A stretch of 64,000 nt of DNA from Anaerotruncus massiliensis (ex Togo et al. 2026). GTDB taxonomy: Bacteria > Bacillota > Clostridia > Oscillospirales > Ruminococcaceae. The stretch spans positions 2,232,541 to 2,296,540 of the forward strand of contig NZ_LT962687.1 in NCBI RefSeq assembly GCF_900199635.1. Direction: 5' to 3'. Of the stretch, positions 1-64,000 are shown in pieces. Position numbers and translations under genes: made by a program. Under the pieces are notes generated by a model that was not told the DNA's origin, did no database searches, and saw only the letters and a program-made list of their open reading frames with translations. The first letter of the stretch is position 1. Every line of letters starts with the position of its first letter.

Positions 1-1341
1 GAGGAAGCAGAGCGCGGGCGAAAGCGCCAGCAGGACGGCGGATTTCCCCGGGTCGAGCCGCTCAGAGACCGCGCGCTTGAGCCATTTGACGGCCGGCATG
101 CAGAAAAACGCCGCCAGCGCCACCCAGAAGATGTTGTTGAGCAGGGTGATCTGCACGTTGCTGTCCCAGCCGCGCGCACCCGAAAGGCCGAACATGACCG
201 AGAGGTATCCGCCGAGCTTGCCAAGGTCGGTGAAGTAGAAGATCACCCAGCCGGTCGTGGCGAGCAGCAGCAGGTAGAGGTGCCCAAACACCGCCGGCAG
301 CCGGTCGAGCAGGTCCCCGAGGAAGAGCCGCTCGAGCGCGATGAACGCGCCGTAGTAGAGCCCCCAGAGGATGAAGTTCCAGCTCGCGCCGTGCCAGAGC
401 CCGGTCAGCAGCCACACGGCCAGCAGGTTCAGATACTGGTGCTTCCGGTTGCCGCCGAGCGGGATGTAGACGTAGTCCCGGAAGAAACTCGAGAGGGAGA
501 TGTGCCACCGCCGCCAGAACTCGGTGGCGGAGCGGGCGACATAGGGGTAGTTAAAGTTCTCCTTATAGTGGAAGCCGAACATCCGCCCCAGCCCGATGGC
601 CATGTCGGAGTAGCCGGAGAAGTCGTAATAGATCTGCAAAGTGAACATCGCCGCGCCGAACCACGCCCCGCCGACCGAGAGGCCCGAGGCGGGGGCCAGC
701 AGGAACTTGTCCGCGAGGGAGCCCGCGGTGTTGGCGACGAGCACCTTTTTCGCCAGCCCGAAGCAGACCCGCGTCAGCCCCTCCGAGAAGGAGACGGCGT
801 CGGTCGTCCGCGTGGTGATCTCCCTTGCCACGTCGGCGTAGCGCACGACGGGGCCCGCCACCAGCTGGTGGTACATCGACAGGTAGAGCAGGTAATAGAC
901 GGGGTTGGGCTGCGCCCTGGCGTCCCCGCGGTAGACGTCAACGACGTAGGAGATCGTCTGGAAGGTGTAGAAGGAGATGCCGATGGGCAGCGCGAAAGCG
1001 GGCACCGGAAAGGCGGTGCCCAGCAGGGCGTTCAGGTTCTGAACGAGAAAGCCGCTGTACTTGAAGGTGCCGAGCAGCCCGAGGTTGAGCGCCAGCGAGG
1101 AGGCGAGCGCCGCCTTGGCCGCCCAGGTCCCCCGGTAGCGCTCGATCAGCCGTCCGTGCATGTAGTCGAACGCGGCGGAGGTCAGCAGCAGCAGGAACCA
1201 CACCGGCTCGCCCCAGGCGTAGAACAGGAAGGAAAACGCCACCAGCACCAGGTTGCGGTAGACGAGCTTTTTCGAAAGAAAGTAAAAGAGGATATTGAGC
1301 GGCAGGAACAGGTAGATGAACAGCAGATTTGCAAAAACCAT
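1..1341 (-). CDS. MBOAT family O-acyltransferase (AlgI-like), C-terminus cut by window edge
   Basis: Open from the ATG at 1341 to base 1 with no stop, so at least 447 residues are present and the C-terminus lies outside the window. The protein is a multi-spanning membrane protein. It carries the AlgI/DltB-type landmarks: a WRRWHIS block with His280 followed by RDYVYIPLGGNR, and the TGLWHGASWNF block with the invariant MBOAT His317. Members of this family transfer acyl groups (often acetyl) across the membrane onto extracellular polysaccharide or wall polymers, usually with a partner SGNH/AlgJ-like protein. A partner, if present, would lie outside the window. SD-like AAGGAG precedes the start. 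The acceptor polymer cannot be told from sequence. Confidence 0.9.
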   Translation of the reverse strand, partial: MVFANLLFIYLFLPLNILFYFLSKKLVYRNLVLVAFSFLFYAWGEPVWFLLLLTSAAFDYMHGRLIERYRGTWAAKAALASSLALNLGLLGTFKYSGFLVQNLNALLGTAFPVPAFALPIGISFYTFQTISYVVDVYRGDARAQPNPVYYLLYLSMYHQLVAGPVVRYADVAREITTRTTDAVSFSEGLTRVCFGLAKKVLVANTAGSLADKFLLAPASGLSVGGAWFGAAMFTLQIYYDFSGYSDMAIGLGRMFGFHYKENFNYPYVARSATEFWRRWHISLSSFFRDYVYIPLGGNRKHQYLNLLAVWLLTGLWHGASWNFILWGLYYGAFIALERLFLGDLLDRLPAVFGHLYLLLLATTGWVIFYFTDLGKLGGYLSVMFGLSGARGWDSNVQITLLNNIFWVALAAFFCMPAVKWLKRAVSERLDPGKSAVLLALSPALCFL

Positions 1342-1374
1342 GCGGCGCTCCTTCAACGGGTGATGATAGGTACT

Positions 1375-1380
1375 ATTATA
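1375..1380 (-). promoter_or_regulatory. -10 element of the MBOAT gene promoter
   Basis: On the minus strand TATAAT lies about 34 bp upstream of the MBOAT start in a 150-bp divergent intergenic region. No good -35 hexamer is seen 17 bp upstream, so the call rests on the perfect -10 only. Confidence 0.45.
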
Positions 1381-1491
1381 CACAGTTTTTCCCGTAAAAT
1401 AAAGCAATTTGTTGAATAAGGACCTTGTATTTGAGGCTTTTTTACGATAGGATAGGAACTGTTGTAAATCACTGAAACGGAGGTCTTCCCC

Positions 1492-2358
1492 ATGAACTCC
1501 CAAAAGGCGCAGCAGCGCGCGATCTTCCTGATGATGATCTGCGCCACCCTCTGGAGCGTCGCCGGCATCTTCATCAAGATGATCCCCTGGAACGGACTGG
1601 TCATCGCGGGATGGCGAAGCCTCATCTCCGCGGGCTGCGTCGTCATCTACCTGCGCGCCACGAAACAGCGGCTGCGCCTCAACCGCGCCTCCCTCGTGAG
1701 CGGCGTCTTTCTGGCGCTGACCTTCCTCGCCTTCGTCTCCGCCAACAAGCTCACCACCGCGGCGAACGCCATCGTGCTCCAGTTCACCGCGCCCGTCTTC
1801 ATCCTGATTTTGTCGGCGATCTTCCTGCGCCAGAAATTTTCCCGCGCGGACGTGATCACCGTGTCGGTCACGATGTGCGGCATCGCGCTCTTCTTCCTCG
1901 ACCAGCTCGCGCCCGGCAACCTGCTGGGCAACTTCGTCGCGATCTTCGCCGGCCTCTCGATGGCCTGCATGTATATCATCACCGGCAACACCGACGAGGA
2001 GAGCCGCATGAGCGGCATCCTGCTCGGCCATCTCTTCACGGCCGCCGCGGGCATCCCCTTCATGTTCGTCTTCGACACCCCCGTCACCGCGCCCGCCGTC
2101 CTGAGCATCCTCGCGCTCGGCGTCGTCCAGCTCGGCATCCCCTACGTCCTCTACGGCATCGCCGTCAAGGACTGCCCCGCGCTCATGTGCTCGCTGCTCG
2201 GCGCGATCGAACCGCTTCTGAACCCTGTGTGGGTCTTCCTCTTCACCGGCGAGCGTCCCGGCGTCTTCGCCCTCGCGGGCGGCGTGATCGTCATCGTCAC
2301 GATCACCGCCTGGTGCGTCTGGCGCGACCGCTCGCTCGCCGCGCAGAAAACCGTCTGA
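1492..2358 (+). CDS. EamA/DMT-family transporter
   Basis: 288 residues, very hydrophobic, with about ten predicted membrane helices arranged as two EamA repeats (roughly residues 10-140 and 150-280). This is the standard size and layout of drug/metabolite transporters. It is probably an inner-membrane exporter or exchanger of a small metabolite; the substrate cannot be inferred. A GGAGG SD lies 8 bases before the ATG. The following lipoprotein starts only 11 bases after its stop, so the two may be co-transcribed. The upstream MBOAT gene is divergent. Confidence 0.88.
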   Translation: MNSQKAQQRAIFLMMICATLWSVAGIFIKMIPWNGLVIAGWRSLISAGCVVIYLRATKQRLRLNRASLVSGVFLALTFLAFVSANKLTTAANAIVLQFTAPVFILILSAIFLRQKFSRADVITVSVTMCGIALFFLDQLAPGNLLGNFVAIFAGLSMACMYIITGNTDEESRMSGILLGHLFTAAAGIPFMFVFDTPVTAPAVLSILALGVVQLGIPYVLYGIAVKDCPALMCSLLGAIEPLLNPVWVFLFTGERPGVFALAGGVIVIVTITAWCVWRDRSLAAQKTV

Positions 2359-2369
2359 CGGGGAGAGCT

Positions 2370-3329
2370 ATGATGAAAACGTCCGCCCTGTTCGCCCTGC
2401 CGCTTTCGCTCGCCCTCGCGCTCTCCGCCTGCGGCGCGCCGGCGGCGGCGCCCGCCCCGGAAAGCGCCGCGTCCCAAAGCGCCGCCACCGAAAGCGCGGC
2501 GGCTCCGGAGGCTTCTCCGGCGCCCGCCCCTGCGGGAACGGAAGTTCCTCCGCCGCCCGTGGCGCTGGACTCGCTCGAATGGAAGAGCGACCATGTCCTG
2601 CTCGCGCTCGAATCCGGGGAGTACGAAGCCGGGGAGGACAACCTGCCCGTGGGCTTTTCCCTCCCGGCGGAGGCGGAGGACTTCTTCCTCACCGGGTACG
2701 CCGAGGAGTTTGGACCCGAGGTGCTCCCGCTCATGCGGTACGACATCGCTGCGGGCGACGTGAACGGTGACGGCGCGCGGGACTATATCGTCTCCGCCCT
2801 GCCGCAGGCCATGTACTTCGGGAATTCGCCCGCGCCCGCCTATTTCTTCCACTCCCAGCCGGGCGGAGGCTACCGCATGGCGTATTTTTCCCTCGCGCAG
2901 CCCGTTTACCGCTTCCTCGACACCGGCGAAAACGGCCTGCCCGACCTGCTCTTCTTTTCCTCCGGGCGGACGCTCTCCTATGACGGCGCGAGCGCCTACG
3001 AATTTTCCGACGGTTCCCCGGAATCCCGCAGCTACAATCTGCTCTCCTCCAAGCCGGAGGCCGACGGCAGCGCCCTGCGCGTCCCGGTCTGCCTCAATTA
3101 CGGGCTCCCGGAAAACTGCTGCATCGCGGCCTATTTCAAATCGGAGGCCGACCGGCTGGAGGAAGCCGCCGTCTGGCTCACGATGCCCGACGGGTCCCGC
3201 GCCTTTACCGGAAGCGAAGGCTTCAGCCTGTGGGACTGCGGCGCGGACCTCCGGCTGCGGGACGGCGCGGCGCTCGGGGAGGACGAACTCCTCTTTCCGG
3301 ATGAAATCCAGTTTGTTCCAGCCGAATAA
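2370..3329 (+). CDS. secreted lipoprotein of unknown function
   Basis: 319 residues from the ATG at 2370 (preceded by GGGAGAG). The reading frame is open further upstream, but that part overlaps the transporter gene and is not coding. N-terminal signal peptide ends in the lipobox LSACG, followed by an Ala/Pro/Ser-rich linker to about residue 60. The remaining globular part contains a DVNGDGARDY motif, which resembles a Ca-binding FG-GAP/dockerin-like loop. I do not recognise the family. It is probably anchored to the outer face of the membrane. It sits between a DMT transporter and a strong promoter for the next operon. Confidence 0.75.
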   Translation: MMKTSALFALPLSLALALSACGAPAAAPAPESAASQSAATESAAAPEASPAPAPAGTEVPPPPVALDSLEWKSDHVLLALESGEYEAGEDNLPVGFSLPAEAEDFFLTGYAEEFGPEVLPLMRYDIAAGDVNGDGARDYIVSALPQAMYFGNSPAPAYFFHSQPGGGYRMAYFSLAQPVYRFLDTGENGLPDLLFFSSGRTLSYDGASAYEFSDGSPESRSYNLLSSKPEADGSALRVPVCLNYGLPENCCIAAYFKSEADRLEEAAVWLTMPDGSRAFTGSEGFSLWDCGADLRLRDGAALGEDELLFPDEIQFVPAE

Positions 3330-3340
3330 GGCCGCGCCCT

Positions 3341-3369
3341 TTGACGGACGGGCGGAAACGTTGTATAAT
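3341..3369 (+). promoter_or_regulatory. sigma-A promoter of the F420-ligase-like gene and ackA
   Basis: TTGACG (3341-3346) and TATAAT (3364-3369) are separated by exactly 17 bp, 55 bp before the start at 3424. It is a near-consensus housekeeping promoter, as expected for an operon containing acetate kinase. Confidence 0.85.
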
Positions 3370-3423
3370 CTTGGTGATTGAACCTCACAATAAACAGGTA
3401 ATTTAAGATAAGGGATGGTCAAC

Positions 3424-4266
3424 ATGTCGAACGAACAAACCGCGCCCATCGGCGCGCAGCCGGAGGACGCCGTTCTGGACGCCGCGCCGGAGACCGCGGA
3501 CGCCCCCGCCGGGGACGCATCCGCGCAGGAAACGCCCGCGGCCCAACCCGCGCGGGAGGAGACCCCGGCGGGCTATGTGGTGAACCCGGAAAAGAACGAG
3601 GTCATTGAGGTGGACGGCGTCGGCTACCGGCGGCTGTGCATCAAAACGCACGTCATCACCGACCAGGACAACATCTGCGACGTGGTGGAAAAATACGTTT
3701 CCCCGCTCACGGAGCCGGGGGATATCGTCTTCATCACCGAGAAGGCGGTCGCCTGCACCCAGCGCCGAGCCATTCCGCTCGAGGACATCCATCCCCGTCC
3801 GCTCGCGCGCTTCCTCAGCCGGTTCGTGCTGCGCACCCCCTACGGCATCGGGCTCGCGATGCCCGAGACGATGGAGATGGCGCTCCAGGAGTGCGGCACC
3901 ATCCGCATCCTCTTCGCCGCCGCCGTCTCCGCCGTGGGCAAGCTCTTCCACATCCGCGGATGGTTCTACAACATCGCGGGCTACAAGGCGCGCAGCATCG
4001 ACGGGCCGTGCGACTTCACGCTGCCGCCCTACAACCACTACGTCGTGCTCGGCCCCGACCGTCCCGACGAGGTCGCGGCGGAGATCTCCCGGCGCATCGG
4101 CGGCACGCCGGTGGCCATCACCGACATCAACGACCTCGAAGGGCAGATCCTCGGCACCTCCGACAGGAAGATGGACCGCGATCTGCTCTGCAAAATTTTG
4201 AAGGACAACCCGCTCGGCCAGTGCAGTGAGCAGACCCCCATGGGGATCATCCGGCGGGCAGAATAA
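3424..4266 (+). CDS. F420-0:gamma-glutamyl ligase (CofE)-like protein
   Basis: 280 residues from ATG 3424, chosen because AGGG (3411-3414) is 9 bases upstream. An ATG at 3415 sits directly on that SD and is less likely. The first ~45 residues are Ala/Pro/Glu-rich and probably disordered. The rest matches the CofE/FbiB ligase fold, with motifs such as GDIVFITEKAVA, RTPYGIGLAMPET and ITDINDLEGQILG. True CofE adds glutamate to coenzyme F420-0 using GTP. Clostridia of this type are not known to make F420, so the real substrate is uncertain. It is 15 bp upstream of acetate kinase and evidently co-transcribed. Confidence 0.75.
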   Translation: MSNEQTAPIGAQPEDAVLDAAPETADAPAGDASAQETPAAQPAREETPAGYVVNPEKNEVIEVDGVGYRRLCIKTHVITDQDNICDVVEKYVSPLTEPGDIVFITEKAVACTQRRAIPLEDIHPRPLARFLSRFVLRTPYGIGLAMPETMEMALQECGTIRILFAAAVSAVGKLFHIRGWFYNIAGYKARSIDGPCDFTLPPYNHYVVLGPDRPDEVAAEISRRIGGTPVAITDINDLEGQILGTSDRKMDRDLLCKILKDNPLGQCSEQTPMGIIRRAE

Positions 4267-4281
4267 GGAGGAGCAATCATC

Positions 4282-4353
4282 ATGAACAACGTGCATGTGG
4301 TCAACGCGGGCAAACGGATGAACAACGTCTTTGTGGTCAACGCGGGCAGTTCG
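4282..4353 (+). repeat. 36-bp tandem duplication at the ackA start
   Basis: Bases 4282-4317 and 4318-4353 share an ATGAACAACGT start and the core TGTGGTCAACGCGGGCA, differing at about eight positions. The encoded peptides are MNNVHVVNAGKR and MNNVFVVNAGSS. The upstream copy carries the SD-linked start codon. Confidence 0.8.
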
Positions 4354-5523
4354 TCCCTCAAGTACCAGCTCATCGACATGGAGAGCGAGCAGGTGCTCGT
4401 CTCGGGCAACTGCGAGCGCATCGGCATCGACGGCGGCAAGATCACCTACAAGTACTTCGGCACCAAGAAGGTCGTCGAGACCGACCTGCCCAACCACAAG
4501 GCCGCGCTCGACCGGGTCGTCGGCCTGCTGCTTTCGGGCGAGACCAAGGTCATCGACAGCATCGACGACATCGTCGCCGTCGGCCACCGGCTGGCGTTCA
4601 GCCGGGTTTCCCCCTGTTCCAACGAGATCACCCCCGAGGTTTTGAAGGACATCGAGGCCACCACCGAGATGTTCCCCCTGCACCTGCCCGGCATGCTCAC
4701 CGGCATCCGGGCCTGCCAGGACACCTTCTCCGGCAAGGTCCAGGTCGCCGTCTACGACAACTCCTTCCACCTGACCATGCCGCCCAAGGCGTATATGTAC
4801 GCGATCCCCTACGACTATTACAAGGACTACGGCTTCCGCCGCTACGGCTACCACGGCACCAGCCACCGCTATGTCTCCCTGCGGCTCGCAAAGCTGCTCG
4901 GCAAGCCGGTGGAGGAGCTCAAGATCGTCTCCTGCCACCTCGGCAACGGCTCCTCCCTCTGCGCGGTCGACGGCGGCAAATCGGTCGACACCACGATGGG
5001 CTACACCGCGCTCGCCGGCCTCATGATGGGCACCCGAAGCGGCGACATCGACCCCTCGCTTCTGCTTCCGATGGCCCAGAAGGCGGGCCTCGACCTGGAG
5101 GGCATACATAACGTCATCAACAAGAAATCCGGCCTGCTGGGCGTCTCGGGCGTCTCGAGCGACCACCGCGACGTTGAGAACGCCTGCGCCGAGGGCGACG
5201 AGCGCGCACAGATCGCGATCGACATGCTCAACTACCAGATCCAGAAGTATATCGGCTCCTATGCCGCCGCGATGAACGGGCTCGACGCGGTCATCTTCAC
5301 CGCCGGCATCGGCGAGCACTCCCCCGACCTGCGGCGCGAGGTCTGCCGCAACATGGATTTCCTCGGCATCCGGCTCGACGAGGAGAAAAACGCCGCCAAC
5401 CACGGCGACGAGGAGGAGATCTCCACCCCCGACAGCCGCGTGAAGGTCTGGGTCATCCCCACCAACGAGGAACTCATGATCGCCCGCGACGCCTACGCGA
5501 TCTACCAGTCCAAGCAGAAATAA
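4282..5523 (+). CDS. ackA: acetate kinase
   Basis: 413 residues. Converts acetyl phosphate plus ADP to acetate plus ATP, the ATP-yielding last step of acetate fermentation in the cytoplasm. The family motifs are intact: NAGSSSLK near the N-terminus, RYGYHGTSHRYVS with the catalytic His at residue 191, and FTAGIGEHS near the C-terminus. The best SD (AAGGAGGAG, 4265-4273) serves ATG 4282. This adds 12 residues that are an imperfect copy of the true N-terminus, which begins again at ATG 4318. Length without the extension (401) is normal. pta is not adjacent. Confidence 0.97.
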   Translation: MNNVHVVNAGKRMNNVFVVNAGSSSLKYQLIDMESEQVLVSGNCERIGIDGGKITYKYFGTKKVVETDLPNHKAALDRVVGLLLSGETKVIDSIDDIVAVGHRLAFSRVSPCSNEITPEVLKDIEATTEMFPLHLPGMLTGIRACQDTFSGKVQVAVYDNSFHLTMPPKAYMYAIPYDYYKDYGFRRYGYHGTSHRYVSLRLAKLLGKPVEELKIVSCHLGNGSSLCAVDGGKSVDTTMGYTALAGLMMGTRSGDIDPSLLLPMAQKAGLDLEGIHNVINKKSGLLGVSGVSSDHRDVENACAEGDERAQIAIDMLNYQIQKYIGSYAAAMNGLDAVIFTAGIGEHSPDLRREVCRNMDFLGIRLDEEKNAANHGDEEEISTPDSRVKVWVIPTNEELMIARDAYAIYQSKQK

Positions 5524-5532
5524 GCCGATATC

Positions 5533-5568
5533 AAAAGAGCGGCGGGGCCAAAGCCCCGCCGCTCTTTT
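5533..5568. terminator. bidirectional terminator between ackA and recG
   Basis: GC-rich hairpin AAAAGAGCGGCGGGGC / GCCCCGCCGCTCTTTT with a short loop, flanked by A and T runs on both sides. It sits between convergent genes and can stop transcription from both. Confidence 0.92.
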
Positions 5569-5603
5569 TGATTTTGTCCGGAAGGCGCGGCCCGCGGGCC
5601 GCT

Positions 5604-7643
5604 TCAGTTGGGGCGCTCCCCCACCGAGTCCATCAGCCGTTCGACGGCCGCGCGCAGCGCGGCGTGCTCCGGCTTTTGCAGCGCCGGGTCATCCGCAAGC
5701 ACGCGGTTCGCCGCCCGCTGCGCCTCGGCCACGACCTCCACGTCGGCCGCGAGGTCCGCGATGCGCAGCTGCGGCAGACCGTGCTGCTGCTGTCCGAGGA
5801 AATTGCCCGGTCCCCGGGTGCGCAGGTCGTATTCCGCGATGGCGAACCCGTCGTTCGTCCTGCACATCGTCTTTAAGCGGTCGAGCGTCTCGGGGCTCGT
5901 GCTGTCGGAGAGCAGGATGCAGTAGGACTGCTCCTTCCCCCGCCCGACCCGGCCCCGCAGCTGGTGCAGCTGGCTCAGGCCGAACCGCTCGGCATTCTCC
6001 ACCATCATGATGACCGCGTTGGGCACGTCCACCCCCACCTCGACCACCGTGGTCGAGACGAGCAGTTGCACCGTCCCGTCCTGGAAGCCCGCCATCGTGC
6101 GCTCCTTGTCCGCGGCCTTCATCCTGCCGTGCAGGAGGCCGACCGTGTAGCCCTTGAAGGCCCCGCCCGAAAGCTCGAGCATGTAGTCGGTCGCGGCGCG
6201 CAGGCCGGTGTCCTCCTCCCCCGCCTCGACGCGCGGGCAGACGATGTACGCCTGTAATCCCCGGTCGAGGTGCTCCCGGATGAACCCGAAGGCCCGCTCC
6301 CGCTTGCCCGACGAGATCTTGTAGGTGAGCACCGGGCTGCGCCCGGGCGGCAGCTCGTCGATCACCGAGACGTCGAGCTCCCCGTAGATCATCAGGGCGA
6401 GGGTGCGCGGGATAGGGGTCGCGGACATGACGAGCGTGTGGGCGTGCCGGCCCTTCTGGCCGAGCGCGGCGCGCTGCGCCACCCCGAACCGGTGCTGCTC
6501 GTCGGTGATGACGAGCGCGAGGTTTTGGAAGGACACCCCCTGCGAGAGCAGCGCGTGGGTGCCGATGCAGAGGTCGAATTCCCCCGCCGCGAGCGCCTCG
6601 TGCATCGCGCGCTTTTTGGCGGGCGTCATCGAGCCGACGAGCAGGCCCACCCTCATCCCCAGCCGCCCGCAAAGGGGGGAAAGGCCCTCATAGTGCTGCC
6701 GCGCGAGCAGCTCGGTGGGAGCCATCATCGCCGACTGCGCGCCTGACAGAAACGCGAAATACGCCCCCGCCGCCGCGACCATCGTCTTGCCCGAGCCGAC
6801 GTCCCCCTGCACGAGCCGGTTGGCCGGGGCGGACCTGCGCATGTCGGCGGTCAATTCCTCGATCGCGCGGCGCTGCGCGCCCGTCAGCGTGAAGGGCAGC
6901 GCGTCGTAGAAGGGCTGCAGCGAATGGGGTTCCATCGGCTGCGCGGCGGCCGCGCGGGTGCGGGTGCGCAGCAGGCCGACCCCGGCGGCCAGCGTGAAGA
7001 GCTCCTCAAAGATGAGGCGCCGCTTGGCTGTTTCGAGCTCGTCGGGATTTTGCGGGCGGTGGATGGCGCGCACCGCCCCGGCGATCCCCTCCAGGCGGTA
7101 TTCGGCCCGGATGTCCGCCGGGATCCGTTCGGGCAGGATGGGCGAGAGCTTCAGCGCCTGCTCCACCAGCCCCGAAAAAGTCCGGGCGGAGACGCCCGCC
7201 GTCAGCGGGTAGACCGCGAAGAAGGGCCGGTCGGCACGCGGCGGGAAAATCTGCGGCGCGCGCATCTCCCGGCGCAGGAGGTTGCCCTCCACCCGCCCGT
7301 AGAAGAGGTAGGCCGCGTCGTAGTCGAGCGATTCCACCGCATACTTCGTGTTGAAGAAGGTCAGTTCCATTTCGCCGCTGTCGTCCGCGACGGTCGCCTT
7401 GTACATCTTGAGCCCGCCGCGCGTGCGGATCTCCCCCGACTTTTTGACCACCGTGGCGAGCACCGCGCACGGCCGGTCGAGCGGCGCGTCCAGGATGCCG
7501 CAGGGCGCCGAAAGGTCGATGTAACCGCGCGGATAGTGCAGCAGCAGATCCTCCAGCGTCGCGATCCCCATCTTCGCGAGCGTGCGCGCGCGGGTCTCCC
7601 CCACCCCCCGGAGCATCCGGATATCCATCTGTCCCGCGTCCAC
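5604..7643 (-). CDS. recG: ATP-dependent DNA helicase RecG
   Basis: 679 residues from GTG 7643. This start has AAAGGGGG at 7-8 bases; an in-frame ATG at 7682 lacks an SD. RecG remodels stalled replication forks and Holliday junctions. Order of parts: N-terminal wedge/OB region with helix-hairpin-helix-like MLRGVGETRARTL, helicase domain 1 with Walker A GDVGSGKTM and the DEQHRFG box, helicase domain 2 with LLHGRMK, TVVEVGVDVPNA and QLRGRVGRG, and the RecG-type C-terminal wedge. Length and motifs are complete. The gene is convergent with ackA. Confidence 0.97.
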   Translation of the reverse strand: MDAGQMDIRMLRGVGETRARTLAKMGIATLEDLLLHYPRGYIDLSAPCGILDAPLDRPCAVLATVVKKSGEIRTRGGLKMYKATVADDSGEMELTFFNTKYAVESLDYDAAYLFYGRVEGNLLRREMRAPQIFPPRADRPFFAVYPLTAGVSARTFSGLVEQALKLSPILPERIPADIRAEYRLEGIAGAVRAIHRPQNPDELETAKRRLIFEELFTLAAGVGLLRTRTRAAAAQPMEPHSLQPFYDALPFTLTGAQRRAIEELTADMRRSAPANRLVQGDVGSGKTMVAAAGAYFAFLSGAQSAMMAPTELLARQHYEGLSPLCGRLGMRVGLLVGSMTPAKKRAMHEALAAGEFDLCIGTHALLSQGVSFQNLALVITDEQHRFGVAQRAALGQKGRHAHTLVMSATPIPRTLALMIYGELDVSVIDELPPGRSPVLTYKISSGKRERAFGFIREHLDRGLQAYIVCPRVEAGEEDTGLRAATDYMLELSGGAFKGYTVGLLHGRMKAADKERTMAGFQDGTVQLLVSTTVVEVGVDVPNAVIMMVENAERFGLSQLHQLRGRVGRGKEQSYCILLSDSTSPETLDRLKTMCRTNDGFAIAEYDLRTRGPGNFLGQQQHGLPQLRIADLAADVEVVAEAQRAANRVLADDPALQKPEHAALRAAVERLMDSVGERPN

Positions 7644-7752
7644 GCGCGCACCCCCTTTCAGCCATTGGTCCCATTTTACCAAATCGGCCCCGGTTTGTCA
7701 CGGGGCTTTTCCTGTCGAATCCCTTTCCCTGTAAAAATTTCGTCCCGAATAG

Positions 7753-7781
7753 TTGACAAGCTGTCCCTGTTTTGCTATAAT
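7753..7781 (+). promoter_or_regulatory. promoter of the tRNA pair
   Basis: TTGACA (7753-7758), 17-bp spacer, TATAAT (7776-7781), plus an extended -10 TG at 7773-7774. It is a perfect consensus promoter 43 bp before tRNA-Lys, typical of stable-RNA genes. Confidence 0.93.
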
Positions 7782-7823
7782 AATCAAGCGTCGTACAGAC
7801 ACAGTGCCTGCGACCGCAGCATC

Positions 7824-7899
7824 GACCCATTAGCTCAGTTGGCAGAGCACTTGACTTTTAATCAAGGTGTCCGGAGTTCGAATCTCCGATGGGTCACCA
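7824..7899 (+). tRNA. tRNA-Lys (anticodon TTT)
   Basis: 76-nt cloverleaf. Acceptor stem GACCCAT/ATGGGTC, anticodon stem CTTGA/TCAAG with TTT at 7857-7859, T-loop GTTCGAATC, and CCA encoded at 7897-7899. Confidence 0.97.
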
Positions 7900-7906
7900 T
7901 GACCGT

Positions 7907-7982
<76 letters not shown>

Positions 7983-7985
7983 CGT

Positions 7986-8024
7986 AAAATCCCTGCAAGC
8001 CGTTAACCGGTTTGCAGGGATTTT
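7986..8024. terminator. terminator after the tRNAs / end of prophage lysis module
   Basis: 13-bp arms AAAATCCCTGCAA and TTGCAGGGATTTT around a 13-nt loop. It is A-rich on one side and T-rich on the other, so it can serve the tRNA operon (+) and the amidase gene (-). Confidence 0.88.
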
Positions 8025-8025
8025 G

Positions 8026-8688
8026 TTATGTCTGAAATTGTCGCGGATTTTTTATCCTATTACACCCGCTATTACACCTCTTATTGAGGTTGAAAGCTAA
8101 AGACTCCGGGGCCTCTGCGGGCTTGTCCTTCGCCGTGTACGTCACCCCCACGGCCTTGCACAATCCCCATGCGACCGCCTCGGCATACTGGTCAAAGTAC
8201 CGGTCAAAGCGGTCGTTGTCGTCCGCGTTCGTGATGAATCCCAGCTCCAGCAGGGCCGAGGCCATTGTCGTGTAGACGTTCACCCCGAAGTTCTCATAGT
8301 TCTGCGGGGCGCCCTTCTGCACGCCCCGGTCCTGCGTCGGCACGACGGCGAGCAGCTCGTCCAAAATGTACTGCGCCTTGCGCACCGTGGGGTCGTTCGC
8401 CCTGCTGTGCACCCACAGGCTGATGCCGTGGGCGGCGGGGCCCGCCGCGTCCCGGTGGAGGGAGAGGTAATAGGCGCATCCCGCCGTGTTGGCCATCTGG
8501 CACCGTTCCGAGATTGAGGGGACGGCATTGTCGTCCGTCCGGGTCATGACCACGCCGAGGCCCTGCGCTTCGAGCAGGGGCTTCACGGCCAGCGCGAGCC
8601 GCAGCACATCGTCCTTTTCGTACCGTTTCCCGAGCAGCGCTCCGGGATCCGTCCCTCCGTGGCCGGGGTCCAGGCAAATCTTTACCAT
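8026..8688 (-). CDS. phage endolysin, N-acetylmuramoyl-L-alanine amidase (Amidase_3)
   Basis: 220 residues from ATG 8688 (SD GGGAGG). Cleaves the amide bond between muramic acid and the stem peptide during phage lysis. Zn-amidase landmarks are present: ICLDPGHGGTDPG at the N-terminus (Zn His), a conserved Glu in KRYEKDDV, YLSLHRDA (second Zn His) and ALLELGFITNADDN with the catalytic Glu. Only a short tail follows the catalytic domain, with no recognisable wall-binding domain. The gene starts 4 bases after the holin stop. Confidence 0.88.
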   Translation of the reverse strand: MVKICLDPGHGGTDPGALLGKRYEKDDVLRLALAVKPLLEAQGLGVVMTRTDDNAVPSISERCQMANTAGCAYYLSLHRDAAGPAAHGISLWVHSRANDPTVRKAQYILDELLAVVPTQDRGVQKGAPQNYENFGVNVYTTMASALLELGFITNADDNDRFDRYFDQYAEAVAWGLCKAVGVTYTAKDKPAEAPESLAFNLNKRCNSGCNRIKNPRQFQT

Positions 8689-8692
8689 CCGC

Positions 8693-8986
8693 CTACCTCC
8701 CCGTGTTCGGGATGTCCTTGTGTGGCGTCTCGTAGCCCATGGCCCGGTTGCTGTCACCCACGCCCGAAGTGGTCGGGTCGGTGATGCAGTTGAAGACGCT
8801 CACGATCACCGCCACCACGACAACGGGATTCTGTACCGCGCGCAGGAGCACGTCACCGATCGACGCCCATGTCGTCATGTCCTCCCACGCGAGGCCGAAG
8901 TACGCGAGGATGGGCAGGACGACGGCGCAGGCCATCTGCGCCCACCAGAGCGGGTTCTTGATTCGGACTGTCCAGTTGATTTTCAT
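8693..8986 (-). CDS. phi-LC3-type phage holin
   Basis: 97 residues with two hydrophobic stretches (about residues 14-33 and 54-67), a WEDMTTW segment between them, and the DPTT(A/S)G motif typical of phi-LC3 holins. Forms membrane lesions that release the endolysin. Strong SD GAAAGGAGC before the ATG. It lies directly upstream of the amidase gene, the usual lysis cassette order. Confidence 0.88.
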   Translation of the reverse strand: MKINWTVRIKNPLWWAQMACAVVLPILAYFGLAWEDMTTWASIGDVLLRAVQNPVVVVAVIVSVFNCITDPTTSGVGDSNRAMGYETPHKDIPNTGR

Positions 8987-9237
8987 ATGTAGCAGCTCCT
9001 TTCACCTGTGCCGCCAAAGGGCGGCATTTTTGCGTTATTCCGCGGCCCCGTGTAGAAGTCCGTGACATGCTCTAGATTCTGCGCCGCGTCCTCCCGCGTG
9101 GTCGTGACCGGCTGCACCAGCAGGCAGGGTCGCAGGAAGTCGGCGGGAACAAGGTCGGTATAGATTCTCTTGAGCTCGGGCAGGACTTTGGCCGCCAGAG
9201 CCTGGATCGCGTCCATGACTGCAAGCTGTGTCGTCAT
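8983..9237 (-). pseudogene. truncated phage tail-terminator-like protein
   Basis: 84-codon frame beginning MTTQLAVMDAIQ and containing RIYTDLVPADFLRPCLLV. This resembles small phage tail-terminator proteins of PBSX-like phages, which are normally about 130-150 residues. The frame leaves the family pattern after FYTGP and runs through a GCCGCC...GGCGGC hairpin and the holin SD into the holin start. That suggests a deletion junction. It starts in ATGA overlap with the gene before it. Confidence 0.55.
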
Positions 9238-9464
9238 TCCTCACCCTCCAGTTTTTTTGCGAACTTTTCCACGAACTGTTCCGCCAGCCAGACCGCTTCC
9301 GCCTCGAAGGAACTACGCAGATTGGTCCCTTTGTTCTCCATTTCCTTTCCGGCAAGTTCCATAAGCTCCCCACGCAGCTTCCGGCGCATCTCCGGAAGGT
9401 CCTCGAGCAGCCCGGTCAACGTCCGGTCCCATGCCGCCGCTCCCGATACTTCAAGTCCCCGCAT
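9234..9464 (-). CDS. small phage-like protein, possible tail-component fragment
   Basis: 76 residues from ATG 9464. The frame is open further upstream but lacks an SD and looks non-coding there. Highly charged and helical, with the segment LPEMRRKLRGELMELAGKEM, which recalls the N-terminal part of HK97 gp10-like tail components. It is about half that family's length, so it is probably internally deleted. Stop overlaps the next start (ATGA). Family call is tentative. Confidence 0.45.
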   Translation of the reverse strand: MRGLEVSGAAAWDRTLTGLLEDLPEMRRKLRGELMELAGKEMENKGTNLRSSFEAEAVWLAEQFVEKFAKKLEGEE

Positions 9465-9621
9465 CGCATCCCGCCTTTCCGCATTGATCGAAGGACTCTC
9501 CAAAAGTCCTTTCCACCCGTACCACATAAATGGAGCAAATGTGCAAAAAAATGCAACTTTCCCGAACATAAAAAAATTTTTCGGCAGCCTTTGGCCAGAA
9601 CTGTCATCAGCTGTCCGCCGC

Positions 9622-9650
9622 TTTACAAATCGGGCCGGAAGTCATATAAT
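9622..9650 (+). promoter_or_regulatory. promoter of the prepilin-like gene
   Basis: TTTACA (9622-9627), 17-bp spacer, TATAAT (9645-9650), 46 bp upstream of the proposed GTG start. Confidence 0.75.
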
Positions 9651-9695
9651 AACAATAAATGATTGTTTTACGGAAAATTTGAGGCGGTGAGACCT

Positions 9696-10442
9696 GTGCA
9701 AACAAAACATCGGCGAGGCTTTACCCTGATCGAGATGGTGGTCGTCATCGCCATCATCGGCGTGCTCCTGGCCCTCACCGCCCCCTTGTTCTCCTCCTTT
9801 TTGGAGTCCGCCCGGAAAACCGCCTGCATGGCAAACCTCACCACGGCCACCCGAACGCTCGAATTTTATGAGGTCGTCGAGAATCGGACGCTCACTCCGG
9901 ATGTGATCGACACGATCATGAAGGATTCCATGGGCGCCGACCCCACTTCTTCCGGTTATCGCGGGATCTGCCCCTCAGGAGGCTTTTACAACGTTACTGT
10001 CGGCGCCAGCGGCGATATCAAGGTCCGCTGCTCCAAGCACGGGATGACGGCGGTGGAGACGATCAACTCCGATAACAAGAACGTCCTCGACCTGCTCCAG
10101 CTGGCCATAGAGAGCTACTTCGAAAAACGTCCGGGAAACACCCTCAATTCCACCGGGCCAAATTTCGGCGATGATATCAAGGAGCGTCTCGCCGCATCCC
10201 TAAAGATCTCCACGGATTTCGATTTTCGGATCTATAAGGTCAACAACAACGAATACAAGGTTTACATCTCCGACCCGCTGAAGGATGTGAATGTGTCGGA
10301 CCAGGTGACGGTCACGGGCTACCAGATCAAAAACGGCTGGGTCGCCGGGACCGGAACGAGCCAGCTGATCTCGGTGGGAACGGAGTCGGTCGACGGGGTC
10401 CCCATCAAGATCATTTCCGCCGCCGAATACCAATGGGACTGA
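9696..10442 (+). CDS. type IV prepilin-like / pseudopilin protein
   Basis: 248 residues from GTG 9696 (GAGGCGGTGA just upstream); a TTG at 9663 is an alternative. A class III signal is clear: short basic leader VQTKHRRG cleaved before FTLIEM, with Phe+1 and Glu+5 of the mature protein, then a 20-residue hydrophobic helix. The C-terminal globular domain is unique and contains few Cys. It would be assembled by a type IV pilus or competence-like machine, but no pilus assembly genes are nearby. It is a stand-alone gene with its own promoter and terminator. Confidence 0.82.
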   Translation: MQTKHRRGFTLIEMVVVIAIIGVLLALTAPLFSSFLESARKTACMANLTTATRTLEFYEVVENRTLTPDVIDTIMKDSMGADPTSSGYRGICPSGGFYNVTVGASGDIKVRCSKHGMTAVETINSDNKNVLDLLQLAIESYFEKRPGNTLNSTGPNFGDDIKERLAASLKISTDFDFRIYKVNNNEYKVYISDPLKDVNVSDQVTVTGYQIKNGWVAGTGTSQLISVGTESVDGVPIKIISAAEYQWD

Positions 10443-10448
10443 ACCGCG

Positions 10449-10480
10449 AAAAGGCCCCGCCCTGATGGGCGGGGCCTTTT
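10449..10480 (+). terminator. terminator of the prepilin-like gene
   Basis: Perfect 14-bp arms AAAAGGCCCCGCCC / GGGCGGGGCCTTTT with loop TGAT, 7 bases after the stop codon. Confidence 0.92.
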
Positions 10481-10570
10481 CTATTTTTGCGGCGAATCTC
10501 ATTGCCCCCCCTTATGCCATCCCGCGCCCGCGGGATGGGATTTTTTCACGCATGTTCATTATGAACAAAA

Positions 10571-10630
10571 TAATACAAGAATTTTAATAGCAATCTATAA
10601 TTGACATCTTATTGTATTAAATGATATTAT
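10571..10630 (+). promoter_or_regulatory. promoter and candidate GntR operator of the TRAP/CoA-transferase operon
   Basis: TTGACA at 10601-10606 and TATTAT at 10625-10630 (18-bp spacer) in a markedly AT-rich stretch. TAATACAA (10571-10578) and its complement TTGTATTA (10612-10619, inside the spacer) form a widely spaced inverted pair. The same 8-mer recurs before the GntR gene and before the ThDP enzyme gene. Operator function is inferred. Confidence 0.6.
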
Positions 10631-10687
10631 AACAATATCGAAAAATTGAATATAATCTCGCAAAAATAAGGAAAAGGAGTCTCTGTT

Positions 10688-11731
10688 ATGAAAAAGGTAC
10701 TCGCGATTGTATTAACTTTGTCTTTGTGTTTTGCCTCGTTGGCAGGATGCGGTTCCAGCCCGTCCGACACCCCCTCCGCGCCCGCCGCGGACCCGTCCGC
10801 GCCGCAGGCCGGCGACGCGGCGGAACCCGTCAAGCTGATCATGGCCATCGAAGTCTCCTCCAACACCGCCTGCGCCCAGGCCAGCAAATCCTTTGCCGAA
10901 ATGGTCAAGGAAAAATCCGGCGGCTCCATTGAGATCGACGTCTTTACCGACGGAACCCTCGGCAATGAAAACGAGCTGTGGGAGGCCGTGCAGACCGGCA
11001 GCGTCGACATCGTCTGGTCGGGCGACGGCGCGGTGAGCGCCAACGTGCCTGAGTGGGGCTTCGTGGCGCTTCCCTACGTCTTCTCGAGCCCCGAGGCCCG
11101 CGACCAGTTCGTCCACGGCGGCGACATCGCGCAGCTCAACCAGATCCTTGAGGAGAAGGGCAACATCGTGGTCCTCGGCAACGGTTCGGGCGCTACACGC
11201 AACCTCATCGCGGACAAGGAGATCAAGACGCTGGGCGACGCGGCCGGCATCACCATGCGCGTGCAGCAGTCGGACATCGTCGTCGCCACCTGGAAGGCGC
11301 TCGGCCTGCTGCCCACCGTGATCGCCTATTCTGAGACCTATTCCGCCCTGCAGACCGGCGTCGCCGAAGCGGCGGAGAACGAAATGTCCACCCTCATCAC
11401 CCAGAAGTGGTACGAGTGCTGCCCCTACATCATCGAGACCGAGCACCAGATCAACTGCCATCCGCTCTACATCGGCGCGGACCAGTGGGCCAAGCTCACC
11501 GGGGAGCAGCAGGCGATCCTGAAGGAGTGCGGACAGGCGGCCGCGGATGAATTCGTCACCAGCGAGCGCGCCAACTCCGCCAGCGACCTCGAAGAGATGC
11601 TCGGCGACGGCGCCCAGGTCTGCGAGCTGACGGACAAGCAGGCGTGGATCGACGCGACGGAATCGGTCCGCAAGGAGTTCTGCGAGCAGTACGGCCTGAC
11701 GGAGCTGCTCGACAAGGTCCAGCAGTACTGA
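10688..11731 (+). CDS. TRAP transporter solute-binding lipoprotein (DctP family)
   Basis: 347 residues. Signal peptide with lipobox LAGC (Cys21), a Ser/Pro/Ala linker, then a DctP-type binding domain. Family signs: ETYSALQTGVAEAAEN near the middle and the carboxylate-binding Arg region IADKEIKTLGDAAGITMRVQQ. Binds an organic acid outside the membrane and passes it to the DctQM permease encoded next. SD AAAAGGAG. It is the first gene of a six-gene operon with CoA-transferases, so the ligand is probably a carboxylate that is then activated as a CoA thioester. Confidence 0.93.
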   Translation: MKKVLAIVLTLSLCFASLAGCGSSPSDTPSAPAADPSAPQAGDAAEPVKLIMAIEVSSNTACAQASKSFAEMVKEKSGGSIEIDVFTDGTLGNENELWEAVQTGSVDIVWSGDGAVSANVPEWGFVALPYVFSSPEARDQFVHGGDIAQLNQILEEKGNIVVLGNGSGATRNLIADKEIKTLGDAAGITMRVQQSDIVVATWKALGLLPTVIAYSETYSALQTGVAEAAENEMSTLITQKWYECCPYIIETEHQINCHPLYIGADQWAKLTGEQQAILKECGQAAADEFVTSERANSASDLEEMLGDGAQVCELTDKQAWIDATESVRKEFCEQYGLTELLDKVQQY

Positions 11732-11820
11732 CCGCCTGAAACTGGAATCTCTTGGGCGGGGCTCCGGACGGACGTCCCGGGCCCTGCCCGAATTCTTCCC
11801 ACTGCAAAGGAGGGGTTACC

Positions 11821-12321
11821 TTGCATAAAGTTTCACACAAGCTGCAAAGCTGCGCGGAGGTTACCGCGGCGGTCTTCCTGATCGGGATCATCTTCTGCGT
11901 GCTCGTGCAGGTCGTCTGCCGCGATATCCTCAAGGTCACCAGCACCTGGACCCAGGAGATCGCCGTCTACTGTTTCATGTGGCTCACCATGGTGGGCGCG
12001 CCCCTGATGGTGCGCCGCGGCGAACATTTCGTGATCCCGCTCTTCATAGACAAGGTCAAATACAAGAGGGTTTTCCTCTGCATGATCGACCTGATGGTGC
12101 TGGCGGTCGGGGCGGTCTTCCTGCTATACGGCGTACGCTTCGTGCAGTCCGGTCTGGGGAAAACCTCCGTGGCCGCCCATCTGCCCTTTATCTTCGTCTA
12201 CATCGCGTACCCCATCGGCGGGGCGCTGACCGTCTTTTTTGCCTTTGAAATGCTGCTTGAACACCTGGGCGTCATTCCTCCCGCTGAGGTCGCCCGCGAC
12301 ACGGAAGGAGGTCTGGACTAA
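11821..12321 (+). CDS. TRAP transporter small permease (DctQ)
   Basis: 166 residues from TTG 11821, chosen because AAAGGAGGGG lies at ideal distance; the longer upstream frame has no SD. Four membrane helices, with the family's TWTQEIAVYCFMWLTMVGAPLM-type segment (about residues 42-63). It is the small membrane subunit that pairs with DctM. Its stop overlaps the DctM start by one base. Confidence 0.88.
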   Translation: MHKVSHKLQSCAEVTAAVFLIGIIFCVLVQVVCRDILKVTSTWTQEIAVYCFMWLTMVGAPLMVRRGEHFVIPLFIDKVKYKRVFLCMIDLMVLAVGAVFLLYGVRFVQSGLGKTSVAAHLPFIFVYIAYPIGGALTVFFAFEMLLEHLGVIPPAEVARDTEGGLD

Positions 12322-13613
12322 TGGAACCCATGGCTCTGCTGCTCCTGCTGCTCATGCTGGGACTGATCTTCCTGTCGGTCCCCGTGCCCTACGCGATCGG
12401 ATTTTCCTCGATCGTCGTGCTGCTCAACACCTTCCGCCAGACCCCGCTCGTCCTGGTCCAGCGGACCTTTTCGGGACTCAGCGGGTTCACCACGCTGGCC
12501 ATCCCGCTCTTTATCCTGACCGCCGAGATCATGAACATTTCGGGCATCACGGATAAGCTCGTCCAATGCTGCTATGCGATCGTCGGACGCATCCGGGGCG
12601 GCATCGCGCATGTGAACGTGCTCGTCAGCATGATCTTCGCCGGGATCTCCGGCTCCTCCTCCGCCGATACGGCGGGCATCGGCGGCATCCTCATCCCCGC
12701 CATGATCAAGAAGGGCTACGCCCCCGACTTTACGATCGCCGTCACGGCCGCCTCCTCCACGCTGGGCGAGATCATCCCGCCGAGCATCATCGCGGTCATT
12801 TACGCCGCCACTGTCGGCATCTCAGTGGGCGCGCTCTTTCTGGCGGGGCTCTCCGCCGGCGTGATCATCGGGCTCGTGATGATGCTCATCTCCTACGTCT
12901 ACGCGCTCAAATACGGCTATCCGCGCGAGGCGAAGATGGGGATCAAAAAGGCCCTGCACACCATCTGGGTGGCGCTGCCCCCGCTGGGCACCCCCATCAT
13001 CCTGATCGGCGGCATCACCGCCGGGTTCTTCACCCCCACCGAGGCGGCGGTCGTCGCCTGCGTCTATTCGCTGATCCTCGCGGCCTGCTACCGCTCCCTC
13101 ACGCTGAAGGCGCTGTGGGGCGCCGTGAAGAAGACCGCCGCCCTCACCTCCGCGACAACCATGTGCATCGGCATCGCGATGGTGTTCAGCTATATGATGT
13201 CGGTCTACCATGTGCCCGACGCGGTCAAGGGGATGGTGCTTTCCGTCGCGGACAGCGAGCTGCCCTTCCTGCTCATCACCTTTGTCATCTTCATGATCGT
13301 CGGCTGCTTCATGGACGCGACCCCCGCCATCATCATGCTCGCCCCCATCCTCGCGCCGATCGGCATGGCGCTGGGCGTCAACATGATCCACATGGGCGTC
13401 GTCGTCGTGGTCACCCTCTCGCTGGGGCTCATCACGCCGCCCTTCGGCCTTTGCCTGCTGCTGGCCTGCAAGATCGGCCACACCCCGCTCCAAAAGGTCA
13501 TGAAGCCCACGCTCGTCTTTACCGCGGCGGTGGTCGCGATCATCCTGCTGATCATCTTCGTGCCGCAGATCGTGCTGTGGATTCCGCAGACCTTTGCGCC
13601 CAACATGATGTAG
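12321..13613 (+). CDS. TRAP transporter large permease (DctM)
   Basis: 430 residues, about 12 membrane helices. DctM signatures: SGISGSSSADTAGIGGILIP (about residues 110-130), PPSIIAVIYAA and TPPFGLCLLLA. Na+- or H+-driven uptake subunit of the tripartite transporter. Starts in TAATG overlap with dctQ, implying coupled translation. Confidence 0.94.
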   Translation: MEPMALLLLLLMLGLIFLSVPVPYAIGFSSIVVLLNTFRQTPLVLVQRTFSGLSGFTTLAIPLFILTAEIMNISGITDKLVQCCYAIVGRIRGGIAHVNVLVSMIFAGISGSSSADTAGIGGILIPAMIKKGYAPDFTIAVTAASSTLGEIIPPSIIAVIYAATVGISVGALFLAGLSAGVIIGLVMMLISYVYALKYGYPREAKMGIKKALHTIWVALPPLGTPIILIGGITAGFFTPTEAAVVACVYSLILAACYRSLTLKALWGAVKKTAALTSATTMCIGIAMVFSYMMSVYHVPDAVKGMVLSVADSELPFLLITFVIFMIVGCFMDATPAIIMLAPILAPIGMALGVNMIHMGVVVVVTLSLGLITPPFGLCLLLACKIGHTPLQKVMKPTLVFTAAVVAIILLIIFVPQIVLWIPQTFAPNMM

Positions 13614-13648
13614 CGAGCGCCAAAACGATACAAAGAAGGGATAAACCT

Positions 13649-14815
13649 ATGAACGCACCTCTCGAAGGGATCCGGGTCCTCGACCTCTCCCGCTTCATCT
13701 CCGGGCCCTACTGCGGCATGGTGCTGGGCGACCTCGGCGCCGACGTCGTGAAGGCGGAAAAGGCGGGCAGCGGAGACGACACCCGTGTGCTGCCCCCCTT
13801 TGTGAAGGGGGAGAGCCTCTACACCTTCGCCGTCAACCGGAACAAGCGCGGCATCGAGCTCGACTTCCGCAGCGGCGAGGGCCGGGAAAAACTCTTCCGG
13901 CTGGCCTGTACGGCCGACGTGCTGATCGAGAACTTCAAGGCGGGCACCATCGAAAAGATGGGGCTCGACTACGAGGAACTGAAAAAACACAACCCCGGCC
14001 TCATCATGGTGAGCATCACCGGCTTCGGAGCGGACGGGCCCTACCGGGACAAGCCCGGCTTCGACGCGGCGGTGCAGGCGATGAGCGGGCTGATGTCGAT
14101 CACCGGCGAGCCGGACGGCATGCCGATGATGTACGGCACCTACGCGGTCGACTACGCGACCGCCCTCTACGCGGCGGTCGCGGCGCTCTCCGCGCTGCAT
14201 GTGCGCCATTCGACCGGCCGAGGCCAGCATATCAGGCTCTCTCTGCTCGAATGCGCCGCCTCCCTGCTGCTGACCGGCATACCCGACTACTGCGCCACCG
14301 GCCATGTCACCGGCCGCGTCGGCAACCGGGACCGCTACACCGCGCCGGGCAACTGTTTTAAGACGAAGGACGGCGAAGTGCTGATGATCATCGCCGGCAA
14401 CCAGTCCCACTTTTTACGGCTCGTGAAGGCCATGGAAATGGAATGGCTGCTGGAGGACGAACGGTTCGCCAAGCAGGAGGTCCGCTTCGAGCACGCAGCC
14501 GAGATCGAGGAGATCGTCGCCGGGTGGGTGGCCTCCCACGAGCTGGACGAGCTGCGGAAGATCCTCGACGCGGCGGGCATCGTCTCCGCCAAGGTGGAGA
14601 ACCTCCGGGACGTGGCGGAAAATCCCCAGCTCCGCCACCGGGGTAAGCTCGTGAAGCTTTGCCACCCGGTCATGGGGGAGATGACGATGATGGGCGCGCC
14701 CTTCGATTTTTCGGAGAGTGAGCTCGACCTGAGTCGTCCCGCGCCCACGCTGGGCCAGCACACCGAAGAGGTCCTGCGGGACTGGCTGGGCGGAGAACCT
14801 GACAGGAAGGAGTGA
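13649..14815 (+). CDS. class III CoA-transferase (CaiB/BaiF family)
   Basis: 388 residues from ATG 13649 (SD AGAAGGG). An upstream extension of the frame is antisense-like noise over dctM. Landmarks: GIRVLDLSRFISGPYCG at the N-terminus, GADVVKAEKAGSGDDTR with the expected aspartyl region downstream, and TGRGQHIRLSL. The catalytic Asp of this family falls in the GTYAVDYATALYA segment. Moves CoA from one acyl-CoA to another free acid in the cytoplasm. It follows a TRAP importer, so it probably activates the imported acid. Confidence 0.9.
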   Translation: MNAPLEGIRVLDLSRFISGPYCGMVLGDLGADVVKAEKAGSGDDTRVLPPFVKGESLYTFAVNRNKRGIELDFRSGEGREKLFRLACTADVLIENFKAGTIEKMGLDYEELKKHNPGLIMVSITGFGADGPYRDKPGFDAAVQAMSGLMSITGEPDGMPMMYGTYAVDYATALYAAVAALSALHVRHSTGRGQHIRLSLLECAASLLLTGIPDYCATGHVTGRVGNRDRYTAPGNCFKTKDGEVLMIIAGNQSHFLRLVKAMEMEWLLEDERFAKQEVRFEHAAEIEEIVAGWVASHELDELRKILDAAGIVSAKVENLRDVAENPQLRHRGKLVKLCHPVMGEMTMMGAPFDFSESELDLSRPAPTLGQHTEEVLRDWLGGEPDRKE

Positions 14816-14820
14816 ACATT

Positions 14821-15720
14821 TTGGCGGAACGCACTGTAAAACTTTGCGGCCTGCCGGACGCCGTGAAGCAGATTCACGACGGCGACCGGGTCGCGTTCGG
14901 CGGCTTTGCCGTTTACAACAAGGCCATGGCACTGACCCACGAGATCATCCGGGCGGGGCTGCGGCACCTCACCATCGTCGGCGTGGCCAACTCGATCGAG
15001 GTGGACATGTTGGTCGGCGCGGGCTGCGTCGACGCGGTGGAGACCAGCTACATGGGGCTTGAAAAGTTCGGCCTCGCGAAGAATTTCCGCCGCGCCGCGC
15101 AGGCGGGCGTCCTCAAAATCACCCACTATCCCGAGCTCATCAGCTGGGACCGCTTCCGCGCCAGTCAGGAGGGCCTCTCCTTCTGGCCCACCTACCTGCT
15201 GGGAGGCAGCGACATCGTGAAGTACAACGATAAAATCATCCCCTTCCCCGACCCGATCACCGGGCGGCAGATGTGGGCAGTGCCCGCGGCGGACCCCGAC
15301 GTGGCGCTCATCCACATGTGGAAGGGGGACAAATGGGGCAATCTCCAGACCCAGCCCCGCCGCATGAACCCGCAGTCGGTGGACATCACCGTTTCGCGGG
15401 CTTGCAAGCGGGTGATCGCCACGGTGGAGCACCTCGTGGACACCGAGGAGATCATGCGCAGCCCACAGAGCACCACCGTGCCCTCCTTCCGCACTCTGTC
15501 GGTCACCCACGTGCCCCACGGGAGCCACCCGACGATGGACCTCGACGTGGTCGCGACCGACGAACTGCATCTGCAGCTCTACGCGGACGCCTGCCAGACC
15601 GAGGAGGGCTTCCGGGAATATCTCGACAAATACGTCTACGGCGTCAGCAGCTTCGCACAGTATCTGGAGCTCGTGGGGACCGAGCAGGTGAAGGCGCTGG
15701 AAAGGAGTGGGTATCGATGA
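14821..15720 (+). CDS. class I CoA-transferase-fold protein, subunit A (GctA/IpdA-like)
   Basis: 299 residues from TTG 14821, favoured because GGAGTGA lies 5-6 bases upstream. GTG 14812 is the alternative. Matches alpha subunits of the glutaconate CoA-transferase / IpdA group: IHDGDRVAFGGFAVYNKAMAL, a nucleotide-fold core and IHMWKGDKWGN. Glu105 in HYPELIS lies in the segment where, as I recall, IpdA carries its catalytic Glu. Forms a complex with the next gene product, with which it overlaps (ATGA). The reaction could be CoA transfer or, as in IpdAB, hydrolytic C-C cleavage of a cyclic CoA thioester. Confidence 0.82.
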   Translation: MAERTVKLCGLPDAVKQIHDGDRVAFGGFAVYNKAMALTHEIIRAGLRHLTIVGVANSIEVDMLVGAGCVDAVETSYMGLEKFGLAKNFRRAAQAGVLKITHYPELISWDRFRASQEGLSFWPTYLLGGSDIVKYNDKIIPFPDPITGRQMWAVPAADPDVALIHMWKGDKWGNLQTQPRRMNPQSVDITVSRACKRVIATVEHLVDTEEIMRSPQSTTVPSFRTLSVTHVPHGSHPTMDLDVVATDELHLQLYADACQTEEGFREYLDKYVYGVSSFAQYLELVGTEQVKALERSGYR

Positions 15721-16535
15721 GCGGACGCTATACGTTGGAAGAGCTTTTGGCGGTCGACCTGGCCCACACAATCGAGGACGGCGAGGTCGGCTTCACCGGC
15801 CTTGCCACCGGCAAGGCCGCCACCACCTACATCACCTGCATCCCGATGGCCGCCATGGAGCTGGCCCAGCGCACCCACGCCCCCAACCTGACTATCCTGT
15901 TGTCGGGGGTCTACTTCAACCCCGACATCGCTAAACTGCACACCCTGCCCGAATCGGAGTACGAGCAGGTGCTCGTCGATCTGCCCAGCGAGGCGCAGAT
16001 GCCCGGCTGGCCGGAACAGTGGCACCACCGGGCGGGGGATATCAGCTTTGGCTTTGGCAGCGGCGTGCAGGTGGACCGGGAGGGCAACCTCAACAGCACC
16101 TGCATCGGCAATGTGCGCCATCCCAAGGTGGAGCTGGTGGGGCCGATCTTCCTGCCCGAGCACTTCTCCTGCTTCGGCCGGGAATACATCATGATGCCGA
16201 ACCACGAGCGCCGCAGCTTCGTCGAGAAGGTGGATTACATCTCCGGCGTGGGCTGGCCGGGCGGGGCTGAGGGCCGCAGGAAGCTCGGCTTCACCGGCGG
16301 GGGGCCGAAATACATCTACACGCCGAAATGCATCTTCTCCTTCGACGAGGAGGGGATCATCCACCTCAAATCGATCCATCCGGGCGTCTCCAAACAGGAC
16401 GTCATCGACAGCACCGGCTTTTCCATCCCCAACATCGCGGACGACATCCCCACGACGCCCGAACCGACCGACGAGGAGCTGCTCATCCTGCGCGAGCAGG
16501 CGGACCCCAACGGCATCTTCCTCGGGAAGTCCTGA
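15717..16535 (+). CDS. class I CoA-transferase-fold protein, subunit B (GctB/IpdB-like, lacks catalytic Glu)
   Basis: 272 residues from ATG 15717 (SD AAAGGAG), translationally coupled to subunit A. Family hallmarks: GNLNSTCIGNVRHPKVELVG, HERRSFVEKVDYISGVGW, IYTPKCIFSFDEEG and IHPGVSKQDVIDSTGF. In glutaconate CoA-transferase the beta-subunit Glu that forms the CoA ester sits in an IVESG motif. Here the matching residues are ILLSG (Leu62), so the canonical transferase nucleophile is absent. That is also true of IpdB, whose complex is a ring-cleaving hydrolase. Substrate unknown. Confidence 0.82.
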   Translation: MSGRYTLEELLAVDLAHTIEDGEVGFTGLATGKAATTYITCIPMAAMELAQRTHAPNLTILLSGVYFNPDIAKLHTLPESEYEQVLVDLPSEAQMPGWPEQWHHRAGDISFGFGSGVQVDREGNLNSTCIGNVRHPKVELVGPIFLPEHFSCFGREYIMMPNHERRSFVEKVDYISGVGWPGGAEGRRKLGFTGGGPKYIYTPKCIFSFDEEGIIHLKSIHPGVSKQDVIDSTGFSIPNIADDIPTTPEPTDEELLILREQADPNGIFLGKS

Positions 16536-16606
16536 CCCTCCCGCGCCAGGCCGCCGGAAGTTTCCTTCCCGCCCCAGTTTTGTATGGGAAATCCCCGAAA
16601 ATATGG

Positions 16607-16665
16607 TATAATTGAAATATGATATCCCCACGGACAATACAATACGATCTTCCCCTTTTGTATTA
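16607..16665 (+). promoter_or_regulatory. promoter -10 and candidate autoregulatory operator of the GntR gene
   Basis: TATAAT at 16607-16612. Downstream, AATACAA (16636-16642) and TTGTATT (16658-16664) form an inverted pair, placed between the promoter and the start codon at 16706, where a bound repressor would block transcription. The core matches sites before the TRAP and ThDP genes. Confidence 0.55.
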
Positions 16666-16705
16666 CCGGGGACAGGCGAATCCGCAAGAGACAGGAGCGA
16701 TGAGG

Positions 16706-17431
16706 ATGGAAGCGCAGGCAACCAAGCGTCCGTTGTATTTCACGATCAAAGAAGACATCAAGAACAAGGTGCATACCGGCGTCTATCACCCGGGGGACGT
16801 GCTCCCGACCGAAAACAGCCTCTGTGAGGAGTATGGGGCGAGCCGCGTCACGATCCGCCGCTCGATCAAGGAGCTGATCGACGAGGGCGTGCTCGAGCGC
16901 GGCCACGGTAAGACCGCGCGCGTCGTGTGCGAATCGGTGCCCCGCAGCCTCAACCGGCTGGGCGGGCTCAAGGAGCAGCTTTCGGCGTCGGGCATCAAAT
17001 GCTCCTCCTTTATCCTCGACAGCGAAATTGTGCGGGCCGAGGGGAAGGTGGGCGAAGCGATGAAGCTCCCCCCCGAGGAGAGCCTTTACAAGATCGAACG
17101 GCTCCGTTACGCGAACGGCAAGCCCCTCTGCTACCAGCTGCTCTACCTGCCGGTGCGGCTCTGCCCCGACCTGGACGTGCAGAAGCTGGTGAACACCTCC
17201 CTCTACGAGATCATTGAAAAGGAATACGGCCTCAAGATCCTGGACGCGGTGCAGGAGATCCAGGCCCGCATGGCGGACTACCGTGTCGCCGCGCTGCTCG
17301 AACTGGCGGAGCTCTCCTGCATGCTGCAAGTCAGCCGCACCACCTTCCTCGACAGCGGCGCGTGCATCGAGTATTCGGATAGCCTCTATGTGGCCAACCG
17401 CTACAAACTGTCCATGACCTTGCGCCGTTAG
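16706..17431 (+). CDS. GntR family regulator, HutC/UTRA type
   Basis: 241 residues from ATG 16706 (AGGAG at 8 bases; the frame extends upstream without an SD). Winged-helix domain at residues 8-75 with LPTENSLCEEYGASRVTIRRSIKEL, and a UTRA ligand-binding domain at about 95-235. HutC-type regulators usually repress adjacent catabolic operons and respond to a pathway metabolite. It lies between the CoA-transferase operon and a sugar-type kinase, so it probably controls both and the ThDP gene. The kinase starts 11 bases after its stop. Confidence 0.92.
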   Translation: MEAQATKRPLYFTIKEDIKNKVHTGVYHPGDVLPTENSLCEEYGASRVTIRRSIKELIDEGVLERGHGKTARVVCESVPRSLNRLGGLKEQLSASGIKCSSFILDSEIVRAEGKVGEAMKLPPEESLYKIERLRYANGKPLCYQLLYLPVRLCPDLDVQKLVNTSLYEIIEKEYGLKILDAVQEIQARMADYRVAALLELAELSCMLQVSRTTFLDSGACIEYSDSLYVANRYKLSMTLRR

Positions 17432-17442
17432 GGAAACCATCC

Positions 17443-18882
17443 ATGAGACAATACTTGATCCTCGACGTGGGCACCAGCTCGGTCCGGGCGGCGCTCATCG
17501 ATGAAACCCTCCGCATCCTCCGGCTCGAGACAGCCAGGCGCACCGTGCCCGCCCTCTTCGACGCGGAGGCGGAGTGGACGTTGCTGCACGCACTCATGAA
17601 GACCGCGGCCTCCGGCGCAGGGGACCTGGCGGGCGTGGCGGTCTCCGCCCTGCTCGGCTGGGTGGGGACGGACGCGCGCGGAAACGCCGTCACCCCCTGC
17701 TTCACCTACATGCATGCATGCCCGGAGGAGTACGCGGCCTCCCCTTGGGACGCGGAGGAGGCCTACCGGGTCTGCCGCCGCGCCCCCGCCCCTGAGTCGG
17801 GGTGCTTCCAGCTCGCGCGGGTGAAAGCCCGCGACCCGGAAGCCTACGGGCGGACGACGGCCTTCCTCTCCCTGAAGGATTTTATCAACGGCAAGCTGAC
17901 GGGCGCGTTCGCCACGGACGCCACCACGGCGGCCTATACCCTGCTGTACGATGTGGGGGCTGGCCGCTGGAGCGTCCGTGCCCTTGAAGCCCTCGGGCTC
18001 GAACGGGATAAGCTGCCGCCCCTCTCCGTCCCCGGCGCGGCGCTCGCGCCCCTCTCCCCCGCCCTCTGCCGCGAACTGGGGCTCTCACAGGCCCCGCCGG
18101 TCGCGGTGGGGAGCGTCGACGGCTCCACCGGGATTCTCGGCGCGGGCGGCCTGGAGGAGGGGGACGTCGTGAGCGTGATGGGAACCACCGACGTCTTTTT
18201 CGCTGTGCAGGCGCACCCTTGCGAGGACCGCACCCGGCGTCTGCTCGTAAATCCCCATGTCGCGGCGGGGCGCTGGCTCATCGGCGGGCCGATGGGCATG
18301 TACGGCGGCGCGCTCGACTGGTTTTCCCGTGACCTGCTGGGCGGAAGCCGTCCGCTTTCGGAACTGGACGCACTGGCCGAGGCAGTCCCGCCGGGCAGCG
18401 AGGGGGTCACCTTCCTGCCCACGCTCGCGGGGGAACGCACCCCCTTCTGGCGTCCTGCGGTGGAAGGGACGGTGCGGGGGTTGCGCCCCTGCCACCGGGC
18501 GGAGCATCTCCACCGGGCGATGATGGAGGCCAACTGCTATGCCAACCGGCGCATCCTCGACCTCGTGCGGGAAAACGGCCTGTCCGTCCGGCGGGTGCTC
18601 GCCATCGGCGGCGGCGCGGCCAGCGACGTATGGCTCCAGATGAAGGCGGACGTACTGGGCCTGCCCGTCTTCCGGACGGCGGTCAAGGAGGCCTCCCTTG
18701 CCGGGGCGTGCATGCTGGCCATGCAGGCGGCGGGGGCCGGCCTCTCCGAGCTGCCCCGACCTGGCGTCGAGGCCGAATTCGCGCCGCGCCCCCAGCCCGC
18801 GGCCCGGTACGACGCGCTCTATCTCCGTTTTCTCGCGGACCACGAAGCGATGGCAGCCCTTTATGACAGCGGAGCTCTATAG
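17443..18882 (+). CDS. FGGY-family carbohydrate kinase
   Basis: 479 residues. N-terminal DVGTSSVRAALID is the FGGY phosphate-binding loop. The C-terminal domain has IGGGAASDVWLQMKADVLG. FGGY kinases phosphorylate sugars, polyols or related hydroxylated compounds with ATP; specificity (xylulose-, gluconate- or glycerol-like) cannot be read from sequence. It is 11 bp after gntR and apparently in the same transcript. Its presence beside CoA-transferases suggests that the locus handles a hydroxylated acid or cyclitol-like compound. Confidence 0.88.
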   Translation: MRQYLILDVGTSSVRAALIDETLRILRLETARRTVPALFDAEAEWTLLHALMKTAASGAGDLAGVAVSALLGWVGTDARGNAVTPCFTYMHACPEEYAASPWDAEEAYRVCRRAPAPESGCFQLARVKARDPEAYGRTTAFLSLKDFINGKLTGAFATDATTAAYTLLYDVGAGRWSVRALEALGLERDKLPPLSVPGAALAPLSPALCRELGLSQAPPVAVGSVDGSTGILGAGGLEEGDVVSVMGTTDVFFAVQAHPCEDRTRRLLVNPHVAAGRWLIGGPMGMYGGALDWFSRDLLGGSRPLSELDALAEAVPPGSEGVTFLPTLAGERTPFWRPAVEGTVRGLRPCHRAEHLHRAMMEANCYANRRILDLVRENGLSVRRVLAIGGGAASDVWLQMKADVLGLPVFRTAVKEASLAGACMLAMQAAGAGLSELPRPGVEAEFAPRPQPAARYDALYLRFLADHEAMAALYDSGAL

Positions 18883-18971
18883 AATTATTTAAATTGTATT
18901 TTTATTATATTATTTCCGTTAACCGGAATATTATTTTTTGCCCTTTTACCAAAGATTACAAAAATAAAATA

Positions 18972-19017
18972 AATACAATTGACATTCATTCGCTAAAATA
19001 GTATTATTATTGTATTA
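18972..19017 (+). promoter_or_regulatory. promoter and candidate operator of the ThDP enzyme gene
   Basis: TTGACA (18979-18984), 17-bp spacer, TATTAT (19002-19007). AATACAA (18972-18978) abuts the -35 and TTGTATTA (19010-19017) covers the predicted start of transcription, so a bound protein would occlude the promoter. The surrounding 170-bp gap (18883-19051) is very AT-rich and holds no gene. Confidence 0.65.
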
Positions 19018-19051
19018 AATAACTGCGATCCTGCATGGAGGAGGAACTGGC

Positions 19052-20707
19052 ATGAGCGAACAATTTACAGGCGGCCAGCTGGTCGTCAAAGTGATGGAAG
19101 AGTTTGGCGCAAAAGTGGTATTCGGGGTCCCCGGCGGGCAGACCCTCTATGTCACCGATCCCATTCAGGACGTTCCGGGCATGCGCTTTGTCCATACCCG
19201 CCATGAGAACGGCGCTGCCACCGCGGCGGACGGCTGGGGCCGGCTGACCGGCGAGCCGGGCATCTGCCTCGCCACAACCGGCCCCGGCGCCACCAACCTG
19301 ATCACCGGCCTGGGCGGGGCCCTGCGGGATTCCAGCCCGGTCATCGCGCTGGTCTTCCAGAACCGGCTTGCCGACGCGGGCCGGGGCGACGCGCAGGAGA
19401 GCGACCACGAGCTGCTCTTCGGCAGCATCTGCAAAAAATACATCCCCGTCCGCGACATCTCCGTACTGCCCTGGGCGATGCGCGAAGCCTACCGCACCGC
19501 CAAGACCGGCCGCCCGGGCCCGGTGGTGGTGGACCTCTACCGCGACGTCATCGAGAACCAAAAGGCCCCCTACGTCCCGGCAGACCCGGCCGGCTACTGC
19601 GTGCGCCCCGACAGCGTCGCGAGCGACGAAGCCATTGAGGCGGCCGCGCGGGTCATCCGCGCGAGCAAAAAGCCGATGCTCTGGATCGGCAACGGCGTTA
19701 AGCTGTCCCACGCCGCCGACGAGGTGACGCGTCTCTCCAAACAGCTCTGCGCGCCCATCGTCTGCACCTACAACGCCATGTGCGCGGTGGACGAATCGTT
19801 TGAGAATTTCCTGGGGGCCCGTTCCCGCCACGGCACACAGGTCACACAGGCGTGCATTGAGGAGGCCGACTGCGTTATCCTGGTCGGCTCCTCCCTCACC
19901 GCCATCAGCACCAACCGCTGGTCAATCGCCCCCAAAAACGTCGTCCAGTTCGACATCCTTCCCGAGCAGATCGGCCGCCAGTACCCGGTGGCGGCGGGTG
20001 TCGTGGGCGACGCCAAGGCGTCGCTGCAAAAGCTGCTCGCCGCGCTCAAAGGTTTCGCGGGCACGCCGGAATTCCGGGACGAGATGTTCTCCCGCAAGGC
20101 CGCGTGGAAGGAAGCGCTGCTTTCCGGCCCCATCGCCGATACCGAGCGTACCCCAGTGCCGCCCATCGCGCTCCAGAGGGAGCTGGAAAAGTCCCTGCGG
20201 GAAAACACCGTCTTCTGCGTGGACGCGGGCAACCCCGGCGCGTGGACCCACTACACCACCTTCCCGAAGGGCACCGCCTACATGAAGCCGGTCAACTACG
20301 GCAACATGGGATTCGCGCTGGGCGCGGCGCTCGGCTGCAAGGAGGCCTCGCCCGACCGGGAGGTCGTCGCGCTCATCGGCGACGGCTCGCTGGGCATGAC
20401 GCTGGGCGAGCTCGAGAGCATCGCGCGGGAAAAGCTCGCGGTCACCGTGCTGCTCGTGAACGACTCCGCTTTCGGCAACATCAAACAGGAGGAGCTCTTC
20501 AAGATGGGCGAGGGCCGCTACATCGGCGTGGAGTTCCCCGACTACGACTACCTCAGCGTCGCCAAAGCCTTCGGCTTCGACGGCTGCATCGTCACCAAAG
20601 CCAGCCAGATCCCCGCCGCCATGGAGGCCGCCCGCAAAAGCGGCGGCCCATATATGATCGAGGTCAAGCTCGACGGCAGCTTCACCGTCTGGCCGGAGGC
20701 TCTCTGA
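19052..20707 (+). CDS. thiamine diphosphate-dependent enzyme (acetolactate synthase-like)
   Basis: 551 residues with the three-domain layout of the ALS/decarboxylase family. The catalytic Glu52 is in RHENGAATAADGWGR. The ThDP-Mg motif starts IGDGS (Gly443-Asp444-Gly445) and ends with LVNDSAFGNIKQEE. No regulatory small subunit follows, and the sequence diverges from biosynthetic acetolactate synthase, so a catabolic C-C lyase or 2-oxoacid decarboxylase is more likely. It shares a putative operator with the GntR and TRAP genes. Candidates by analogy are cyclic-dione hydrolases or oxalyl-CoA decarboxylase-like enzymes, but none can be assigned. Confidence 0.85.
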   Translation: MSEQFTGGQLVVKVMEEFGAKVVFGVPGGQTLYVTDPIQDVPGMRFVHTRHENGAATAADGWGRLTGEPGICLATTGPGATNLITGLGGALRDSSPVIALVFQNRLADAGRGDAQESDHELLFGSICKKYIPVRDISVLPWAMREAYRTAKTGRPGPVVVDLYRDVIENQKAPYVPADPAGYCVRPDSVASDEAIEAAARVIRASKKPMLWIGNGVKLSHAADEVTRLSKQLCAPIVCTYNAMCAVDESFENFLGARSRHGTQVTQACIEEADCVILVGSSLTAISTNRWSIAPKNVVQFDILPEQIGRQYPVAAGVVGDAKASLQKLLAALKGFAGTPEFRDEMFSRKAAWKEALLSGPIADTERTPVPPIALQRELEKSLRENTVFCVDAGNPGAWTHYTTFPKGTAYMKPVNYGNMGFALGAALGCKEASPDREVVALIGDGSLGMTLGELESIAREKLAVTVLLVNDSAFGNIKQEELFKMGEGRYIGVEFPDYDYLSVAKAFGFDGCIVTKASQIPAAMEAARKSGGPYMIEVKLDGSFTVWPEAL

Positions 20708-20749
20708 GCCGCGTTTCATTTGCCGACCACTGACAATTATTCTCCTTGC

Positions 20750-20790
20750 GGCGGGAGCCGGGGCCAAATGGCCCCGGCTCCCGCCCTTTT
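20750..20790. terminator. bidirectional terminator between ThDP gene and bioD
   Basis: Perfect 16-bp arms GGCGGGAGCCGGGGCC / GGCCCCGGCTCCCGCC around AAAT, followed by CTTTT on the plus strand. Lies between convergent genes. Confidence 0.88.
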
Positions 20791-20811
20791 ATATTGTTTT
20801 ACCGTCCGCCC

Positions 20812-21462
20812 TCAGGGCAGCCCGATCGTCCCGGCGTCCCGCGCGGCGCAGATCGTCCGAAGCCCGGTGAACCGCCCGATCTGGACCCGGTTGTCCTCGT
20901 GCAGCGGGTTCCCCTCCTCAAAGCCGTTCATCACGACCGCCAGGACGGGGAGCCCCAGCTTCGCGGCGTATTCCGCCGTGAGCACCGCTGCGTTGATCGC
21001 TCCGAGCCCCGACGGCGAGACAATCACGAGCGGCAGTCCGAGCATCGCGGCCACGTCGCCGAGCAGCAGCTGCTCCCCCTCGGTGCAGAGCGGGCAGAAA
21101 AGGCCCCCGCACCCCTCCGCGACGAGATAGTCAAACCGCGCGGCGACCTGCGAAAACCGCTCCATGATCCGCTCCCGCGTGATCGGCGGGCCCTCCAGCC
21201 GCGCCGCGAGATGGGGCGACACCGCCTGCTCGTAGAGGTACGCCACATACTGCTCCGGCGGGCCGGGCAGCCCCGACATGCGGCAGACCTCCTCCGCGTC
21301 GCCGGGGATGAGCGCGCCGTCCCGCCGGCGGGCGCCGCTGAGCGCGGGCTTAAAATATCCGGCGCTGCGGCCCTGCTCCCGCAGGGTCTTGACCAGCAGC
21401 GCCGAGACGTAGGTCTTGCCCACGTCGGTGCCGGTGCCGGTGACAAAAACGCCCTCCCTCAT
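20812..21462 (-). CDS. bioD: dethiobiotin synthetase
   Basis: 216 residues. Closes the ureido ring of dethiobiotin from DAPA, CO2 and ATP. P-loop TGTGTDVGKTYVSA at residues 7-20, YLYEQAVSPHLAA and the EGCGG motif are all conserved. Its ATG overlaps the bioB stop (ATGA). Last gene of the birA-bioY-bioB-bioD operon. bioA and bioF are not in the window, so this locus covers only the last two steps plus uptake and ligation. Confidence 0.96.
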   Translation of the reverse strand: MREGVFVTGTGTDVGKTYVSALLVKTLREQGRSAGYFKPALSGARRRDGALIPGDAEEVCRMSGLPGPPEQYVAYLYEQAVSPHLAARLEGPPITRERIMERFSQVAARFDYLVAEGCGGLFCPLCTEGEQLLLGDVAAMLGLPLVIVSPSGLGAINAAVLTAEYAAKLGLPVLAVVMNGFEEGNPLHEDNRVQIGRFTGLRTICAARDAGTIGLP

Positions 21463-22421
21463 AGCCGCGTCACCTCATATCCGAGGCCTCGCACCAGCGC
21501 GAGGTCGGTTTCGACGGTGACGCCCGCGGTGGTCAACATGTCGCCGGTGATGGCGGCGTTCGCGCCAGAACAGAACGCCGCCCTGCCCCTGTCGGGCAGC
21601 AGGCCCCGCCCCCCGGCCAGCCGCAGCGCGGCGCCGGGCAGCAGGAAGCGGAAGACCGCCACCGTCCGCAGCAGCTCCTCCGGCGGCAGCACCGGCCGGT
21701 CCTCAAAGGGCGTGCCCCTGATGGGGTTGAGCAGGTTGACGGGCACCGAGCGCACCCTCAGCTCCCGCAGCTCGATCGCCAGGTCGACGCGGTCCTCCAT
21801 CGTCTCGCCCATGCCGATGATCCCGCCGCTGCACACCTCCAGCCCGGCGCGCCGCGCGTTCCGGATGACCGCGCATTTTTCGTCGTAGGTGTGGGTGGTG
21901 CAGATGTTCGGGAAGTTCCTGCGGGAGGTCTCCAGATTGCAGTGGTAGCGGGTCACACCCGCCTCGCGCAGCCGCACGAGCTGATCGTAATCCAGCAGCC
22001 CGTGGGAGGCGCAGCAGGCAATCCCGCACCGTGCGCCGATCTCCCGGTACACTTCGCAGGCCGCGTCCGTCTCCCCCTCCGTGAGCGTCCGCCCCGAGGT
22101 CACGACCGAAAAGCGCAGCACGCCCCGTTCGCAGTCGGACCGCGCCCGCCGGGCGATCGGTTCCGCGCCGAGCAGCGGGTAGCTCTCCACCTCCGCCGGG
22201 TAGCGGGCCGACTGCGCGCAGTATTTGCAGTCCTCCGAGCAGCGCCCGCACTTTCCGTTGATGATCGCACAGAGGTCGAACCGGTTGCCGCACATTTGGC
22301 GGCGGATGTCATCCGCCGCCCTGCAGAGCGGCTCCAAATCCGCCTCGCACGCGAGGCGCAGCACCTCCTTGCGGGAGACGGCCCCGCCCGCTAAAATCCG
22401 TTCCTTCAGCTTTGTAATCAC
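21459..22421 (-). CDS. bioB: biotin synthase
   Basis: 320 residues from GTG 22421 (AAAGGAG at 8 bases). The upstream in-frame extension overlaps bioY and is not used. Radical SAM enzyme that inserts sulfur into dethiobiotin. The CxxxCxxC cluster ligands are Cys61, Cys65 and Cys68 (CSEDCKYCAQSARY). YHCNLETS and GIIGMGET are also conserved. Overlaps bioY (GTGA) and bioD (ATGA), so translation is coupled through the operon. Confidence 0.97.
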   Translation of the reverse strand: MITKLKERILAGGAVSRKEVLRLACEADLEPLCRAADDIRRQMCGNRFDLCAIINGKCGRCSEDCKYCAQSARYPAEVESYPLLGAEPIARRARSDCERGVLRFSVVTSGRTLTEGETDAACEVYREIGARCGIACCASHGLLDYDQLVRLREAGVTRYHCNLETSRRNFPNICTTHTYDEKCAVIRNARRAGLEVCSGGIIGMGETMEDRVDLAIELRELRVRSVPVNLLNPIRGTPFEDRPVLPPEELLRTVAVFRFLLPGAALRLAGGRGLLPDRGRAAFCSGANAAITGDMLTTAGVTVETDLALVRGLGYEVTRL

Positions 22422-22981
22422 AGCAAATGCTCCTTTCCCAGCGCGGCCCGCAATCGTCCGGCAAGCCCCGAGGCAACGACGCACAGTACCGCGTCGCCCG
22501 GCAGATCGAGCGGAAACGCGGAGAGGAGGACGACCGCGAACGGGGTCGTCTGGCCGAGATAGTAATTGAGAATCAGAAATTTATAGAGGAAGCCGACCGC
22601 ATAGGTGACCGCCATCCCCGCGAAGGCGGCGGGCAAAAACTGCCCGAACCGTCCCGCGCCGGTCCGCTCGCAAATCCGTCCGGTGAGCCACGCGGCGGCG
22701 ATGAACCCGAGCAGGTAGCCAAAGCTCGGGCGGAAGACGTACTGGATGCCGCCGCCCGCCGCGAACACCGGGATACCGGCCAGCCCGACGGCCACATAGA
22801 CCGCCACGGCAAGGCTCCCCCGCCGGGAGCCGAGCAGCATCCCCGCCAGCGTGACGAACAGGAACTGCAAGGTGAAGTAATCCATGAACGGGACCGGCAC
22901 CTGCAAAAACGCCCCGATCGCGATGAGGGCGGAAAAGAGCCCGCACAGCACGATCCCGCGGGTCTTCACGGTCGTTGTCAT
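22418..22981 (-). CDS. bioY: biotin ECF transporter S component
   Basis: 187 residues from ATG 22981 (SD GGAGGGGG). Six hydrophobic helices; BioY signatures include VPVPFMDYFTLQFLFV-type and PSFGYLLGFIAAAW. Captures biotin for an ECF transporter whose energising module is encoded elsewhere. Overlaps birA upstream and bioB downstream by 4 bases each. Confidence 0.95.
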   Translation of the reverse strand: MTTTVKTRGIVLCGLFSALIAIGAFLQVPVPFMDYFTLQFLFVTLAGMLLGSRRGSLAVAVYVAVGLAGIPVFAAGGGIQYVFRPSFGYLLGFIAAAWLTGRICERTGAGRFGQFLPAAFAGMAVTYAVGFLYKFLILNYYLGQTTPFAVVLLSAFPLDLPGDAVLCVVASGLAGRLRAALGKEHLL

Positions 22982-23949
22982 ATGGGTTCCCCCTCCATCC
23001 TGATCTCCCCGGCGCGCAGCAGGACCGCGCCCGACGGGGTTTCGACCTCGAGGCAGCCGTCGCCGTCGAGCCCGACCGCCCTTCCGCTTTGCCACGCGCC
23101 CTCCCGGTAAAAACGGACGCGCTTTCCCAATACCATCAGACGCCGCCGGTAGGGCTCGAGATATGCCCGTCCCGGCAGGTCGGCGGCGTAGTCGAACAGC
23201 CGGTTGGCGATCTCGGCGGCCAGCCGGTTGCGTGAGACGCTCGCGGGCAGCAGCGAGCCCGCGATCTCCCGCAGCTCCGCCGGGAAAAGGGCGGGCGGCG
23301 TCTTGACGTTGACGCCAATGCCGACGATCACGCTTTCGGTCCGGCCGCTCTCAAAGTCGCTGACCGCCTCGGTGAGGATGCCGCAGACCTTCCTGCCGCC
23401 GACCAGCACGTCGTTTACCCATTTGACCTGCGTTTCCAGCCCGGTCAGCGCCTCGATCGCCTCGCAGACGGCCGCTGCCGCCGCGACGGTGATGATCGGG
23501 AGCTGCGCGCTGTCCGTTTCTGGCCGCAGCAGAAGGCTCATGTAGACGCCCGTCAGCGCCGGGGAATAGAACCCGCGTCCCATCCGTCCCCTGCCCGCCG
23601 TCTGTTCGTCGGCCAGCAGGATTGTCCGCCCGCCCGCCCCGTCCGCCGCCAGCTTTTTGACCTGCGTGTTGGTCGAGCCGACCCGCCGCTCCACCAGAAC
23701 GGCGCAGTCCCGGTACGCGGGGCGCAGATGGTACCGCACCCCCTGCGCGGTCAGCACGTCGCTGGCCGCCTCGAGCTGGTAGCCCCGGTTGGTGGCCGCC
23801 GTGATGCGGTGGCCTTCCTCCTCGAGGCTCTTCACCGCCTTCCAGACCGCCGCGCGGGACACTGAAAGCCTTTCCGCGAGCAGCTGTCCCGAGACGGGCG
23901 CCTCCCTGTGCTCCTCCAGATAGCGGAGCAGTTCCTCTTTGAGCGACAT
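22978..23949 (-). CDS. birA: bifunctional biotin ligase/repressor
   Basis: 323 residues from the second of two adjacent ATGs (23949; 23952 is equivalent), after AGGGGGG. Residues ~1-60 form a winged helix (SGQLLAERLSVSRAAVWKAVKSLEEEG), so this is the repressor-type BirA. The ligase domain has GRGRMGRGFYSP and KWVNDVLV. Attaches biotin to carboxylases and, as biotinyl-AMP holoprotein, shuts its own operon. The operator lies just upstream. Confidence 0.96.
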   Translation of the reverse strand: MSLKEELLRYLEEHREAPVSGQLLAERLSVSRAAVWKAVKSLEEEGHRITAATNRGYQLEAASDVLTAQGVRYHLRPAYRDCAVLVERRVGSTNTQVKKLAADGAGGRTILLADEQTAGRGRMGRGFYSPALTGVYMSLLLRPETDSAQLPIITVAAAAAVCEAIEALTGLETQVKWVNDVLVGGRKVCGILTEAVSDFESGRTESVIVGIGVNVKTPPALFPAELREIAGSLLPASVSRNRLAAEIANRLFDYAADLPGRAYLEPYRRRLMVLGKRVRFYREGAWQSGRAVGLDGDGCLEVETPSGAVLLRAGEIRMEGEPI

Positions 23950-23990
23950 CATATCCCCCCTGTCCCGGTCAGTATAGCATGGATTCCCAT

Positions 23991-24026
23991 GATTGTAAAC
24001 CATTATATTCTCTTTGGTTTACAATC
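23991..24026 (-). promoter_or_regulatory. BirA operator overlapping the bio operon promoter
   Basis: Perfect inverted repeat GATTGTAAACC (23991-24001) / GGTTTACAATC (24016-24026) with a 14-bp spacer, matching the known Firmicute BirA box. A minus-strand TATAAT (24007-24002) lies inside the spacer, so binding would block RNA polymerase. Confidence 0.95.
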
Positions 24027-24045
24027 AGCGCGGTGTGATCACCGT

Positions 24046-24082
24046 AAAACTCCCCGCGGCGACAATCGCCGCGGGGAGTTTT
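24046..24082 (-). terminator. terminator of the LacI gene
   Basis: Arms AAAACTCCCCGCGGCGA / TCGCCGCGGGGAGTTTT with a CAA loop, 5 bp beyond the LacI stop codon. Confidence 0.9.
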
Positions 24083-24087
24083 GCGCG

Positions 24088-25131
24088 CTATCTTGTCCGG
24101 TTGGAAGGGTACCGTTCCGAACCGTACAGGAGCAGCTCGGACGCCAGGATGATCTGCTTACGCGGGGCGTTGCGGGCCCGCTTTCCCGACGCGATCCGCT
24201 CGAGCAGGATCTTCGAGCACTCCTCCCCGATCTGCTGCACCGGCTGCGAAACGGCGGAAATTCGCGACCCGCTCATCTCAAAAAAGTCGGCGCGCCCGTA
24301 GGACATGAACGCGATGTCCTCCCCCACGCTCATCCCGCATTCCGCGATCGCCTTGAGGCTCCCCACCGACATGCGGCTGTTCGCGGTCAGGATCGCCGTG
24401 ACGCGCTTTTGGGTTTTGAGGAGCTTTTTGGTCAGCGCGTAGGCGCTGGGGGCCATGAAGTCGCCGTAGAGGATGTACTCCTCCCGGATGGGGATCTGGT
24501 TCTCCCGCAGGGCCTCCAGATAGCCGTTCAGCCGTTCAAGCCCCGTCTTCGAGGTGGTCGGTCCGCAGATCATCGCGATGTGGGTATGTCCCTGGTTCAC
24601 CAGCACCTGCGTCGCCTGGTAGGAGCCCTTGAAGTTGTCCAGGAAGACCCCGTCCAGCCCGCCGCCGCGCAGATCCCGGTCCAAAAGGACCACCGGGATC
24701 CCCACGTGGTTCATCTCCATCAGGAAATCGGCGTTGTATTCCACCACGTCGGACACCGGCGTGATGATCAGGCCCCCGATCTGCTTCTGGCGCAGCGCGG
24801 CCAGACAGCGGATCTCCTTGCGCGAATCCTCGTTGGAGTCGCAGACGAAGAGCTCGTACCCCTTTTTGTCGAGCGTCTCCTCGATCGCCCGGATGATCTC
24901 GGTATAAAAGCTGTTGCGGATGTCAGGAATCACCATACCGATCACGTTGCCGCCCGAGGAGGCCGGATTCCGCTTTTTATACTTTTTGGGGGCATAGTTC
25001 AGTTCCTTCGCGATCCGCAGGATTTCCGCCCGGGTGCTCTCGCTGACATATCCCTGCCCGCTGAAGACGCGGGAGACGGTCGCGGGAGAAACATGTGCCC
25101 TCCTTGCGAGCTCCGTGATCGTATTCGGCAT
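24088..25131 (-). CDS. LacI family transcriptional regulator
   Basis: 347 residues. Helix-turn-helix at residues 2-48 (TITELARRAHVSPATVSRVFSG), then hinge and periplasmic-binding-fold core with IPDIRNSFYTEIIRAIEE and DNFKGSYQATQ. SD AAGGAGG. It lies downstream of the TRAP genes and on the same strand, at the edge of the glycyl radical enzyme island. It is therefore the best candidate regulator of both divergent operons. The effector is probably the sugar-like substrate. The 140-bp gap before it holds the DctM terminator. Confidence 0.93.
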   Translation of the reverse strand: MPNTITELARRAHVSPATVSRVFSGQGYVSESTRAEILRIAKELNYAPKKYKKRNPASSGGNVIGMVIPDIRNSFYTEIIRAIEETLDKKGYELFVCDSNEDSRKEIRCLAALRQKQIGGLIITPVSDVVEYNADFLMEMNHVGIPVVLLDRDLRGGGLDGVFLDNFKGSYQATQVLVNQGHTHIAMICGPTTSKTGLERLNGYLEALRENQIPIREEYILYGDFMAPSAYALTKKLLKTQKRVTAILTANSRMSVGSLKAIAECGMSVGEDIAFMSYGRADFFEMSGSRISAVSQPVQQIGEECSKILLERIASGKRARNAPRKQIILASELLLYGSERYPSNRTR

Positions 25132-25218
25132 CTGGTACCAGTCCTCCTTGTATCTGGGTTCCTGACCTTAGCAGTTCCCGCACGCCGCCCAAATATTTGT
25201 CCGCGCGCCGGCAATTGC

Positions 25219-25253
25219 AAAAAGCGGGGTCCCGCCCGACAGCGAAACCCCGC
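25219..25253 (-). terminator. terminator after the second TRAP operon
   Basis: Read on the minus strand: GCGGGG, an 18-nt partly paired loop, CCCCGC, then TTTTTG. Lies 18 bp past the DctM stop. Confidence 0.75.
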
Positions 25254-25271
25254 GGCAGCTCCCGGTCCCGC

Positions 25272-26564
25272 TTATCCATACACAAGGGTTGGAAGCCAGG
25301 TCGAGAGCACGGGAATGAAAGTAAAGAGCAGCATGCAGAAGATCAGCAGCCCGATGAAGGGGAGCAGCGCCTTGGACAGCCGCGATATCGGGATATCCAG
25401 CAGCGGGGAGACCAGAAAGATCACCATGCCGAAGGGCGGCGTCACCGCGCCGATCTGGGTGATAAAGACGATCAGCAGCCCGAAATGGATCATGTCGATG
25501 CCCAGCGCCTGCGCCGTCCCGAGCAGCAGCGGCACCATGATGATGATCGCCGCGCCCCCCTCCATGAAGAGGCCCAGCAGTACGAAGATCAGGTCTACCA
25601 TCAACAGGAAGGTGACGCGGTTGAACTGGACGGTGGTCAGGTATTCGGTGATGCGGTGGGGCAGACGTTCATAGCTCAGGTAGAAGCTCAGGACGTTCGC
25701 CGCGCACATGATGACCAGCACGGTGGCCGTTCCGGTGACGGCATCCTTGAGGATCGGCCAGATGTGCTCCATTTTGAGCTCCCTATGGATGAAGACGCCG
25801 ACGAACAGCGCGTAAAAGACGCACAGCGCGCCGCACTCGGAGGCGGTGACGATGCCGATGCGGATCGCCATGATGATGACCAGCGGCAGCACGAGCGCCC
25901 AGCCCGCGTCCTTGACCAGCAGCAGGAGCTCTTTCCCCTTCGCGGGCCTTGTGCGGGTGGGGACGTAGCCGCGCCGCTTGGCGATCATATGTACGAGCAT
26001 CATCATCCCTACGGTCATGATGATCCCCGGGATCCATCCGGCCAGGAACATCCTTCCCACCGACACATTCGCAACAAAGGCGAAGAGGATGAGCCCGATG
26101 CCGGGCGGAATGATCGGGGTGATCATCGACGAGGCCGCGGTCACCGCCGCGCTGAAATCCTTGTCATAACCGCGCTCCAGCATCTCCGGGACAAGGATTT
26201 TACACTCGGTCGCCGCGTCGGACGCCGCCGAGCCGGAGATCCCTCCCATCAGTGCGGAGAGCAGAACGTTGACCTGCCCGAGCGCGCCCGGCAGGTGGCC
26301 AACGATCCCCTCGCAGAGGTTCATCAGCCGCTTGGTCACGCCGGCGTAGTTGAGCACCGCGCCCGCCGTGATGAAAAAGGGCACCGCCCAAAGCGAGCTG
26401 GATTCCACCTGTGCGACCAGCCGCTGCAGGACCATCTGCGGCGGCATCGTCGGGTTGATGAATAAAAAATAGGGCAGAACGCAGGCGATCAGCGCGATCG
26501 CGACCGGAACGCCCAGCAGGAACAGAGCAAACATCAGGTAGACCGGCAGCGCGCCCATGCTCAT
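25272..26564 (-). CDS. TRAP transporter large permease (DctM), second system
   Basis: 430 residues from ATG 26564 in ATGA overlap with the DctQ gene. About 12 membrane helices. DctM motifs: GGISGSAASDAATECKILVP, TPIIPPGIGLILFAF and AVTPPFGMVIFL. Uptake subunit for the solute bound by the DctP encoded at 27184-28245. The genomic company suggests a sugar acid or related carboxylate. Confidence 0.93.
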   Translation of the reverse strand: MSMGALPVYLMFALFLLGVPVAIALIACVLPYFLFINPTMPPQMVLQRLVAQVESSSLWAVPFFITAGAVLNYAGVTKRLMNLCEGIVGHLPGALGQVNVLLSALMGGISGSAASDAATECKILVPEMLERGYDKDFSAAVTAASSMITPIIPPGIGLILFAFVANVSVGRMFLAGWIPGIIMTVGMMMLVHMIAKRRGYVPTRTRPAKGKELLLLVKDAGWALVLPLVIIMAIRIGIVTASECGALCVFYALFVGVFIHRELKMEHIWPILKDAVTGTATVLVIMCAANVLSFYLSYERLPHRITEYLTTVQFNRVTFLLMVDLIFVLLGLFMEGGAAIIIMVPLLLGTAQALGIDMIHFGLLIVFITQIGAVTPPFGMVIFLVSPLLDIPISRLSKALLPFIGLLIFCMLLFTFIPVLSTWLPTLVYG

Positions 26565-27106
26565 TCCCGTCCGCCTCCTTTCGTCTCGCCCGGTCCGTCC
26601 GCCGCCGCGTCCCTTCGAAGGACGGCGGCCGACCGCCGGATCAGGTCGGTCAGCGTGTAGAACGCGATCATTCCAAAGCCGATGCAGATGGGGATGTCCA
26701 GCCAGAAATAGGGGATCGACAGGTTCGACGTCGTCCTGATCCACGCCGCGTTGGAAAAGTTCCAGCTGAGGTAGGCCACATAGGCGGACGTGACTAGCAC
26801 CACCAGATCGACAAAGACGCCGATCACCCGCTGGGCCGACTTGGGAAAGAGGTTGACCAGTACGTCGATCCCGAACATCATCTTCGCCTTATATCCGGCG
26901 GCCGCCCCGACAAAGATCGTCCAGGAGACGAACAGCGTCGTCAGTTCCTCCGCGCCCACCAGGACGAATTTGGTGAAAAAATAGCGTACGATGACATTGA
27001 CAAAGGTGGTGGTGCAGGCACCCGCCAGCGCGAGCCCCGCGATCAGCAGCACCCAGTTGTCCGCCAGCCAGCGCAGCCTGCCCCTGGCCTTTTCCATGCC
27101 GGTCAC
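26561..27106 (-). CDS. TRAP transporter small permease (DctQ), second system
   Basis: 181 residues from GTG 27106 (GAGAGG about 5 bases upstream); ATG 27097 is possible. Four membrane helices with VGAEELTTLFVSWTIFVGAA, the DctQ core. Sits between dctP and dctM, as is usual. Confidence 0.88.
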   Translation of the reverse strand: MTGMEKARGRLRWLADNWVLLIAGLALAGACTTTFVNVIVRYFFTKFVLVGAEELTTLFVSWTIFVGAAAGYKAKMMFGIDVLVNLFPKSAQRVIGVFVDLVVLVTSAYVAYLSWNFSNAAWIRTTSNLSIPYFWLDIPICIGFGMIAFYTLTDLIRRSAAVLRRDAAADGPGETKGGGRE

Positions 27107-27183
27107 GGCCCCCTCTCACAATCTTTTCCCGCCCGCCGGCGGCGCAGACCCGCGCCGCCGGCGGACACACACATAGATCCCCG

Positions 27184-28245
27184 TCAGCCCGCCTCGATAA
27201 TCGAGCGGATTGTATTGTAGATGTCGGGAGAAAAGCTCTGGATATTGGTGTACATATCCTTGCAGGCGTCCGCGAACGCCTGACGTTCCTCGTCGGACAG
27301 CTCGATGATCGTCGTGCCGTAATCGCGGAAGGTCTCCAGCGCCTCCTCCTCGTTGCCGTCGACCGTCGCGTTGTAGGCAAGGCAGGTCGCGTTGACCTCT
27401 TCGTCCAGGATCGCGCGGTACTGCTCGGGAATGCTGTTGTAGACGTCGGTGCTCATGATGACAACGTCGGCGCAGATGATATGGCTGGTCAGCGTCAGGT
27501 AGGGGCCGACCTCGTTGAGGCTGCTCGAAAGCAGCGTGTAGGTGGGAGCCTCGACGATGTCGATGATTCCCTGCTGAAGGCCCTGGTAGGTCTCGTTGAA
27601 GGGCAGGGTGATCGGCGAAGAGCCGAACGCCTTATACATCTCGACGAACATCAGCCCGCCGGACACGCGCGCGTTTTTTCCCACGAGGTCCTGCGGGGTC
27701 CGGATCGGGAAGGTGCTGATCATGTGGCGGTGGCCGCCGTTCCAGCCGAAGAACATCACATGGATGTTGCTGTCGTCCAGCTGCCCCTTGAGCCCCGCGT
27801 ACCAGTCGGATTTGGCGATGACCTGCATGTCCTCCCAGCTATCGTAGAGGTAGGCGCCGTTAAGCGCCGCATGGTCGGGGCAGTAGTCCGCCAAAAAGTC
27901 CGAGCTGCAGTTGGTCATCATCGGCACGCCCTGCTGGATCATCTCCGCGATGTCGGCCAGCGAACCGAGCTCGTTATTCGGGTACATCTCCATCGTGATG
28001 TGGCCGTCCGTCCGTTCGGTGACCCGTTTGCACATCTCGTCAAGCATCATCATGTCGGGATTCGTGGCCGCGGAAGCGCCGCTGAATTTGATCGTGATGT
28101 GAAAATCATCTCCAGGATCGGCCGCCGCGCCGTCCGTGGGCGCGGCAGCGGCGGAGGGGGCTGTCGCGGCGGGTTGCTGCCCGCAGGCGCTCAGCGAAAG
28201 CGCAAAACAGAGCAGCACAGTGATTGCCAGGATACGCTTTTTCAT
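27184..28245 (-). CDS. TRAP transporter solute-binding lipoprotein (DctP), second system
   Basis: 353 residues. Lipobox LSAC (Cys21) after a signal peptide, then an Ala-rich linker. DctP core with ELGSLADIAEMIQQGVPM, RTPQDLVGKNARVSGG with the ligand-clamping Arg region, and NETYQGLQQGIIDIVEAP. SD GGAAGGA. Follows the RhaM-like and Fe-ADH genes in the same direction (70-bp gap), so uptake and first catabolic steps are co-regulated. Confidence 0.93.
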   Translation of the reverse strand: MKKRILAITVLLCFALSLSACGQQPAATAPSAAAAPTDGAAADPGDDFHITIKFSGASAATNPDMMMLDEMCKRVTERTDGHITMEMYPNNELGSLADIAEMIQQGVPMMTNCSSDFLADYCPDHAALNGAYLYDSWEDMQVIAKSDWYAGLKGQLDDSNIHVMFFGWNGGHRHMISTFPIRTPQDLVGKNARVSGGLMFVEMYKAFGSSPITLPFNETYQGLQQGIIDIVEAPTYTLLSSSLNEVGPYLTLTSHIICADVVIMSTDVYNSIPEQYRAILDEEVNATCLAYNATVDGNEEEALETFRDYGTTIIELSDEERQAFADACKDMYTNIQSFSPDIYNTIRSIIEAG

Positions 28246-28314
28246 ATTCCTTCCTCCCAGTTCCGATTGTCCGTCGTTTTTCCGCTTCTTCCACCTGCGT
28301 GGGGCCGCTTCCCA

Positions 28315-28632
28315 TTAAAAATCGTGGTGCCAGAACTCCTCCAGCGCGATCTTCATTTCCTCCCCGTCGACCGGCTCCATAAAGGCGCCCGTCGTCTCCT
28401 GCCACTTGGGGCTGACGGGCTTGGCCGCCTTGCGCGCCATGTCCGCCTCGAAGTCGTCGCCGAGGTATTCATAGCAGGAGAAAAGGTAGTCGCCGCAGCG
28501 GAAGATGGTGAAGTTGCGCATATTCGCCTCATGGGCGGCTTCCACAACCTCTGGCCAGATGCCGTCGTGCACCCGCCTGTACTCCTCCGCCACGCCTGGT
28601 TTGAGCTTGGTGATCGTTGCAATCCGTTTCAT
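28315..28632 (-). CDS. L-rhamnose mutarotase family protein (RhaM-like)
   Basis: 105 residues, full family length. Ferredoxin-like alpha/beta fold with KPGVAEEYRRVHDGIWPEV (catalytic His region) and a Trp/His-rich end (KWQETTG, EFWHHDF). RhaM interconverts alpha and beta anomers of L-rhamnose; relatives act on other deoxysugars. No rhamnose isomerase, kinase or aldolase is nearby, so the substrate here is probably a different reducing sugar or sugar acid. SD GGAAGG. Lies between the TRAP and Fe-ADH genes. Confidence 0.85.
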   Translation of the reverse strand: MKRIATITKLKPGVAEEYRRVHDGIWPEVVEAAHEANMRNFTIFRCGDYLFSCYEYLGDDFEADMARKAAKPVSPKWQETTGAFMEPVDGEEMKIALEEFWHHDF

Positions 28633-28667
28633 GGTTCTTTCCGCCTTCCGTCAGATTTCCACCGGGG

Positions 28668-29822
28668 CTACACCCCGAGGAGCTTATGATAGATCGCATA
28701 GGAATCCTCGATCGTGAACGGCCCGGGGTTGGTCGCGTAGGCGACCGTGTTCTGCATCGACGCCTTGGCCAGAAGGTCGATGTCCCCGCCTTTGACGCCG
28801 TAGTCGAAGAGCGTCTTCCCATAGCGGATGATCGGTCCGTATTCCCGCATCAGGCGGACGAACGCCAGCGCGTCCTGCCGGTCGTCGCCGCTCGCCCGCA
28901 CGCCCGGGACGCTCCGGAACAGCTCCGCGTAGGCATGACATCCGTTCCGGATGTTCACCTCCATCGTGTCGGGGAAAAAGATCGCCACCGCAAAGCCGTG
29001 CGGGACATGGAAGTGGATGCCCGGCCCATAGGACATCCCGTGGGCGGCGCCGGTGCTCGCGTTGTCGATGGCGTATCCCGCCAGGCAGCTCCCCAGCAGC
29101 ATCTCCTCACGGTATTGCAGGTTCCCCGGCTCCTCCGCGACCTTCGGGAGCGTCTCGTAGAGGCGCAGGAACGCCTCGCGGGAGAAGAGCCGCGTCAGCT
29201 CGTTGGCCTTGGGGGAGACGTAGGATTCCACCGCGTGCACGATGGCATCCATACCGCAGCCGACCGTCAGGTCCACCGGGAGCGATGCGCCCAGCTCCGC
29301 GCAGAGCAGCGCGTAGGTGGGCACCACGCCCGGACCCACCACGCCGCGCTTGAAGGCCGACCGGGTGTTGATGAGGACGGCCGCGCCCGAAATCTCGCAG
29401 CCGGTCCCGGCCGTGGTCGGGATGCAGATCTTTTTGACGCCGGCGGTCAACTGCCTGCTGGTGCCCTGATAGTCCTCGATCACTCCCTCGTTTTCGATCA
29501 GGGCGGAGACCGCCTTTGCGAGGTCGAGGACGCTGCCCCCGCCGATCGCGACGAACATGTCCAGCCCACGGCCCCGGTAGATCCCGGCCAGTTCGTTGAC
29601 CAGGCCGGTCGTCGGCTCGCCCGACGGGATGGACCGAAGCTTGATCTCCCTGCCCGGTCCCTCGGCGGCCGAAAGCATTTTGGCGACGGCGGGGTGCTGT
29701 GCGACATGCTCGTCCGCGAACACCAGGACGTTGCGGCTGCCCTCCTTATCCAGCAGGTGGACAACACCCGCCGCGAGGTCCCTTTCCATCAGAACATCTG
29801 TTTTGACATGAAAATATTGCAT
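28668..29822 (-). CDS. iron-containing (group III) alcohol dehydrogenase
   Basis: 384 residues with very strong SD AAAGGAGGT. Fold type confirmed by the NAD-loop GGGSVLDLAKAVSAL, TTAGTGCEISGAAVL and the metal-binding set in TVGCGMDAIVHAVE and GAAHGMSYGPGIHFHVPHG. Oxidises or reduces a short-chain alcohol or aldehyde with NAD(P)H. First gene of the minus-strand half of the island. It could reduce the aldehyde produced by the glycyl radical enzyme. Confidence 0.92.
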   Translation of the reverse strand: MQYFHVKTDVLMERDLAAGVVHLLDKEGSRNVLVFADEHVAQHPAVAKMLSAAEGPGREIKLRSIPSGEPTTGLVNELAGIYRGRGLDMFVAIGGGSVLDLAKAVSALIENEGVIEDYQGTSRQLTAGVKKICIPTTAGTGCEISGAAVLINTRSAFKRGVVGPGVVPTYALLCAELGASLPVDLTVGCGMDAIVHAVESYVSPKANELTRLFSREAFLRLYETLPKVAEEPGNLQYREEMLLGSCLAGYAIDNASTGAAHGMSYGPGIHFHVPHGFAVAIFFPDTMEVNIRNGCHAYAELFRSVPGVRASGDDRQDALAFVRLMREYGPIIRYGKTLFDYGVKGGDIDLLAKASMQNTVAYATNPGPFTIEDSYAIYHKLLGV

Positions 29823-30064
29823 TGCGGCACGACCTCCTTTGTCTTCATGTTAATTGCAAACAGATTTTGCCGCAATAAGTAAATGTAATATTTTCCTAGG
29901 CAAATTTTCATAATTTTCCGATTTCAGGAAACCTCTCCCGCCCGGACATTTCCGACAAAATATCTGCCGGCCAAAATTGAATTCTGGATAACTCGCTTAC
30001 ATTTTTTTGAAACCCGTTTACCTTTCCGCCGGATATGCAAATACCCAAAAAGAAAATGTGCTGT

Positions 30065-30123
30065 TTTTCATCATGAAAATGACGGTTTTTCTCATTGAAA
30101 CCGCACCTGGCGCCATCTATGAT
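30065..30123 (+). promoter_or_regulatory. promoter and palindromic operator of the glycyl radical enzyme operon
   Basis: TTGAAA (30095-30100), 17-bp spacer, TATGAT (30118-30123). Just upstream, TTTTCATCATGAAAA (30065-30079) is a perfect 15-bp palindrome. A degenerate copy, TTTTTCTCATTGAAA (30086-30100), overlaps the -35. The 344-bp divergent gap (29823-30166) is AT-rich and contains no other gene. The LacI protein at 24088 is a candidate binder. Confidence 0.65.
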
Positions 30124-30166
30124 AACGGTGGAAGCAACATTTACCGCCTTACCGGGAGGGAACGTC

Positions 30167-30925
30167 ATGAAGCTGTTTGATGTCAATGGAAAACGCGCGA
30201 TCGTCACCGGCGGCAGCCGGGGGCTGGGAGGCGCGATGGCCGTCGGGCTGATGGAACACGGCTGCAAGGTCGCCGTGGTTGCCGCCAGCCCGCAGACGGC
30301 CGAACGGGTCGCGGCCTTTGCGCGGCCCGGCTGGGAGTACGGCTGCGTCGCGGCGGACCTCTCCCGCCAGGAAGAACGGGAGCGCGCCTTCCGGGAGTCG
30401 CTGGAGCTGCTGGACGGCCGGGTGGACCTGCTGGTCAACGCGGCGGGCATCCAGCGCAAGCACCCCTGCGCGGAATTCCCGCTGCCCGACTGGCAGGAGG
30501 TGCTGGAGGTGAACCTCACCGCCACCTTTGCGATGTGCCAGCTCGCGGGGAAACGGATGCTCGAACAGAGGCGCGGCAAAATCGTCAACATCGCGTCGAT
30601 GGGCAGCTACATCGGGAGCGTGAACGTCCCCGCCTACGTCGCGAGCAAGGGAGGCGTCGTCCAGCTCACCAAGGCCCTCTCGAACGAGTGGTCGGGGCGC
30701 GGGGTGTGCGTCAACGCGATCGCGCCGGGATATATGCACACCGACCTCACCATCTTTCTGATGCGGGACGAGACGCGCAACCGCGAAATCCTCAGTCGTA
30801 TCCCGATGGGCCGCTGGGGCGAGCCGGAGGACCTCATCGGAACGCTCCTCTTCCTCGCGTCCGCCGCGTCGGACTATGTCACCGGCGCCGTCATCCCGGT
30901 CGACGGCGGATTTCTGGGACGATAG
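30167..30925 (+). CDS. short-chain dehydrogenase (KduD-like)
   Basis: 252 residues from ATG 30167 (SD GGGAGGG); the longer upstream frame is promoter DNA. Classical SDR: TGGSRGLGGAMA cofactor loop, NAAG, catalytic Ser and YVASK (Tyr/Lys), and PVDGGF near the end. Closest in feel to 2-deoxy-3-keto-sugar-acid dehydrogenases such as KduD. NAD(P)-dependent oxidation or reduction of a sugar-acid intermediate is likely. First gene of the glycyl radical enzyme operon. Confidence 0.88.
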   Translation: MKLFDVNGKRAIVTGGSRGLGGAMAVGLMEHGCKVAVVAASPQTAERVAAFARPGWEYGCVAADLSRQEERERAFRESLELLDGRVDLLVNAAGIQRKHPCAEFPLPDWQEVLEVNLTATFAMCQLAGKRMLEQRRGKIVNIASMGSYIGSVNVPAYVASKGGVVQLTKALSNEWSGRGVCVNAIAPGYMHTDLTIFLMRDETRNREILSRIPMGRWGEPEDLIGTLLFLASAASDYVTGAVIPVDGGFLGR

Positions 30926-30960
30926 CCGCCCCCAAAGCCAATAGTAAGGAGGAAACGCTT

Positions 30961-33240
30961 ATGAGCAAGCCCCGCAGGGAATACGCGCCGAAATTTACGG
31001 TGGGGGACCGGCTGCAGCGGGTGATGGAATATAACCAGCGCCTCGCATCGACCGGCCGCCGCAACCTCTACACCGCGGACACCACCCAGCTCGTCTACCA
31101 CTGGACCGACAAAAGCAACGGCATCGTGCCCCAGACGGGCGAATGGTCCTACCCCGTGGAGACGAACCTCTCGCTGGGCGACCACGCCTGCCGCGTGGAC
31201 ATCGGAGTTTCCTTCCCGAAGTACGACGAGGTGCCCTCGCATGTCGACGGGTACGAGGAGACGCCCGAAAACTTCGCACGCGACTACGCCTTCCTCCTCG
31301 AGCACTCCCCCGCGGAGATCCATCCGGACGAATCGATCGTCGGGGAATTCCACTGGGAGATGAACGAGATCCGCAAATACTACTTCGGCGACAAGGTGCA
31401 TGAGCTCGGCAGGCAGGTGCGCAAGCTGGGCGCGGGCGGCACGAGTCACGGGCACACCTGCCCCGACTATTCCATCGGGCTCAGCCAGGGCTGGGGCGGC
31501 ATCCTCCGGCGGACCGAAGAAAGCCTCGCCATGTACACGAGACTCGGGCAGGAACGCAAGGCGCAGTACCTGCGCGGAGCCAAAATCACCTGCGAGGCGA
31601 TCATCCGCTACATCGAGAAGCACGCGGAGAAGGCTCGCGCCCTCGCCGCCCGGACGGACGACCCCGAACAGAAGGCGCTCTATGAGCTGATCGCCCGCGA
31701 CTGCGCCCACATCGCCGCGGCCCCTCCCGAGACCTACCATCAGGCGGTGCAGTGGCTCCAGTTTGCCATCATGACCGACCGCATGGTCGGCCACGGCAAC
31801 GGCTACGGCCGGCTGGACCTCTATCTGGGTGAATTCTACCGGCGGGACGTCGCGCGCGGCGTCCTCACCCGCCAGCAGGCGCGGGAATACCTGGCCGAAT
31901 TCTTTTTAAAGGTACGCGGGCAGCACTTCTCGATCGGCGGGCGGCTTCAGGACGGCAGCGACGCGAGCTGTGAAATGAGCTTCGTCGTGCTGGAAGCCTA
32001 CGACATGATCGACGACTACAACAACCTCTTTCTCATGTGGCATAAGGACATCGACCCCGCCCTCTTCCGCTACGCCTGCGACGTGCTCGTCCGGCACGGG
32101 GCGAGCGTGCCGTCGCTGGCCAACTACGACCTGCTCGTCGACTGCGAACTGCGCTCGGGCGTGGACCCCGACATCGCCTGGACCGTCTCGGTGAGCGGAT
32201 GCCAGTGGTTCTGCATCCCCGGGCGGGAGTACTGCGACCAGGACGTGAACGCCCTCGTCCTGCTCGACCCGATGTGGCGCGCAATCGACCGCGCGGTCAC
32301 GGAGAACGCCGGCGACTTTGAAGTCTTCTACCGGCTGTTCGAGGCGGAGTTCCGGCGCACCGTCGAGGCGCTGCGCCTCTTCAAGGACGCGCAGTACGAG
32401 GTGCTCGACCGGGTGTGGCCGGAGATCGCCACCTCCCTCAACTGCCACGGCCCGATCGAACGCGGCGTCGACATCACGGGGCCGCGCGGCGTCGACGTGC
32501 AGTACACCTCCACCAACATCCTCGGCCTTCCAAACGTGGCCGATTCGCTGCACGCCATCAAAAAGCTTGTCTACGAGGAGGGGCGTTATACGATGGCGGA
32601 GGTGCGCGAGGCAACGAAGGAAAACTGGAAGGGCCGCGAGGAGATGCGACAGCGGTTTCTCAACGAGGACAAGTTCGGCAACGACCTCGACGAGGTGGAC
32701 GGGATGTACGTGCGCATCTGCGATATGATCGCCGGCGTGCTCGACAATACCTTCAACAGCCGCGGCCAGCAGTACCGCGCCTCCCTCTTCCAGTTCCAGG
32801 GGCACACCTGCGTGGACGTGCTGCCCGCGACGCCCGACGGCAGGCTCGCCGAGGAGCCCCTCGCCCACGGCTGCAACCCGACCGCGGGCAGGAACACGCG
32901 GGGGCTTTTCGCGACCGCCAACTCGCTCACCAAGGCGCAAAACGTCAAATTCCAGGGCGGCTCCCTCCAGGTGGAGCTGCAGCCCCGCTTCTTCGACGGG
33001 CGCGAAAATCCGACGCAGTACATCATGGACTTCGCCGAGGCGTTCTTCAAGCGGGGCGGGTTCCAGATCAATCTGAACATCATCGACCTCGAGGCGCTCC
33101 GGGACGCGATCGACCACCCGGAAAAACCGGAATACCAGAACCTCATCATCAAGGTCACCGGCTACACCAGCCGGTTCATCTGCCTGGCAAAGCCGTTCCA
33201 GAAGGAATTCTGCGCCCGGAACAACTACTCCGGAATGTAA
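30961..33240 (+). CDS. atypical glycyl radical enzyme (PFL/dehydratase superfamily)
   Basis: 759 residues from ATG 30961 (SD AAGGAGG). The glycyl radical loop is KVTGYTSRF with Gly734, 26 residues from the end. The thiyl Cys is Cys414 in VSGCQWFCIPG. Superfamily features GTSHGHTCPDYSIGL and NVADSLHAIKKLVYEE are present. Known dehydratases and C-N/C-S lyases (HypD, CutC, IslA) have GCVE with a catalytic Glu two residues after the Cys. Here that position is Trp416 and a second Cys (418) follows. The enzyme therefore belongs to none of the motif classes I know. It needs the activase at 34441-35409. Neighbours suggest a sugar, polyol or sugar-acid substrate. Confidence 0.9.
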   Translation: MSKPRREYAPKFTVGDRLQRVMEYNQRLASTGRRNLYTADTTQLVYHWTDKSNGIVPQTGEWSYPVETNLSLGDHACRVDIGVSFPKYDEVPSHVDGYEETPENFARDYAFLLEHSPAEIHPDESIVGEFHWEMNEIRKYYFGDKVHELGRQVRKLGAGGTSHGHTCPDYSIGLSQGWGGILRRTEESLAMYTRLGQERKAQYLRGAKITCEAIIRYIEKHAEKARALAARTDDPEQKALYELIARDCAHIAAAPPETYHQAVQWLQFAIMTDRMVGHGNGYGRLDLYLGEFYRRDVARGVLTRQQAREYLAEFFLKVRGQHFSIGGRLQDGSDASCEMSFVVLEAYDMIDDYNNLFLMWHKDIDPALFRYACDVLVRHGASVPSLANYDLLVDCELRSGVDPDIAWTVSVSGCQWFCIPGREYCDQDVNALVLLDPMWRAIDRAVTENAGDFEVFYRLFEAEFRRTVEALRLFKDAQYEVLDRVWPEIATSLNCHGPIERGVDITGPRGVDVQYTSTNILGLPNVADSLHAIKKLVYEEGRYTMAEVREATKENWKGREEMRQRFLNEDKFGNDLDEVDGMYVRICDMIAGVLDNTFNSRGQQYRASLFQFQGHTCVDVLPATPDGRLAEEPLAHGCNPTAGRNTRGLFATANSLTKAQNVKFQGGSLQVELQPRFFDGRENPTQYIMDFAEAFFKRGGFQINLNIIDLEALRDAIDHPEKPEYQNLIIKVTGYTSRFICLAKPFQKEFCARNNYSGM

Positions 33241-33277
33241 GCCGTTTTTCATCCGAATAGGAAAGGGAAGGTGCATT

Positions 33278-34363
33278 ATGACAAAGCCAGCCGAAATCCC
33301 CTCCACCATGCGGGCCCTGGTCGCGTACGGCAAGCACGATTACCGCCTCGAGCCGGCCTATCCCGTACCCGGCTGCGGGGACGACGAGATGCTCGTCAAA
33401 AGCGAGGGCTCGGGCATCTGCGCGGGCGACCTCAAAAACTATCAGGGCGCGTCGATGTACTGGGGCGGCGACGGGATGGTGGGCATCTGCCGGCCTCCCT
33501 TCATCCCCGGCCACGAGTTCGTCGGCCGCATCGTCAAAACCGGGAAAAACGTCACCGGCTTCCAACCGGGCGACCGGGTGGTCGCCGAGCAGATCGTCCC
33601 CTGCGGGCATTGCCGCTTCTGCCGGACGGGAAAGTACTGGATGTGCAAAAACCGGGGCGGCTTCGGCTTCTATAAGGAGCTCAACGGCGGTATGGGGGAA
33701 TATGTGCGTTTCCTGCCCGAGACGCGCGTCTACAAGATTCCGGAGGAGCTGCCCTTCGAGAAGGCCCTGCTGATCGAGCCGTACGCCTGCGCCAAGCACG
33801 CCGTGGACCGTGCGGACATCCACTGCGAGGACGTGGTGGTCATCTCGGGCGCGGGCACGCTGGGGCTGGCGATGATCACCTACGCACGCATGAAAAACCC
33901 CGCGAAGCTGATCGTGCTGGACATCAATCCTCAGCGGCTGGAGAAGGCGGCGGAGTTCGGCGCGGACCTCGTCATGAATCCGGCGGAAACCGACGCGGTG
34001 CAGGCGATCCGCGGCCTCACCGACGGCTACGGCTGCGACATCTATATCGAGGCGACCGGCCACTCCGCCAGCGTGGTGACCGGACTCAACGCGGTGCGCA
34101 AGCTGGGGGTCTTCGTCGAGTTCGGCGTCTTCGCCGAAAACACGACGGTCAACTGGTCGCTCATCGGCGACCGCAAGGAGCTTGACATCCGCGGGGCGCA
34201 CCTGAGCCCCTACTGCTACCCGTTCGTCATCGAGAACATCGTAAACGGGCGTCTGAAGACGGACGGCGTGGTCACCTCCGTCTTCCCCATCGAGCAGTGG
34301 GAAAAGGCGTTTGAATACGCCGGCGGCCAATACGGCGACTACAAGGTCGCGATCAGGTTTTAA
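33278..34363 (+). CDS. zinc-dependent medium-chain dehydrogenase
   Basis: 361 residues. Catalytic Zn site GSGICAGDLKNY and GHEFVGRIVKTGKNV; structural Zn Cys set CGHCRFCRTGKYWMC; Rossmann fold SGAGTLGLAMITYAR. Resembles sorbitol/threonine-type polyol dehydrogenases, so NAD(P)-linked oxidation of a secondary alcohol is likely. Lies 37 bp after the glycyl radical enzyme gene, with its own SD GGAAAGGGAAGG, and before a terminator hairpin. Confidence 0.92.
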   Translation: MTKPAEIPSTMRALVAYGKHDYRLEPAYPVPGCGDDEMLVKSEGSGICAGDLKNYQGASMYWGGDGMVGICRPPFIPGHEFVGRIVKTGKNVTGFQPGDRVVAEQIVPCGHCRFCRTGKYWMCKNRGGFGFYKELNGGMGEYVRFLPETRVYKIPEELPFEKALLIEPYACAKHAVDRADIHCEDVVVISGAGTLGLAMITYARMKNPAKLIVLDINPQRLEKAAEFGADLVMNPAETDAVQAIRGLTDGYGCDIYIEATGHSASVVTGLNAVRKLGVFVEFGVFAENTTVNWSLIGDRKELDIRGAHLSPYCYPFVIENIVNGRLKTDGVVTSVFPIEQWEKAFEYAGGQYGDYKVAIRF

Positions 34364-34371
34364 CAAGACGA

Positions 34372-34404
34372 ACGGCGCGCCGCGGGCCTGCGGCGCGCCG
34401 TTTT
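34372..34404 (+). terminator. hairpin terminator/attenuator between Zn-dehydrogenase and activase
   Basis: 12-bp arms ACGGCGCGCCGC / GCGGCGCGCCGT, loop GGGCCT, then TTT. The short T run and the co-directional activase 37 bp on suggest partial read-through, giving less activase than enzyme. Confidence 0.75.
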
Positions 34405-34440
34405 CCAGCCGGGCATGCGCCCGGGGAAAGGAAGCCTCCT

Positions 34441-35409
34441 ATGGAACCGGAACCGCGCGCGATGATCTTCGACCTCTACCGGGGCACCACACACGACGGG
34501 CCGGGTCTGCGCTCCACCGTCTTTTTCAAGGGCTGCCCCCTCGCCTGCCGGTGGTGCCACAACCCCGAGGGCATCGCCTTCACCCAGCGGGTGTGGTGGG
34601 AGGCGCGCAAATGCATCGGCTGCCTGAGCTGCCGCGCAGCCTGCCCCACCGGCGCGAACCGGCCGCGGGAGGAGGGCGTCTTCATCGACGACGCGTCCTG
34701 CGTCCGCTGCGGCGCATGCGTGTCCGCCTGCCCCTCCAGGGCTCTCTCCTTCGTGGCGCGGGAGTGGCGGCTTTCGGAACTCATGCGCGAGGTCCTCAAG
34801 GACCGGCACTACTACGGGCAGTTCGGCGGCGGGGTGACCGCCTCGGGCGGGGAAGCGCTGGCGCAGCATTCGTTTGTCGCCGCTTTTTTCCGGGAGCTGA
34901 GACGGGAAGGCGTTCATACCGCCCTCGACACGAGCGGGTACGCCCCCCGGGAAGCGCTCGAAGCGGTCCTTCCCTTCACCGACTGCGTCCTCTACGATGT
35001 CAAGCTGCTGGACGACGGCCGGCACCGCCGCCTGACCGGAAAAAGCAACCGGCTGATCCTTCAGAATCTGGAGCTCCTCGGCGGAGAAATCCGGTCCGGG
35101 CGCGCCCGCTGCGAGCTGTGGATCCGGACCCCGCTCATCCCCGGAGCGACGGCCGACGCGGAAAACCTCTCCGCCATCGGCGCCTACCTCGCGGGGACGC
35201 TGGGGGACGCCGTCTCCCGGTGGGAGCTCTGCGCCTTCAATAACGCCTGCATTGGCAAATACCGGAGGCTGGGCCTGCCGTGGGAATACGAAGGCATCCC
35301 GCTCCTCGGCCGGGAGGAAGCGGCGCGGCTGCGGGAAGCGGCGCTGTCCGCCGGGTTCGGCGAAAGCCGCCTCGCAGTCACCGGAATCCTGGCCTCCGGG
35401 GGGGCGTGA
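34441..35409 (+). CDS. glycyl radical enzyme activase (radical SAM)
   Basis: 322 residues. Installs the Gly734 radical on the nearby enzyme using S-adenosylmethionine. Radical SAM ligands Cys32, Cys36 and Cys39 (GCPLACRWCHNPEG). A ferredoxin-like insert carries two more 4Fe-4S sites, Cys58/61/64/68 and Cys87/90/93/97. This is the layout of activases for dehydratase/lyase-type enzymes, not PflA. GGGVTASGGEAL is the SAM-binding GGE motif. Probably dedicated to the enzyme at 30961. Confidence 0.95.
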   Translation: MEPEPRAMIFDLYRGTTHDGPGLRSTVFFKGCPLACRWCHNPEGIAFTQRVWWEARKCIGCLSCRAACPTGANRPREEGVFIDDASCVRCGACVSACPSRALSFVAREWRLSELMREVLKDRHYYGQFGGGVTASGGEALAQHSFVAAFFRELRREGVHTALDTSGYAPREALEAVLPFTDCVLYDVKLLDDGRHRRLTGKSNRLILQNLELLGGEIRSGRARCELWIRTPLIPGATADAENLSAIGAYLAGTLGDAVSRWELCAFNNACIGKYRRLGLPWEYEGIPLLGREEAARLREAALSAGFGESRLAVTGILASGGA

Positions 35410-35425
35410 CCGCCCAAAGCACACA

Positions 35426-35463
35426 AAAAGGCCCCCGGAGCCGGCGGCTCCGGGGGACCTTTC
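35426..35463. terminator. bidirectional terminator between activase and glgA
   Basis: AAAGGCCCCCGGAGCC / GGCTCCGGGGGACCTTT hairpin between convergent genes, with A and T runs on the two sides. Confidence 0.88.
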
Positions 35464-35472
35464 TTCTGAAAT

Positions 35473-36915
35473 CTAACCGAGCTGGTCGTAGAGGGACTGG
35501 TAGGCCTGCGCGCTGCTGCGCCAGGAGAAATCCTGTTCCATGCCGCGCCGCACCATCTCGTCCCAGCAGGAACGGGTGTCGTAGAAGACCCGCTCCGCAT
35601 AGAAGATCGTGTCAAGCATCTCCTCCGCGTTATAATTCGCAAAGGAGAAGCCGGTGCCCGTCTGGACGTACTCGTTGTAGGGCTCGACCGTGTCCTTGAG
35701 GCCGCCCGTCTCCCGCACGATGGGCACCGTGCCGTAACGCAGGGAGATCAGCTGGGTGAGGCCGCAGGGCTCGAACAGGGAGGGCATCAGCATCGCGTCG
35801 GCGGCCGCGTAGAGCTTATGGGCGCGGTCGTCGTTGAAGTAGATGTTGGCGGAGACCTTCTCCTTGCGCTCCCACTCGTAGCGGCGGAAGAGGTCCTCGT
35901 ATTTCTTGTCGCCCGTGCCGATGATGACCAGCTGGATCCGCGAGGTGAGCAGCCAGTCCATCACCCGCTCCACGAGGTCAAGCCCCTTTTGGTCGGTGAG
36001 GCGGGTGATCATGCCGACCATCATCACCTCAGGGTCCTCAGGCAGCGCCAGCTCCCGCTGGAGCGCGGCCTTGTTGGCCGCCTTTCCCTGGCGCACGCCG
36101 TTTTTGTCATAGTTCGCGTAGAGCTTGCGGTCGGTCACCGGGTCATAGATGTCGTAGTCGATGCCGTTGAGGATGCCGCTGAGGGTTCCGCTCTTGGCGC
36201 GCAGCAGGCCGTCCAGTCCCTCGCCGTAGGAGGGCTGCTGGATCTCCCACGCGTAGGTGCCGCTGACCGTCGTGATCCGGTCGGCGTAGACGAGCCCGCC
36301 CTTGAGCATGTTGGCGTCCCGGTGGAACTCGAGCCGGTCGGGGGTGAACGCCCGGTCGGGCAGGCCGGTGAACCGCTTCATCGCCGGGATGTCCCATACC
36401 CCCTGGAAACGCAGGTTGTGGATCGTCACGACGGTGCGGATGCCGCGGTAGAAGGGATTGTCCCTGAACATCTCGTGCAGGAAGACGGGAACCAGCCCCG
36501 CCTGCCAGTCGTGGCAGTGGATGACGTCGGGACGGAAGCCCACGGTCGGCAGGATCGAAAGGGCCGCCTTGGAGAAGAAGCAGAACTTTTCGATGTCCCA
36601 CAGCAAATCGCCGTAGGGCTTGTCGCCGCCGAAGTAGTGCTCGTTGTCGATGAAGTAGTAGGTGATGCCCTCCACCCGGCAGGTCATGACGCCCACGTAG
36701 ACGCGGCCCAGGCCGCCCAGCTCCATCTGGAAGCTGTCCACGTACTGGAACTGGCCGCGGTATTTTTCGGGGATGCAGGTATAGTCGGGCAGGACGACGC
36801 GCACGTCGTAACGGCTTTTGTCGAGCGCCTTGGGCAGCGCGCCGGCCACGTCGGCCAGTCCTCCCGTCTTGATGAACGGCACGCATTCCGATGCGACAAA
36901 CAGGATGTTCTTCAT
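35473..36915 (-). CDS. glgA: glycogen synthase
   Basis: 480 residues from ATG 36915 (GGAGGAGG at 7 bases). GT5 enzyme that adds glucose from ADP-glucose to glycogen. N-terminal KTGGLADVAGALPKAL binds ADP-glucose. The C-terminal half has RLTDQKGLDL and SLFEPCGLTQLISLRYGTVPI, including the E-x7-E motif. Length is standard. It is isolated; glgBCDP genes are not in the window. The 180-bp upstream region contains a TATACT -10-like element. Confidence 0.97.
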   Translation of the reverse strand: MKNILFVASECVPFIKTGGLADVAGALPKALDKSRYDVRVVLPDYTCIPEKYRGQFQYVDSFQMELGGLGRVYVGVMTCRVEGITYYFIDNEHYFGGDKPYGDLLWDIEKFCFFSKAALSILPTVGFRPDVIHCHDWQAGLVPVFLHEMFRDNPFYRGIRTVVTIHNLRFQGVWDIPAMKRFTGLPDRAFTPDRLEFHRDANMLKGGLVYADRITTVSGTYAWEIQQPSYGEGLDGLLRAKSGTLSGILNGIDYDIYDPVTDRKLYANYDKNGVRQGKAANKAALQRELALPEDPEVMMVGMITRLTDQKGLDLVERVMDWLLTSRIQLVIIGTGDKKYEDLFRRYEWERKEKVSANIYFNDDRAHKLYAAADAMLMPSLFEPCGLTQLISLRYGTVPIVRETGGLKDTVEPYNEYVQTGTGFSFANYNAEEMLDTIFYAERVFYDTRSCWDEMVRRGMEQDFSWRSSAQAYQSLYDQLG

Positions 36916-37060
36916 GTCATTTCCTCCTCCCATGTCAAAGGGGCCCGCCGGTTCTTTTTTTCCAGTATACTACAATTGGCGGGAGAGATAAAGTCGCACG
37001 GAAGCGATTATACGATATATCCCAGATTTTCCCCCTCCATTTTGTGGAATAGAGCCAAAG

Positions 37061-37089
37061 AAAAGCCCCCGGCTCCGCCGGGGGCTTTT
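37061..37089 (-). terminator. terminator of the 181-residue membrane protein gene
   Basis: 13-bp arms AAAAGCCCCCGGC / GCCGGGGGCTTTT around TCC, 12 bp past the stop codon. Confidence 0.92.
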
Positions 37090-37100
37090 GGGCTGGAAAT

Positions 37101-37646
37101 TCAGCGGTACATCCGGTAGCCCCGGATGCTGTAGAGGATCAGCAGCGGGCCGACGACCGGCGTGACCACCGCCGCGACGGCGAGGATGCCGGCCGCGTAG
37201 ATGAACGCCCCGCCGATGAGCGGCATGAGCGAGAGGATGGCCAGGATGCTCACGATCGTGGGCAGGCCGGCGATGACCGTAAAAAGCACACACTGCTTGC
37301 GCGAGTAAAAATAAAAAACGAGATAGTAGACCACCAGCGTGCCCACGCTCACGAGCAGGTCGGCCAGCGTGCTGAACGGATAGCGCAGCAGCACCGCGGC
37401 GACCGAGACGATCGGCAGCGCGTAGGCGAGCGGAACGCTGGCGAACACGTCGTAGACGCGGCGGTTGAGGTGCTTCATCGAGTCGCCGATCTGTCCGAGC
37501 ATGAAGAGCTGGAAGAAGGGGATGAACGCAAAGAAGGGATTCGGAAGGCCGCGCACGACCGCGAGCCGGTAGATCGCGTAGGACTGCAACAGATAGACGC
37601 CCAGCGCGAGCAGGCTGGTGAGGAAACTTCCGCCGAAATGAAACAT
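37101..37646 (-). CDS. polytopic membrane protein of unknown function
   Basis: 181 residues, mostly hydrophobic, with about five membrane helices. The stretch FFAFIPFFQLFMLGQIGDS is seen in many uncharacterised Firmicute membrane proteins. SD GGGAGAA. No catalytic motif is visible. It stands alone between glgA and a small membrane protein gene, with its own terminator. Confidence 0.72.
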   Translation of the reverse strand: MFHFGGSFLTSLLALGVYLLQSYAIYRLAVVRGLPNPFFAFIPFFQLFMLGQIGDSMKHLNRRVYDVFASVPLAYALPIVSVAAVLLRYPFSTLADLLVSVGTLVVYYLVFYFYSRKQCVLFTVIAGLPTIVSILAILSLMPLIGGAFIYAAGILAVAAVVTPVVGPLLILYSIRGYRMYR

Positions 37647-37844
37647 TGTGATTCTCCCATCGTGATAGAATGTCCGCGCCGCGCGGGCGCCCTGTCAAAA
37701 GCATGGGCATCCGGGCGCGTTCCTAATCGCCCGCCGCCACAGGCAGGCGCAATTTGCCGGCGCCGATTGCCCGCGTTTATTATAGCATGCGGGCCGCCCG
37801 AAGAAAAGCAGGAGAAGGGAATTGCCCATTCGGCGCGCGGGCGC

Positions 37845-37879
37845 AAAAAAGGTCCGGAGCCTTCGCTCCGGGCCTTTTT
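37845..37879 (-). terminator. terminator of the 56-residue protein gene
   Basis: GGTCCGGAGC / GCTCCGGGCC stem with loop CTTC, flanked by six A and five T residues, directly after the stop codon. Confidence 0.85.
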
Positions 37880-37885
37880 CAGCTC

Positions 37886-38056
37886 CTACTTCTGCACCGG
37901 GCCGTGCGTCAGGAAGATCACTTCGCCCGACGGACGCTCCCTGCGGGCGCTCCAGCGCGGGCGGTAGCTTTCGCCCAGGAACCGTTCCATCCCGCGCGCG
38001 CAGAGGAACCCGACCACCCCGGTGAACAGCAGTCCCGCGACAATCAGCACTTCCAT
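37886..38056 (-). CDS. small membrane protein, 56 residues
   Basis: Starts at ATG 38056 with a strong SD (GGGGAGGGGG) and stops at TAG 37886, 7 bases before a clear terminator. It therefore has all the signals of a real gene. One N-terminal membrane helix (LIVAGLLFTGVVGFLCA), then a basic, Arg-rich cytoplasmic tail ending in IFLTHGPVQK. Function unknown. Located between the membrane protein gene and kdpE, but separated from kdp by a terminator. Confidence 0.75.
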   Translation of the reverse strand: MEVLIVAGLLFTGVVGFLCARGMERFLGESYRPRWSARRERPSGEVIFLTHGPVQK

Positions 38057-38152
38057 GCGCCCCCTCCCCTGTCTTCTGGTTCCATTATACCCCCCGGGCC
38101 GTTAGGGCGGGGTAAAGCTTTCGGGTCGGGGCGTTAATATTGTATAAAGACA

Positions 38153-38188
38153 GAAGGCCCGCCGCTGCGTCTGCAGCGGCGGGCCTTC
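38153..38188 (-). terminator. hairpin at the end of kdpDE
   Basis: 16-bp arms GAAGGCCCGCCGCTGC / GCAGCGGCGGGCCTTC around GTCT, 14 bp beyond the kdpE stop, followed on the minus strand by TGTCTTT. Confidence 0.8.
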
Positions 38189-38201
38189 CGGTCGCGGGCG
38201 G

Positions 38202-38924
38202 TCAGGCGTCGGCCTCCGGGCTGTTCACGATGCGGAGCATCCGGTAGCCCACGCCCACGTGGGTCTGGATGTATTTCGGCTGGGAGGGGACCTGTTCGAT
38301 CTTTTTGCGCAGGGTGGCCATGAAAACCCGCAGCGAGGGGGTGTCGCTCGGCAGGACGTTGCCCCAGATCTCCTTGAGAATCATATTGTGGGTGAGCACC
38401 TTCCCGACATTGTGCGCCAGCAGGCAGAGCAGCTTATATTCGATCGGCGTGAGGTGGACCTCCTCGCCGTCCACATAGGCGCAGCCCGCGGCGTAGTCAA
38501 TTTTGAGCCCGCCGTTTTCAAAGACGCTGCTCTCCGCCCCCGGCCGCGCGCTGTCGTACCGGATGCGCCGTAGCGCCACCCGCACGCGGGCAAGCAGCTC
38601 GTCGGCGGAGAACGGCTTGGTCAGGTAGTCGTCCGCCCCCGCGTCGAGGGCGCTGATCTTGTCGCGGTCCTCGCTGCGCGCGCTCACCACGATGATCGGC
38701 AGGCTGCTCCAGCCGCGCACCTTTTTGATGATCTCCACCCCGTCCATATCGGGCAGGCCGAGGTCGAGGATCATGATGTCCGGATGGCCGGACACCGCCT
38801 GCATCAGCGCGGACGCACCCGTCTCGGCGGTCAGGTAGTCGTAGCCCTGCGTCTCCAGCGTGGTGGCGATCAGGTTCCGGACCGCCTTATCGTCCTCGAC
38901 CACGAGGATGGAAGTCTTATTCAT
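38202..38924 (-). CDS. kdpE: KdpE-type response regulator
   Basis: 240 residues. Receiver domain with phospho-acceptor Asp54 (MILDLGLPDMDG) and DYLTKPF Lys, then an OmpR-type winged helix (LTPIEYKLLCLLA). Activated by the KdpD kinase encoded just upstream (8-bp overlap) and predicted to switch on kdpFABC under K+ limitation. The target promoter is 2.8 kb away and divergent. Confidence 0.95.
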   Translation of the reverse strand: MNKTSILVVEDDKAVRNLIATTLETQGYDYLTAETGASALMQAVSGHPDIMILDLGLPDMDGVEIIKKVRGWSSLPIIVVSARSEDRDKISALDAGADDYLTKPFSADELLARVRVALRRIRYDSARPGAESSVFENGGLKIDYAAGCAYVDGEEVHLTPIEYKLLCLLAHNVGKVLTHNMILKEIWGNVLPSDTPSLRVFMATLRKKIEQVPSQPKYIQTHVGVGYRMLRIVNSPEADA

Positions 38925-41616
38925 GGCAGTTCACCTCTTCAGCTTGCAGTGTAAAGGAAAATACAGTGCCGTGCGGGAGGTTGTCCCGCACCGTGATCGT
39001 CCCGCCGTGGGCGGTTATGATCGATTTGCAGAGCGAAAGCCCCAGCCCCAGCCCGCGGCGGCCGTCTCCCCCGCGCTTATGCTGCGCGGTGTAGAACATC
39101 TGGAAGAGCTTCTCCTTGGCCTCGTCGGGGATGCCCCCGCCGTCGTCCGCAATCTCCACCCGGACCATCTCCCCCTCCCGCCGGGCCGAGATCGTAATCC
39201 GGCTTCCGGCCGGGGTGTATTTGACGGCGTTGTCCACGATGTTGATGATCACCTGGATGATCAGCCGGGAATCCATCCGCGCCATCAGCAGGTCGTCCTC
39301 CTGCACGGTGGCGATCGTATGCTCGCAGCTCCGGCGGCTCAGGTGCAGGAGCGCCTCCCCGATCACCTCGTCGAGCAGCTCGGGCTCCATGCGGATGTTC
39401 ATCGTGCCGTTTTCGATCCGCGTCACCGACAGCAGGTTCTCCACAAGGTTGATCAGCCACATCGCGTCGTCGTAGATGTCGGTGTAGAGCTGGTGCTTTT
39501 TTTCCTCGCCGAGCTTTTCCGCGCTGCCCATCAGGATGCCGGCGTTGCCGGATATGCTCGTCAGCGGGGTGCGCAGGTCGTGGGAGATCGCGCGCAGCAG
39601 GTTGGCGCGCAGCTGTTCCTGCTCCACCTGCATGGAAATCCGCTTCTTCTGCTCGGCCTCCCGCATCTTCTCCAGCGCGAGGGCGAATTCGCCCAGCATC
39701 GCGATCAGGATGTTGCGGTCGAAGACGTCGAGCGGCGCGCCGTCGTCCATCGCGATGCCCACCACCGCGAAGACGGTGTCGTGGTTGCGCACCGCGAGGT
39801 AGAGGCATTTGGAACCGGGCAGCGTGTCGGTCGTCGCGCCCGCGTGCTTGTTGTTGCGGTAGACCCAGTGGGCCACCGCGCGCTCGTCCGCCGCCGTATA
39901 CCGGGCGGTATCCCCCTGTGCGCCGGGCGCGGTCCAGACGCCCGGCTCCCCGGGACCCGCCGCGTCGAGCGGATAGAGGAGCACCGTCTTGTTCAGCAGG
40001 CGGATGAGCTGGCCGGCCATCTGCTCAAACGCCTCCCGTTCGGTCTCGGCGCGCAGGAGCTTCTGGCTCGTTTCCAAAAGGACCTCGGTGCGGTAGGCCT
40101 TCATCGCGGCCTGCCGCGCCTGACTGCGAACCCGCATCGTCAGCGTGCTGGTCAGGAAGGAGGCCGTGAACATGACGCCAAAGGTGACGTAGTAGCCGGG
40201 GTCGTTGAAGCGGAAGGTGAGATAGGGGGCCGTAAACAGGTAGTTGAAGGCGAGCACGCTGAGCAGCGAGGCGGCCGCGCCGTAAATCCTGCTGCGGGTG
40301 CACATCGCGACGAAGAGCACGCCGAGGATATAGACGGTAATAATGTTCGCCTCGCGGAAGTTCCAGCGGGAAAAGAGCATGGAAATCAGGGAGGCGGCCG
40401 CGAGGATCCCGGCGGTCTTGAGGGTGTCCGCACCCGAAAGCCCGGCGGACAGCTTCCGCCAGCGGCGCGCGGCGGTGTAGGGCGGGGCGTTGTCGGGGAT
40501 GATGTGGATATCGATGTTGGGCGCGAGCACGGTCAGCCGTTCCACCAGGTTCTGGCGGCGGACGAAGAGGCCCTTCCGGTTGTTCGAGCGGCCGATGACG
40601 ATCTTCGAGACGCCGCTCACCTTGGCGTACTCCGCGATCTGCGCCGGGATGTCCTCTCCATAGACGGTGGCGATGTGCGCGCCGAGCTGCTCGGCCAGCC
40701 GCAGGTTTTCCCGCAGGCGGCCGCGGTTTTCCCCGTCCAGCTCGGCGGTACCGGGCGTCTCGACAAAGAGGGCGGTGAAGCTGCCGTGGAACGCTCCCGC
40801 CATGCGGGCCGCGGTGCGGATGACCTTGGCGTTGGAAGGGGAGCTCGACAGGCAGATGAGGATGTGTTCCTCGGTGTAATAGTCGGCGCCCAGCGGCTTG
40901 CCGCGCTCCGCGATGCGGTTCACCCGGTCGGCGGTGCGGCGCAGCGCGATCTCCCGCAGGGCCACGAGGTTCTCCCGCGTGAAGAAATGCCCGAGCGCCC
41001 GGTGCGCCTGGTCGGACGCGTAGATCTTCCCCTCCGACAGCCGCTCGATCAGGTCGTCCGGCTCGATGTCCACGAGCTTGACCTGGTCGGCGGAGTCAAA
41101 GACGCTGTCGGGCACCCGCTCCCGCACGATCACCCCGGTGATCGAGGCCACGATGTCGTTGAGGCTTTCGATGTGCTGGACGTTCACCGTCGTGTAGACG
41201 TCGACGCCCGCCTTGAGAAGCTCCTCGATGTCCTGGTACCGCTTGCGGTGGCGGCAGCCCTCGGCGTTCGTATGGGCCAGCTCATCCACCAGGATGAGCT
41301 GTGGGCGCCGCGCGATCGCGCCGTCGAGGTCGAACTCCCGCAGCGCGACCCCCTTGTGGGAGAGGGTGAGCGGCGGCAGCCGCTCGAGCCCGTCGAGCAG
41401 CCCGAGCGTGGCGGGCCGGGTGTGCGGCTCGATATAGCCCGCCACCACGTCCACGCCCGCGTCCTTCGCGGCATGCGCGGCTTCAAGCATCGCGTAGGTC
41501 TTGCCGACCCCCGCGGCATACCCGAAAAAGATTTTGAGGCGGCCCCGGCTTTCTTTGGGCTTCTCCCCCTTGATCCGGGTGAGGAGCTGGTCGGGGTCGA
41601 GGCGCTGTTCGTCCAT
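38917..41616 (-). CDS. kdpD: KdpD osmosensitive K+ sensor histidine kinase
   Basis: 899 residues from ATG 41616 (SD GGAGGT; a longer frame lacks support). Order: KdpD N-terminal domain with Walker A GYAAGVGKTYAML and VDELAHTNAEG; a universal-stress-like domain; four closely spaced membrane helices (about residues 395-490); GAF-like region; HisKA with His679 in SHDLRTPLTS; and an ATPase domain with GLGLSLCKSII. Full-length sensor, unlike the N-terminal-only KdpD forms of some clostridia. Divergent from kdpFABC. Confidence 0.96.
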   Translation of the reverse strand: MDEQRLDPDQLLTRIKGEKPKESRGRLKIFFGYAAGVGKTYAMLEAAHAAKDAGVDVVAGYIEPHTRPATLGLLDGLERLPPLTLSHKGVALREFDLDGAIARRPQLILVDELAHTNAEGCRHRKRYQDIEELLKAGVDVYTTVNVQHIESLNDIVASITGVIVRERVPDSVFDSADQVKLVDIEPDDLIERLSEGKIYASDQAHRALGHFFTRENLVALREIALRRTADRVNRIAERGKPLGADYYTEEHILICLSSSPSNAKVIRTAARMAGAFHGSFTALFVETPGTAELDGENRGRLRENLRLAEQLGAHIATVYGEDIPAQIAEYAKVSGVSKIVIGRSNNRKGLFVRRQNLVERLTVLAPNIDIHIIPDNAPPYTAARRWRKLSAGLSGADTLKTAGILAAASLISMLFSRWNFREANIITVYILGVLFVAMCTRSRIYGAAASLLSVLAFNYLFTAPYLTFRFNDPGYYVTFGVMFTASFLTSTLTMRVRSQARQAAMKAYRTEVLLETSQKLLRAETEREAFEQMAGQLIRLLNKTVLLYPLDAAGPGEPGVWTAPGAQGDTARYTAADERAVAHWVYRNNKHAGATTDTLPGSKCLYLAVRNHDTVFAVVGIAMDDGAPLDVFDRNILIAMLGEFALALEKMREAEQKKRISMQVEQEQLRANLLRAISHDLRTPLTSISGNAGILMGSAEKLGEEKKHQLYTDIYDDAMWLINLVENLLSVTRIENGTMNIRMEPELLDEVIGEALLHLSRRSCEHTIATVQEDDLLMARMDSRLIIQVIINIVDNAVKYTPAGSRITISARREGEMVRVEIADDGGGIPDEAKEKLFQMFYTAQHKRGGDGRRGLGLGLSLCKSIITAHGGTITVRDNLPHGTVFSFTLQAEEVNCHE

Positions 41617-41696
41617 TTCCGCGCACCTCCGTTTCCTTCCCCAGTTTACCACAAAGATCGTTAGAAGAACATTACGATATCCGCGCCCGATGTAAA

Positions 41697-41794
41697 GATT
41701 CCGTTAAGATTCCATTAAGGGCCCTTCCGTTTACGGAACCTTAACGCCGGCCCCCCAAAGCCTAACGCCGCGTTTACGGCGTCCGTGCTATAAA
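41697..41794 (+). promoter_or_regulatory. kdpFABC promoter with candidate KdpE repeats
   Basis: TATAAA -10 at 41789-41794 without a good -35, as expected for an activated promoter. Upstream lie two back-to-back 11-bp direct repeats GATTCCGTTAA (41697-41707) and GATTCCATTAA (41708-41718). CGTTTACGG also appears twice (41728-41736, 41771-41779). Helically phased repeats fit binding by phosphorylated KdpE. No ydaO-type riboswitch is visible. Confidence 0.6.
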
Positions 41795-41845
41795 TAGAGC
41801 GTTGAGCAAAACACCCCAACACGAAAGAAAGAGGTGACCAACGCA

Positions 41846-41935
41846 ATGAGTGCCGTAATCGCCGCCATCGGCGCCGCATCGGTCCTGATGCTCGCTTATC
41901 TGGTTTATATTCTGTTCAGAGGTGATGAAAAATGA
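41846..41935 (+). CDS. kdpF: KdpF, small subunit of the K+-transporting ATPase
   Basis: 29 residues: a single hydrophobic helix ([20 protein letters not shown]) followed by FRGDEK, the classic KdpF pattern. SD AAAGAGGTG. Overlaps kdpA by 4 bases (ATGA). KdpF stabilises the KdpABC complex in the membrane. Confidence 0.92.
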
Positions 41936-43674
41936 CCAACCACATCCTGCAATATGTCCTTTATCTTTTGATCCTGGTTCTGCTGGCCGTCCCACTGGGC
42001 AAATATATGTACCACGTCATGACCGGCGAAAGGACCTTCCTCTCCCCCCTGCTGCGGCCGGTCGAAAAGGGGCTCTGCAAACTCATGCGCGTCGACCCGA
42101 CCCAGGAGATGACCTGGAAGCAGTACGCGCTGGCCGCCGTGATGTTCAGCGCCTTCGGATTTCTCTTCCTGCTCCTTCTCAATCTCTTCCAGGGCGTTCT
42201 GCCCCTCAACCCCGAAGGACTGCCCGGCTGCTCGTGGCATCTCTCCTTCAACACGGCGGCCTCCTTCGTGACCAATACCAACTGGCAGTCCTACTCGGGG
42301 GAGAGCACCCTCTCCTACCTCACGCAGATGCTCGGGCTGACAGTGCAGAACTTCGGCTCGGCCGCGACGGGAATCGCTGTGATGTTCGCACTCATCCGGG
42401 GGTTCACGCGGGTGAAATCCACCGGGCTCGGCAGCTTCTGGGCCGACCTTGTGCGGGTGACCCTCTACATACTCATCCCGCTGTCCATCGTGGTCGCGCT
42501 CGTCATCGCCTCCCAGGGCGTCGTACAGACGTTCTCGCCCTATGACACCGTCGATCTGCTCCAGCCGGTTGTGCTGGAGGACGGCGCCGCCGTTACCCGG
42601 CAGGTCGTCCCGCTCGGCCCAGCCGCCAGCCAGATCGCGATCAAACAGCTGGGAACCAACGGCGGCGGCTTCTTCGGGGTCAACTCGGCGCACCCCTTTG
42701 AAAACCCGAACGCGCTTTCCAACCTCTTCGAGATGATCTCCCTGCTGCTCATCCCGGTGGCCTGCTGCTTCACCTTCGGGTACGGCGTCCGGGACAAACG
42801 CCAGGGACGCGCGCTCTTTTTGGCGATGCTCATCCTGCTGGTGGCCTTCCTCGGCATCGCAGCGGCCTCGGAGGCGGGCGCCACGCCGCAGCTCGCGCAG
42901 GAGGGCGCGGTGGGCATCTCCGCGTCCGGCGCGCAGGCGGGCGGCAACATGGAGGGCAAGGAGTCCCGCTTTGGCATCGCGGCCTCCACAACGTGGGGCG
43001 TCTTCACGACCGCGGCCTCCAACGGCTCGGTCAACTCGATGCACGACAGCTACACCCCCTTCGGCGGCATGGTGGAGATGCTCCAGATGGAGCTCGGCGA
43101 GGTCGTCTTCGGCGGCGTCGGCTGCGGTCTCTACGGCATGGTCGGCTTTGCCATTCTCACCGTCTTCATCGCCGGGCTGATGGTCGGGCGCACGCCCGAA
43201 TACCTCGGCAAAAAGATCGAGCCGCGCGAGATGAAGATGGCGGTGCTCGTCTGTCTGGCCACCCCCGTCGCCATCCTGATCGGCACCGGGCTTGCCGCCG
43301 CGCTGCCCGCCACCGCCGATTCCCTCAACAACGCCGGCGCGCACGGCTTCTCCGAAATCCTCTACGCCTACTCGTCGGCCGGCGGAAACAACGGCTCCGC
43401 CTTCGCGGGCTTCAATGCGAACACCCCCTTCCTGAACGTCTCGATCGGCCTCGTGATGCTCTTTGTGCGGTTCGTGCCGCTCATCGCGACGCTCGCGATC
43501 GCGGGCTCCCTCGCGGGAAAAAAGAAGGTCGCGGAGAGCGCCGGGACCCTGCCCACCCACAACGCCCTCTTCATCGGGCTGCTGATCTTCGTGGTCCTGC
43601 TCGTCGGCGCGCTGAGCTTCTTCCCGGCGCTCGCGCTCGGACCCATCGCGGAGTTCTTCCAGATGATTGCTTAA
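41932..43674 (+). CDS. kdpA: K+-transporting ATPase subunit A
   Basis: 580 residues, about ten membrane helices. The K+ selectivity-filter segments are recognisable: [34 protein letters not shown] and [20 protein letters not shown]. Channel-like subunit that binds K+ with high affinity. Translation is coupled to kdpF. Normal length for the family. Confidence 0.97.
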
Positions 43675-43687
43675 AGGAGTGAACCTC

Positions 43688-45757
43688 ATGAATCAAAAAC
43701 AGACGGCCTTTGTCACAAAGGAGCTGATGCTCCGGGCGGTGAAGGACTCCTTCGTCAAGCTGGCCCCCAAGACCCAGCTGCGCAACCCGGTCATGTTCCT
43801 CGTCTATGTCTCGGCGGTCCTGACCACCGCCCTCTATGTCTGCTCCCTCTTCGGGGTTGCGGACGCGCGCCCCGGCTTTATCCTCGCCGTGGCGGTCATC
43901 CTCTGGTTCACCGTCCTCTTCGCCGACTTCGCCGAGGCGATCGCCGAAGGGCGCGGTAAGGCGCAGGCCGACGCGCTGCGCGCCGCCAGACAGGACGTGA
44001 CCGCCAACAAAATCCCCTCCCCCGACCGCCGGGACGAGATCACCCGCGTCAAGAGCGCCTGCCTCCGGAAGGGCGACCTCGTCCTCGTCGGCGTGGGCGA
44101 ACAGATCCCCGCCGACGGCGAGGTGATCGACGGCGCGGCGTCGGTCGACGAAAGCGCGATCACCGGCGAATCCGCGCCGGTCATCCGCGAATCGGGCGGC
44201 GACCGCAGCGCGGTCACCGGCGGCACCACCGTCACCTCCGACCAGCTCGTCATCCGCGTCACAAGCGAGGCGGGCGAGAGCTTTCTGGACAAGATGATCG
44301 CGATGGTCGAGGGTGCCTCCCGCAAGAAGACCCCCAACGAGATCGCGCTGCAGATCCTGCTCGTCGCTTTGACGATCATCTTCCTGCTCGTCACCGTCTC
44401 CCTCTATCCCTTTTCCGCCTTCTCCGCCGGCCAGGCCGGGATGGTCAATCCCACCTCGGTGACCGCGCTGGCCGCCCTGCTCGTCTGCCTCGCGCCCACC
44501 ACGATCGGCGCGCTGCTCTCCGCAATCGGCATCGCGGGCATGAGCCGCCTCAACCAGGCCAACGTCCTCGCGATGAGCGGCCGCTCGATCGAGGCGGCGG
44601 GCGACGTGGATACCCTGCTGCTCGACAAGACGGGCACCATCACCCTCGGCAACCGGCAGGCGTACGAGTTGATCCCCGTCGACGGCACCGACATCCACGA
44701 GCTGGCCGACGCGGCGCAGCTCTCCTCGCTCGCCGACGAGACTCCCGAGGGGCGCAGCGTCGTTGTGCTCGCCAAGGAGCAGTTCGGCCTGCGCGGGCGG
44801 AACCTCGGCGGCCTGCACGCCAGCTTCATCCCCTTCACCGCCAAGACCCGGATGAGCGGCGTGGACTACGCCGGCAACGAAATCCGCAAGGGTGCGGCCG
44901 AGGCGGTCAGGGCCTACGTCGCCGGGCAGGGCGGCGCCTACTCCAAACAGTGCGAGGAGGCCGTTGAGCAGATCGCCCGCCAGGGCGGCACCCCCCTCGT
45001 CGTCGCCAAAAACGGGCGGGTGCTCGGCGTCATCCACCTCAAGGACATCATCAAGCAGGGGGTCAGGGAGAAGTTCGCCGACCTGCGCAAAATGGGCATC
45101 CGCACCGTCATGATCACCGGCGACAACCCCCTCACCGCCTCCGCCATCGCGGCGGAGGCCGGGGTGGACGACTTTCTTGCCGAGGCCACCCCGGAGGGCA
45201 AGCTGCAGATGATCCGGGACCTGCAGGCCAAAGGACACCTCGTCGCAATGACGGGCGACGGCACCAACGACGCGCCCGCGCTCGCGCAGGCGGACGTGGC
45301 CGTCGCGATGAACACCGGCACGCAGGCGGCCAAGGAGGCGGGCAACATGGTCGACCTCGACTCGTCGCCGACCAAGCTGATCGACATCGTGCGCATCGGC
45401 AAGCAGCTCCTCATGACCCGCGGCAGCCTGACCACCTTCTCGATCGCCAACGACGTGGCCAAGTACTTCGCCATCCTGCCCGCCCTCTTCATGGGGCTCT
45501 ACCCCGGGCTTTCCGCCCTCAACATCATGGGCCTGCACAGCGCCGAAAGCGCCATCCTCTCGGCGATCATCTACAACGCGCTCATCATCGTGGCGCTCAT
45601 CCCGCTGGCCCTCCGGGGCGTCCGCTACCGGGAGGTGCCTGCCGCGAAGCTGCTCTCCCGCAACCTCGTCGTCTACGGCCTCGGCGGTATCATCGCCCCG
45701 TTTATCGCCATCAAACTGATCGACATGCTGCTCGTCCTCTTCGGGCTCGTGCTCTAA
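43688..45757 (+). CDS. kdpB: K+-transporting ATPase subunit B
   Basis: 689 residues from ATG 43688 (SD AAAGGAG, 13 bp after kdpA). P-type ATPase: phosphorylated Asp313 in [11 protein letters not shown], the TGES loop ([11 protein letters not shown]) whose Ser can be an inhibitory phosphorylation site in E. coli, and the hinge [20 protein letters not shown]. Supplies energy for K+ uptake. Confidence 0.97.
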
Positions 45758-45774
45758 AGAAAGGCGGTTATCAC

Positions 45775-46380
45775 ATGAAAACCCTGAAAGAATATACGGT
45801 CAAGGCGCTTGTGGTCTGCGTGGCGCTCACCATTCTCTGCGGCGTCGTCTACCCGCTCGCCGTCACCGGGATCTGTCAGCTCGCCTTCCCCAAGCAGGCG
45901 AACGGCAGCATCATCGAGATCGACGGGAAAAAGTACGGCAGCGCCCTGCTTGCGCAGGAATTTACCGGCGACGAGTACCTCTGGGGCCGCGTGATGGCCC
46001 TCAACACCGGCGCCTTCCACGATGATGACGGCAGCCCGCTCTTATACGCGGGCCCCTCCAACAAAAGTCCCGCGAGCGCGGAATACGGGCGGATGATCGC
46101 CGAGCGGGTCGAAAAAATCCGCGCCGCCCATCCCGAGCGCGCGGACGAACCCATCCCGGTGGACCTCGTGACCGGTTCCGGCTCGGGGCTTGACCCGCAC
46201 ATCTCCCCCGCCGCGGCCGAATATCAGGTGGAGCGGGTCGCGCGGGCGCGCGGCGTCACCGCCGATGAGGTGCGCGCGGTGATCGCGGAATACACCGACG
46301 GGCGGCTGCTCGGCATATTCGGGGAGCCTACCGTCAACGTGCTCGAGGTGAACCTCGCCCTCGACGGGATTTTAAAGTAA
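45775..46380 (+). CDS. kdpC: K+-transporting ATPase subunit C
   Basis: 201 residues. One N-terminal membrane helix, then a soluble domain with RVMALNTGAFH, SGSGLDPHISPAAA and ARARGVTADEVRAVI, all KdpC hallmarks. Acts as a chaperone for ATP binding to KdpB. Last gene of the kdp operon, followed by a terminator. Confidence 0.96.
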   Translation: MKTLKEYTVKALVVCVALTILCGVVYPLAVTGICQLAFPKQANGSIIEIDGKKYGSALLAQEFTGDEYLWGRVMALNTGAFHDDDGSPLLYAGPSNKSPASAEYGRMIAERVEKIRAAHPERADEPIPVDLVTGSGSGLDPHISPAAAEYQVERVARARGVTADEVRAVIAEYTDGRLLGIFGEPTVNVLEVNLALDGILK

Positions 46381-46390
46381 GATTCCCAAA

Positions 46391-46426
46391 TGATAAGGCC
46401 CGCCGCAACTGCGGCGGGCCTTATCA
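46391..46426. terminator. terminator after kdpC
   Basis: Perfect 16-bp arms TGATAAGGCCCGCCGC / GCGGCGGGCCTTATCA around AACT, between convergent kdpC and apbE. Confidence 0.85.
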
Positions 46427-46509
46427 TGTTCCTTTTCGCTTGTAAAAAGGACCCGAAAAGCGCCTGAGGGATTGGGCTTTTCGCCGCTATTAAAAAGCCG
46501 GCAACCCAT

Positions 46510-47556
46510 TTAAAGAACCGCTTCCGCGAAGCCGCCGCTCTCACGCAGCGACCCGTCGGGCATCACCCACAGCGCCTCGGTGTCCTCCATCCCCTCCACG
46601 AGCGCCAGTCCCTCCTCATAGGGCATGTTGTAGAGCGCCGTCGACAGCGCGTCCGCCGCCCCCGAGTCGGGCGTCAACACGCTCACCGCCGTATAATAAG
46701 CGGCGGGCATGAGCGTCTCCGGGTCGATGATGTGGTGGTAGGTCTTTCCGTCCACCGTGTAATACCGCTGGTAGCTGCCGCTCGTCACAAGCGAGCGGTC
46801 CCGAAGCCCCACCGTGCAGAGGAACTGCGGGCCGCCCTCCCCCATGCCGGGGTTCTGCACTCCCACCTTCCAGGGGGAACCGCGCCCGTCCATGCTCCCG
46901 ATCGCGCGCACGTTGCCGCCCACGCTCACGAGCAGGCTTTCGATCCCCTTTTCCTCCGCCGCCCGGCAGGCCCGCTCGACCGCGTATCCCTTGGCGACCG
47001 CCCCCACGTCGAGGCGCATCTCCGGGTCCGCGAGATAGACGGTCGAGGCCGCCTCGTCGATCACGACCTTGTCGATATCGGTGTGCGCCGCCGCCTCCCG
47101 CAGCTTTTCCATCGGCGGCAGCTTGGCGGAAAGCGGGTCGTCGATCCCCCGTTCCCGGTAGTCGTGCCAGATGGACAGAACGCTCCCGAACGCGACGTTC
47201 ACCTTCCCGCCCGTGAAGGTGTAGAGCTCCTTCGCCTCAAGCAGCAGGTCGATCACCGGGCGCTCCACCACGACCGGCGCGACGCCCGCGCGGTCGTTGA
47301 TCGTCTTGATGTTGTGGACGCCCTCGTAGTCGTTATAGATGTCGTAGAGCCGGTGGTAGCGTTCCAGCTCGTCGTGAACGAACTGCGCCTCCTCGGTAAA
47401 AGCCGCCTTGTCGTCGGTATAGCCGACGATCGTCGTCACCGTATCGAAGAGGGTCAAAAAGGTCGCCTCATACCGCGGCGTCTCCGCCTCCGGCCGCCCG
47501 CAGGCGGGCAGCGCCGCCAGCAGCAGCGCGAGCAGGCATGCCGTCCATTTCCTCAT
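46510..47556 (-). CDS. apbE: FAD:protein FMN transferase lipoprotein (ApbE family)
   Basis: 348 residues. Lipobox LPAC (Cys19), so it is anchored outside the cell membrane. ApbE signatures: LDVGAVAKGYAVERA, SVGGNVRAIG, and TYHHIIDPETLMP with the Mg/FAD site. Transfers FMN from FAD onto Thr residues of extracytosolic proteins. The neighbour upstream is a four-unit PplA-like lipoprotein, the obvious substrate, matching the fmnB-pplA pair of the Listeria electron-transfer locus. A terminator hairpin separates the two genes. Confidence 0.94.
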   Translation of the reverse strand: MRKWTACLLALLLAALPACGRPEAETPRYEATFLTLFDTVTTIVGYTDDKAAFTEEAQFVHDELERYHRLYDIYNDYEGVHNIKTINDRAGVAPVVVERPVIDLLLEAKELYTFTGGKVNVAFGSVLSIWHDYRERGIDDPLSAKLPPMEKLREAAAHTDIDKVVIDEAASTVYLADPEMRLDVGAVAKGYAVERACRAAEEKGIESLLVSVGGNVRAIGSMDGRGSPWKVGVQNPGMGEGGPQFLCTVGLRDRSLVTSGSYQRYYTVDGKTYHHIIDPETLMPAAYYTAVSVLTPDSGAADALSTALYNMPYEEGLALVEGMEDTEALWVMPDGSLRESGGFAEAVL

Positions 47557-47571
47557 CCGTTTGCACTCCCG

Positions 47572-47605
47572 AAAAAGGAAGGGACGGTCCCCGTCCCTTC
47601 CTTTT
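47572..47605 (-). terminator. terminator between the PplA-like gene and apbE
   Basis: GGAAGGGACGG / CCGTCCCTTCC stem with A and T runs outside, 14 bp beyond the stop of the PplA-like gene. Confidence 0.88.
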
Positions 47606-47618
47606 CATTTTATTCCGT

Positions 47619-49661
47619 TCAGCCCGCGTTTTCCGCGGCCTTCTGGAGGATCGTGTTGAAGTCGCCGATGCCGATCGTCACCGAGGCGGCCAGCTCCGCG
47701 TCCGTCGGGGAGCCGTGGTCGTTCACCGCCAGGCCGGAAAGCTCCGCCGGGGTCTTGCCCAGTGCGTACTGCGCGTAGTTCTCCGCCTGCTGGTACCACT
47801 CCAGCCCGATCCCCGAGGCCTTCTTCATGCCGTAGGCCTCCTTGAGCTCGTTCTTCGTCTGCGGCGCGACCGCCAGGTCGGTCGTGATCTTGCCCGCTTT
47901 GTCGAAATTCACGTTGCTCTGCGAGCCGTCGAGGATGCAACTCGTAATCCGGCCGTCCGGCCCGAAGGTCGCCGCCGTGTACATCGAATACGCCTGTGCC
48001 AGGCCGTCCTCGTCCCCCGCGTCGGTGGATTTCGACATGTTCGTCTCGATCCCCAGCCCGAGCTTGTCGCCCGCCTTCGCGCCCATCGGCTTCGCGTTCG
48101 CGACCGCCTTCTCGACCGTCTCGAGCCAGCCGCCGACCGACATCGTCACCGACGACGCAAGCTCCGCGTCGCCCGCGTGCCCGTCCTCCGTCACCGCGAT
48201 GCCCCTGATCTCATCCAGCGTCTTGCCCGTCACGTAGGCGGCCAGCGCGTCCGCCTGCTCGTTCCACTCCCTGCCGATTCCGGAGGCCTTCTTCATGCCA
48301 TACTCTTCCTTAAGCTCCTGCTTGGTCCGGAACATCGTGTCCGTTCCGACGAGCAGCTTCCCCTCCTTCGAGAAGGGGATCTTCGCCTGCACCCCGTCGA
48401 TCTTGCAGTCGACGATGCGGCCGTCCGCGTCGACGAGCACCGCCACGACGTTCGAGTCCGCCTGCGCGAGGCCGTCCTCGTCGCCCGCGTCCTTCGAGCT
48501 GCCCACCGAGTTGATTACCGCCAGCCCGGTCATAAGGCCGCCCTCGCTCAGGGAGGCGGCGCCCGCGTTTTCCGCGGCCTTCTGGAGGATCGTGTTGAAG
48601 TCGCCGATGCCGATCGTCACCGAGGCGGCCAGCTCCGCGTCCGTCGGGGAGCCGTGATCGTTCACCGCCAGGCCGGAAAGCTCCGCCGGGGTCTTGCCCA
48701 GCGCGTACTGCGCGTAGTTCTCCGCCTGCTGGTACCACTCAAGCCCGATCCCCGAGGCCTTTTTCATGCCGTAGGCCTCCTTGAGCTCGTTCTTCGTCTG
48801 CGGCGCGACCGTCAGGTCGGTCGTGATCTTGCCCGCTTTGTCGAAGTTCACGTTGCTCTGCGAGCCGTCGAGGATGCAGCTCGTAATCCGGCCGTCCGGC
48901 CCGAAGGTCGCCGCCGTGTACATCGAATACGCCTGTGCCAGGCCGTCCTCGTCCCCCGCGTCGGCGGACTTGGACATGTTCGTCTCGATCCCCAGCCCGA
49001 GCTTGTCGCCCGCCTTCGCGCCCATCGGCTTCGCGTTCGCGACCGCCTTCTCGACCGTCTCGAGCCAGCCGCCGACCGACATCGTCACCGACGACGCAAG
49101 CTCCGCGTCGCCCGCGTGCCCGTCCTCCGTCACCGCGATGCCCCTGATCTCATCCAGCGTCTTGCCCGTCACGTAGGCGGCCAGCGCGTCCGCCTGCTCG
49201 TTCCACTCCCTGCCGATGCCGGAGGCCTTCTTCATGCCGTACTCTTCCTTAAGCTCCTGCTTGGTCCGGAACATCGTGTCCGTTCCGACGAGCAGCTTCC
49301 CCTCCTTCGAGAAGGGGATCTTCGCCTGCACCCCGTCAATCTTGCAGTCGACGATGCGGCCGTCCGCGTCGACGAGCACCGCCACGACGTTCGAGTCCGC
49401 CTGTGCGAGGCCGTCCTCATCGCCCGCGTCCTTCGAACTGCCCACCGAGTTGATCACCGCCAGCCCGGTCGAAAGCTCCGCGCCCGCCGGGACCTGCACC
49501 GGATTCTCCGGGGCGGGGTTCTCCTGCGGCTGCTGCGATTCACTTCCGGATGAAGCCTGCGGGCCGAAGGGGGAATACCCCTTCGGCAGATTGGAGCTGC
49601 ATCCCGCCAGCAGCGAGGCCGCCAAGACGAGGCTGAGCGCCGTCGCAAAAATTCGTTTCAT
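47619..49661 (-). CDS. PplA-like multi-domain lipoprotein, probable flavoprotein with four units
   Basis: 680 residues from ATG 49661 (SD GAAGGAGG). Lipobox LAGC (Cys21), Pro/Ser/Gln-rich spacer to about residue 64, then four ~156-residue units in the order A-B-A-B. All four share AGDEDGLAQA, ELKEEYGMKKASGIG or close variants, and DAELA-SVT. By analogy with FMN_bind/PplA proteins, the Thr in each SVT is a candidate ApbE flavinylation site, so four FMN per chain are possible. Probable role: carry electrons from the membrane to the cell exterior. The A-B pair is duplicated almost perfectly at DNA level. Confidence 0.8.
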   Translation of the reverse strand: MKRIFATALSLVLAASLLAGCSSNLPKGYSPFGPQASSGSESQQPQENPAPENPVQVPAGAELSTGLAVINSVGSSKDAGDEDGLAQADSNVVAVLVDADGRIVDCKIDGVQAKIPFSKEGKLLVGTDTMFRTKQELKEEYGMKKASGIGREWNEQADALAAYVTGKTLDEIRGIAVTEDGHAGDAELASSVTMSVGGWLETVEKAVANAKPMGAKAGDKLGLGIETNMSKSADAGDEDGLAQAYSMYTAATFGPDGRITSCILDGSQSNVNFDKAGKITTDLTVAPQTKNELKEAYGMKKASGIGLEWYQQAENYAQYALGKTPAELSGLAVNDHGSPTDAELAASVTIGIGDFNTILQKAAENAGAASLSEGGLMTGLAVINSVGSSKDAGDEDGLAQADSNVVAVLVDADGRIVDCKIDGVQAKIPFSKEGKLLVGTDTMFRTKQELKEEYGMKKASGIGREWNEQADALAAYVTGKTLDEIRGIAVTEDGHAGDAELASSVTMSVGGWLETVEKAVANAKPMGAKAGDKLGLGIETNMSKSTDAGDEDGLAQAYSMYTAATFGPDGRITSCILDGSQSNVNFDKAGKITTDLAVAPQTKNELKEAYGMKKASGIGLEWYQQAENYAQYALGKTPAELSGLAVNDHGSPTDAELAASVTIGIGDFNTILQKAAENAG
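47623..49470 (-). repeat. near-identical tandem duplication, two ~909-bp copies
   Basis: Copies at about 47623-48531 and 48562-49470 are offset by 939 bp (313 codons) and differ at only a handful of bases by eye. They lie wholly inside the PplA-like gene and keep frame. High identity at silent sites implies a recent duplication or gene conversion. Confidence 0.93.
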
Positions 49662-49681
49662 ATCGGTTCCTCCTTCGATCG

Positions 49682-50698
49682 TCACCGGCCGGGCTTCGCC
49701 GCCGGCTGTAGCTTGAGGCCGTAAAATGCCCTGTCCAGTATCTCCGTGAGCCGCCGCCGCTTCTCCCCGGGAGCGCCGAGCTCCCCGAGCAGCTTGGCCG
49801 CGCGGTCGTAATAGCGTTTGGAAAGCCGGCGAGCGTCGTCGAGCCCGCCGCTCGCGCGGACCCGTTCGTCCACCTCGGCGCGCGCGAGTTTCCCTCTCCG
49901 CGCGCGCTCGAGAAAGGCGGGGTCCTGTTCGAACGCCCGGATGAGCGGCAGCGTGACGACCCCCTGCTCGTAGTCCGACCGCACCGGCTTTTTGGCGGTC
50001 GCCTCGTCCGATTCAAAATCGATGCAGTCGTCGGTGAGCTGGAAGATCATGCCGATCTGCCGCCCGAGCCGCGCGTACCGGCGGATGAGCCGCTCCTCCT
50101 CTGTAAAGAAGAGCGCGCCCGCGTAAAACGCCGCCTCAAAGAGGGCGGCCGTCTTGCCCCCGATGATCTTGAGGTAGCGGTAGGCGGTCAGCTCGAGGTT
50201 GCCGTTATTGAGGTGCTGGCCCAACTCCCCGAGGCAGATGCGCCCCACATAGTCGGGCAGCCGCAGGTCAAGGTAGCGTTCCCGGTCGCCCACCTGCGCC
50301 GCGAGCCGCAGGGAAGCGGCGAGCAGGTAGTCGCCGCAGATGACCGCCGTGCGCCTGCCGTACATGCGCTGGAGGGTGGGGATGCCGCGCCGCAGGTCGG
50401 CGTCGTCGATGACGTCATCGTGCACGAGCGTCGCGAGGTGGAGCATCTCGACGGCGGCGGCCAGCTCCGCCGCGTCGGCGGGAATCCCGCCGTCCTCCCC
50501 CTGTGCGCAGGCGAGCAGGGCGGCGGCGCGGATCATCTTGCCCCGCGCGCCCGCGAGGTGCGCGGTATAGCTGCGGATCAGACCCGGCGAGCCGGTGAGG
50601 GCCCCGTCGATGCGTTCCTTCACCGCCTCGAACGCCGCGTCAAATCCGGGGTAGCAGGCGGCCTGGGGGCGCGCCTGATTTTGTGTCGCGTCAATCAT
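49682..50698 (-). CDS. polyprenyl diphosphate synthase (trans-type)
   Basis: 338 residues from ATG 50698, which overlaps the NADH dehydrogenase end by 8 bases; a TTG at 50722 is possible. Both Asp-rich motifs are intact: DDVIDDADLRRG (FARM) and DDCIDFE (SARM), plus GKMIRAA. Makes the long prenyl tail for a quinone. In the operon ndh2 - this gene - pplA-like it matches dmkB of the Listeria electron-transfer locus. The UbiA-type transferase encoded at 54988 would use its product. Confidence 0.92.
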   Translation of the reverse strand: MIDATQNQARPQAACYPGFDAAFEAVKERIDGALTGSPGLIRSYTAHLAGARGKMIRAAALLACAQGEDGGIPADAAELAAAVEMLHLATLVHDDVIDDADLRRGIPTLQRMYGRRTAVICGDYLLAASLRLAAQVGDRERYLDLRLPDYVGRICLGELGQHLNNGNLELTAYRYLKIIGGKTAALFEAAFYAGALFFTEEERLIRRYARLGRQIGMIFQLTDDCIDFESDEATAKKPVRSDYEQGVVTLPLIRAFEQDPAFLERARRGKLARAEVDERVRASGGLDDARRLSKRYYDRAAKLLGELGAPGEKRRRLTEILDRAFYGLKLQPAAKPGR

Positions 50699-52700
50699 TG
50701 TAGAGATACCACTTTCTGACAAACCTGACGTTTTTCCAGTGTTTTTTTAGGGCGGGCATGACGTAGTAGTCGAGGCCCAGCGTCCTGCCGCCGCCGATGA
50801 GCACCGCAATCGCGGCGAAGATCATCCAGAAGGTGTTGAGGTAGAGCCCCGTCGTGGTGACGAACATGAACTGCAGCACGAGCGAGGCGGCGGAGGCCGG
50901 GAAGTTGAAGAGGCCGCCGATCAGCGCCAGCCCGATGAGGATTTCGAGCACCACGATGGTGATCTGCATGAACATCTGCATCCCGTCGCTGGCAAGCACC
51001 ACATGGTCGACGAACCAGTTGATAAAGGGGATGTCGATCTTGAAGGCGTAGTCCGCCAGCGTGGAATGGGCCAGGTCGGTGCCGCTGACAAGCGTCACGT
51101 CCATAAATCCGAGCAGCCGGTAGCTGAACACCGCCACGCCGCTGGCCACCGCCTCGCCGACCTCGGCGGTCGCGGTGGCGACCGCGTCGACGGCCCCGGA
51201 GGTCGCGCCCGCGACCGCGTTGACCATATCAGTCACGTTGCGCGCGCCCGCGGCGGAGAGGATCTTGTTGAAGAAGCCGGTCGCGCCGCTGAAGAAGCCG
51301 GTGAGCTGCGGGGTCTGCATCCAGCCCTCGACGATCTTCATGACGCCCTCGAACACCCAGCAGACGCCCAGCCAGACGCGCAGCGGCACGAGCAAAAAGC
51401 TCGGGGTGCGGTTGGAAAAATGCCCGCCCACAAAGCTGCGGCAGTTGCGGATGGTGAAGAACTCGTGCCTCAAATAGCTGATGACCTTGTTCCAGCCGAG
51501 CACCTGCACGAAGTAGACGACGTTGATGAAATGCTTGGTAAACATCGCCAAGAAGGAGGGCAGGCAGATCATGTGGTTGGGGGTGCCCACCTGCGCGACG
51601 CCGTACCTGCCGCCGACCGACACCATGACCCCGTGGAACTTGGGACGGTAGTCCTCCAGCTCCCCCTGCCCGGTGAGCTGCACCGTCAGGTTGTGGGCGA
51701 TCGTGTCGGCGCTCTGCTCGCAGTTTTCGACCATCTGCGGGACGGGGTTCTCCTCCCCCTCGGGGACGTACATGATGTTGTCGCCCGCGATGAACACGTC
51801 CTCGTGGTCGACTGCGCGCAGGTATTTGTCGGTGACGACCCGGCCGCGGCGGGCGGTCTGGAGGGCCTTGGCCGCCTCGGAGACGATGTCGCTCGACTCG
51901 ATGCCCGCCGTCCAGATGACGGTGCCCGCCTGGTGGCACTCGACGGTGTCTCCCTGCTTGAGCTCGATGTAGTCCTTGCCGATGCCCGCGACGCCGGTTC
52001 CGAGCATGACCTGCACGCCCATCTTCGTGAGCCTGCGCTCCACCTTGTCGGAGAGCTTCTTCGGCAGGATGGGCACCGTGCGGTCGAGCACGTCGACGTC
52101 GAACATCGACACCTCGTCCCGGTCGATCTCGAATTTCTCGCAGAGCAGCGGCACCAGCTCGGCCAGCTCGCCCGCCATCTCGACGCCGGTGAAGCCCGCG
52201 CCGACCACATAGAAGGTCAGCAGCCTGCGGCGCTCGGCCGGGTCGGTCTCGCGCGCGGCGCGGCGGAAGACGTGGAGCAGGTGCTCGCGCAGGACGACCG
52301 CGTCGTCGTAGGACCACAGGGTATAGGAGATCTCCTCCGCGCCCGGCACGCCGAAGAAGGTCGGCTTGGAGCCGGTCGCGAGGATGAGATAGTCGTAGGG
52401 GTAGGTGCCCACGCGCCCTTCGAGCACCTTGCCGTCAAAATCGATCGAGGTGACCGTGTCAAGCACCACATGTACGTTGCGTCCCGCGAAGACCCGTTCG
52501 AGGCTGATCTTGATGCTGTCCTCATCCACGCGGTGTGCGGCGACCTCGTGCAGCTCGGTGTACATGGTGTGGAAGGGGTTTTTGTCGATGACGGTGATCT
52601 GCACGTTCTCCTGTTTTTTCAGCCGTTTCGCCAGTTTTTTGGCGGTCAGGACGCCCGCGTAGCCCGCGCCGACAATGACAATGTTTTTCAATGCTTTCAT
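50691..52700 (-). CDS. type II NADH dehydrogenase with C-terminal membrane domain (Ndh2-like)
   Basis: 669 residues, far longer than ordinary Ndh-2 (~400). FAD loop IVIVGAGYAG at the N-terminus, NADH loop VVGAGFTGVEMAGEL, VIWTAGIE, and FIAGDN. The extra ~230 residues form four or more membrane helices with a DoxX-like look, as in the Listeria FLEET Ndh2. Passes electrons from NADH to membrane quinone without pumping protons. ATG 52700 sits right against its SD; TTG 52691 has better spacing and may be the real start. Operon head. Confidence 0.93.
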   Translation of the reverse strand: MKALKNIVIVGAGYAGVLTAKKLAKRLKKQENVQITVIDKNPFHTMYTELHEVAAHRVDEDSIKISLERVFAGRNVHVVLDTVTSIDFDGKVLEGRVGTYPYDYLILATGSKPTFFGVPGAEEISYTLWSYDDAVVLREHLLHVFRRAARETDPAERRRLLTFYVVGAGFTGVEMAGELAELVPLLCEKFEIDRDEVSMFDVDVLDRTVPILPKKLSDKVERRLTKMGVQVMLGTGVAGIGKDYIELKQGDTVECHQAGTVIWTAGIESSDIVSEAAKALQTARRGRVVTDKYLRAVDHEDVFIAGDNIMYVPEGEENPVPQMVENCEQSADTIAHNLTVQLTGQGELEDYRPKFHGVMVSVGGRYGVAQVGTPNHMICLPSFLAMFTKHFINVVYFVQVLGWNKVISYLRHEFFTIRNCRSFVGGHFSNRTPSFLLVPLRVWLGVCWVFEGVMKIVEGWMQTPQLTGFFSGATGFFNKILSAAGARNVTDMVNAVAGATSGAVDAVATATAEVGEAVASGVAVFSYRLLGFMDVTLVSGTDLAHSTLADYAFKIDIPFINWFVDHVVLASDGMQMFMQITIVVLEILIGLALIGGLFNFPASAASLVLQFMFVTTTGLYLNTFWMIFAAIAVLIGGGRTLGLDYYVMPALKKHWKNVRFVRKWYLYND

Positions 52701-52741
52701 CTCCTAAATGTGAACTCCGCCAGTTCGCTCCCGGCGTGAAA

Positions 52742-53071
52742 TCATTTGCGCTCGTTCGTTTCGCCGTCCGGGGGCATCCCCGCCGCGGCCTTCAGCAGGA
52801 AGATCTCCTCGACCGTTTCGATCAGCCGGATCGCCCGCTGGTCGACGATCTTGTAGACCATGCTCTGTCCCTGTTTGTCGCACTCAACAATCCGGTTGGC
52901 CCGCAGCAGCGTCAGGTGCTGGGAGAGCGCCGACTGGGTGATCCCCTTGAGGCGCTTGTGCAGCTGCCCGACGTTCATGGGGCCGGTCATCAAATGGCAG
53001 AGGATGACCATGCGGTTTTCGTTCGCCAGCAGCGCGCAGAGCGCCGCCGCGTCCTTCGCTGGATTCGCCAT
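52742..53071 (-). CDS. ArsR family regulator
   Basis: 109 residues, winged helix with KRLKGITQSALSQHLTLLRANRIV. The classical metal box ELCVCDL is missing. Cysteines are instead at residues 12, 25 and 63, so it may sense redox or reactive sulfur species, though this is speculative. Lies between the NADH dehydrogenase and UbiD genes and probably controls one or both divergent operons. SD GGGGGG. An inverted repeat sits at its own promoter. Confidence 0.88.
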   Translation of the reverse strand: MANPAKDAAALCALLANENRMVILCHLMTGPMNVGQLHKRLKGITQSALSQHLTLLRANRIVECDKQGQSMVYKIVDQRAIRLIETVEEIFLLKAAAGMPPDGETNERK

Positions 53072-53105
53072 TGATTCCCCCCCGTTTTTCGTGTATAATA
53101 TTAAG

Positions 53106-53158
53106 GAAATTAGTAATTAAGCAATTTCTAATATAATTATATCTTTGGTATTTGTCAA
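53106..53158 (-). promoter_or_regulatory. promoter and candidate operator of the ArsR-ndh2 operon
   Basis: Minus strand: TTGACA (53158-53153), 17-bp spacer, TATATT (53135-53130). Inverted repeat GAAATT / AATTTC with 11-bp spacing (53106-53128) covers the expected start of transcription, fitting autorepression. On the plus strand a TATAAT (53188-53193) may belong to the UbiD gene. The 198-bp gap is otherwise AT-rich and non-coding. Confidence 0.65.
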
Positions 53159-53268
53159 GTATTTATCAATGGTTTTTTGCCATTTTATATAATGTGTCCA
53201 ACTTCCCCGCCATCTATTTAACAAATTACCCGATAACCGTTTTTTCCAGAGAAAGGAGGCCGTCCGGA

Positions 53269-54969
53269 TTGGCCTACCGGGACTTGCAGGCATTCATCGC
53301 CGCGCTCGAAAAGCGCGGCGAACTCATGCGGATTTCCGCGCCCGTCTCCCCCATCCTGGAGATCACCGAAATCGCCGGCCGCGTCATGAAGCGCGGCGGC
53401 CCGGCCCTTCTCTTCGAGCGGGTCGAGGGCTCCGATTTCCCCCTGCTCATCAACGCGATGGGCTCCGACGCACGCATGGCGCTCGCGCTGGGCGCCGAAA
53501 GCCTCGACGAAATCGGCGGCGACGTGGCCCGCTACCTCGATTTCGGCAACTACACCTCTCTCGGAAACCTCGTCCGCTTCGCCCCTCGTCTCCCGCGCCT
53601 TGCCGCCTGCTTTCCCCACCGGCGCCGCCTGCGCCTTACCCGCCCGCCCTGCCAGCAGGTGATCGAGCGGGAGCCCGACCTCTCGGCGCTGCCGGTGCTC
53701 CACTGCTGGCCGCAGGACGGCGGCCGCTTCTTCACCCTGCCGCTCGTCTTCACGAAGCTGCCGGGCGCGCGGACGCAGAACTGCGGCATGTACCGGATGC
53801 AGGTGCTCGATAAGACCTCCACCGCCATGCACTGGCACAAGCACAAGGACGGCTCTGCCATCTATGAGGCGTGGCGGGCGCGGGGCGGGAAAATGCCCGT
53901 CGCGGTCGCGCTCGGCTGCGGCCCCGAGATCACCTACGCCGCGACCGCGCCGCTGCCGCCCGGTCTCGACGAGATGCTGCTCGCGGGCTTCCTGCGCAGG
54001 CGGCCCGTCGCGCTGACAAAATGCGTCGCCAGCGACCTGTGGGTGCCGCGGGACGCGCAGTTCGTGCTCGAGGGATACGTCGACACCGAGGAGCCCCCCG
54101 TGTGGGAGGGCCCGTTCGGCGACCACACCGGCTACTACTCGCTGACCGACTGGTACCCCCGCTTCCACGTCACCTGCGTCACCCGCCGGAGAAACCCCGT
54201 CTACCCGGCGACCGTCGTGGGCAGGCCCCCGATGGAGGACTGCTATCTGGCGAAGGCCACCGAACGCATCTTCCTGCCCGTGCTGAAGCTGCAGATGCCC
54301 CAGCTGTGCGACCTCTGCCTCCCCTTCGAGGGGGTGTTCCACAACTGCGCGGTCGTCTCGGTCAGAAACGACTTCCCCGGCGCGGCGCGCACCGTCATGA
54401 ACGCGATGTGGGGGATGGGACAGATGCGCTACACCAAGCTGATCGTCGCGGTGGACGCGTCGGTCGACCCGCGGGACACCGGCGCAGTGCTCGCGGCGGT
54501 GCTCCAAAACGCCGATCCCGCGTCGGACTACCTCCTCTCGGACGGCCCGCTCGACGCGCTCGACCACTCGTCCGACCGCGCCCTCTACGGCGCGCGGCTG
54601 GGCGTCGACGCAACCGCGAAACCGGGCGTAACGCCCCGTCCGGGGCGTTACGCCCTCCTGCCGGTCCAAAAGCGCGCGCCGGGCGACGGCCGGGAGGCCG
54701 CGCTGGCCGCGCTCGAGGCGGAGGGCGTCTCGTTCGCCGTGGCGCTCGACGACACGGTGGACCTCGCCGACCGCTCGGAGGTGCTCTGGCGGGTCTTCAA
54801 CAACATCGACGCGGGGCGCGACCTCGTGGTGAAGGACGGGAAAATCGCGCTCGACGCGACGAAAAAGCTGCCGGGGGAGGGGCTCACCCGCCCCTGGCCG
54901 GACGACATCACGATGTCGCCGGAAATGGCCGCGCGGGTGGACGCGCGGTGGGAAGAATACGGATTCTGA
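53269..54969 (+). CDS. UbiD family decarboxylase
   Basis: 566 residues from TTG 53269 (AAAGGAGG at 9 bases); the longer frame upstream is promoter DNA. Prenylated-FMN enzyme that removes or adds CO2 on aromatic or alpha,beta-unsaturated acids. Motifs: EGPFGDHTGYYS, TVVGRPPMED and ATERIFLPVLKL (metal and prFMN region). First gene of ubiD-ubiA-ubiX-ABC, the gene set seen in late futalosine-type menaquinone synthesis (MqnL-like). A 32-base perfect palindrome lies in the coding sequence. Confidence 0.92.
   Translation: MAYRDLQAFIAALEKRGELMRISAPVSPILEITEIAGRVMKRGGPALLFERVEGSDFPLLINAMGSDARMALALGAESLDEIGGDVARYLDFGNYTSLGNLVRFAPRLPRLAACFPHRRRLRLTRPPCQQVIEREPDLSALPVLHCWPQDGGRFFTLPLVFTKLPGARTQNCGMYRMQVLDKTSTAMHWHKHKDGSAIYEAWRARGGKMPVAVALGCGPEITYAATAPLPPGLDEMLLAGFLRRRPVALTKCVASDLWVPRDAQFVLEGYVDTEEPPVWEGPFGDHTGYYSLTDWYPRFHVTCVTRRRNPVYPATVVGRPPMEDCYLAKATERIFLPVLKLQMPQLCDLCLPFEGVFHNCAVVSVRNDFPGAARTVMNAMWGMGQMRYTKLIVAVDASVDPRDTGAVLAAVLQNADPASDYLLSDGPLDALDHSSDRALYGARLGVDATAKPGVTPRPGRYALLPVQKRAPGDGREAALAALEAEGVSFAVALDDTVDLADRSEVLWRVFNNIDAGRDLVVKDGKIALDATKKLPGEGLTRPWPDDITMSPEMAARVDARWEEYGF
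54624..54655. repeat. perfect palindrome inside the UbiD gene
   Basis: 14-bp arms GGGCGTAACGCCCC (54624-54637) and GGGGCGTTACGCCC (54642-54655) with loop GTCC. In frame, encoding about eleven residues near position 455. Could be an inserted palindromic element. Confidence 0.8.
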
Positions 54970-54987
54970 CGTGGAGGCGCCTTCGAT

Positions 54988-55860
54988 ATGGAACTCGCTC
55001 ATAAACTGATTCGGAAGCTGCGCGCCTACGGGACGCTCGTGATGTTCAGCCACACGATCTTCTCCCTCTCGTTCGGCGCCGTCGCCTTCCTCGCCGCGTC
55101 GAACGGCAGGCCGCGACTCTGGACGGCGGCGTGGGCCGCGCTCGCCTTCCTGTCGGCGCGCACGGGGGCCAACGCCCTCAACCGCGCGGTCGACGCGAAG
55201 ATCGACGCGAAAAACCCTCGCACCGCCGGACGGCAGATCCCGCGCGGCGAAATCTCCGTGCGCGAGACGGTCGCGCTTTCAGCCGCCTGCTTCGCGCTGC
55301 TCGTCGTGAGCGCCGCGATGCTGAACCCCCTCTGCCTGGTCCTCTCCCCCCTCGCCCTCCTGATGATGGCCTTCTACTCCTATACCAAGCGGTTCACCTG
55401 GCTCTGCCACCTCTTTCTGGGCGCGACCTGCGGCATCGCGCCGGTCGGCGCGTGGCTCGCTGTGACGGGGCGGTTTTCCCTGCCGCCGCTGCTGCTCGGC
55501 GCGGCCAACTGCCTGTGGACCGCCGGCTTCGACGTCATCTACGGCTGCCAGGACTATGACTTCGACCGGCAAAACGGCCTTCATTCGATCCCCGTGCGGT
55601 TCGGCGTGGCGGGCGCGCTGCATATCAGCACCGCGTTTCATGCCGCGGCGCTCGTCTGCCTCGCGGCCTTCCTCCTGCTGGAGCCGCATATGGGACTCCT
55701 CTTCGGCGCGGGGCTGCTCGCCGCCGCCGCCCTCATGGCGGTGCAGCACACAATGGTCTCCCCCCGGCGGCTTGAGGGGGTCAACGTCGCCTCCTACAGC
55801 ATGAGCCAGCTCACCAGCCTTGCGCTGCTGGTCTTCGGCATCCTCGACATCTACCTCTGA
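54988..55860 (+). CDS. UbiA family prenyltransferase
   Basis: 290 residues, 8-9 membrane helices. Both Asp-rich motifs are present: NRAVDAKIDAKNPRT and DYDFDRQNGLHSIP. Attaches a polyprenyl chain to an aromatic acid in the membrane. Together with the UbiD and UbiX neighbours it matches MqnP of the futalosine menaquinone pathway; alternatively it uses 1,4-dihydroxy-2-naphthoate like MenA/DmkA. 18 bp after ubiD; ubiX follows after 13 bp. Confidence 0.92.
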   Translation: MELAHKLIRKLRAYGTLVMFSHTIFSLSFGAVAFLAASNGRPRLWTAAWAALAFLSARTGANALNRAVDAKIDAKNPRTAGRQIPRGEISVRETVALSAACFALLVVSAAMLNPLCLVLSPLALLMMAFYSYTKRFTWLCHLFLGATCGIAPVGAWLAVTGRFSLPPLLLGAANCLWTAGFDVIYGCQDYDFDRQNGLHSIPVRFGVAGALHISTAFHAAALVCLAAFLLLEPHMGLLFGAGLLAAAALMAVQHTMVSPRRLEGVNVASYSMSQLTSLALLVFGILDIYL

Positions 55861-55873
55861 AAGAAGGGCTTCT

Positions 55874-56443
55874 ATGGAAACCTACATCATCGGGATCACC
55901 GGCGCGAGCGGGAGCGCCTACGCGCTGCGCATCTCGGACGCCCTGCTGGAAAGCGGCGCGGCCCTGCGGGTCGTCGCCACCGATACCGGCCGCCGGGTGC
56001 TGGAATATGAGACGGGCGTATCGCTCGAACGCTGGTCCGGGGAACGCCCCAACGCCGTGCTCGAGGACAACGCCGACCTCTTCTCCCCGCTCGCGAGCGG
56101 CTCGCGGCGGTTCGCGGGGATGGTGGTCGCGCCCTGCTCGATGTCGACGCTCGGCAGGCTCGCGTGCGGCGTCACGACCGACCTGCTCACCCGGGCGGCG
56201 GACGTCATGCTCAAGCAGCGGCGGCCCCTCCTGCTGGTGCCGCGCGAAACGCCGCTCACCTCGATCCACCTGCAAAACATGCTGACGCTCAGTCAGTGCG
56301 GCGCGACGATCCTGCCCGCGATGCCCGCGTTTTACCACCGCCCCCGGACGGTCGACGACCTTGTCTCCTTCGTGGCGGGCCGGGCGCTCGACTGCCTGGG
56401 CGTTGAAAACCATCTATATCAGCGTTGGAGGGAAGAACCATGA
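55874..56443 (+). CDS. UbiX family flavin prenyltransferase
   Basis: 189 residues from ATG 55874 (SD AAAGAAGG). Makes prenylated FMN from FMN and dimethylallyl phosphate, the cofactor of the UbiD encoded upstream. Motifs GITGASGSAYA, APCSMSTLGRLACG and RETPLTSIHLQNM are conserved. Its stop overlaps the start of the next gene (ATGA). Confidence 0.94.
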   Translation: METYIIGITGASGSAYALRISDALLESGAALRVVATDTGRRVLEYETGVSLERWSGERPNAVLEDNADLFSPLASGSRRFAGMVVAPCSMSTLGRLACGVTTDLLTRAADVMLKQRRPLLLVPRETPLTSIHLQNMLTLSQCGATILPAMPAFYHRPRTVDDLVSFVAGRALDCLGVENHLYQRWREEP

Positions 56444-57375
56444 AAAAAACCATTTTGAAGCGCGCCGCGGCCCTGTTGCTCGCGGCGCTCGCCGCGGCGG
56501 GGCTCGCCGCGTGCGGCAGACAGCCCGAGCCCGATACGCTGCGCATCGGCGTCATGTATTCGTCCGACATCATCCCGCTGGCGGTCATGAAGGACCAGAA
56601 GCTCGATGAAAAGCAGGGCGTCGTCCTCGACATGCAGGTCTTCTCCTCCGCCAAGGACCGCGACGCGGCGCTGCAGGCGGGCGAGCTCGACGGGGTGTTC
56701 ACCGATTTCATCGGCGCGTGCATCTACCAAAACGCCGGGCTCGACGTGAAGATCACCGGCATGACCGACGGCGACTACCTGCTGCTCGCCGGTCCGGATT
56801 CCGGCGTCACGACGCTCGCGGACGCCGCCGGGAAATCGATCGCGATTTCGGAAAACACGCTGATCGAATACGCGCTTGACTACATCCTTACGCAGGAGGG
56901 GTACGGCGCGGACTACCTCAAAAAGGAGGTCGTCCCCCGCATCCCCGACCGCCTTGAGATGCTGCGCAGCGGCGAGGTCGACCTCTGCCTGCTGCCCGAG
57001 CCGTTCGCGACCCTCGCCCTCACCGACGGCGCCGTCGAGCTCGGCAGCGCCAACACGGCGGGGCTCTATCCCGCCGTCTCCGCCTTCACCCAGTCGGCGA
57101 TCGACGGGAAGGCCGGCGCGATCAGAAAGTACTACGCCGCCTACGACGAGGCGGTCGACTACGTGAACAACACCCCCCTCTCGGAATACGAGCCGGTCGT
57201 GATCGCGGGCGCGGGCTTCCCAGAGGAGCTCGCGGGCAGAATCGAGCTGCCCGTCTTCCGCAAAAACGCGCTGCCCGACGCCGCCGTCCTCTCCGACGCG
57301 GTCGCCTGGGCCTCGGGCAAGGGGCTCTGCCCCGCTTCCCTCACCCCAGCCGACCTGCTCGGCGACCTCGGATAA
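56440..57375 (+). CDS. ABC transporter substrate-binding lipoprotein (NMT1/SsuA type)
   Basis: 311 residues from ATG 56440. Lipobox LAAC, then a two-lobe periplasmic-binding fold with GELDGVFTDFIGACIYQN and GEVDLCLLPEPFATLAL, typical of the NMT1/SsuA/ThiY group that binds sulfonates, pyrimidines or aromatic acids. MqnA and MqnD share this fold, but this protein is exported and has ATPase and permease partners, so it is a transporter part. Coupled to ubiX, which suggests that it imports a quinone precursor. Confidence 0.88.
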   Translation: MKKTILKRAAALLLAALAAAGLAACGRQPEPDTLRIGVMYSSDIIPLAVMKDQKLDEKQGVVLDMQVFSSAKDRDAALQAGELDGVFTDFIGACIYQNAGLDVKITGMTDGDYLLLAGPDSGVTTLADAAGKSIAISENTLIEYALDYILTQEGYGADYLKKEVVPRIPDRLEMLRSGEVDLCLLPEPFATLALTDGAVELGSANTAGLYPAVSAFTQSAIDGKAGAIRKYYAAYDEAVDYVNNTPLSEYEPVVIAGAGFPEELAGRIELPVFRKNALPDAAVLSDAVAWASGKGLCPASLTPADLLGDLG

Positions 57376-57380
57376 GCGCG

Positions 57381-58124
57381 ATGCTGGAAGTTGAAAACCT
57401 CACGGCGCGCTACCCGCGCGCGAGCCGCCCGGTCATCGACGGGCTCTCCTTCTCCCTCGGGGAAGGGGGGCTGCTTGCACTGCTCGGGCCGTCCGGCTGC
57501 GGCAAGACGACGCTACTGAACCTGCTGGCCGGGGTGCTCCCACCCACGGGCGGGAGCGTCCGCTTCTGCGGCGCACCCCTCTCCCCGCGTGATACCGCCA
57601 TCGGCCTCATCCCCCAGAACTACGGCCTGCTCCCCTGGAAGACGGTGCGGGAGAACTGCCTTTTCTGCGCGCGGCTGCGCGGCGCGTCCGGCGAAAGGGA
57701 GCTTGACGCCCTCTGCGCGCGGCTGGGCATCGGCGGCCTGCTCGACCGCTACCCGCGCGAATTAAGCGGCGGGCAGGCGCAGCGGGCGGCGCTGGCGCGC
57801 GCGCTGCTCATGAAGCCGCGCCTGCTGCTGATGGACGAACCCTTCGCCGCGCTCGACGCGGCGGCGGCCGACCGCGCCAGGCGGCTCTGCTTCGAGCTCT
57901 GGCGGGATTCGGGCGCAACGGCGGTCGTGGTGACCCACCGCCCGGAGGAGGCGCTCTACCTCGCGGGCCAGATCGCCGTCATGGGAAAGGGCGGGCGCTT
58001 TACCCGCCTCCTGGAGAACCCCTGGCAGGGCCTGCCCGAGCCGGGCGGCCCCTATTTCGAGGCGTTCTCCCACGAGCTGCGGCGGGAAATCCTGCTCGCC
58101 GCCGGAGAGGAGGCCGCGTCATGA
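57381..58124 (+). CDS. ABC transporter ATP-binding protein
   Basis: 247 residues. Walker A GPSGCGKTT, signature ELSGGQAQRAALARAL, Walker B LLLMDEPFAALD, and the switch His in VTHRPEEAL. SsuB/TauB-like importer ATPase. Begins 5 bp after the binding-protein gene and overlaps the permease gene by 4 bp. Confidence 0.95.
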   Translation: MLEVENLTARYPRASRPVIDGLSFSLGEGGLLALLGPSGCGKTTLLNLLAGVLPPTGGSVRFCGAPLSPRDTAIGLIPQNYGLLPWKTVRENCLFCARLRGASGERELDALCARLGIGGLLDRYPRELSGGQAQRAALARALLMKPRLLLMDEPFAALDAAAADRARRLCFELWRDSGATAVVVTHRPEEALYLAGQIAVMGKGGRFTRLLENPWQGLPEPGGPYFEAFSHELRREILLAAGEEAAS

Positions 58125-58861
58125 AAAAGACGGGCGCCTTCCTGCTCGGCTTCGCGGCGGTCAACCTGCTCTGGCTGGCCGCCGCCGCGCTGCTCGACAC
58201 CCGCGCGCTGCCCGGCCCCGCGGAGGTGTACGCCCACTTTGGGGACGTGCTCGCCGCGGGCGTCTTCCGCCACATCGGCGCGAGCCTCTGGCGGGTGTTC
58301 GCGGGGCTTTTCCTCGCGCTCGCGGTCGGGGTGCCGGTCGGCCTGCTGATGGCCGCCTCCCCCCGTTGGAACGCCCTGCTCCACCCGGTCGTCTACTTCT
58401 CCTACCCCGTCCCCAAGACCGCCCTGCTGCCCGTCGCGATGCTCCTTTTCGGCCTGCGGGACGGCTCGAAGATCCTCATCATCCTGCTGACCGTCCTCTT
58501 CCAGGTGATCGTCGCCACGCGGGACGCGGCCCGGGCCGTCGACCCCGGCCTCTACCAGGTGGCCGTCAGCGCAGGGGCCTCGCGCGGCCGCCTGCTCGGA
58601 CAGATCACGCTTCCCGCCGTGCTGCCCGAGCTCTTCACCAGCCTGCGCATCGGCGTGGGCACCGCGCTGGCCGTCCTCTTCATCGTCGAGGCGTACGGCA
58701 CCCGCGCGGGGATCGGCTACTACATCCTCGACGCATGGAGCCGCATCGACTACCTCGAAATGTACGGCGGCATCGTCGTGATCTCGGTGGTGGGCGCGGC
58801 GCTCTTTCTGGCCGTCGACCTGCTCGCGCGGCGGCTCTGCCGCTGGAAGGAGCCGTCCTGA
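58121..58861 (+). CDS. ABC transporter permease (SsuC/BPD type)
   Basis: 246 residues, six membrane helices, with the EAA-type loop VAVSAGASRGRLLGQITLPAVLPEL that contacts the ATPase. Starts in ATGA overlap with the ATPase gene. Last gene of the ubiD-ubiA-ubiX-ABC operon. Confidence 0.94.
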   Translation: MKKTGAFLLGFAAVNLLWLAAAALLDTRALPGPAEVYAHFGDVLAAGVFRHIGASLWRVFAGLFLALAVGVPVGLLMAASPRWNALLHPVVYFSYPVPKTALLPVAMLLFGLRDGSKILIILLTVLFQVIVATRDAARAVDPGLYQVAVSAGASRGRLLGQITLPAVLPELFTSLRIGVGTALAVLFIVEAYGTRAGIGYYILDAWSRIDYLEMYGGIVVISVVGAALFLAVDLLARRLCRWKEPS

Positions 58862-58972
58862 CCGGGCTCTACCGGGGATTCCACCAGCCGTTTACCCCGG
58901 TCGACCGTCATTCGCGTGCCAAACCCGGCGGCTTCTGGTATCATGAACACAATTACCAAAGGAGGGGCGCGG

Positions 58973-59380
58973 ATGGATTATAACCATATGGGGGACCTCA
59001 TCAGCAGCGTTCGGAAATCGAAAAACATGACGCAGAAGGAGCTCGCCGACCTGCTGCACGTGACGGACAAGGCGGTGTCCAAATGGGAGCGCGGAATCTC
59101 CTGCCCCGACATCGGCACCCTTCCCGCGCTCGCGGACATCCTCGGGATCTCGACCGACGAGCTGCTGCGCTGCCGCGGGCAGGCTCCCGCCGAAAACCGC
59201 GGCGCGCCCGCGGGGCGGGAGCTCCGCCGGACGGCCCTGCCGGTCCTCCGGGCGGTCGGACTCGCGATGGGCGTCGCCACACTGGTGCTTTCCGTGCTCG
59301 GGAAGCTGGACGGCCGGACAGCGGCCACCCTGCTGTCTATCGGCGTCACCTGCATCGGGATCGTGCAGCTGTCGGAGTAA
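58973..59380 (+). CDS. XRE family regulator with C-terminal membrane helices
   Basis: 135 residues from ATG 58973 (SD AAAGGAGGGG). HTH at residues 8-62 (MTQKELADLLHVTDKAVSKWERGISCPDIGTL is the usual Firmicute pattern). Two hydrophobic helices follow at about residues 88-108 and 115-133, so the protein is probably membrane-tethered. Such regulators often respond to envelope state; the target is unknown. It has its own SD and a terminator, and is separated from the ABC operon by 110 bp. Confidence 0.85.
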   Translation: MDYNHMGDLISSVRKSKNMTQKELADLLHVTDKAVSKWERGISCPDIGTLPALADILGISTDELLRCRGQAPAENRGAPAGRELRRTALPVLRAVGLAMGVATLVLSVLGKLDGRTAATLLSIGVTCIGIVQLSE

Positions 59381-59419
59381 TGTTATACAGTTGGTAATAT
59401 ATTCTATCATTTATCCCAT

Positions 59420-59458
59420 AAAAAGGGACGCAGCGGCAAGCCGCTGCGTCTCTTTTTT
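59420..59458. terminator. bidirectional terminator between XRE and RclA-like genes
   Basis: AGGGACGCAGCGG / CCGCTGCGTCTCTT hairpin with A run on one side and six T on the other, between convergent genes. Confidence 0.88.
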
Positions 59459-59483
59459 GGGGATATGAGGAGGTCAAAAGAAA

Positions 59484-60848
59484 TCAGGCGAAGAGGTCGT
59501 TGAGCGCCTCGCTCATCGTCGGGTGGGTGAAGACCTGCCTGCCGAGCACGGTATAGTCGGCGTCGAGGTCCATCGCGAGCTTGACGATGTTGATCATCTC
59601 GTAGCTCTCCTCGCAGAAGAGCATCGCGCCCAGGATCTTGTTGGTGTCCGCGTCGACGACCGCCTTGAGCAGGCCGACGGGGTGCTTCAGCACCTGCGCC
59701 TTGGGGATGGCGGCGGCCGGCAGGGTAAGGACCTTCACATTGCGGCCCGCCTCGCGCGCCTCCCTTTCGTTGAGGCCGACGCGGGAGAAGGAGGGGTCGA
59801 TGAAGACGCTGTAGGGGACGTTTTTACGCCTGGCGGCGTCGTAATCGCCGCCCGAAAGCTGCGACCAGACGATTCGGAAATCGTCGAGGGAGACGTAGGT
59901 GAACTGCAAGCCGCCCACAACGTCCCCCATCGCCCAGATGTTCGGGGCGGTGGTGCGCAGCTTTTCGTCCACCTTGACCGCGCCGCGCGGAGTCAGCTCG
60001 ACTCCCGCCTCGGCCGCGTTGAGGCCGTCGGTGTTGGGGCGGCGGCCGGTCGCGACGAGCACCGCGTCCGCCGCGAGCGTCTCTTCCGCGCCCTCCCGCG
60101 CGAAGGTCACCTCCGCGTGGTCGCCCGCGTCCGCGACCTTTTTGACCGCCGCGCCGATCTGGAAGGCGACGCCCTTTGCTTCGAGCGCCTTTTTGATTTC
60201 GGCGGCGATATCCGCGTCCTCGCGGGGCAGGAACACGGGCGCGCCCTCGAACACCGTGACCTGCGAGCCGAAGCCCGCGTAAATCGAGGCGAACTCGAGC
60301 CCGATGTAGCCTCCGCCGATGATTGCCAGCCGGCGGGGGAGCTTTTCAAGGTCCATGAGCCCCTCGCTCAGGTAGACGAACGGGTTCTCCCGGAGCCCCT
60401 CGATGGGCGGGACGACGGGGGTGGAGCCGGTGTTGATGAAGATCTGCTTCCCCTCGAGGACGAGCGTCTCCCCCCGGTCGGACACGACCCGCACCTGCGT
60501 CGGCGAAAGGAAGCTGCCCATGCCGTTGAAGACGGTGACGTTGGGGTTGCCGTCGAGCTTGTCAAAGTTCTTTTTGCGCAGCATGGCGGTCAGGCGGCGT
60601 TTCTCCTCGATGGCGGCGGCGTAGAACGCCTGCTTCTTCTCAAAGTCCGCGTTTCGGTGCCCGTGGGAGATGCCCGAACTGCGCACCAGCGATTTGGAGG
60701 GGATGCACCCCACGTTGATGCAGGTGCCCCCATACATCCTGTCGGATTTTTCGATCATTGCGACGGTTTTTCCGCTCGCGCCGAGTTTGCCCGCGAGGGT
60801 TTTGCCCCCCTTGCCGAAACCGATTACGATTGCGTCATACTGCTTCAC
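59484..60848 (-). CDS. RclA-like pyridine nucleotide-disulfide oxidoreductase
   Basis: 454 residues from GTG 60848 (GAAGG at 8 bases). FAD loop IVIGFGKGGKTLAGKLG, redox-active Cys43/Cys48 in GGTCINVGCIPSKSL, NAD loop IIGGGYIGLEFA, and the C-terminal active-site base in FTHPTMSEAL. The CINVGCIPSKSLV pattern is closest to RclA, a Cu(II)/reactive-oxygen or chlorine defence reductase, rather than lipoamide dehydrogenase. Follows the Rrf2 gene by 16 bp, in one transcript controlled by an Rrf2-type operator. Confidence 0.88.
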   Translation of the reverse strand: MKQYDAIVIGFGKGGKTLAGKLGASGKTVAMIEKSDRMYGGTCINVGCIPSKSLVRSSGISHGHRNADFEKKQAFYAAAIEEKRRLTAMLRKKNFDKLDGNPNVTVFNGMGSFLSPTQVRVVSDRGETLVLEGKQIFINTGSTPVVPPIEGLRENPFVYLSEGLMDLEKLPRRLAIIGGGYIGLEFASIYAGFGSQVTVFEGAPVFLPREDADIAAEIKKALEAKGVAFQIGAAVKKVADAGDHAEVTFAREGAEETLAADAVLVATGRRPNTDGLNAAEAGVELTPRGAVKVDEKLRTTAPNIWAMGDVVGGLQFTYVSLDDFRIVWSQLSGGDYDAARRKNVPYSVFIDPSFSRVGLNEREAREAGRNVKVLTLPAAAIPKAQVLKHPVGLLKAVVDADTNKILGAMLFCEESYEMINIVKLAMDLDADYTVLGRQVFTHPTMSEALNDLFA

Positions 60849-60864
60849 AAAAATGCCTTCTTTC

Positions 60865-61287
60865 TCAGCTCGTGTGTGGTCCGAATATTTTCCGGTCGAT
60901 GTCCGCGATGGTGATCTCCCCCAGCCTGCGGCGGCAGAGCTCGTCGAGGTCGGAATAGATGTCGTCCATGATGTCCCCCATGCCGGAGGCCACCAGGCAG
61001 GCCTTCTCCCGGTCGCCCGGCTTCCAGCAGGCGGATACCAGCCGGACGTCGACCGCCTCGTCGATGCGGCGGAGGGTGACCTCCGCGGGAGCCTTGATGA
61101 AATGGTATCCCCCGTCGACCCCCTCCTTGGTGGCGACGAGGCCCGCCTTCTTCAGCTTGGCCATCACCTTGCGCACCCGCGCCGGGTTGGTGCAGATGTT
61201 TTCGGCGAGCGCCTCGCTCGAGACGGTTTCCCCCTTGTGGTTGAGATAGACCAGCGCGTGCACCGCGATGGCGAATTCACTTGTCAT
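60865..61287 (-). CDS. Rrf2 family transcriptional regulator
   Basis: 140 residues. Winged helix with SSEALAENICTNPARVRKVMAKLKKAGLV and the family GVDGGYHF loop. Cysteines at 32, 87, 97 and 118 do not fit the IscR 2Fe-2S spacing, so a thiol switch is as likely as a cluster. Probably represses its own operon and the rhodanese operon through the shared inverted repeat CTAACTGTA / TACAGTTAG. SD GAGGAAA. Confidence 0.92.
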   Translation of the reverse strand: MTSEFAIAVHALVYLNHKGETVSSEALAENICTNPARVRKVMAKLKKAGLVATKEGVDGGYHFIKAPAEVTLRRIDEAVDVRLVSACWKPGDREKACLVASGMGDIMDDIYSDLDELCRRRLGEITIADIDRKIFGPHTS

Positions 61288-61312
61288 CTGTGTTTCCTCC
61301 TTATTGCATCCA

Positions 61313-61350
61313 CTAACTGTAATTGTACATCATACAGTTAGCGGAATCAA
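61313..61350 (-). promoter_or_regulatory. Rrf2 promoter with 9-bp inverted-repeat operator
   Basis: Minus strand: TTGATT (61350-61345), 17-bp spacer, TACAAT (61327-61322). CTAACTGTA (61313-61321) and TACAGTTAG (61333-61341) form a perfect 9-bp inverted repeat with an 11-bp spacer, bracketing the -10. The same geometry recurs at 63013-63041. Confidence 0.85.
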
Positions 61351-61646
61351 GAGGCAATCTGCCGCAGCCGCCGCAGAAGCCCTCCCAGCAGGACGAGATG
61401 CACCGCCAGAAGCGCGCCGTGCAAAAGCACGGTCCTTCCGGGGGCGAGCGCGCAGGCCAGCCCGCTCTGCTGGCGGGCGAGGACGGCAAGCTGGGAGGCG
61501 CCGTAGGCTGCGGAGACGGCCATGCAGAGAAGGGGCGGCGCGCGGTTGCCGCCCAGCTTCACCAGCGCGCCCGCGGCGAGCAGGACCGCGAGGGCCGCCG
61601 CCACGCCCGCGAAGGAGAGCAGGGTGCTCAGGACGAAGTGGGTCAT
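61347..61646 (-). CDS. small four-helix membrane protein of unknown function
   Basis: 99 residues, three to four hydrophobic helices, no catalytic motif. Its start overlaps the TlpA-like stop (ATGA). It is thus the last gene of the rhodanese operon and could be a membrane partner of the thioredoxin-like lipoprotein. I do not recognise the family. Confidence 0.7.
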   Translation of the reverse strand: MTHFVLSTLLSFAGVAAALAVLLAAGALVKLGGNRAPPLLCMAVSAAYGASQLAVLARQQSGLACALAPGRTVLLHGALLAVHLVLLGGLLRRLRQIAS

Positions 61647-62386
61647 GCGTCCGCCTCCTCCGAAAGCGTCCGCAGTCCGTCGTCGACCATCCGGCGGAAC
61701 TCCTCCGCCGTGCGCCCGCCGTAGAGCGATCCGCCAACGGCGTTGCCCGCGCTGTCGAGCAGGAAGCTCTCGGGCACGGTGCCGAGGTCCTTCAGCTTGA
61801 TCGCGATCAGGTCGTCGGAGGGCAGCAGCTGCAAAAACTCCGCGCCCGTCATCTCCTGGATCTGCTGGATGATCTCGACCTCTCCTTCGCTGATCGAGCC
61901 GTCCTCCGCCTGCGCGCTCGCGGCGATCCCGATAATGTTCAGGTCCGCGCGGTCATATTCCGTGTAGAGCTGCTGGAGCGCGGCCATATCCGCCACGCAG
62001 GAGTCGCAGAAGGTGCTCCACACGCTCACGAGCGTGAGACGGCTGTCCGCCAGCACCTCCTCGGTGACGACGTTGCCGTCGAGGTCCTTCGCCGCCCAGT
62101 GGGTGAAGTCGGTGGCCAGACTCTCCCCCGACATCTTGAGCGGGTAGGGCAGGTCGGCGCGGCAGCCGGGGATTGCCTTCACTGGCAGCTCCCCGCCCGG
62201 CGGCTGGAGCGCGGGGTCCTCGGAGGAGGTCTCCCGCGGCGCGGATGCCACCTCGGCCTGTTCCGCGCTCCGCACGGGACCGGACGGCTCCGGGAGGACG
62301 GGAGCCTCCGGAGCGGGAGCCGCGCAGGCGGCGAGCAGCGCGGCCATCGCCGCCGCGCCGAGCAGGGTCATCAGTGGGTTCTTCAC
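61643..62386 (-). CDS. TlpA/ResA-like thioredoxin-fold lipoprotein
   Basis: 247 residues. Lipobox LAAC (Cys21), a Pro/Ser/Glu-rich spacer to about residue 70, then a thioredoxin domain with the active pair Cys127-x-x-Cys130 (WSTFCDSCVADM) and cis-Pro in GTVPESFLLD. Extracytoplasmic thiol-disulfide reductase. SD AAGGAGG. In one operon with a rhodanese lipoprotein and small membrane proteins, so it may reduce persulfides or disulfides at the cell surface. Confidence 0.9.
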   Translation of the reverse strand: MKNPLMTLLGAAAMAALLAACAAPAPEAPVLPEPSGPVRSAEQAEVASAPRETSSEDPALQPPGGELPVKAIPGCRADLPYPLKMSGESLATDFTHWAAKDLDGNVVTEEVLADSRLTLVSVWSTFCDSCVADMAALQQLYTEYDRADLNIIGIAASAQAEDGSISEGEVEIIQQIQEMTGAEFLQLLPSDDLIAIKLKDLGTVPESFLLDSAGNAVGGSLYGGRTAEEFRRMVDDGLRTLSEEADA

Positions 62387-62398
62387 ATCCGTTCCTCC

Positions 62399-62500
62399 TT
62401 ATATGATACAGCTTGCCGCCCGGCCCTGAAAAAAGAGCGCCAGCAGGAGCAGAAGCGCCGCTGCGGCCAGCAGGATTTGCAGCCGTTCGCCCCGGGTCAT
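62399..62500 (-). CDS. 33-residue single-helix membrane peptide
   Basis: Begins at ATG 62500 in ATGA overlap with the rhodanese stop and ends at TAA 62399, just before the TlpA-like SD. The peptide MTRGERLQ then a ~15-residue Leu/Ala helix and FFQGRAASCII fits a small membrane protein. The only ribosome signal is GGTGA within the rhodanese end, consistent with coupled translation. It fills the 110-bp gap in the operon. Confidence 0.55.
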   Translation of the reverse strand: MTRGERLQILLAAAALLLLLALFFQGRAASCII

Positions 62501-62970
62501 TCGCCGGTCACCGTGCCGTACGGCCAATCTACGATGCCCCCGAAGTCATAGACGTTGGTATAGCCGAGCGCGACCAGCTTTTCGGCAGCCTGCCGGCTGC
62601 GCACCCCCGTGCGGCAGTGGACGAGAATCTCCGCATCGAGGTCGGGCAGCAGCACGGGCTGCTCGTCTCCGATCGACTCGTTCGGGACGTTGATCGAGCC
62701 TTCGATCCGCTCCGCCGCGTGCTCCTCCGGCGTGCGGACGTCGACGATGACCGCGTCGGGATTGGCGTCGAGCCGCTCCTTGGCCTCCTCAGCGGTGATC
62801 TTGTGGTATTCCGCCGCCGGGGCCGCGCCGTCCGCGCTCTCCCCGGCGTCCGTTGCGGAGGCCGGTGCCTGCGGGGCGGACGGGACCTCCCCGCTCTCCC
62901 GCGCGCACGCCGTGAGCGCCGCCGCCATGAGTGCCGCGCCCAGCAGGGCCATGAGATGCTTCGCCTTCAT
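62497..62970 (-). CDS. rhodanese-domain lipoprotein
   Basis: 157 residues. Lipobox LTAC (Cys22), spacer to about residue 54, then a rhodanese domain with VIVDVRTPEEHAAERIEGSINVP and the active loop CRTGVRS (Cys119). Sulfurtransferase that carries a persulfide on Cys119, here on the outer face of the membrane. First gene of the operon rhodanese - small peptide - TlpA-like - membrane protein. Controlled by a promoter overlapped by Rrf2-type sites. Confidence 0.92.
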   Translation of the reverse strand: MKAKHLMALLGAALMAAALTACARESGEVPSAPQAPASATDAGESADGAAPAAEYHKITAEEAKERLDANPDAVIVDVRTPEEHAAERIEGSINVPNESIGDEQPVLLPDLDAEILVHCRTGVRSRQAAEKLVALGYTNVYDFGGIVDWPYGTVTGE

Positions 62971-62985
62971 GAGGTTCCTCCGTTC

Positions 62986-63050
62986 CTAACTGTAAATTTT
63001 GTTGTGTCAGTTTATACTGTAATTATATCTGTTACAGATAGTCTTGTCAA
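62986..63050 (-). promoter_or_regulatory. rhodanese operon promoter with tandem Rrf2-type operators
   Basis: Minus strand: TTGACA (63050-63045), 17-bp spacer, TATAAT (63027-63022). TATACTGTA (63013-63021) / TACAGATAG (63033-63041), 11 bp apart, bracket the -10 just as at the Rrf2 promoter. A second CTAACTGTA (62986-62994) with a degenerate partner CAGTT lies immediately downstream. Confidence 0.85.
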
Positions 63051-63086
63051 CCCCCCGCGGAAAAAATATTTTCCCGGAAACGCGGA

Positions 63087-63121
63087 CCGGGCGCGGGCGG
63101 TCAACGGCCGCCCGCGCCCGG
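63087..63121 (-). terminator. hairpin after the aldo/keto reductase gene
   Basis: 14-bp arms CCGGGCGCGGGCGG / CCGCCCGCGCCCGG, loop TCAACGG, 6 bp beyond the stop. The T run is poor, so termination is probable rather than certain. Confidence 0.6.
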
Positions 63122-63127
63122 GGGGTG

Positions 63128-64000
63128 TCATTCAAGAATCTTCATGAGCGCGGCGATCTCCCCCAGCCTCTGCGGGATGGCGATCCCCTGCGGGCAGTGG
63201 GAGACGCACCTGCCGCAGCCGACGCAGCGGCCGGCGCGCCGCTCCTCCGGCAGCGCGTCGTAAATCGCGCGGATTGCCTTCGCGTTCTCCCGCAGCGCCC
63301 TGCCGTCCGAAGGGTCGAGCCCAACCTCGGCGGCGCAGCGGTTGTAAGCCGCGAAGACGCCGGGGATGTCGACGCCCGACGGGCAGTCCATGCAGTAGCG
63401 GCAGCCGGTGCAGGGGATGGTCCCGAGGGCGAAGTAGGCCCGCCGCGCCCGGTCGAGCGTCTCCCGCTCGGAGTCGGAGAGGGGCTCGAAGGGGGACATC
63501 GTTTCGACGTTGTCCCGCACCTGCTCAAGGGTGGACATGCCGCTCAGGACGGTCAGCACGTTGGGCAGCGACGCGGCGAAGCGGATGGCCCACGACGCGG
63601 TGCTCGCGCCGGGGCGCGCCGCGCGGAGGATCTCCACCGCCTCCGGGCAGAGGGAGACGAGGTTGCCGCCCCGCACCGGCTCCATAACGATGCAGGGCAG
63701 GCCGTTTTCCTCGAGGATGCGGTACTGCTGCGCGGCGTCGAGCAGCTCCCAGTCGAGGTAGTTGAGCTGGATCTGCACGAAGTCCCATCCGCCGCGCGCG
63801 ATGAGCTCCCGCAAAACCTCCGGCGTCCCGTGGAAGGAGAATCCGAGGCGGCGGATGGCCCCCGCCGCCTTCTGCGCCCGCAGGTGGTCGAGCAGGCCGG
63901 TCTTCTCGTAGACGTCGGTAAATTCCTCAACCGATTTTCCCACCGAATGGCAGAGGTAGAAGTCAAAATAATCGGTGCGGCACCGTTCGAGCTGGTCGGC
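63128..64000 (-). CDS. aldo/keto reductase with C-terminal 4Fe-4S domain, N-terminus beyond window
   Basis: At least 290 residues, open to the window edge. The AKR barrel portion includes DYFDFYLCHSVG, GAIRRLGFSFHG and QIQLNYLDWE. The C-terminal part carries two ferredoxin-type cluster sets, CTGCRYCMDCP and CVGCGRCVSHCP. This AKR-ferredoxin fusion is common in anaerobes and probably reduces an aldehyde or ketone with ferredoxin-linked electrons. The substrate is unknown. Confidence 0.9.
   Translation of the reverse strand, partial: ADQLERCRTDYFDFYLCHSVGKSVEEFTDVYEKTGLLDHLRAQKAAGAIRRLGFSFHGTPEVLRELIARGGWDFVQIQLNYLDWELLDAAQQYRILEENGLPCIVMEPVRGGNLVSLCPEAVEILRAARPGASTASWAIRFAASLPNVLTVLSGMSTLEQVRDNVETMSPFEPLSDSERETLDRARRAYFALGTIPCTGCRYCMDCPSGVDIPGVFAAYNRCAAEVGLDPSDGRALRENAKAIRAIYDALPEERRAGRCVGCGRCVSHCPQGIAIPQRLGEIAALMKILE

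Follow-up and report, generated by a model that had tools for sequence, protein, structure and literature searches.

The locus analysed here lies at 46510-58861 of the window, by which we mean the whole stretch of 64,000 nucleotides of Anaerotruncus massiliensis DNA that was studied, and it resembles parts of several described systems. With the FLEET loci of Listeria and Lactiplantibacillus it shares the combination of ndh2, a dmkB-like gene, apbE/fmnB and a PplA-like lipoprotein gene, whereas it is without dmkA, eetA and eetB and its quinone supply would consist of MqnP, MqnL and MqnM enzymes together with an ABC importer. Similarly, the late steps of the futalosine (Mqn) pathway are represented by an MqnL above its curated cut-off, an MqnP-type UbiA and a UbiX, but the genome carries no MqnA/D and no MqnC match over cut-off, and an ABC importer is joined to the late enzymes. 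In quinone cross-feeding, as the available text of the sources describes it for L. plantarum with DHNA and for gut isolates (PMC5738691), late enzymes are likewise kept and the ring precursor is taken to come from other microbes; here, in contrast, the genes predict a transporter dedicated to the precursor, which is probably a 6-naphthoate, not a 2-naphthoate. Finally, NMT1 importers of the SsuA, TauA and THI5-like kinds have the same binding-protein family and the same order of binding protein (SBP), ATPase and permease, while the window protein scores 75 (74.9 on the SsuA model TIGR01728) against the SsuA cut-off of 163.5 and is itself a conserved partner of mqnL/mqnP. Transporters of quinone precursors were listed in 2016 as yet to be annotated, predicted and validated (available part of PMC4746308) and were undescribed as of 2017 (available part of PMC5738691); the accessible sections of PMC13386864 and PMC12702654 do not treat such a transporter, and we found no report of one in the open-access literature.

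The locus is composed of a leftward electron-export set, an arsR gene and a rightward ubiD-ubiA-ubiX-importer operon, and all named genes are full open frames (Table 1). The gene set given in a preliminary description is thus present, with apbE, the PplA-like gene, the dmkB-like gene and ndh2 on the minus strand, ubiD-ubiA-ubiX and the importer on the plus strand, and arsR between the two sets. Judging from the sequence, ubiD probably starts at the TTG at 53269, behind a ribosome-binding site AAAGGAGG at 53252-53259, instead of at 53152, and ubiX probably starts at the ATG at 55874. In window coordinates, overlaps of four bases join the ubiX stop to the ATG of the binding protein and the ATPase gene to the permease gene.

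Table 1. Features of the locus, with positions in the window and the evidence for each assignment.
Feature	Position	Strand	Evidence
apbE / fmnB-type FAD:protein FMN transferase, lipoprotein-like signal	46510..47556	-	PF02424 228.8 bits; solved ApbE structures E 7.9e-41
PplA-like lipoprotein, four DAEL[AS]SVT motifs	47619..49661, ORF extends to 49685	-	context and G069 counterpart
Polyprenyl diphosphate synthase, DmkB-like	49682..50722	-	PF00348 183 bits; TIGR02748 163.8 bits, below cut-off 456.55
Type II NADH dehydrogenase, C-terminal membrane tail, EET-type Ndh2	50691..52700	-	solved NDH-2 structures, E 8.5e-63
ArsR/SmtB-family regulator, first gene of leftward set	52742..53071	-	NF033788 68.2 bits, cut-off 55
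AT-rich divergent promoter region	53072..53268	.	sequence inspection
ubiD / mqnL, prenylated-FMN-dependent decarboxylase, MqnL type	53269..54969	+	TIGR03701 591 bits, cut-off 495.9
ubiA / mqnP, polyprenyltransferase, MqnP type	54988..55860	+	TIGR01475 273.3, cut-off 180.8
ubiX / mqnM, flavin prenyltransferase	55874..56443	+	TIGR00421 207.3, cut-off 108.9
Substrate-binding lipoprotein (SBP), NMT1/SsuA type	56440..57375	+	PF13379 38.2, cut-off 24.7
ABC importer ATPase	57381..58124	+	matches to many ABC ATPase models, all of those listed being below their equivalog cut-offs
ABC importer permease	58121..58861	+	PF00528 72.5 bits, cut-off 26.4

Analysis of the leftward set reveals an Ndh2 of which residues 5-402 of 669 align to solved NDH-2 structures, while about 270 residues extend beyond the aligned part; it is 60% identical to the Ndh2 of a relative, genome G069, which sits in a full FLEET set. 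The halves of the lipoprotein are 82% identical at an offset of 313, and its DAEL[AS]SVT motifs, at residues 193, 349, 506 and 662, are likely FMN sites. Searches of Pfam, NCBIfam and the PDB gave nothing above sub-threshold matches for this protein and its G069 counterpart, and the name PplA-like rests on gene context and on the lipoprotein of the G069 gene row, to which it is 50% identical. The open frames of the locus include ndh2, the dmkB-like gene, apbE and the PplA-like gene but no dmkA, eetA or eetB, so that the FLEET-like locus described earlier is a partial FLEET set. As for dmkA elsewhere in the genome, the single PF01040 match is of the MqnP type. The EetB model PF07456 matches the genome once, next to Rnf-like genes whose cluster includes another apbE; we rejected this gene as the missing EetB of the locus, as it stands by Rnf-like genes elsewhere in the genome. 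EetB is a FAD exporter and linked to Rnf in Clostridia, according to the available part of PMC9973259, and the gene near the Rnf-like cluster might serve both ApbE enzymes.

In the rightward operon, UbiD passes the NCBI MqnL model. UbiA best fits MqnP-type models (MqnP_DT 273.2 vs ubiA_proteo 116), which are among its best-scoring models, yet it stays below the MqnP "exception" cut-offs (430 for MqnP_DT). An MqnL-type UbiD together with a UbiX points to 1,4-dihydroxy-6-naphthoate as the precursor rather than DHNA. A check for UbiE/MenG with PF01209 gave four matches in the genome, the best at 43 bits against a lax Pfam cut-off of 20.1, and demethylmenaquinone is the likelier product than methylated menaquinone.

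Ring-forming genes had been described as missing from the locus, and the search of the genome, which is 98.75% complete, agrees: the set searched comprised MqnA/D, MqnC, MenB and MenD, and none of the four is over its curated cut-off. PF02621, used for MqnA/D, has no match in this genome (of 14 control genomes, 4 pass the cut-off of this model), MqnC reaches 42.1 bits against 428.1, MenD 59.1 against 244.2, and MenB 148 bits against 342.7. Being far below the cut-off, this last match was rejected as MenB; the protein presumably resembles an enoyl-CoA hydratase. The same is seen in the 24 genomes of the operon set defined below, none of which has MqnC (best 52 vs 428.1; controls 2/14) or MenD (controls 7/14) over cut-off. 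The best PF02621 score in 391 genomes of the class is 48.5 bits (G069 and G267 lie outside this sample). Six operon genomes have weak PF02621 matches of 22.0-35.5 bits, and since the frames start like lipoproteins in all six, these are probably other binding proteins.

MqnL is over cut-off in 21 of the 391 genomes of the class-wide sample, and these 21 with three more make up the operon set. The importer had been described as translationally coupled to ubiX, and across genomes it is a conserved partner of ubiD-ubiA(-ubiX): the binding protein adjoins ubiD/ubiA/ubiX genes in 23 of 24 genomes (exception G680), and the ATPase and permease are linked in 23 of 24 (exception G674), counting G847 with its operon on two contig ends. 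In 6/24 the locus shows no UbiX, and the binding protein is present in all six, one of which (L068) stops at a contig end. Other genes interrupt the operon parts in L064-L066 and L056. The combination of ubiD, ubiA and importer genes is more than chance, as it is found again in other families. At the preset threshold of E 1e-40, the binding protein is found in 20/21 MqnL-positive genomes vs 12/370 of the other class genomes, which have no MqnL over cut-off; the wider binding-protein family therefore has other roles as well. With the threshold set at a minimum of 290 bits, picked after the scores were known, the counts are 18/21 vs 1/370 (Fisher p 5.2e-27, kinship ignored). Distances between binding proteins follow those between UbiA proteins, the only ones compared, with r 0.828, a value that none of 2000 permutations reached. 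Among 394 genomes of the order, a search at E 1e-30 finds the binding protein in two, namely this one and G267. A contig scan with a two-row alignment gave three loci, L019 on the G069 contig, L020 and L021; we rejected L020 and L021 as further operon loci, with only the first 41-48 residues matching and unrelated neighbour genes.

The G069 row reads, on one strand, ndh2-dmkB-pplA-apbE-eetA-eetB-menA-like-ubiD-ubiA-SBP-ATPase-permease-ubiX, that is, a full FLEET set (eetA PF07009, eetB PF07456) joined to the import operon. Its MenA-like protein reaches 252.2 bits on a DHNA polyprenyltransferase model, below the cut-off of 316, and 55.5 on PF01040 (cut-off 34.2); as it passes the latter, a MenA-like gene in the A. 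massiliensis genome would have been detected. Electron-export genes adjoin the operon in only 7 of the 24 genomes, from five families, while 17 have none in the stretches read beside the operon, which differ in length. The earlier proposal of a quinone dedicated to electron export is unsupported as stated.

Within the binding protein, R74, D75, D84, D89 and R171 are invariant in 21 operon-linked sequences. Among solved structures that have a named ligand, its closest relatives are THI5 and the sulfonate and taurine binding proteins, THI5 being best for the profile. An AlphaFold2 model from an alignment of two sequences had a pLDDT of 34.6.

Beyond the observed gene identities, their linkage across genomes and the absence of the tested ring-forming genes, we infer a ligand, a direction of transport, a product and an electron path, and we consider the following reading probable. 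The rightward operon would be a salvage route for menaquinone, in which the lipoprotein-dependent ABC importer would bring in a soluble aromatic precursor from other microbes, its binding protein most likely recognising 1,4-dihydroxy-6-naphthoate. The DmkB-like synthase would make the polyprenyl chain, MqnP (UbiA) would join it to the ring, and MqnL (UbiD), supplied with prenylated FMN by MqnM (UbiX), would remove the ring carboxylate to give demethylmenaquinone, used here for electron export. The adjoining Ndh2 would reduce this quinone, electrons would pass to the extracytoplasmic lipoprotein flavinylated by ApbE, and NADH would be reoxidised on acceptors outside the cell. These genes suggest a gut-type bacterium that seems unable to build its own quinone ring and may borrow the precursor from neighbouring microbes. 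The preliminary description, which proposed scavenging of DHNA or a 6-naphthoate, is thus partly supported: the conserved importer and the missing tested ring genes speak for it, and the choice of precursor narrows to the 6-naphthoate as the more likely one.

It is unlikely that the importer carries DHNA (1,4-dihydroxy-2-naphthoate) and that the UbiA enzyme works as DmkA. Electron transfer with exogenous DHNA is documented, Lactiplantibacillus plantarum scavenging this compound according to the available text of PMC9888254 and PMC10746273, and the G069 row holds a MenA-like enzyme. However, the only PF01040 protein of the A. massiliensis genome, UbiA, scores 273 on the MqnP model, while the best of the listed DHNA transferase models gives it 25.8. 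MenA enzymes remove the carboxylate as they prenylate and do not need UbiD/UbiX, which would stand idle beside such an enzyme, and this makes DHNA less likely. In ubiquinone synthesis the order of action is UbiA, UbiD, UbiX, and the ligand of the importer is a deduced one; imported 4-hydroxybenzoate or a related benzoate might receive the prenyl chain and lose its carboxylate, giving a carrier of the benzoquinone type. With UbiD over the MqnL equivalog cut-off but at 371.6 against 788 on the ubiquinone-type model, we regard this as very improbable.

The futalosine/menaquinone route has known or predicted replacement enzymes (available part of PMC4746308), and the NMT1-type binding proteins have a wide range of ligands, the best solved relative here being THI5. 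It could be that 1,4-dihydroxy-6-naphthoate is made by a non-orthologous route and that the ABC system imports another compound that the operon needs, for example a precursor of flavin or prenyl type that UbiX uses. The tested ring-forming enzymes are, however, missing together, MqnC and MenD in 24/24 genomes, and a UbiX precursor as ligand sits poorly with a binding protein that is kept where UbiX is not visible and whose distances follow UbiA; we hold this alternative to be quite unlikely. For import of 1,4-dihydroxy-6-naphthoate, we incline to the view that the ABC system of the operon, fixed with MqnL-MqnP-MqnM in Clostridia, is the first importer to be recognised for any soluble precursor of menaquinone, and that it marks many anaerobes as half-pathway quinone auxotrophs living on the 1,4-dihydroxy-6-naphthoate of futalosine-pathway neighbours, some of them for extracellular electron transfer. 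That anaerobes exchange soluble quinone precursors has already been proposed, and the operon gives a concrete, testable candidate gene set for the transport and a possible marker of quinone-dependent anaerobes as a guild. If true, this would explain flavin-based extracellular electron transfer in bacteria without a menaquinone ring pathway, and it may bear on the poor cultivability of some carriers.

We note that a search for a palindromic ArsR operator in the divergent promoter region gave short imperfect repeats only; an inverted repeat at 53095-53103 / 53129-53137, with arms of 9 nt, is a possible, if weak, candidate operator.

The gene set of the preliminary description proved correct: the frames that it named are all intact in the window, and family or structure–sequence matches support ApbE, the polyprenyl synthase, Ndh2, ArsR, UbiD, UbiA, UbiX, the NMT1-type substrate-binding protein (SBP), the ATPase and the permease. 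UbiD reaches 591 bits on TIGR03701, the NCBI menaquinone decarboxylase equivalog (cut-off 495.9), and 371.6 bits on the ubiquinone-type model, under its cut-off of 788. UbiA scores 273 bits on an MqnP model (below its cut-off of 430); the proteobacterial UbiA model gives 116 bits, and the highest-scoring of the DHNA prenyltransferase models listed gives 25.8 bits. UbiA is also the sole PF01040 match of its genome, and PF01040 is able to detect a MenA-like enzyme: that of G069, a genome of another genus in the family, scores 55.5 bits. Because of these model scores and the single PF01040 match, we assign the trio, on sequence grounds, to the late futalosine type MqnL–MqnP–MqnM, which a passage of PMC4746308 presents as predicted.

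Features of the window, of other stretches of its genome (L017, L018) and of stretches from relatives (L015, from G069; L056, L057, L061, L074, L152)
Feature	Position	Remark
Presumed Kdp potassium transporter genes, sensor and regulator	window 38202-46380	directly before the electron-export genes
PplA-like gene	window 47619-49685	internal duplication; 4 DAEL[AS]SVT copies vs 2 in G069 lipoprotein
Probable UbiD start, TTG	window 53269	preceded by AAAGGAGG
SBP gene	window 56440-57375 (+)	
Pyridine nucleotide-disulphide oxidoreductase, Rrf2 regulator, AhpC/TSA-like lipoprotein, rhodanese lipoprotein	window 59484-62970	further redox genes, after importer
Repetitive protein, 1438 residues, perhaps surface-exposed	L018 3256-7572	~3 kb beyond window end
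Gene run that we take to be Rnf-like	L017 2288-8956	own ApbE; genome's only PF07456 (EetB-family) match
MenA-like DHNA polyprenyltransferase	L015 8444-9355	
U32-peptidase-like and aminotransferase-like pair	L056 10685-14097; L057 12967-16121; L061 11819-15030; L152 3028-6275; L074 6017-9243	in L056 between ATPase and permease

MqnL passes its cut-off in 2 of the 197 genomes of the family, the present one and G069; two further genomes from the genus of the present one gave no match. In a sample drawn across the class it passes in 21 of 391. We read the loci of 24 genomes, namely these 21 together with G069, G267 and G696, whose MqnL is cut short by a contig end and scores 375 bits, and compared them with the window proteins. 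The SBP gene adjoins the ubiD/ubiA/ubiX genes in 23/24, as do the ATPase and permease genes in 23/24, the exceptions being G680 and G674, respectively; UbiX was seen at the locus in 18/24. G680 keeps ATPase and permease at the locus and has a weaker SBP candidate on another contig (L073), and in G674 the SBP is divergent from ubiD. Only a 121-residue divergent SBP piece at a contig end was seen in G748, the operon is divided between contigs in G847 and G620, and other genes interrupt its parts in L064–L066 (three genomes of one genus) and in L056. No UbiD lies beside the lower-scoring SBPs of L073 and L074, which are more distant (29–30% identity); the genome of L074, G785, encodes a UbiD elsewhere at 342.9 bits, below cut-off. 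The L074 protein adjoins Ndh2, EetA, EetB, ApbE and DmkB.

Across the 391 genomes, with the search threshold set at E 1e-40, the SBP is found in 20 of 21 MqnL-positive and 12 of 370 other genomes. With a minimum of 290 bits, which was picked once the scores had been seen, the counts are 18/21 and 1/370, the latter being G696 with its truncated MqnL (Fisher p 5.2e-27, a test that ignores kinship and takes the SBP, PF02621 and MqnL draws as the same genomes, whose handles agree where both lists show them, not all non-matching genomes being listed). SBP pairwise distances correlate with those of the permease (r 0.904), UbiA (0.828), ATPase (0.80) and UbiD (0.592), with 0/2000 permutations as high in each case; common descent contributes to these correlations.

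The absence of a ring pathway from the genome (3.15 Mb, 98.75% complete, with 1.43% contamination) holds for the genes tested, MqnA/D, MqnC, MenB and MenD, none of which reaches its cut-off. No protein there matches PF02621, the model for MqnA/MqnD, which passes its cut-off in 4 of 14 controls; MqnC scores 42.1 bits (cut-off 428.1; 2/14 controls above), MenB 148 (342.7; 7/14) and MenD 59.1 (244.2; 7/14). Similarly, none of the 24 operon genomes passes the MqnC or MenD cut-off (best 52 and 79.9 bits), and the weaker matches present in most of them are taken as paralogues. The PF02621 search of the class sample, which included 22 of the 24, gave matches in 26/391 genomes, 20 over the Pfam cut-off (best 48.5 bits). 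Six are operon genomes, at 22.0–35.5 bits, and because all six frames begin lipoprotein-like, they most likely encode another binding protein rather than a cytosolic MqnA/D.

This comparative evidence substantially strengthens the proposal that the cell scavenges a quinone precursor, and we infer that the importer most likely carries 1,4-dihydroxy-6-naphthoate. MqnL and UbiX are needed only where the ring carboxylate survives prenylation, which is true of 1,4-dihydroxy-6-naphthoate and not of DHNA; their presence in the operon therefore fits the former and not the latter. R74, D75, D84, D89 and R171, among other residues, are invariant in 21 linked SBPs and would suit a carboxylate ligand, without proving one. 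Solved relatives found by profile (21–30 bits) include THI5, sulfonate and taurine binding proteins, and further ones named only ABC binding or exported proteins. Because the best UbiE-family match of the genome has only 43 bits, methylation is doubtful and demethylmenaquinone would be the likelier product. Searches of an open-access library listed no account of an importer accompanying MqnP/L/M; in the passages concerned, soluble quinone precursor transporters are still to be annotated, needing prediction and validation (PMC4746308), quinones are growth factors for gut isolates and their transporters undescribed (PMC5738691), and L. plantarum uses exogenous DHNA or quinones for electron export (PMC9888254, PMC10746273) by uptake pathways expected, yet unidentified (PMC10746273).

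Exclusive use of the quinone for electron export is not supported. At least two of Ndh2, DmkB, ApbE, EetA, EetB and PplA adjoin the operon in 7/24 genomes from five families (G000, G069, G646, G740, G647 with a weak Ndh2 match, G680 and G748); the remaining 17 have no such neighbours in the stretches read, and the import operon therefore has no general link to electron export. G069 carries the entire FLEET-like set in a single row, ndh2-dmkB-pplA-apbE-eetA-eetB-menA-like-ubiD-ubiA-SBP-ATPase-permease-ubiX, in which EetA matches PF07009, EetB matches PF07456 and the MenA-like protein scores 252.2 bits on a DHNA polyprenyltransferase model (below its cut-off of 316). The window locus appears to be a variant lacking the MenA-type enzyme, with MqnP/L/M as the source of its quinone. 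Since the MenA-like enzyme of G069 adjoins MqnP, a single organism may draw on two kinds of naphthoate precursor.

Pfam, NCBIfam and PDB matches to the PplA-like lipoprotein of the window all stayed below threshold. Shifted by 313 residues, its two halves share 82% identity; the protein is 50% identical to the two-motif lipoprotein of G069, and the motif threonine would bear FMN. The PF07456 protein at L017 might serve both ApbE enzymes by exporting FAD. Passages of PMC9973259 describe PplA as flavinylated at two sites, EetB, which in Clostridia is often linked to Rnf, as a subunit of a FAD exporter, and an eetA deletion without EET defect.

Presumed U32-peptidase-like (~640 aa) and class-III aminotransferase-like (~425 aa) proteins are repeatedly found next to the import operon or to a related SBP. 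UbiU and UbiV are U32 proteins, and a quinone role is therefore possible.
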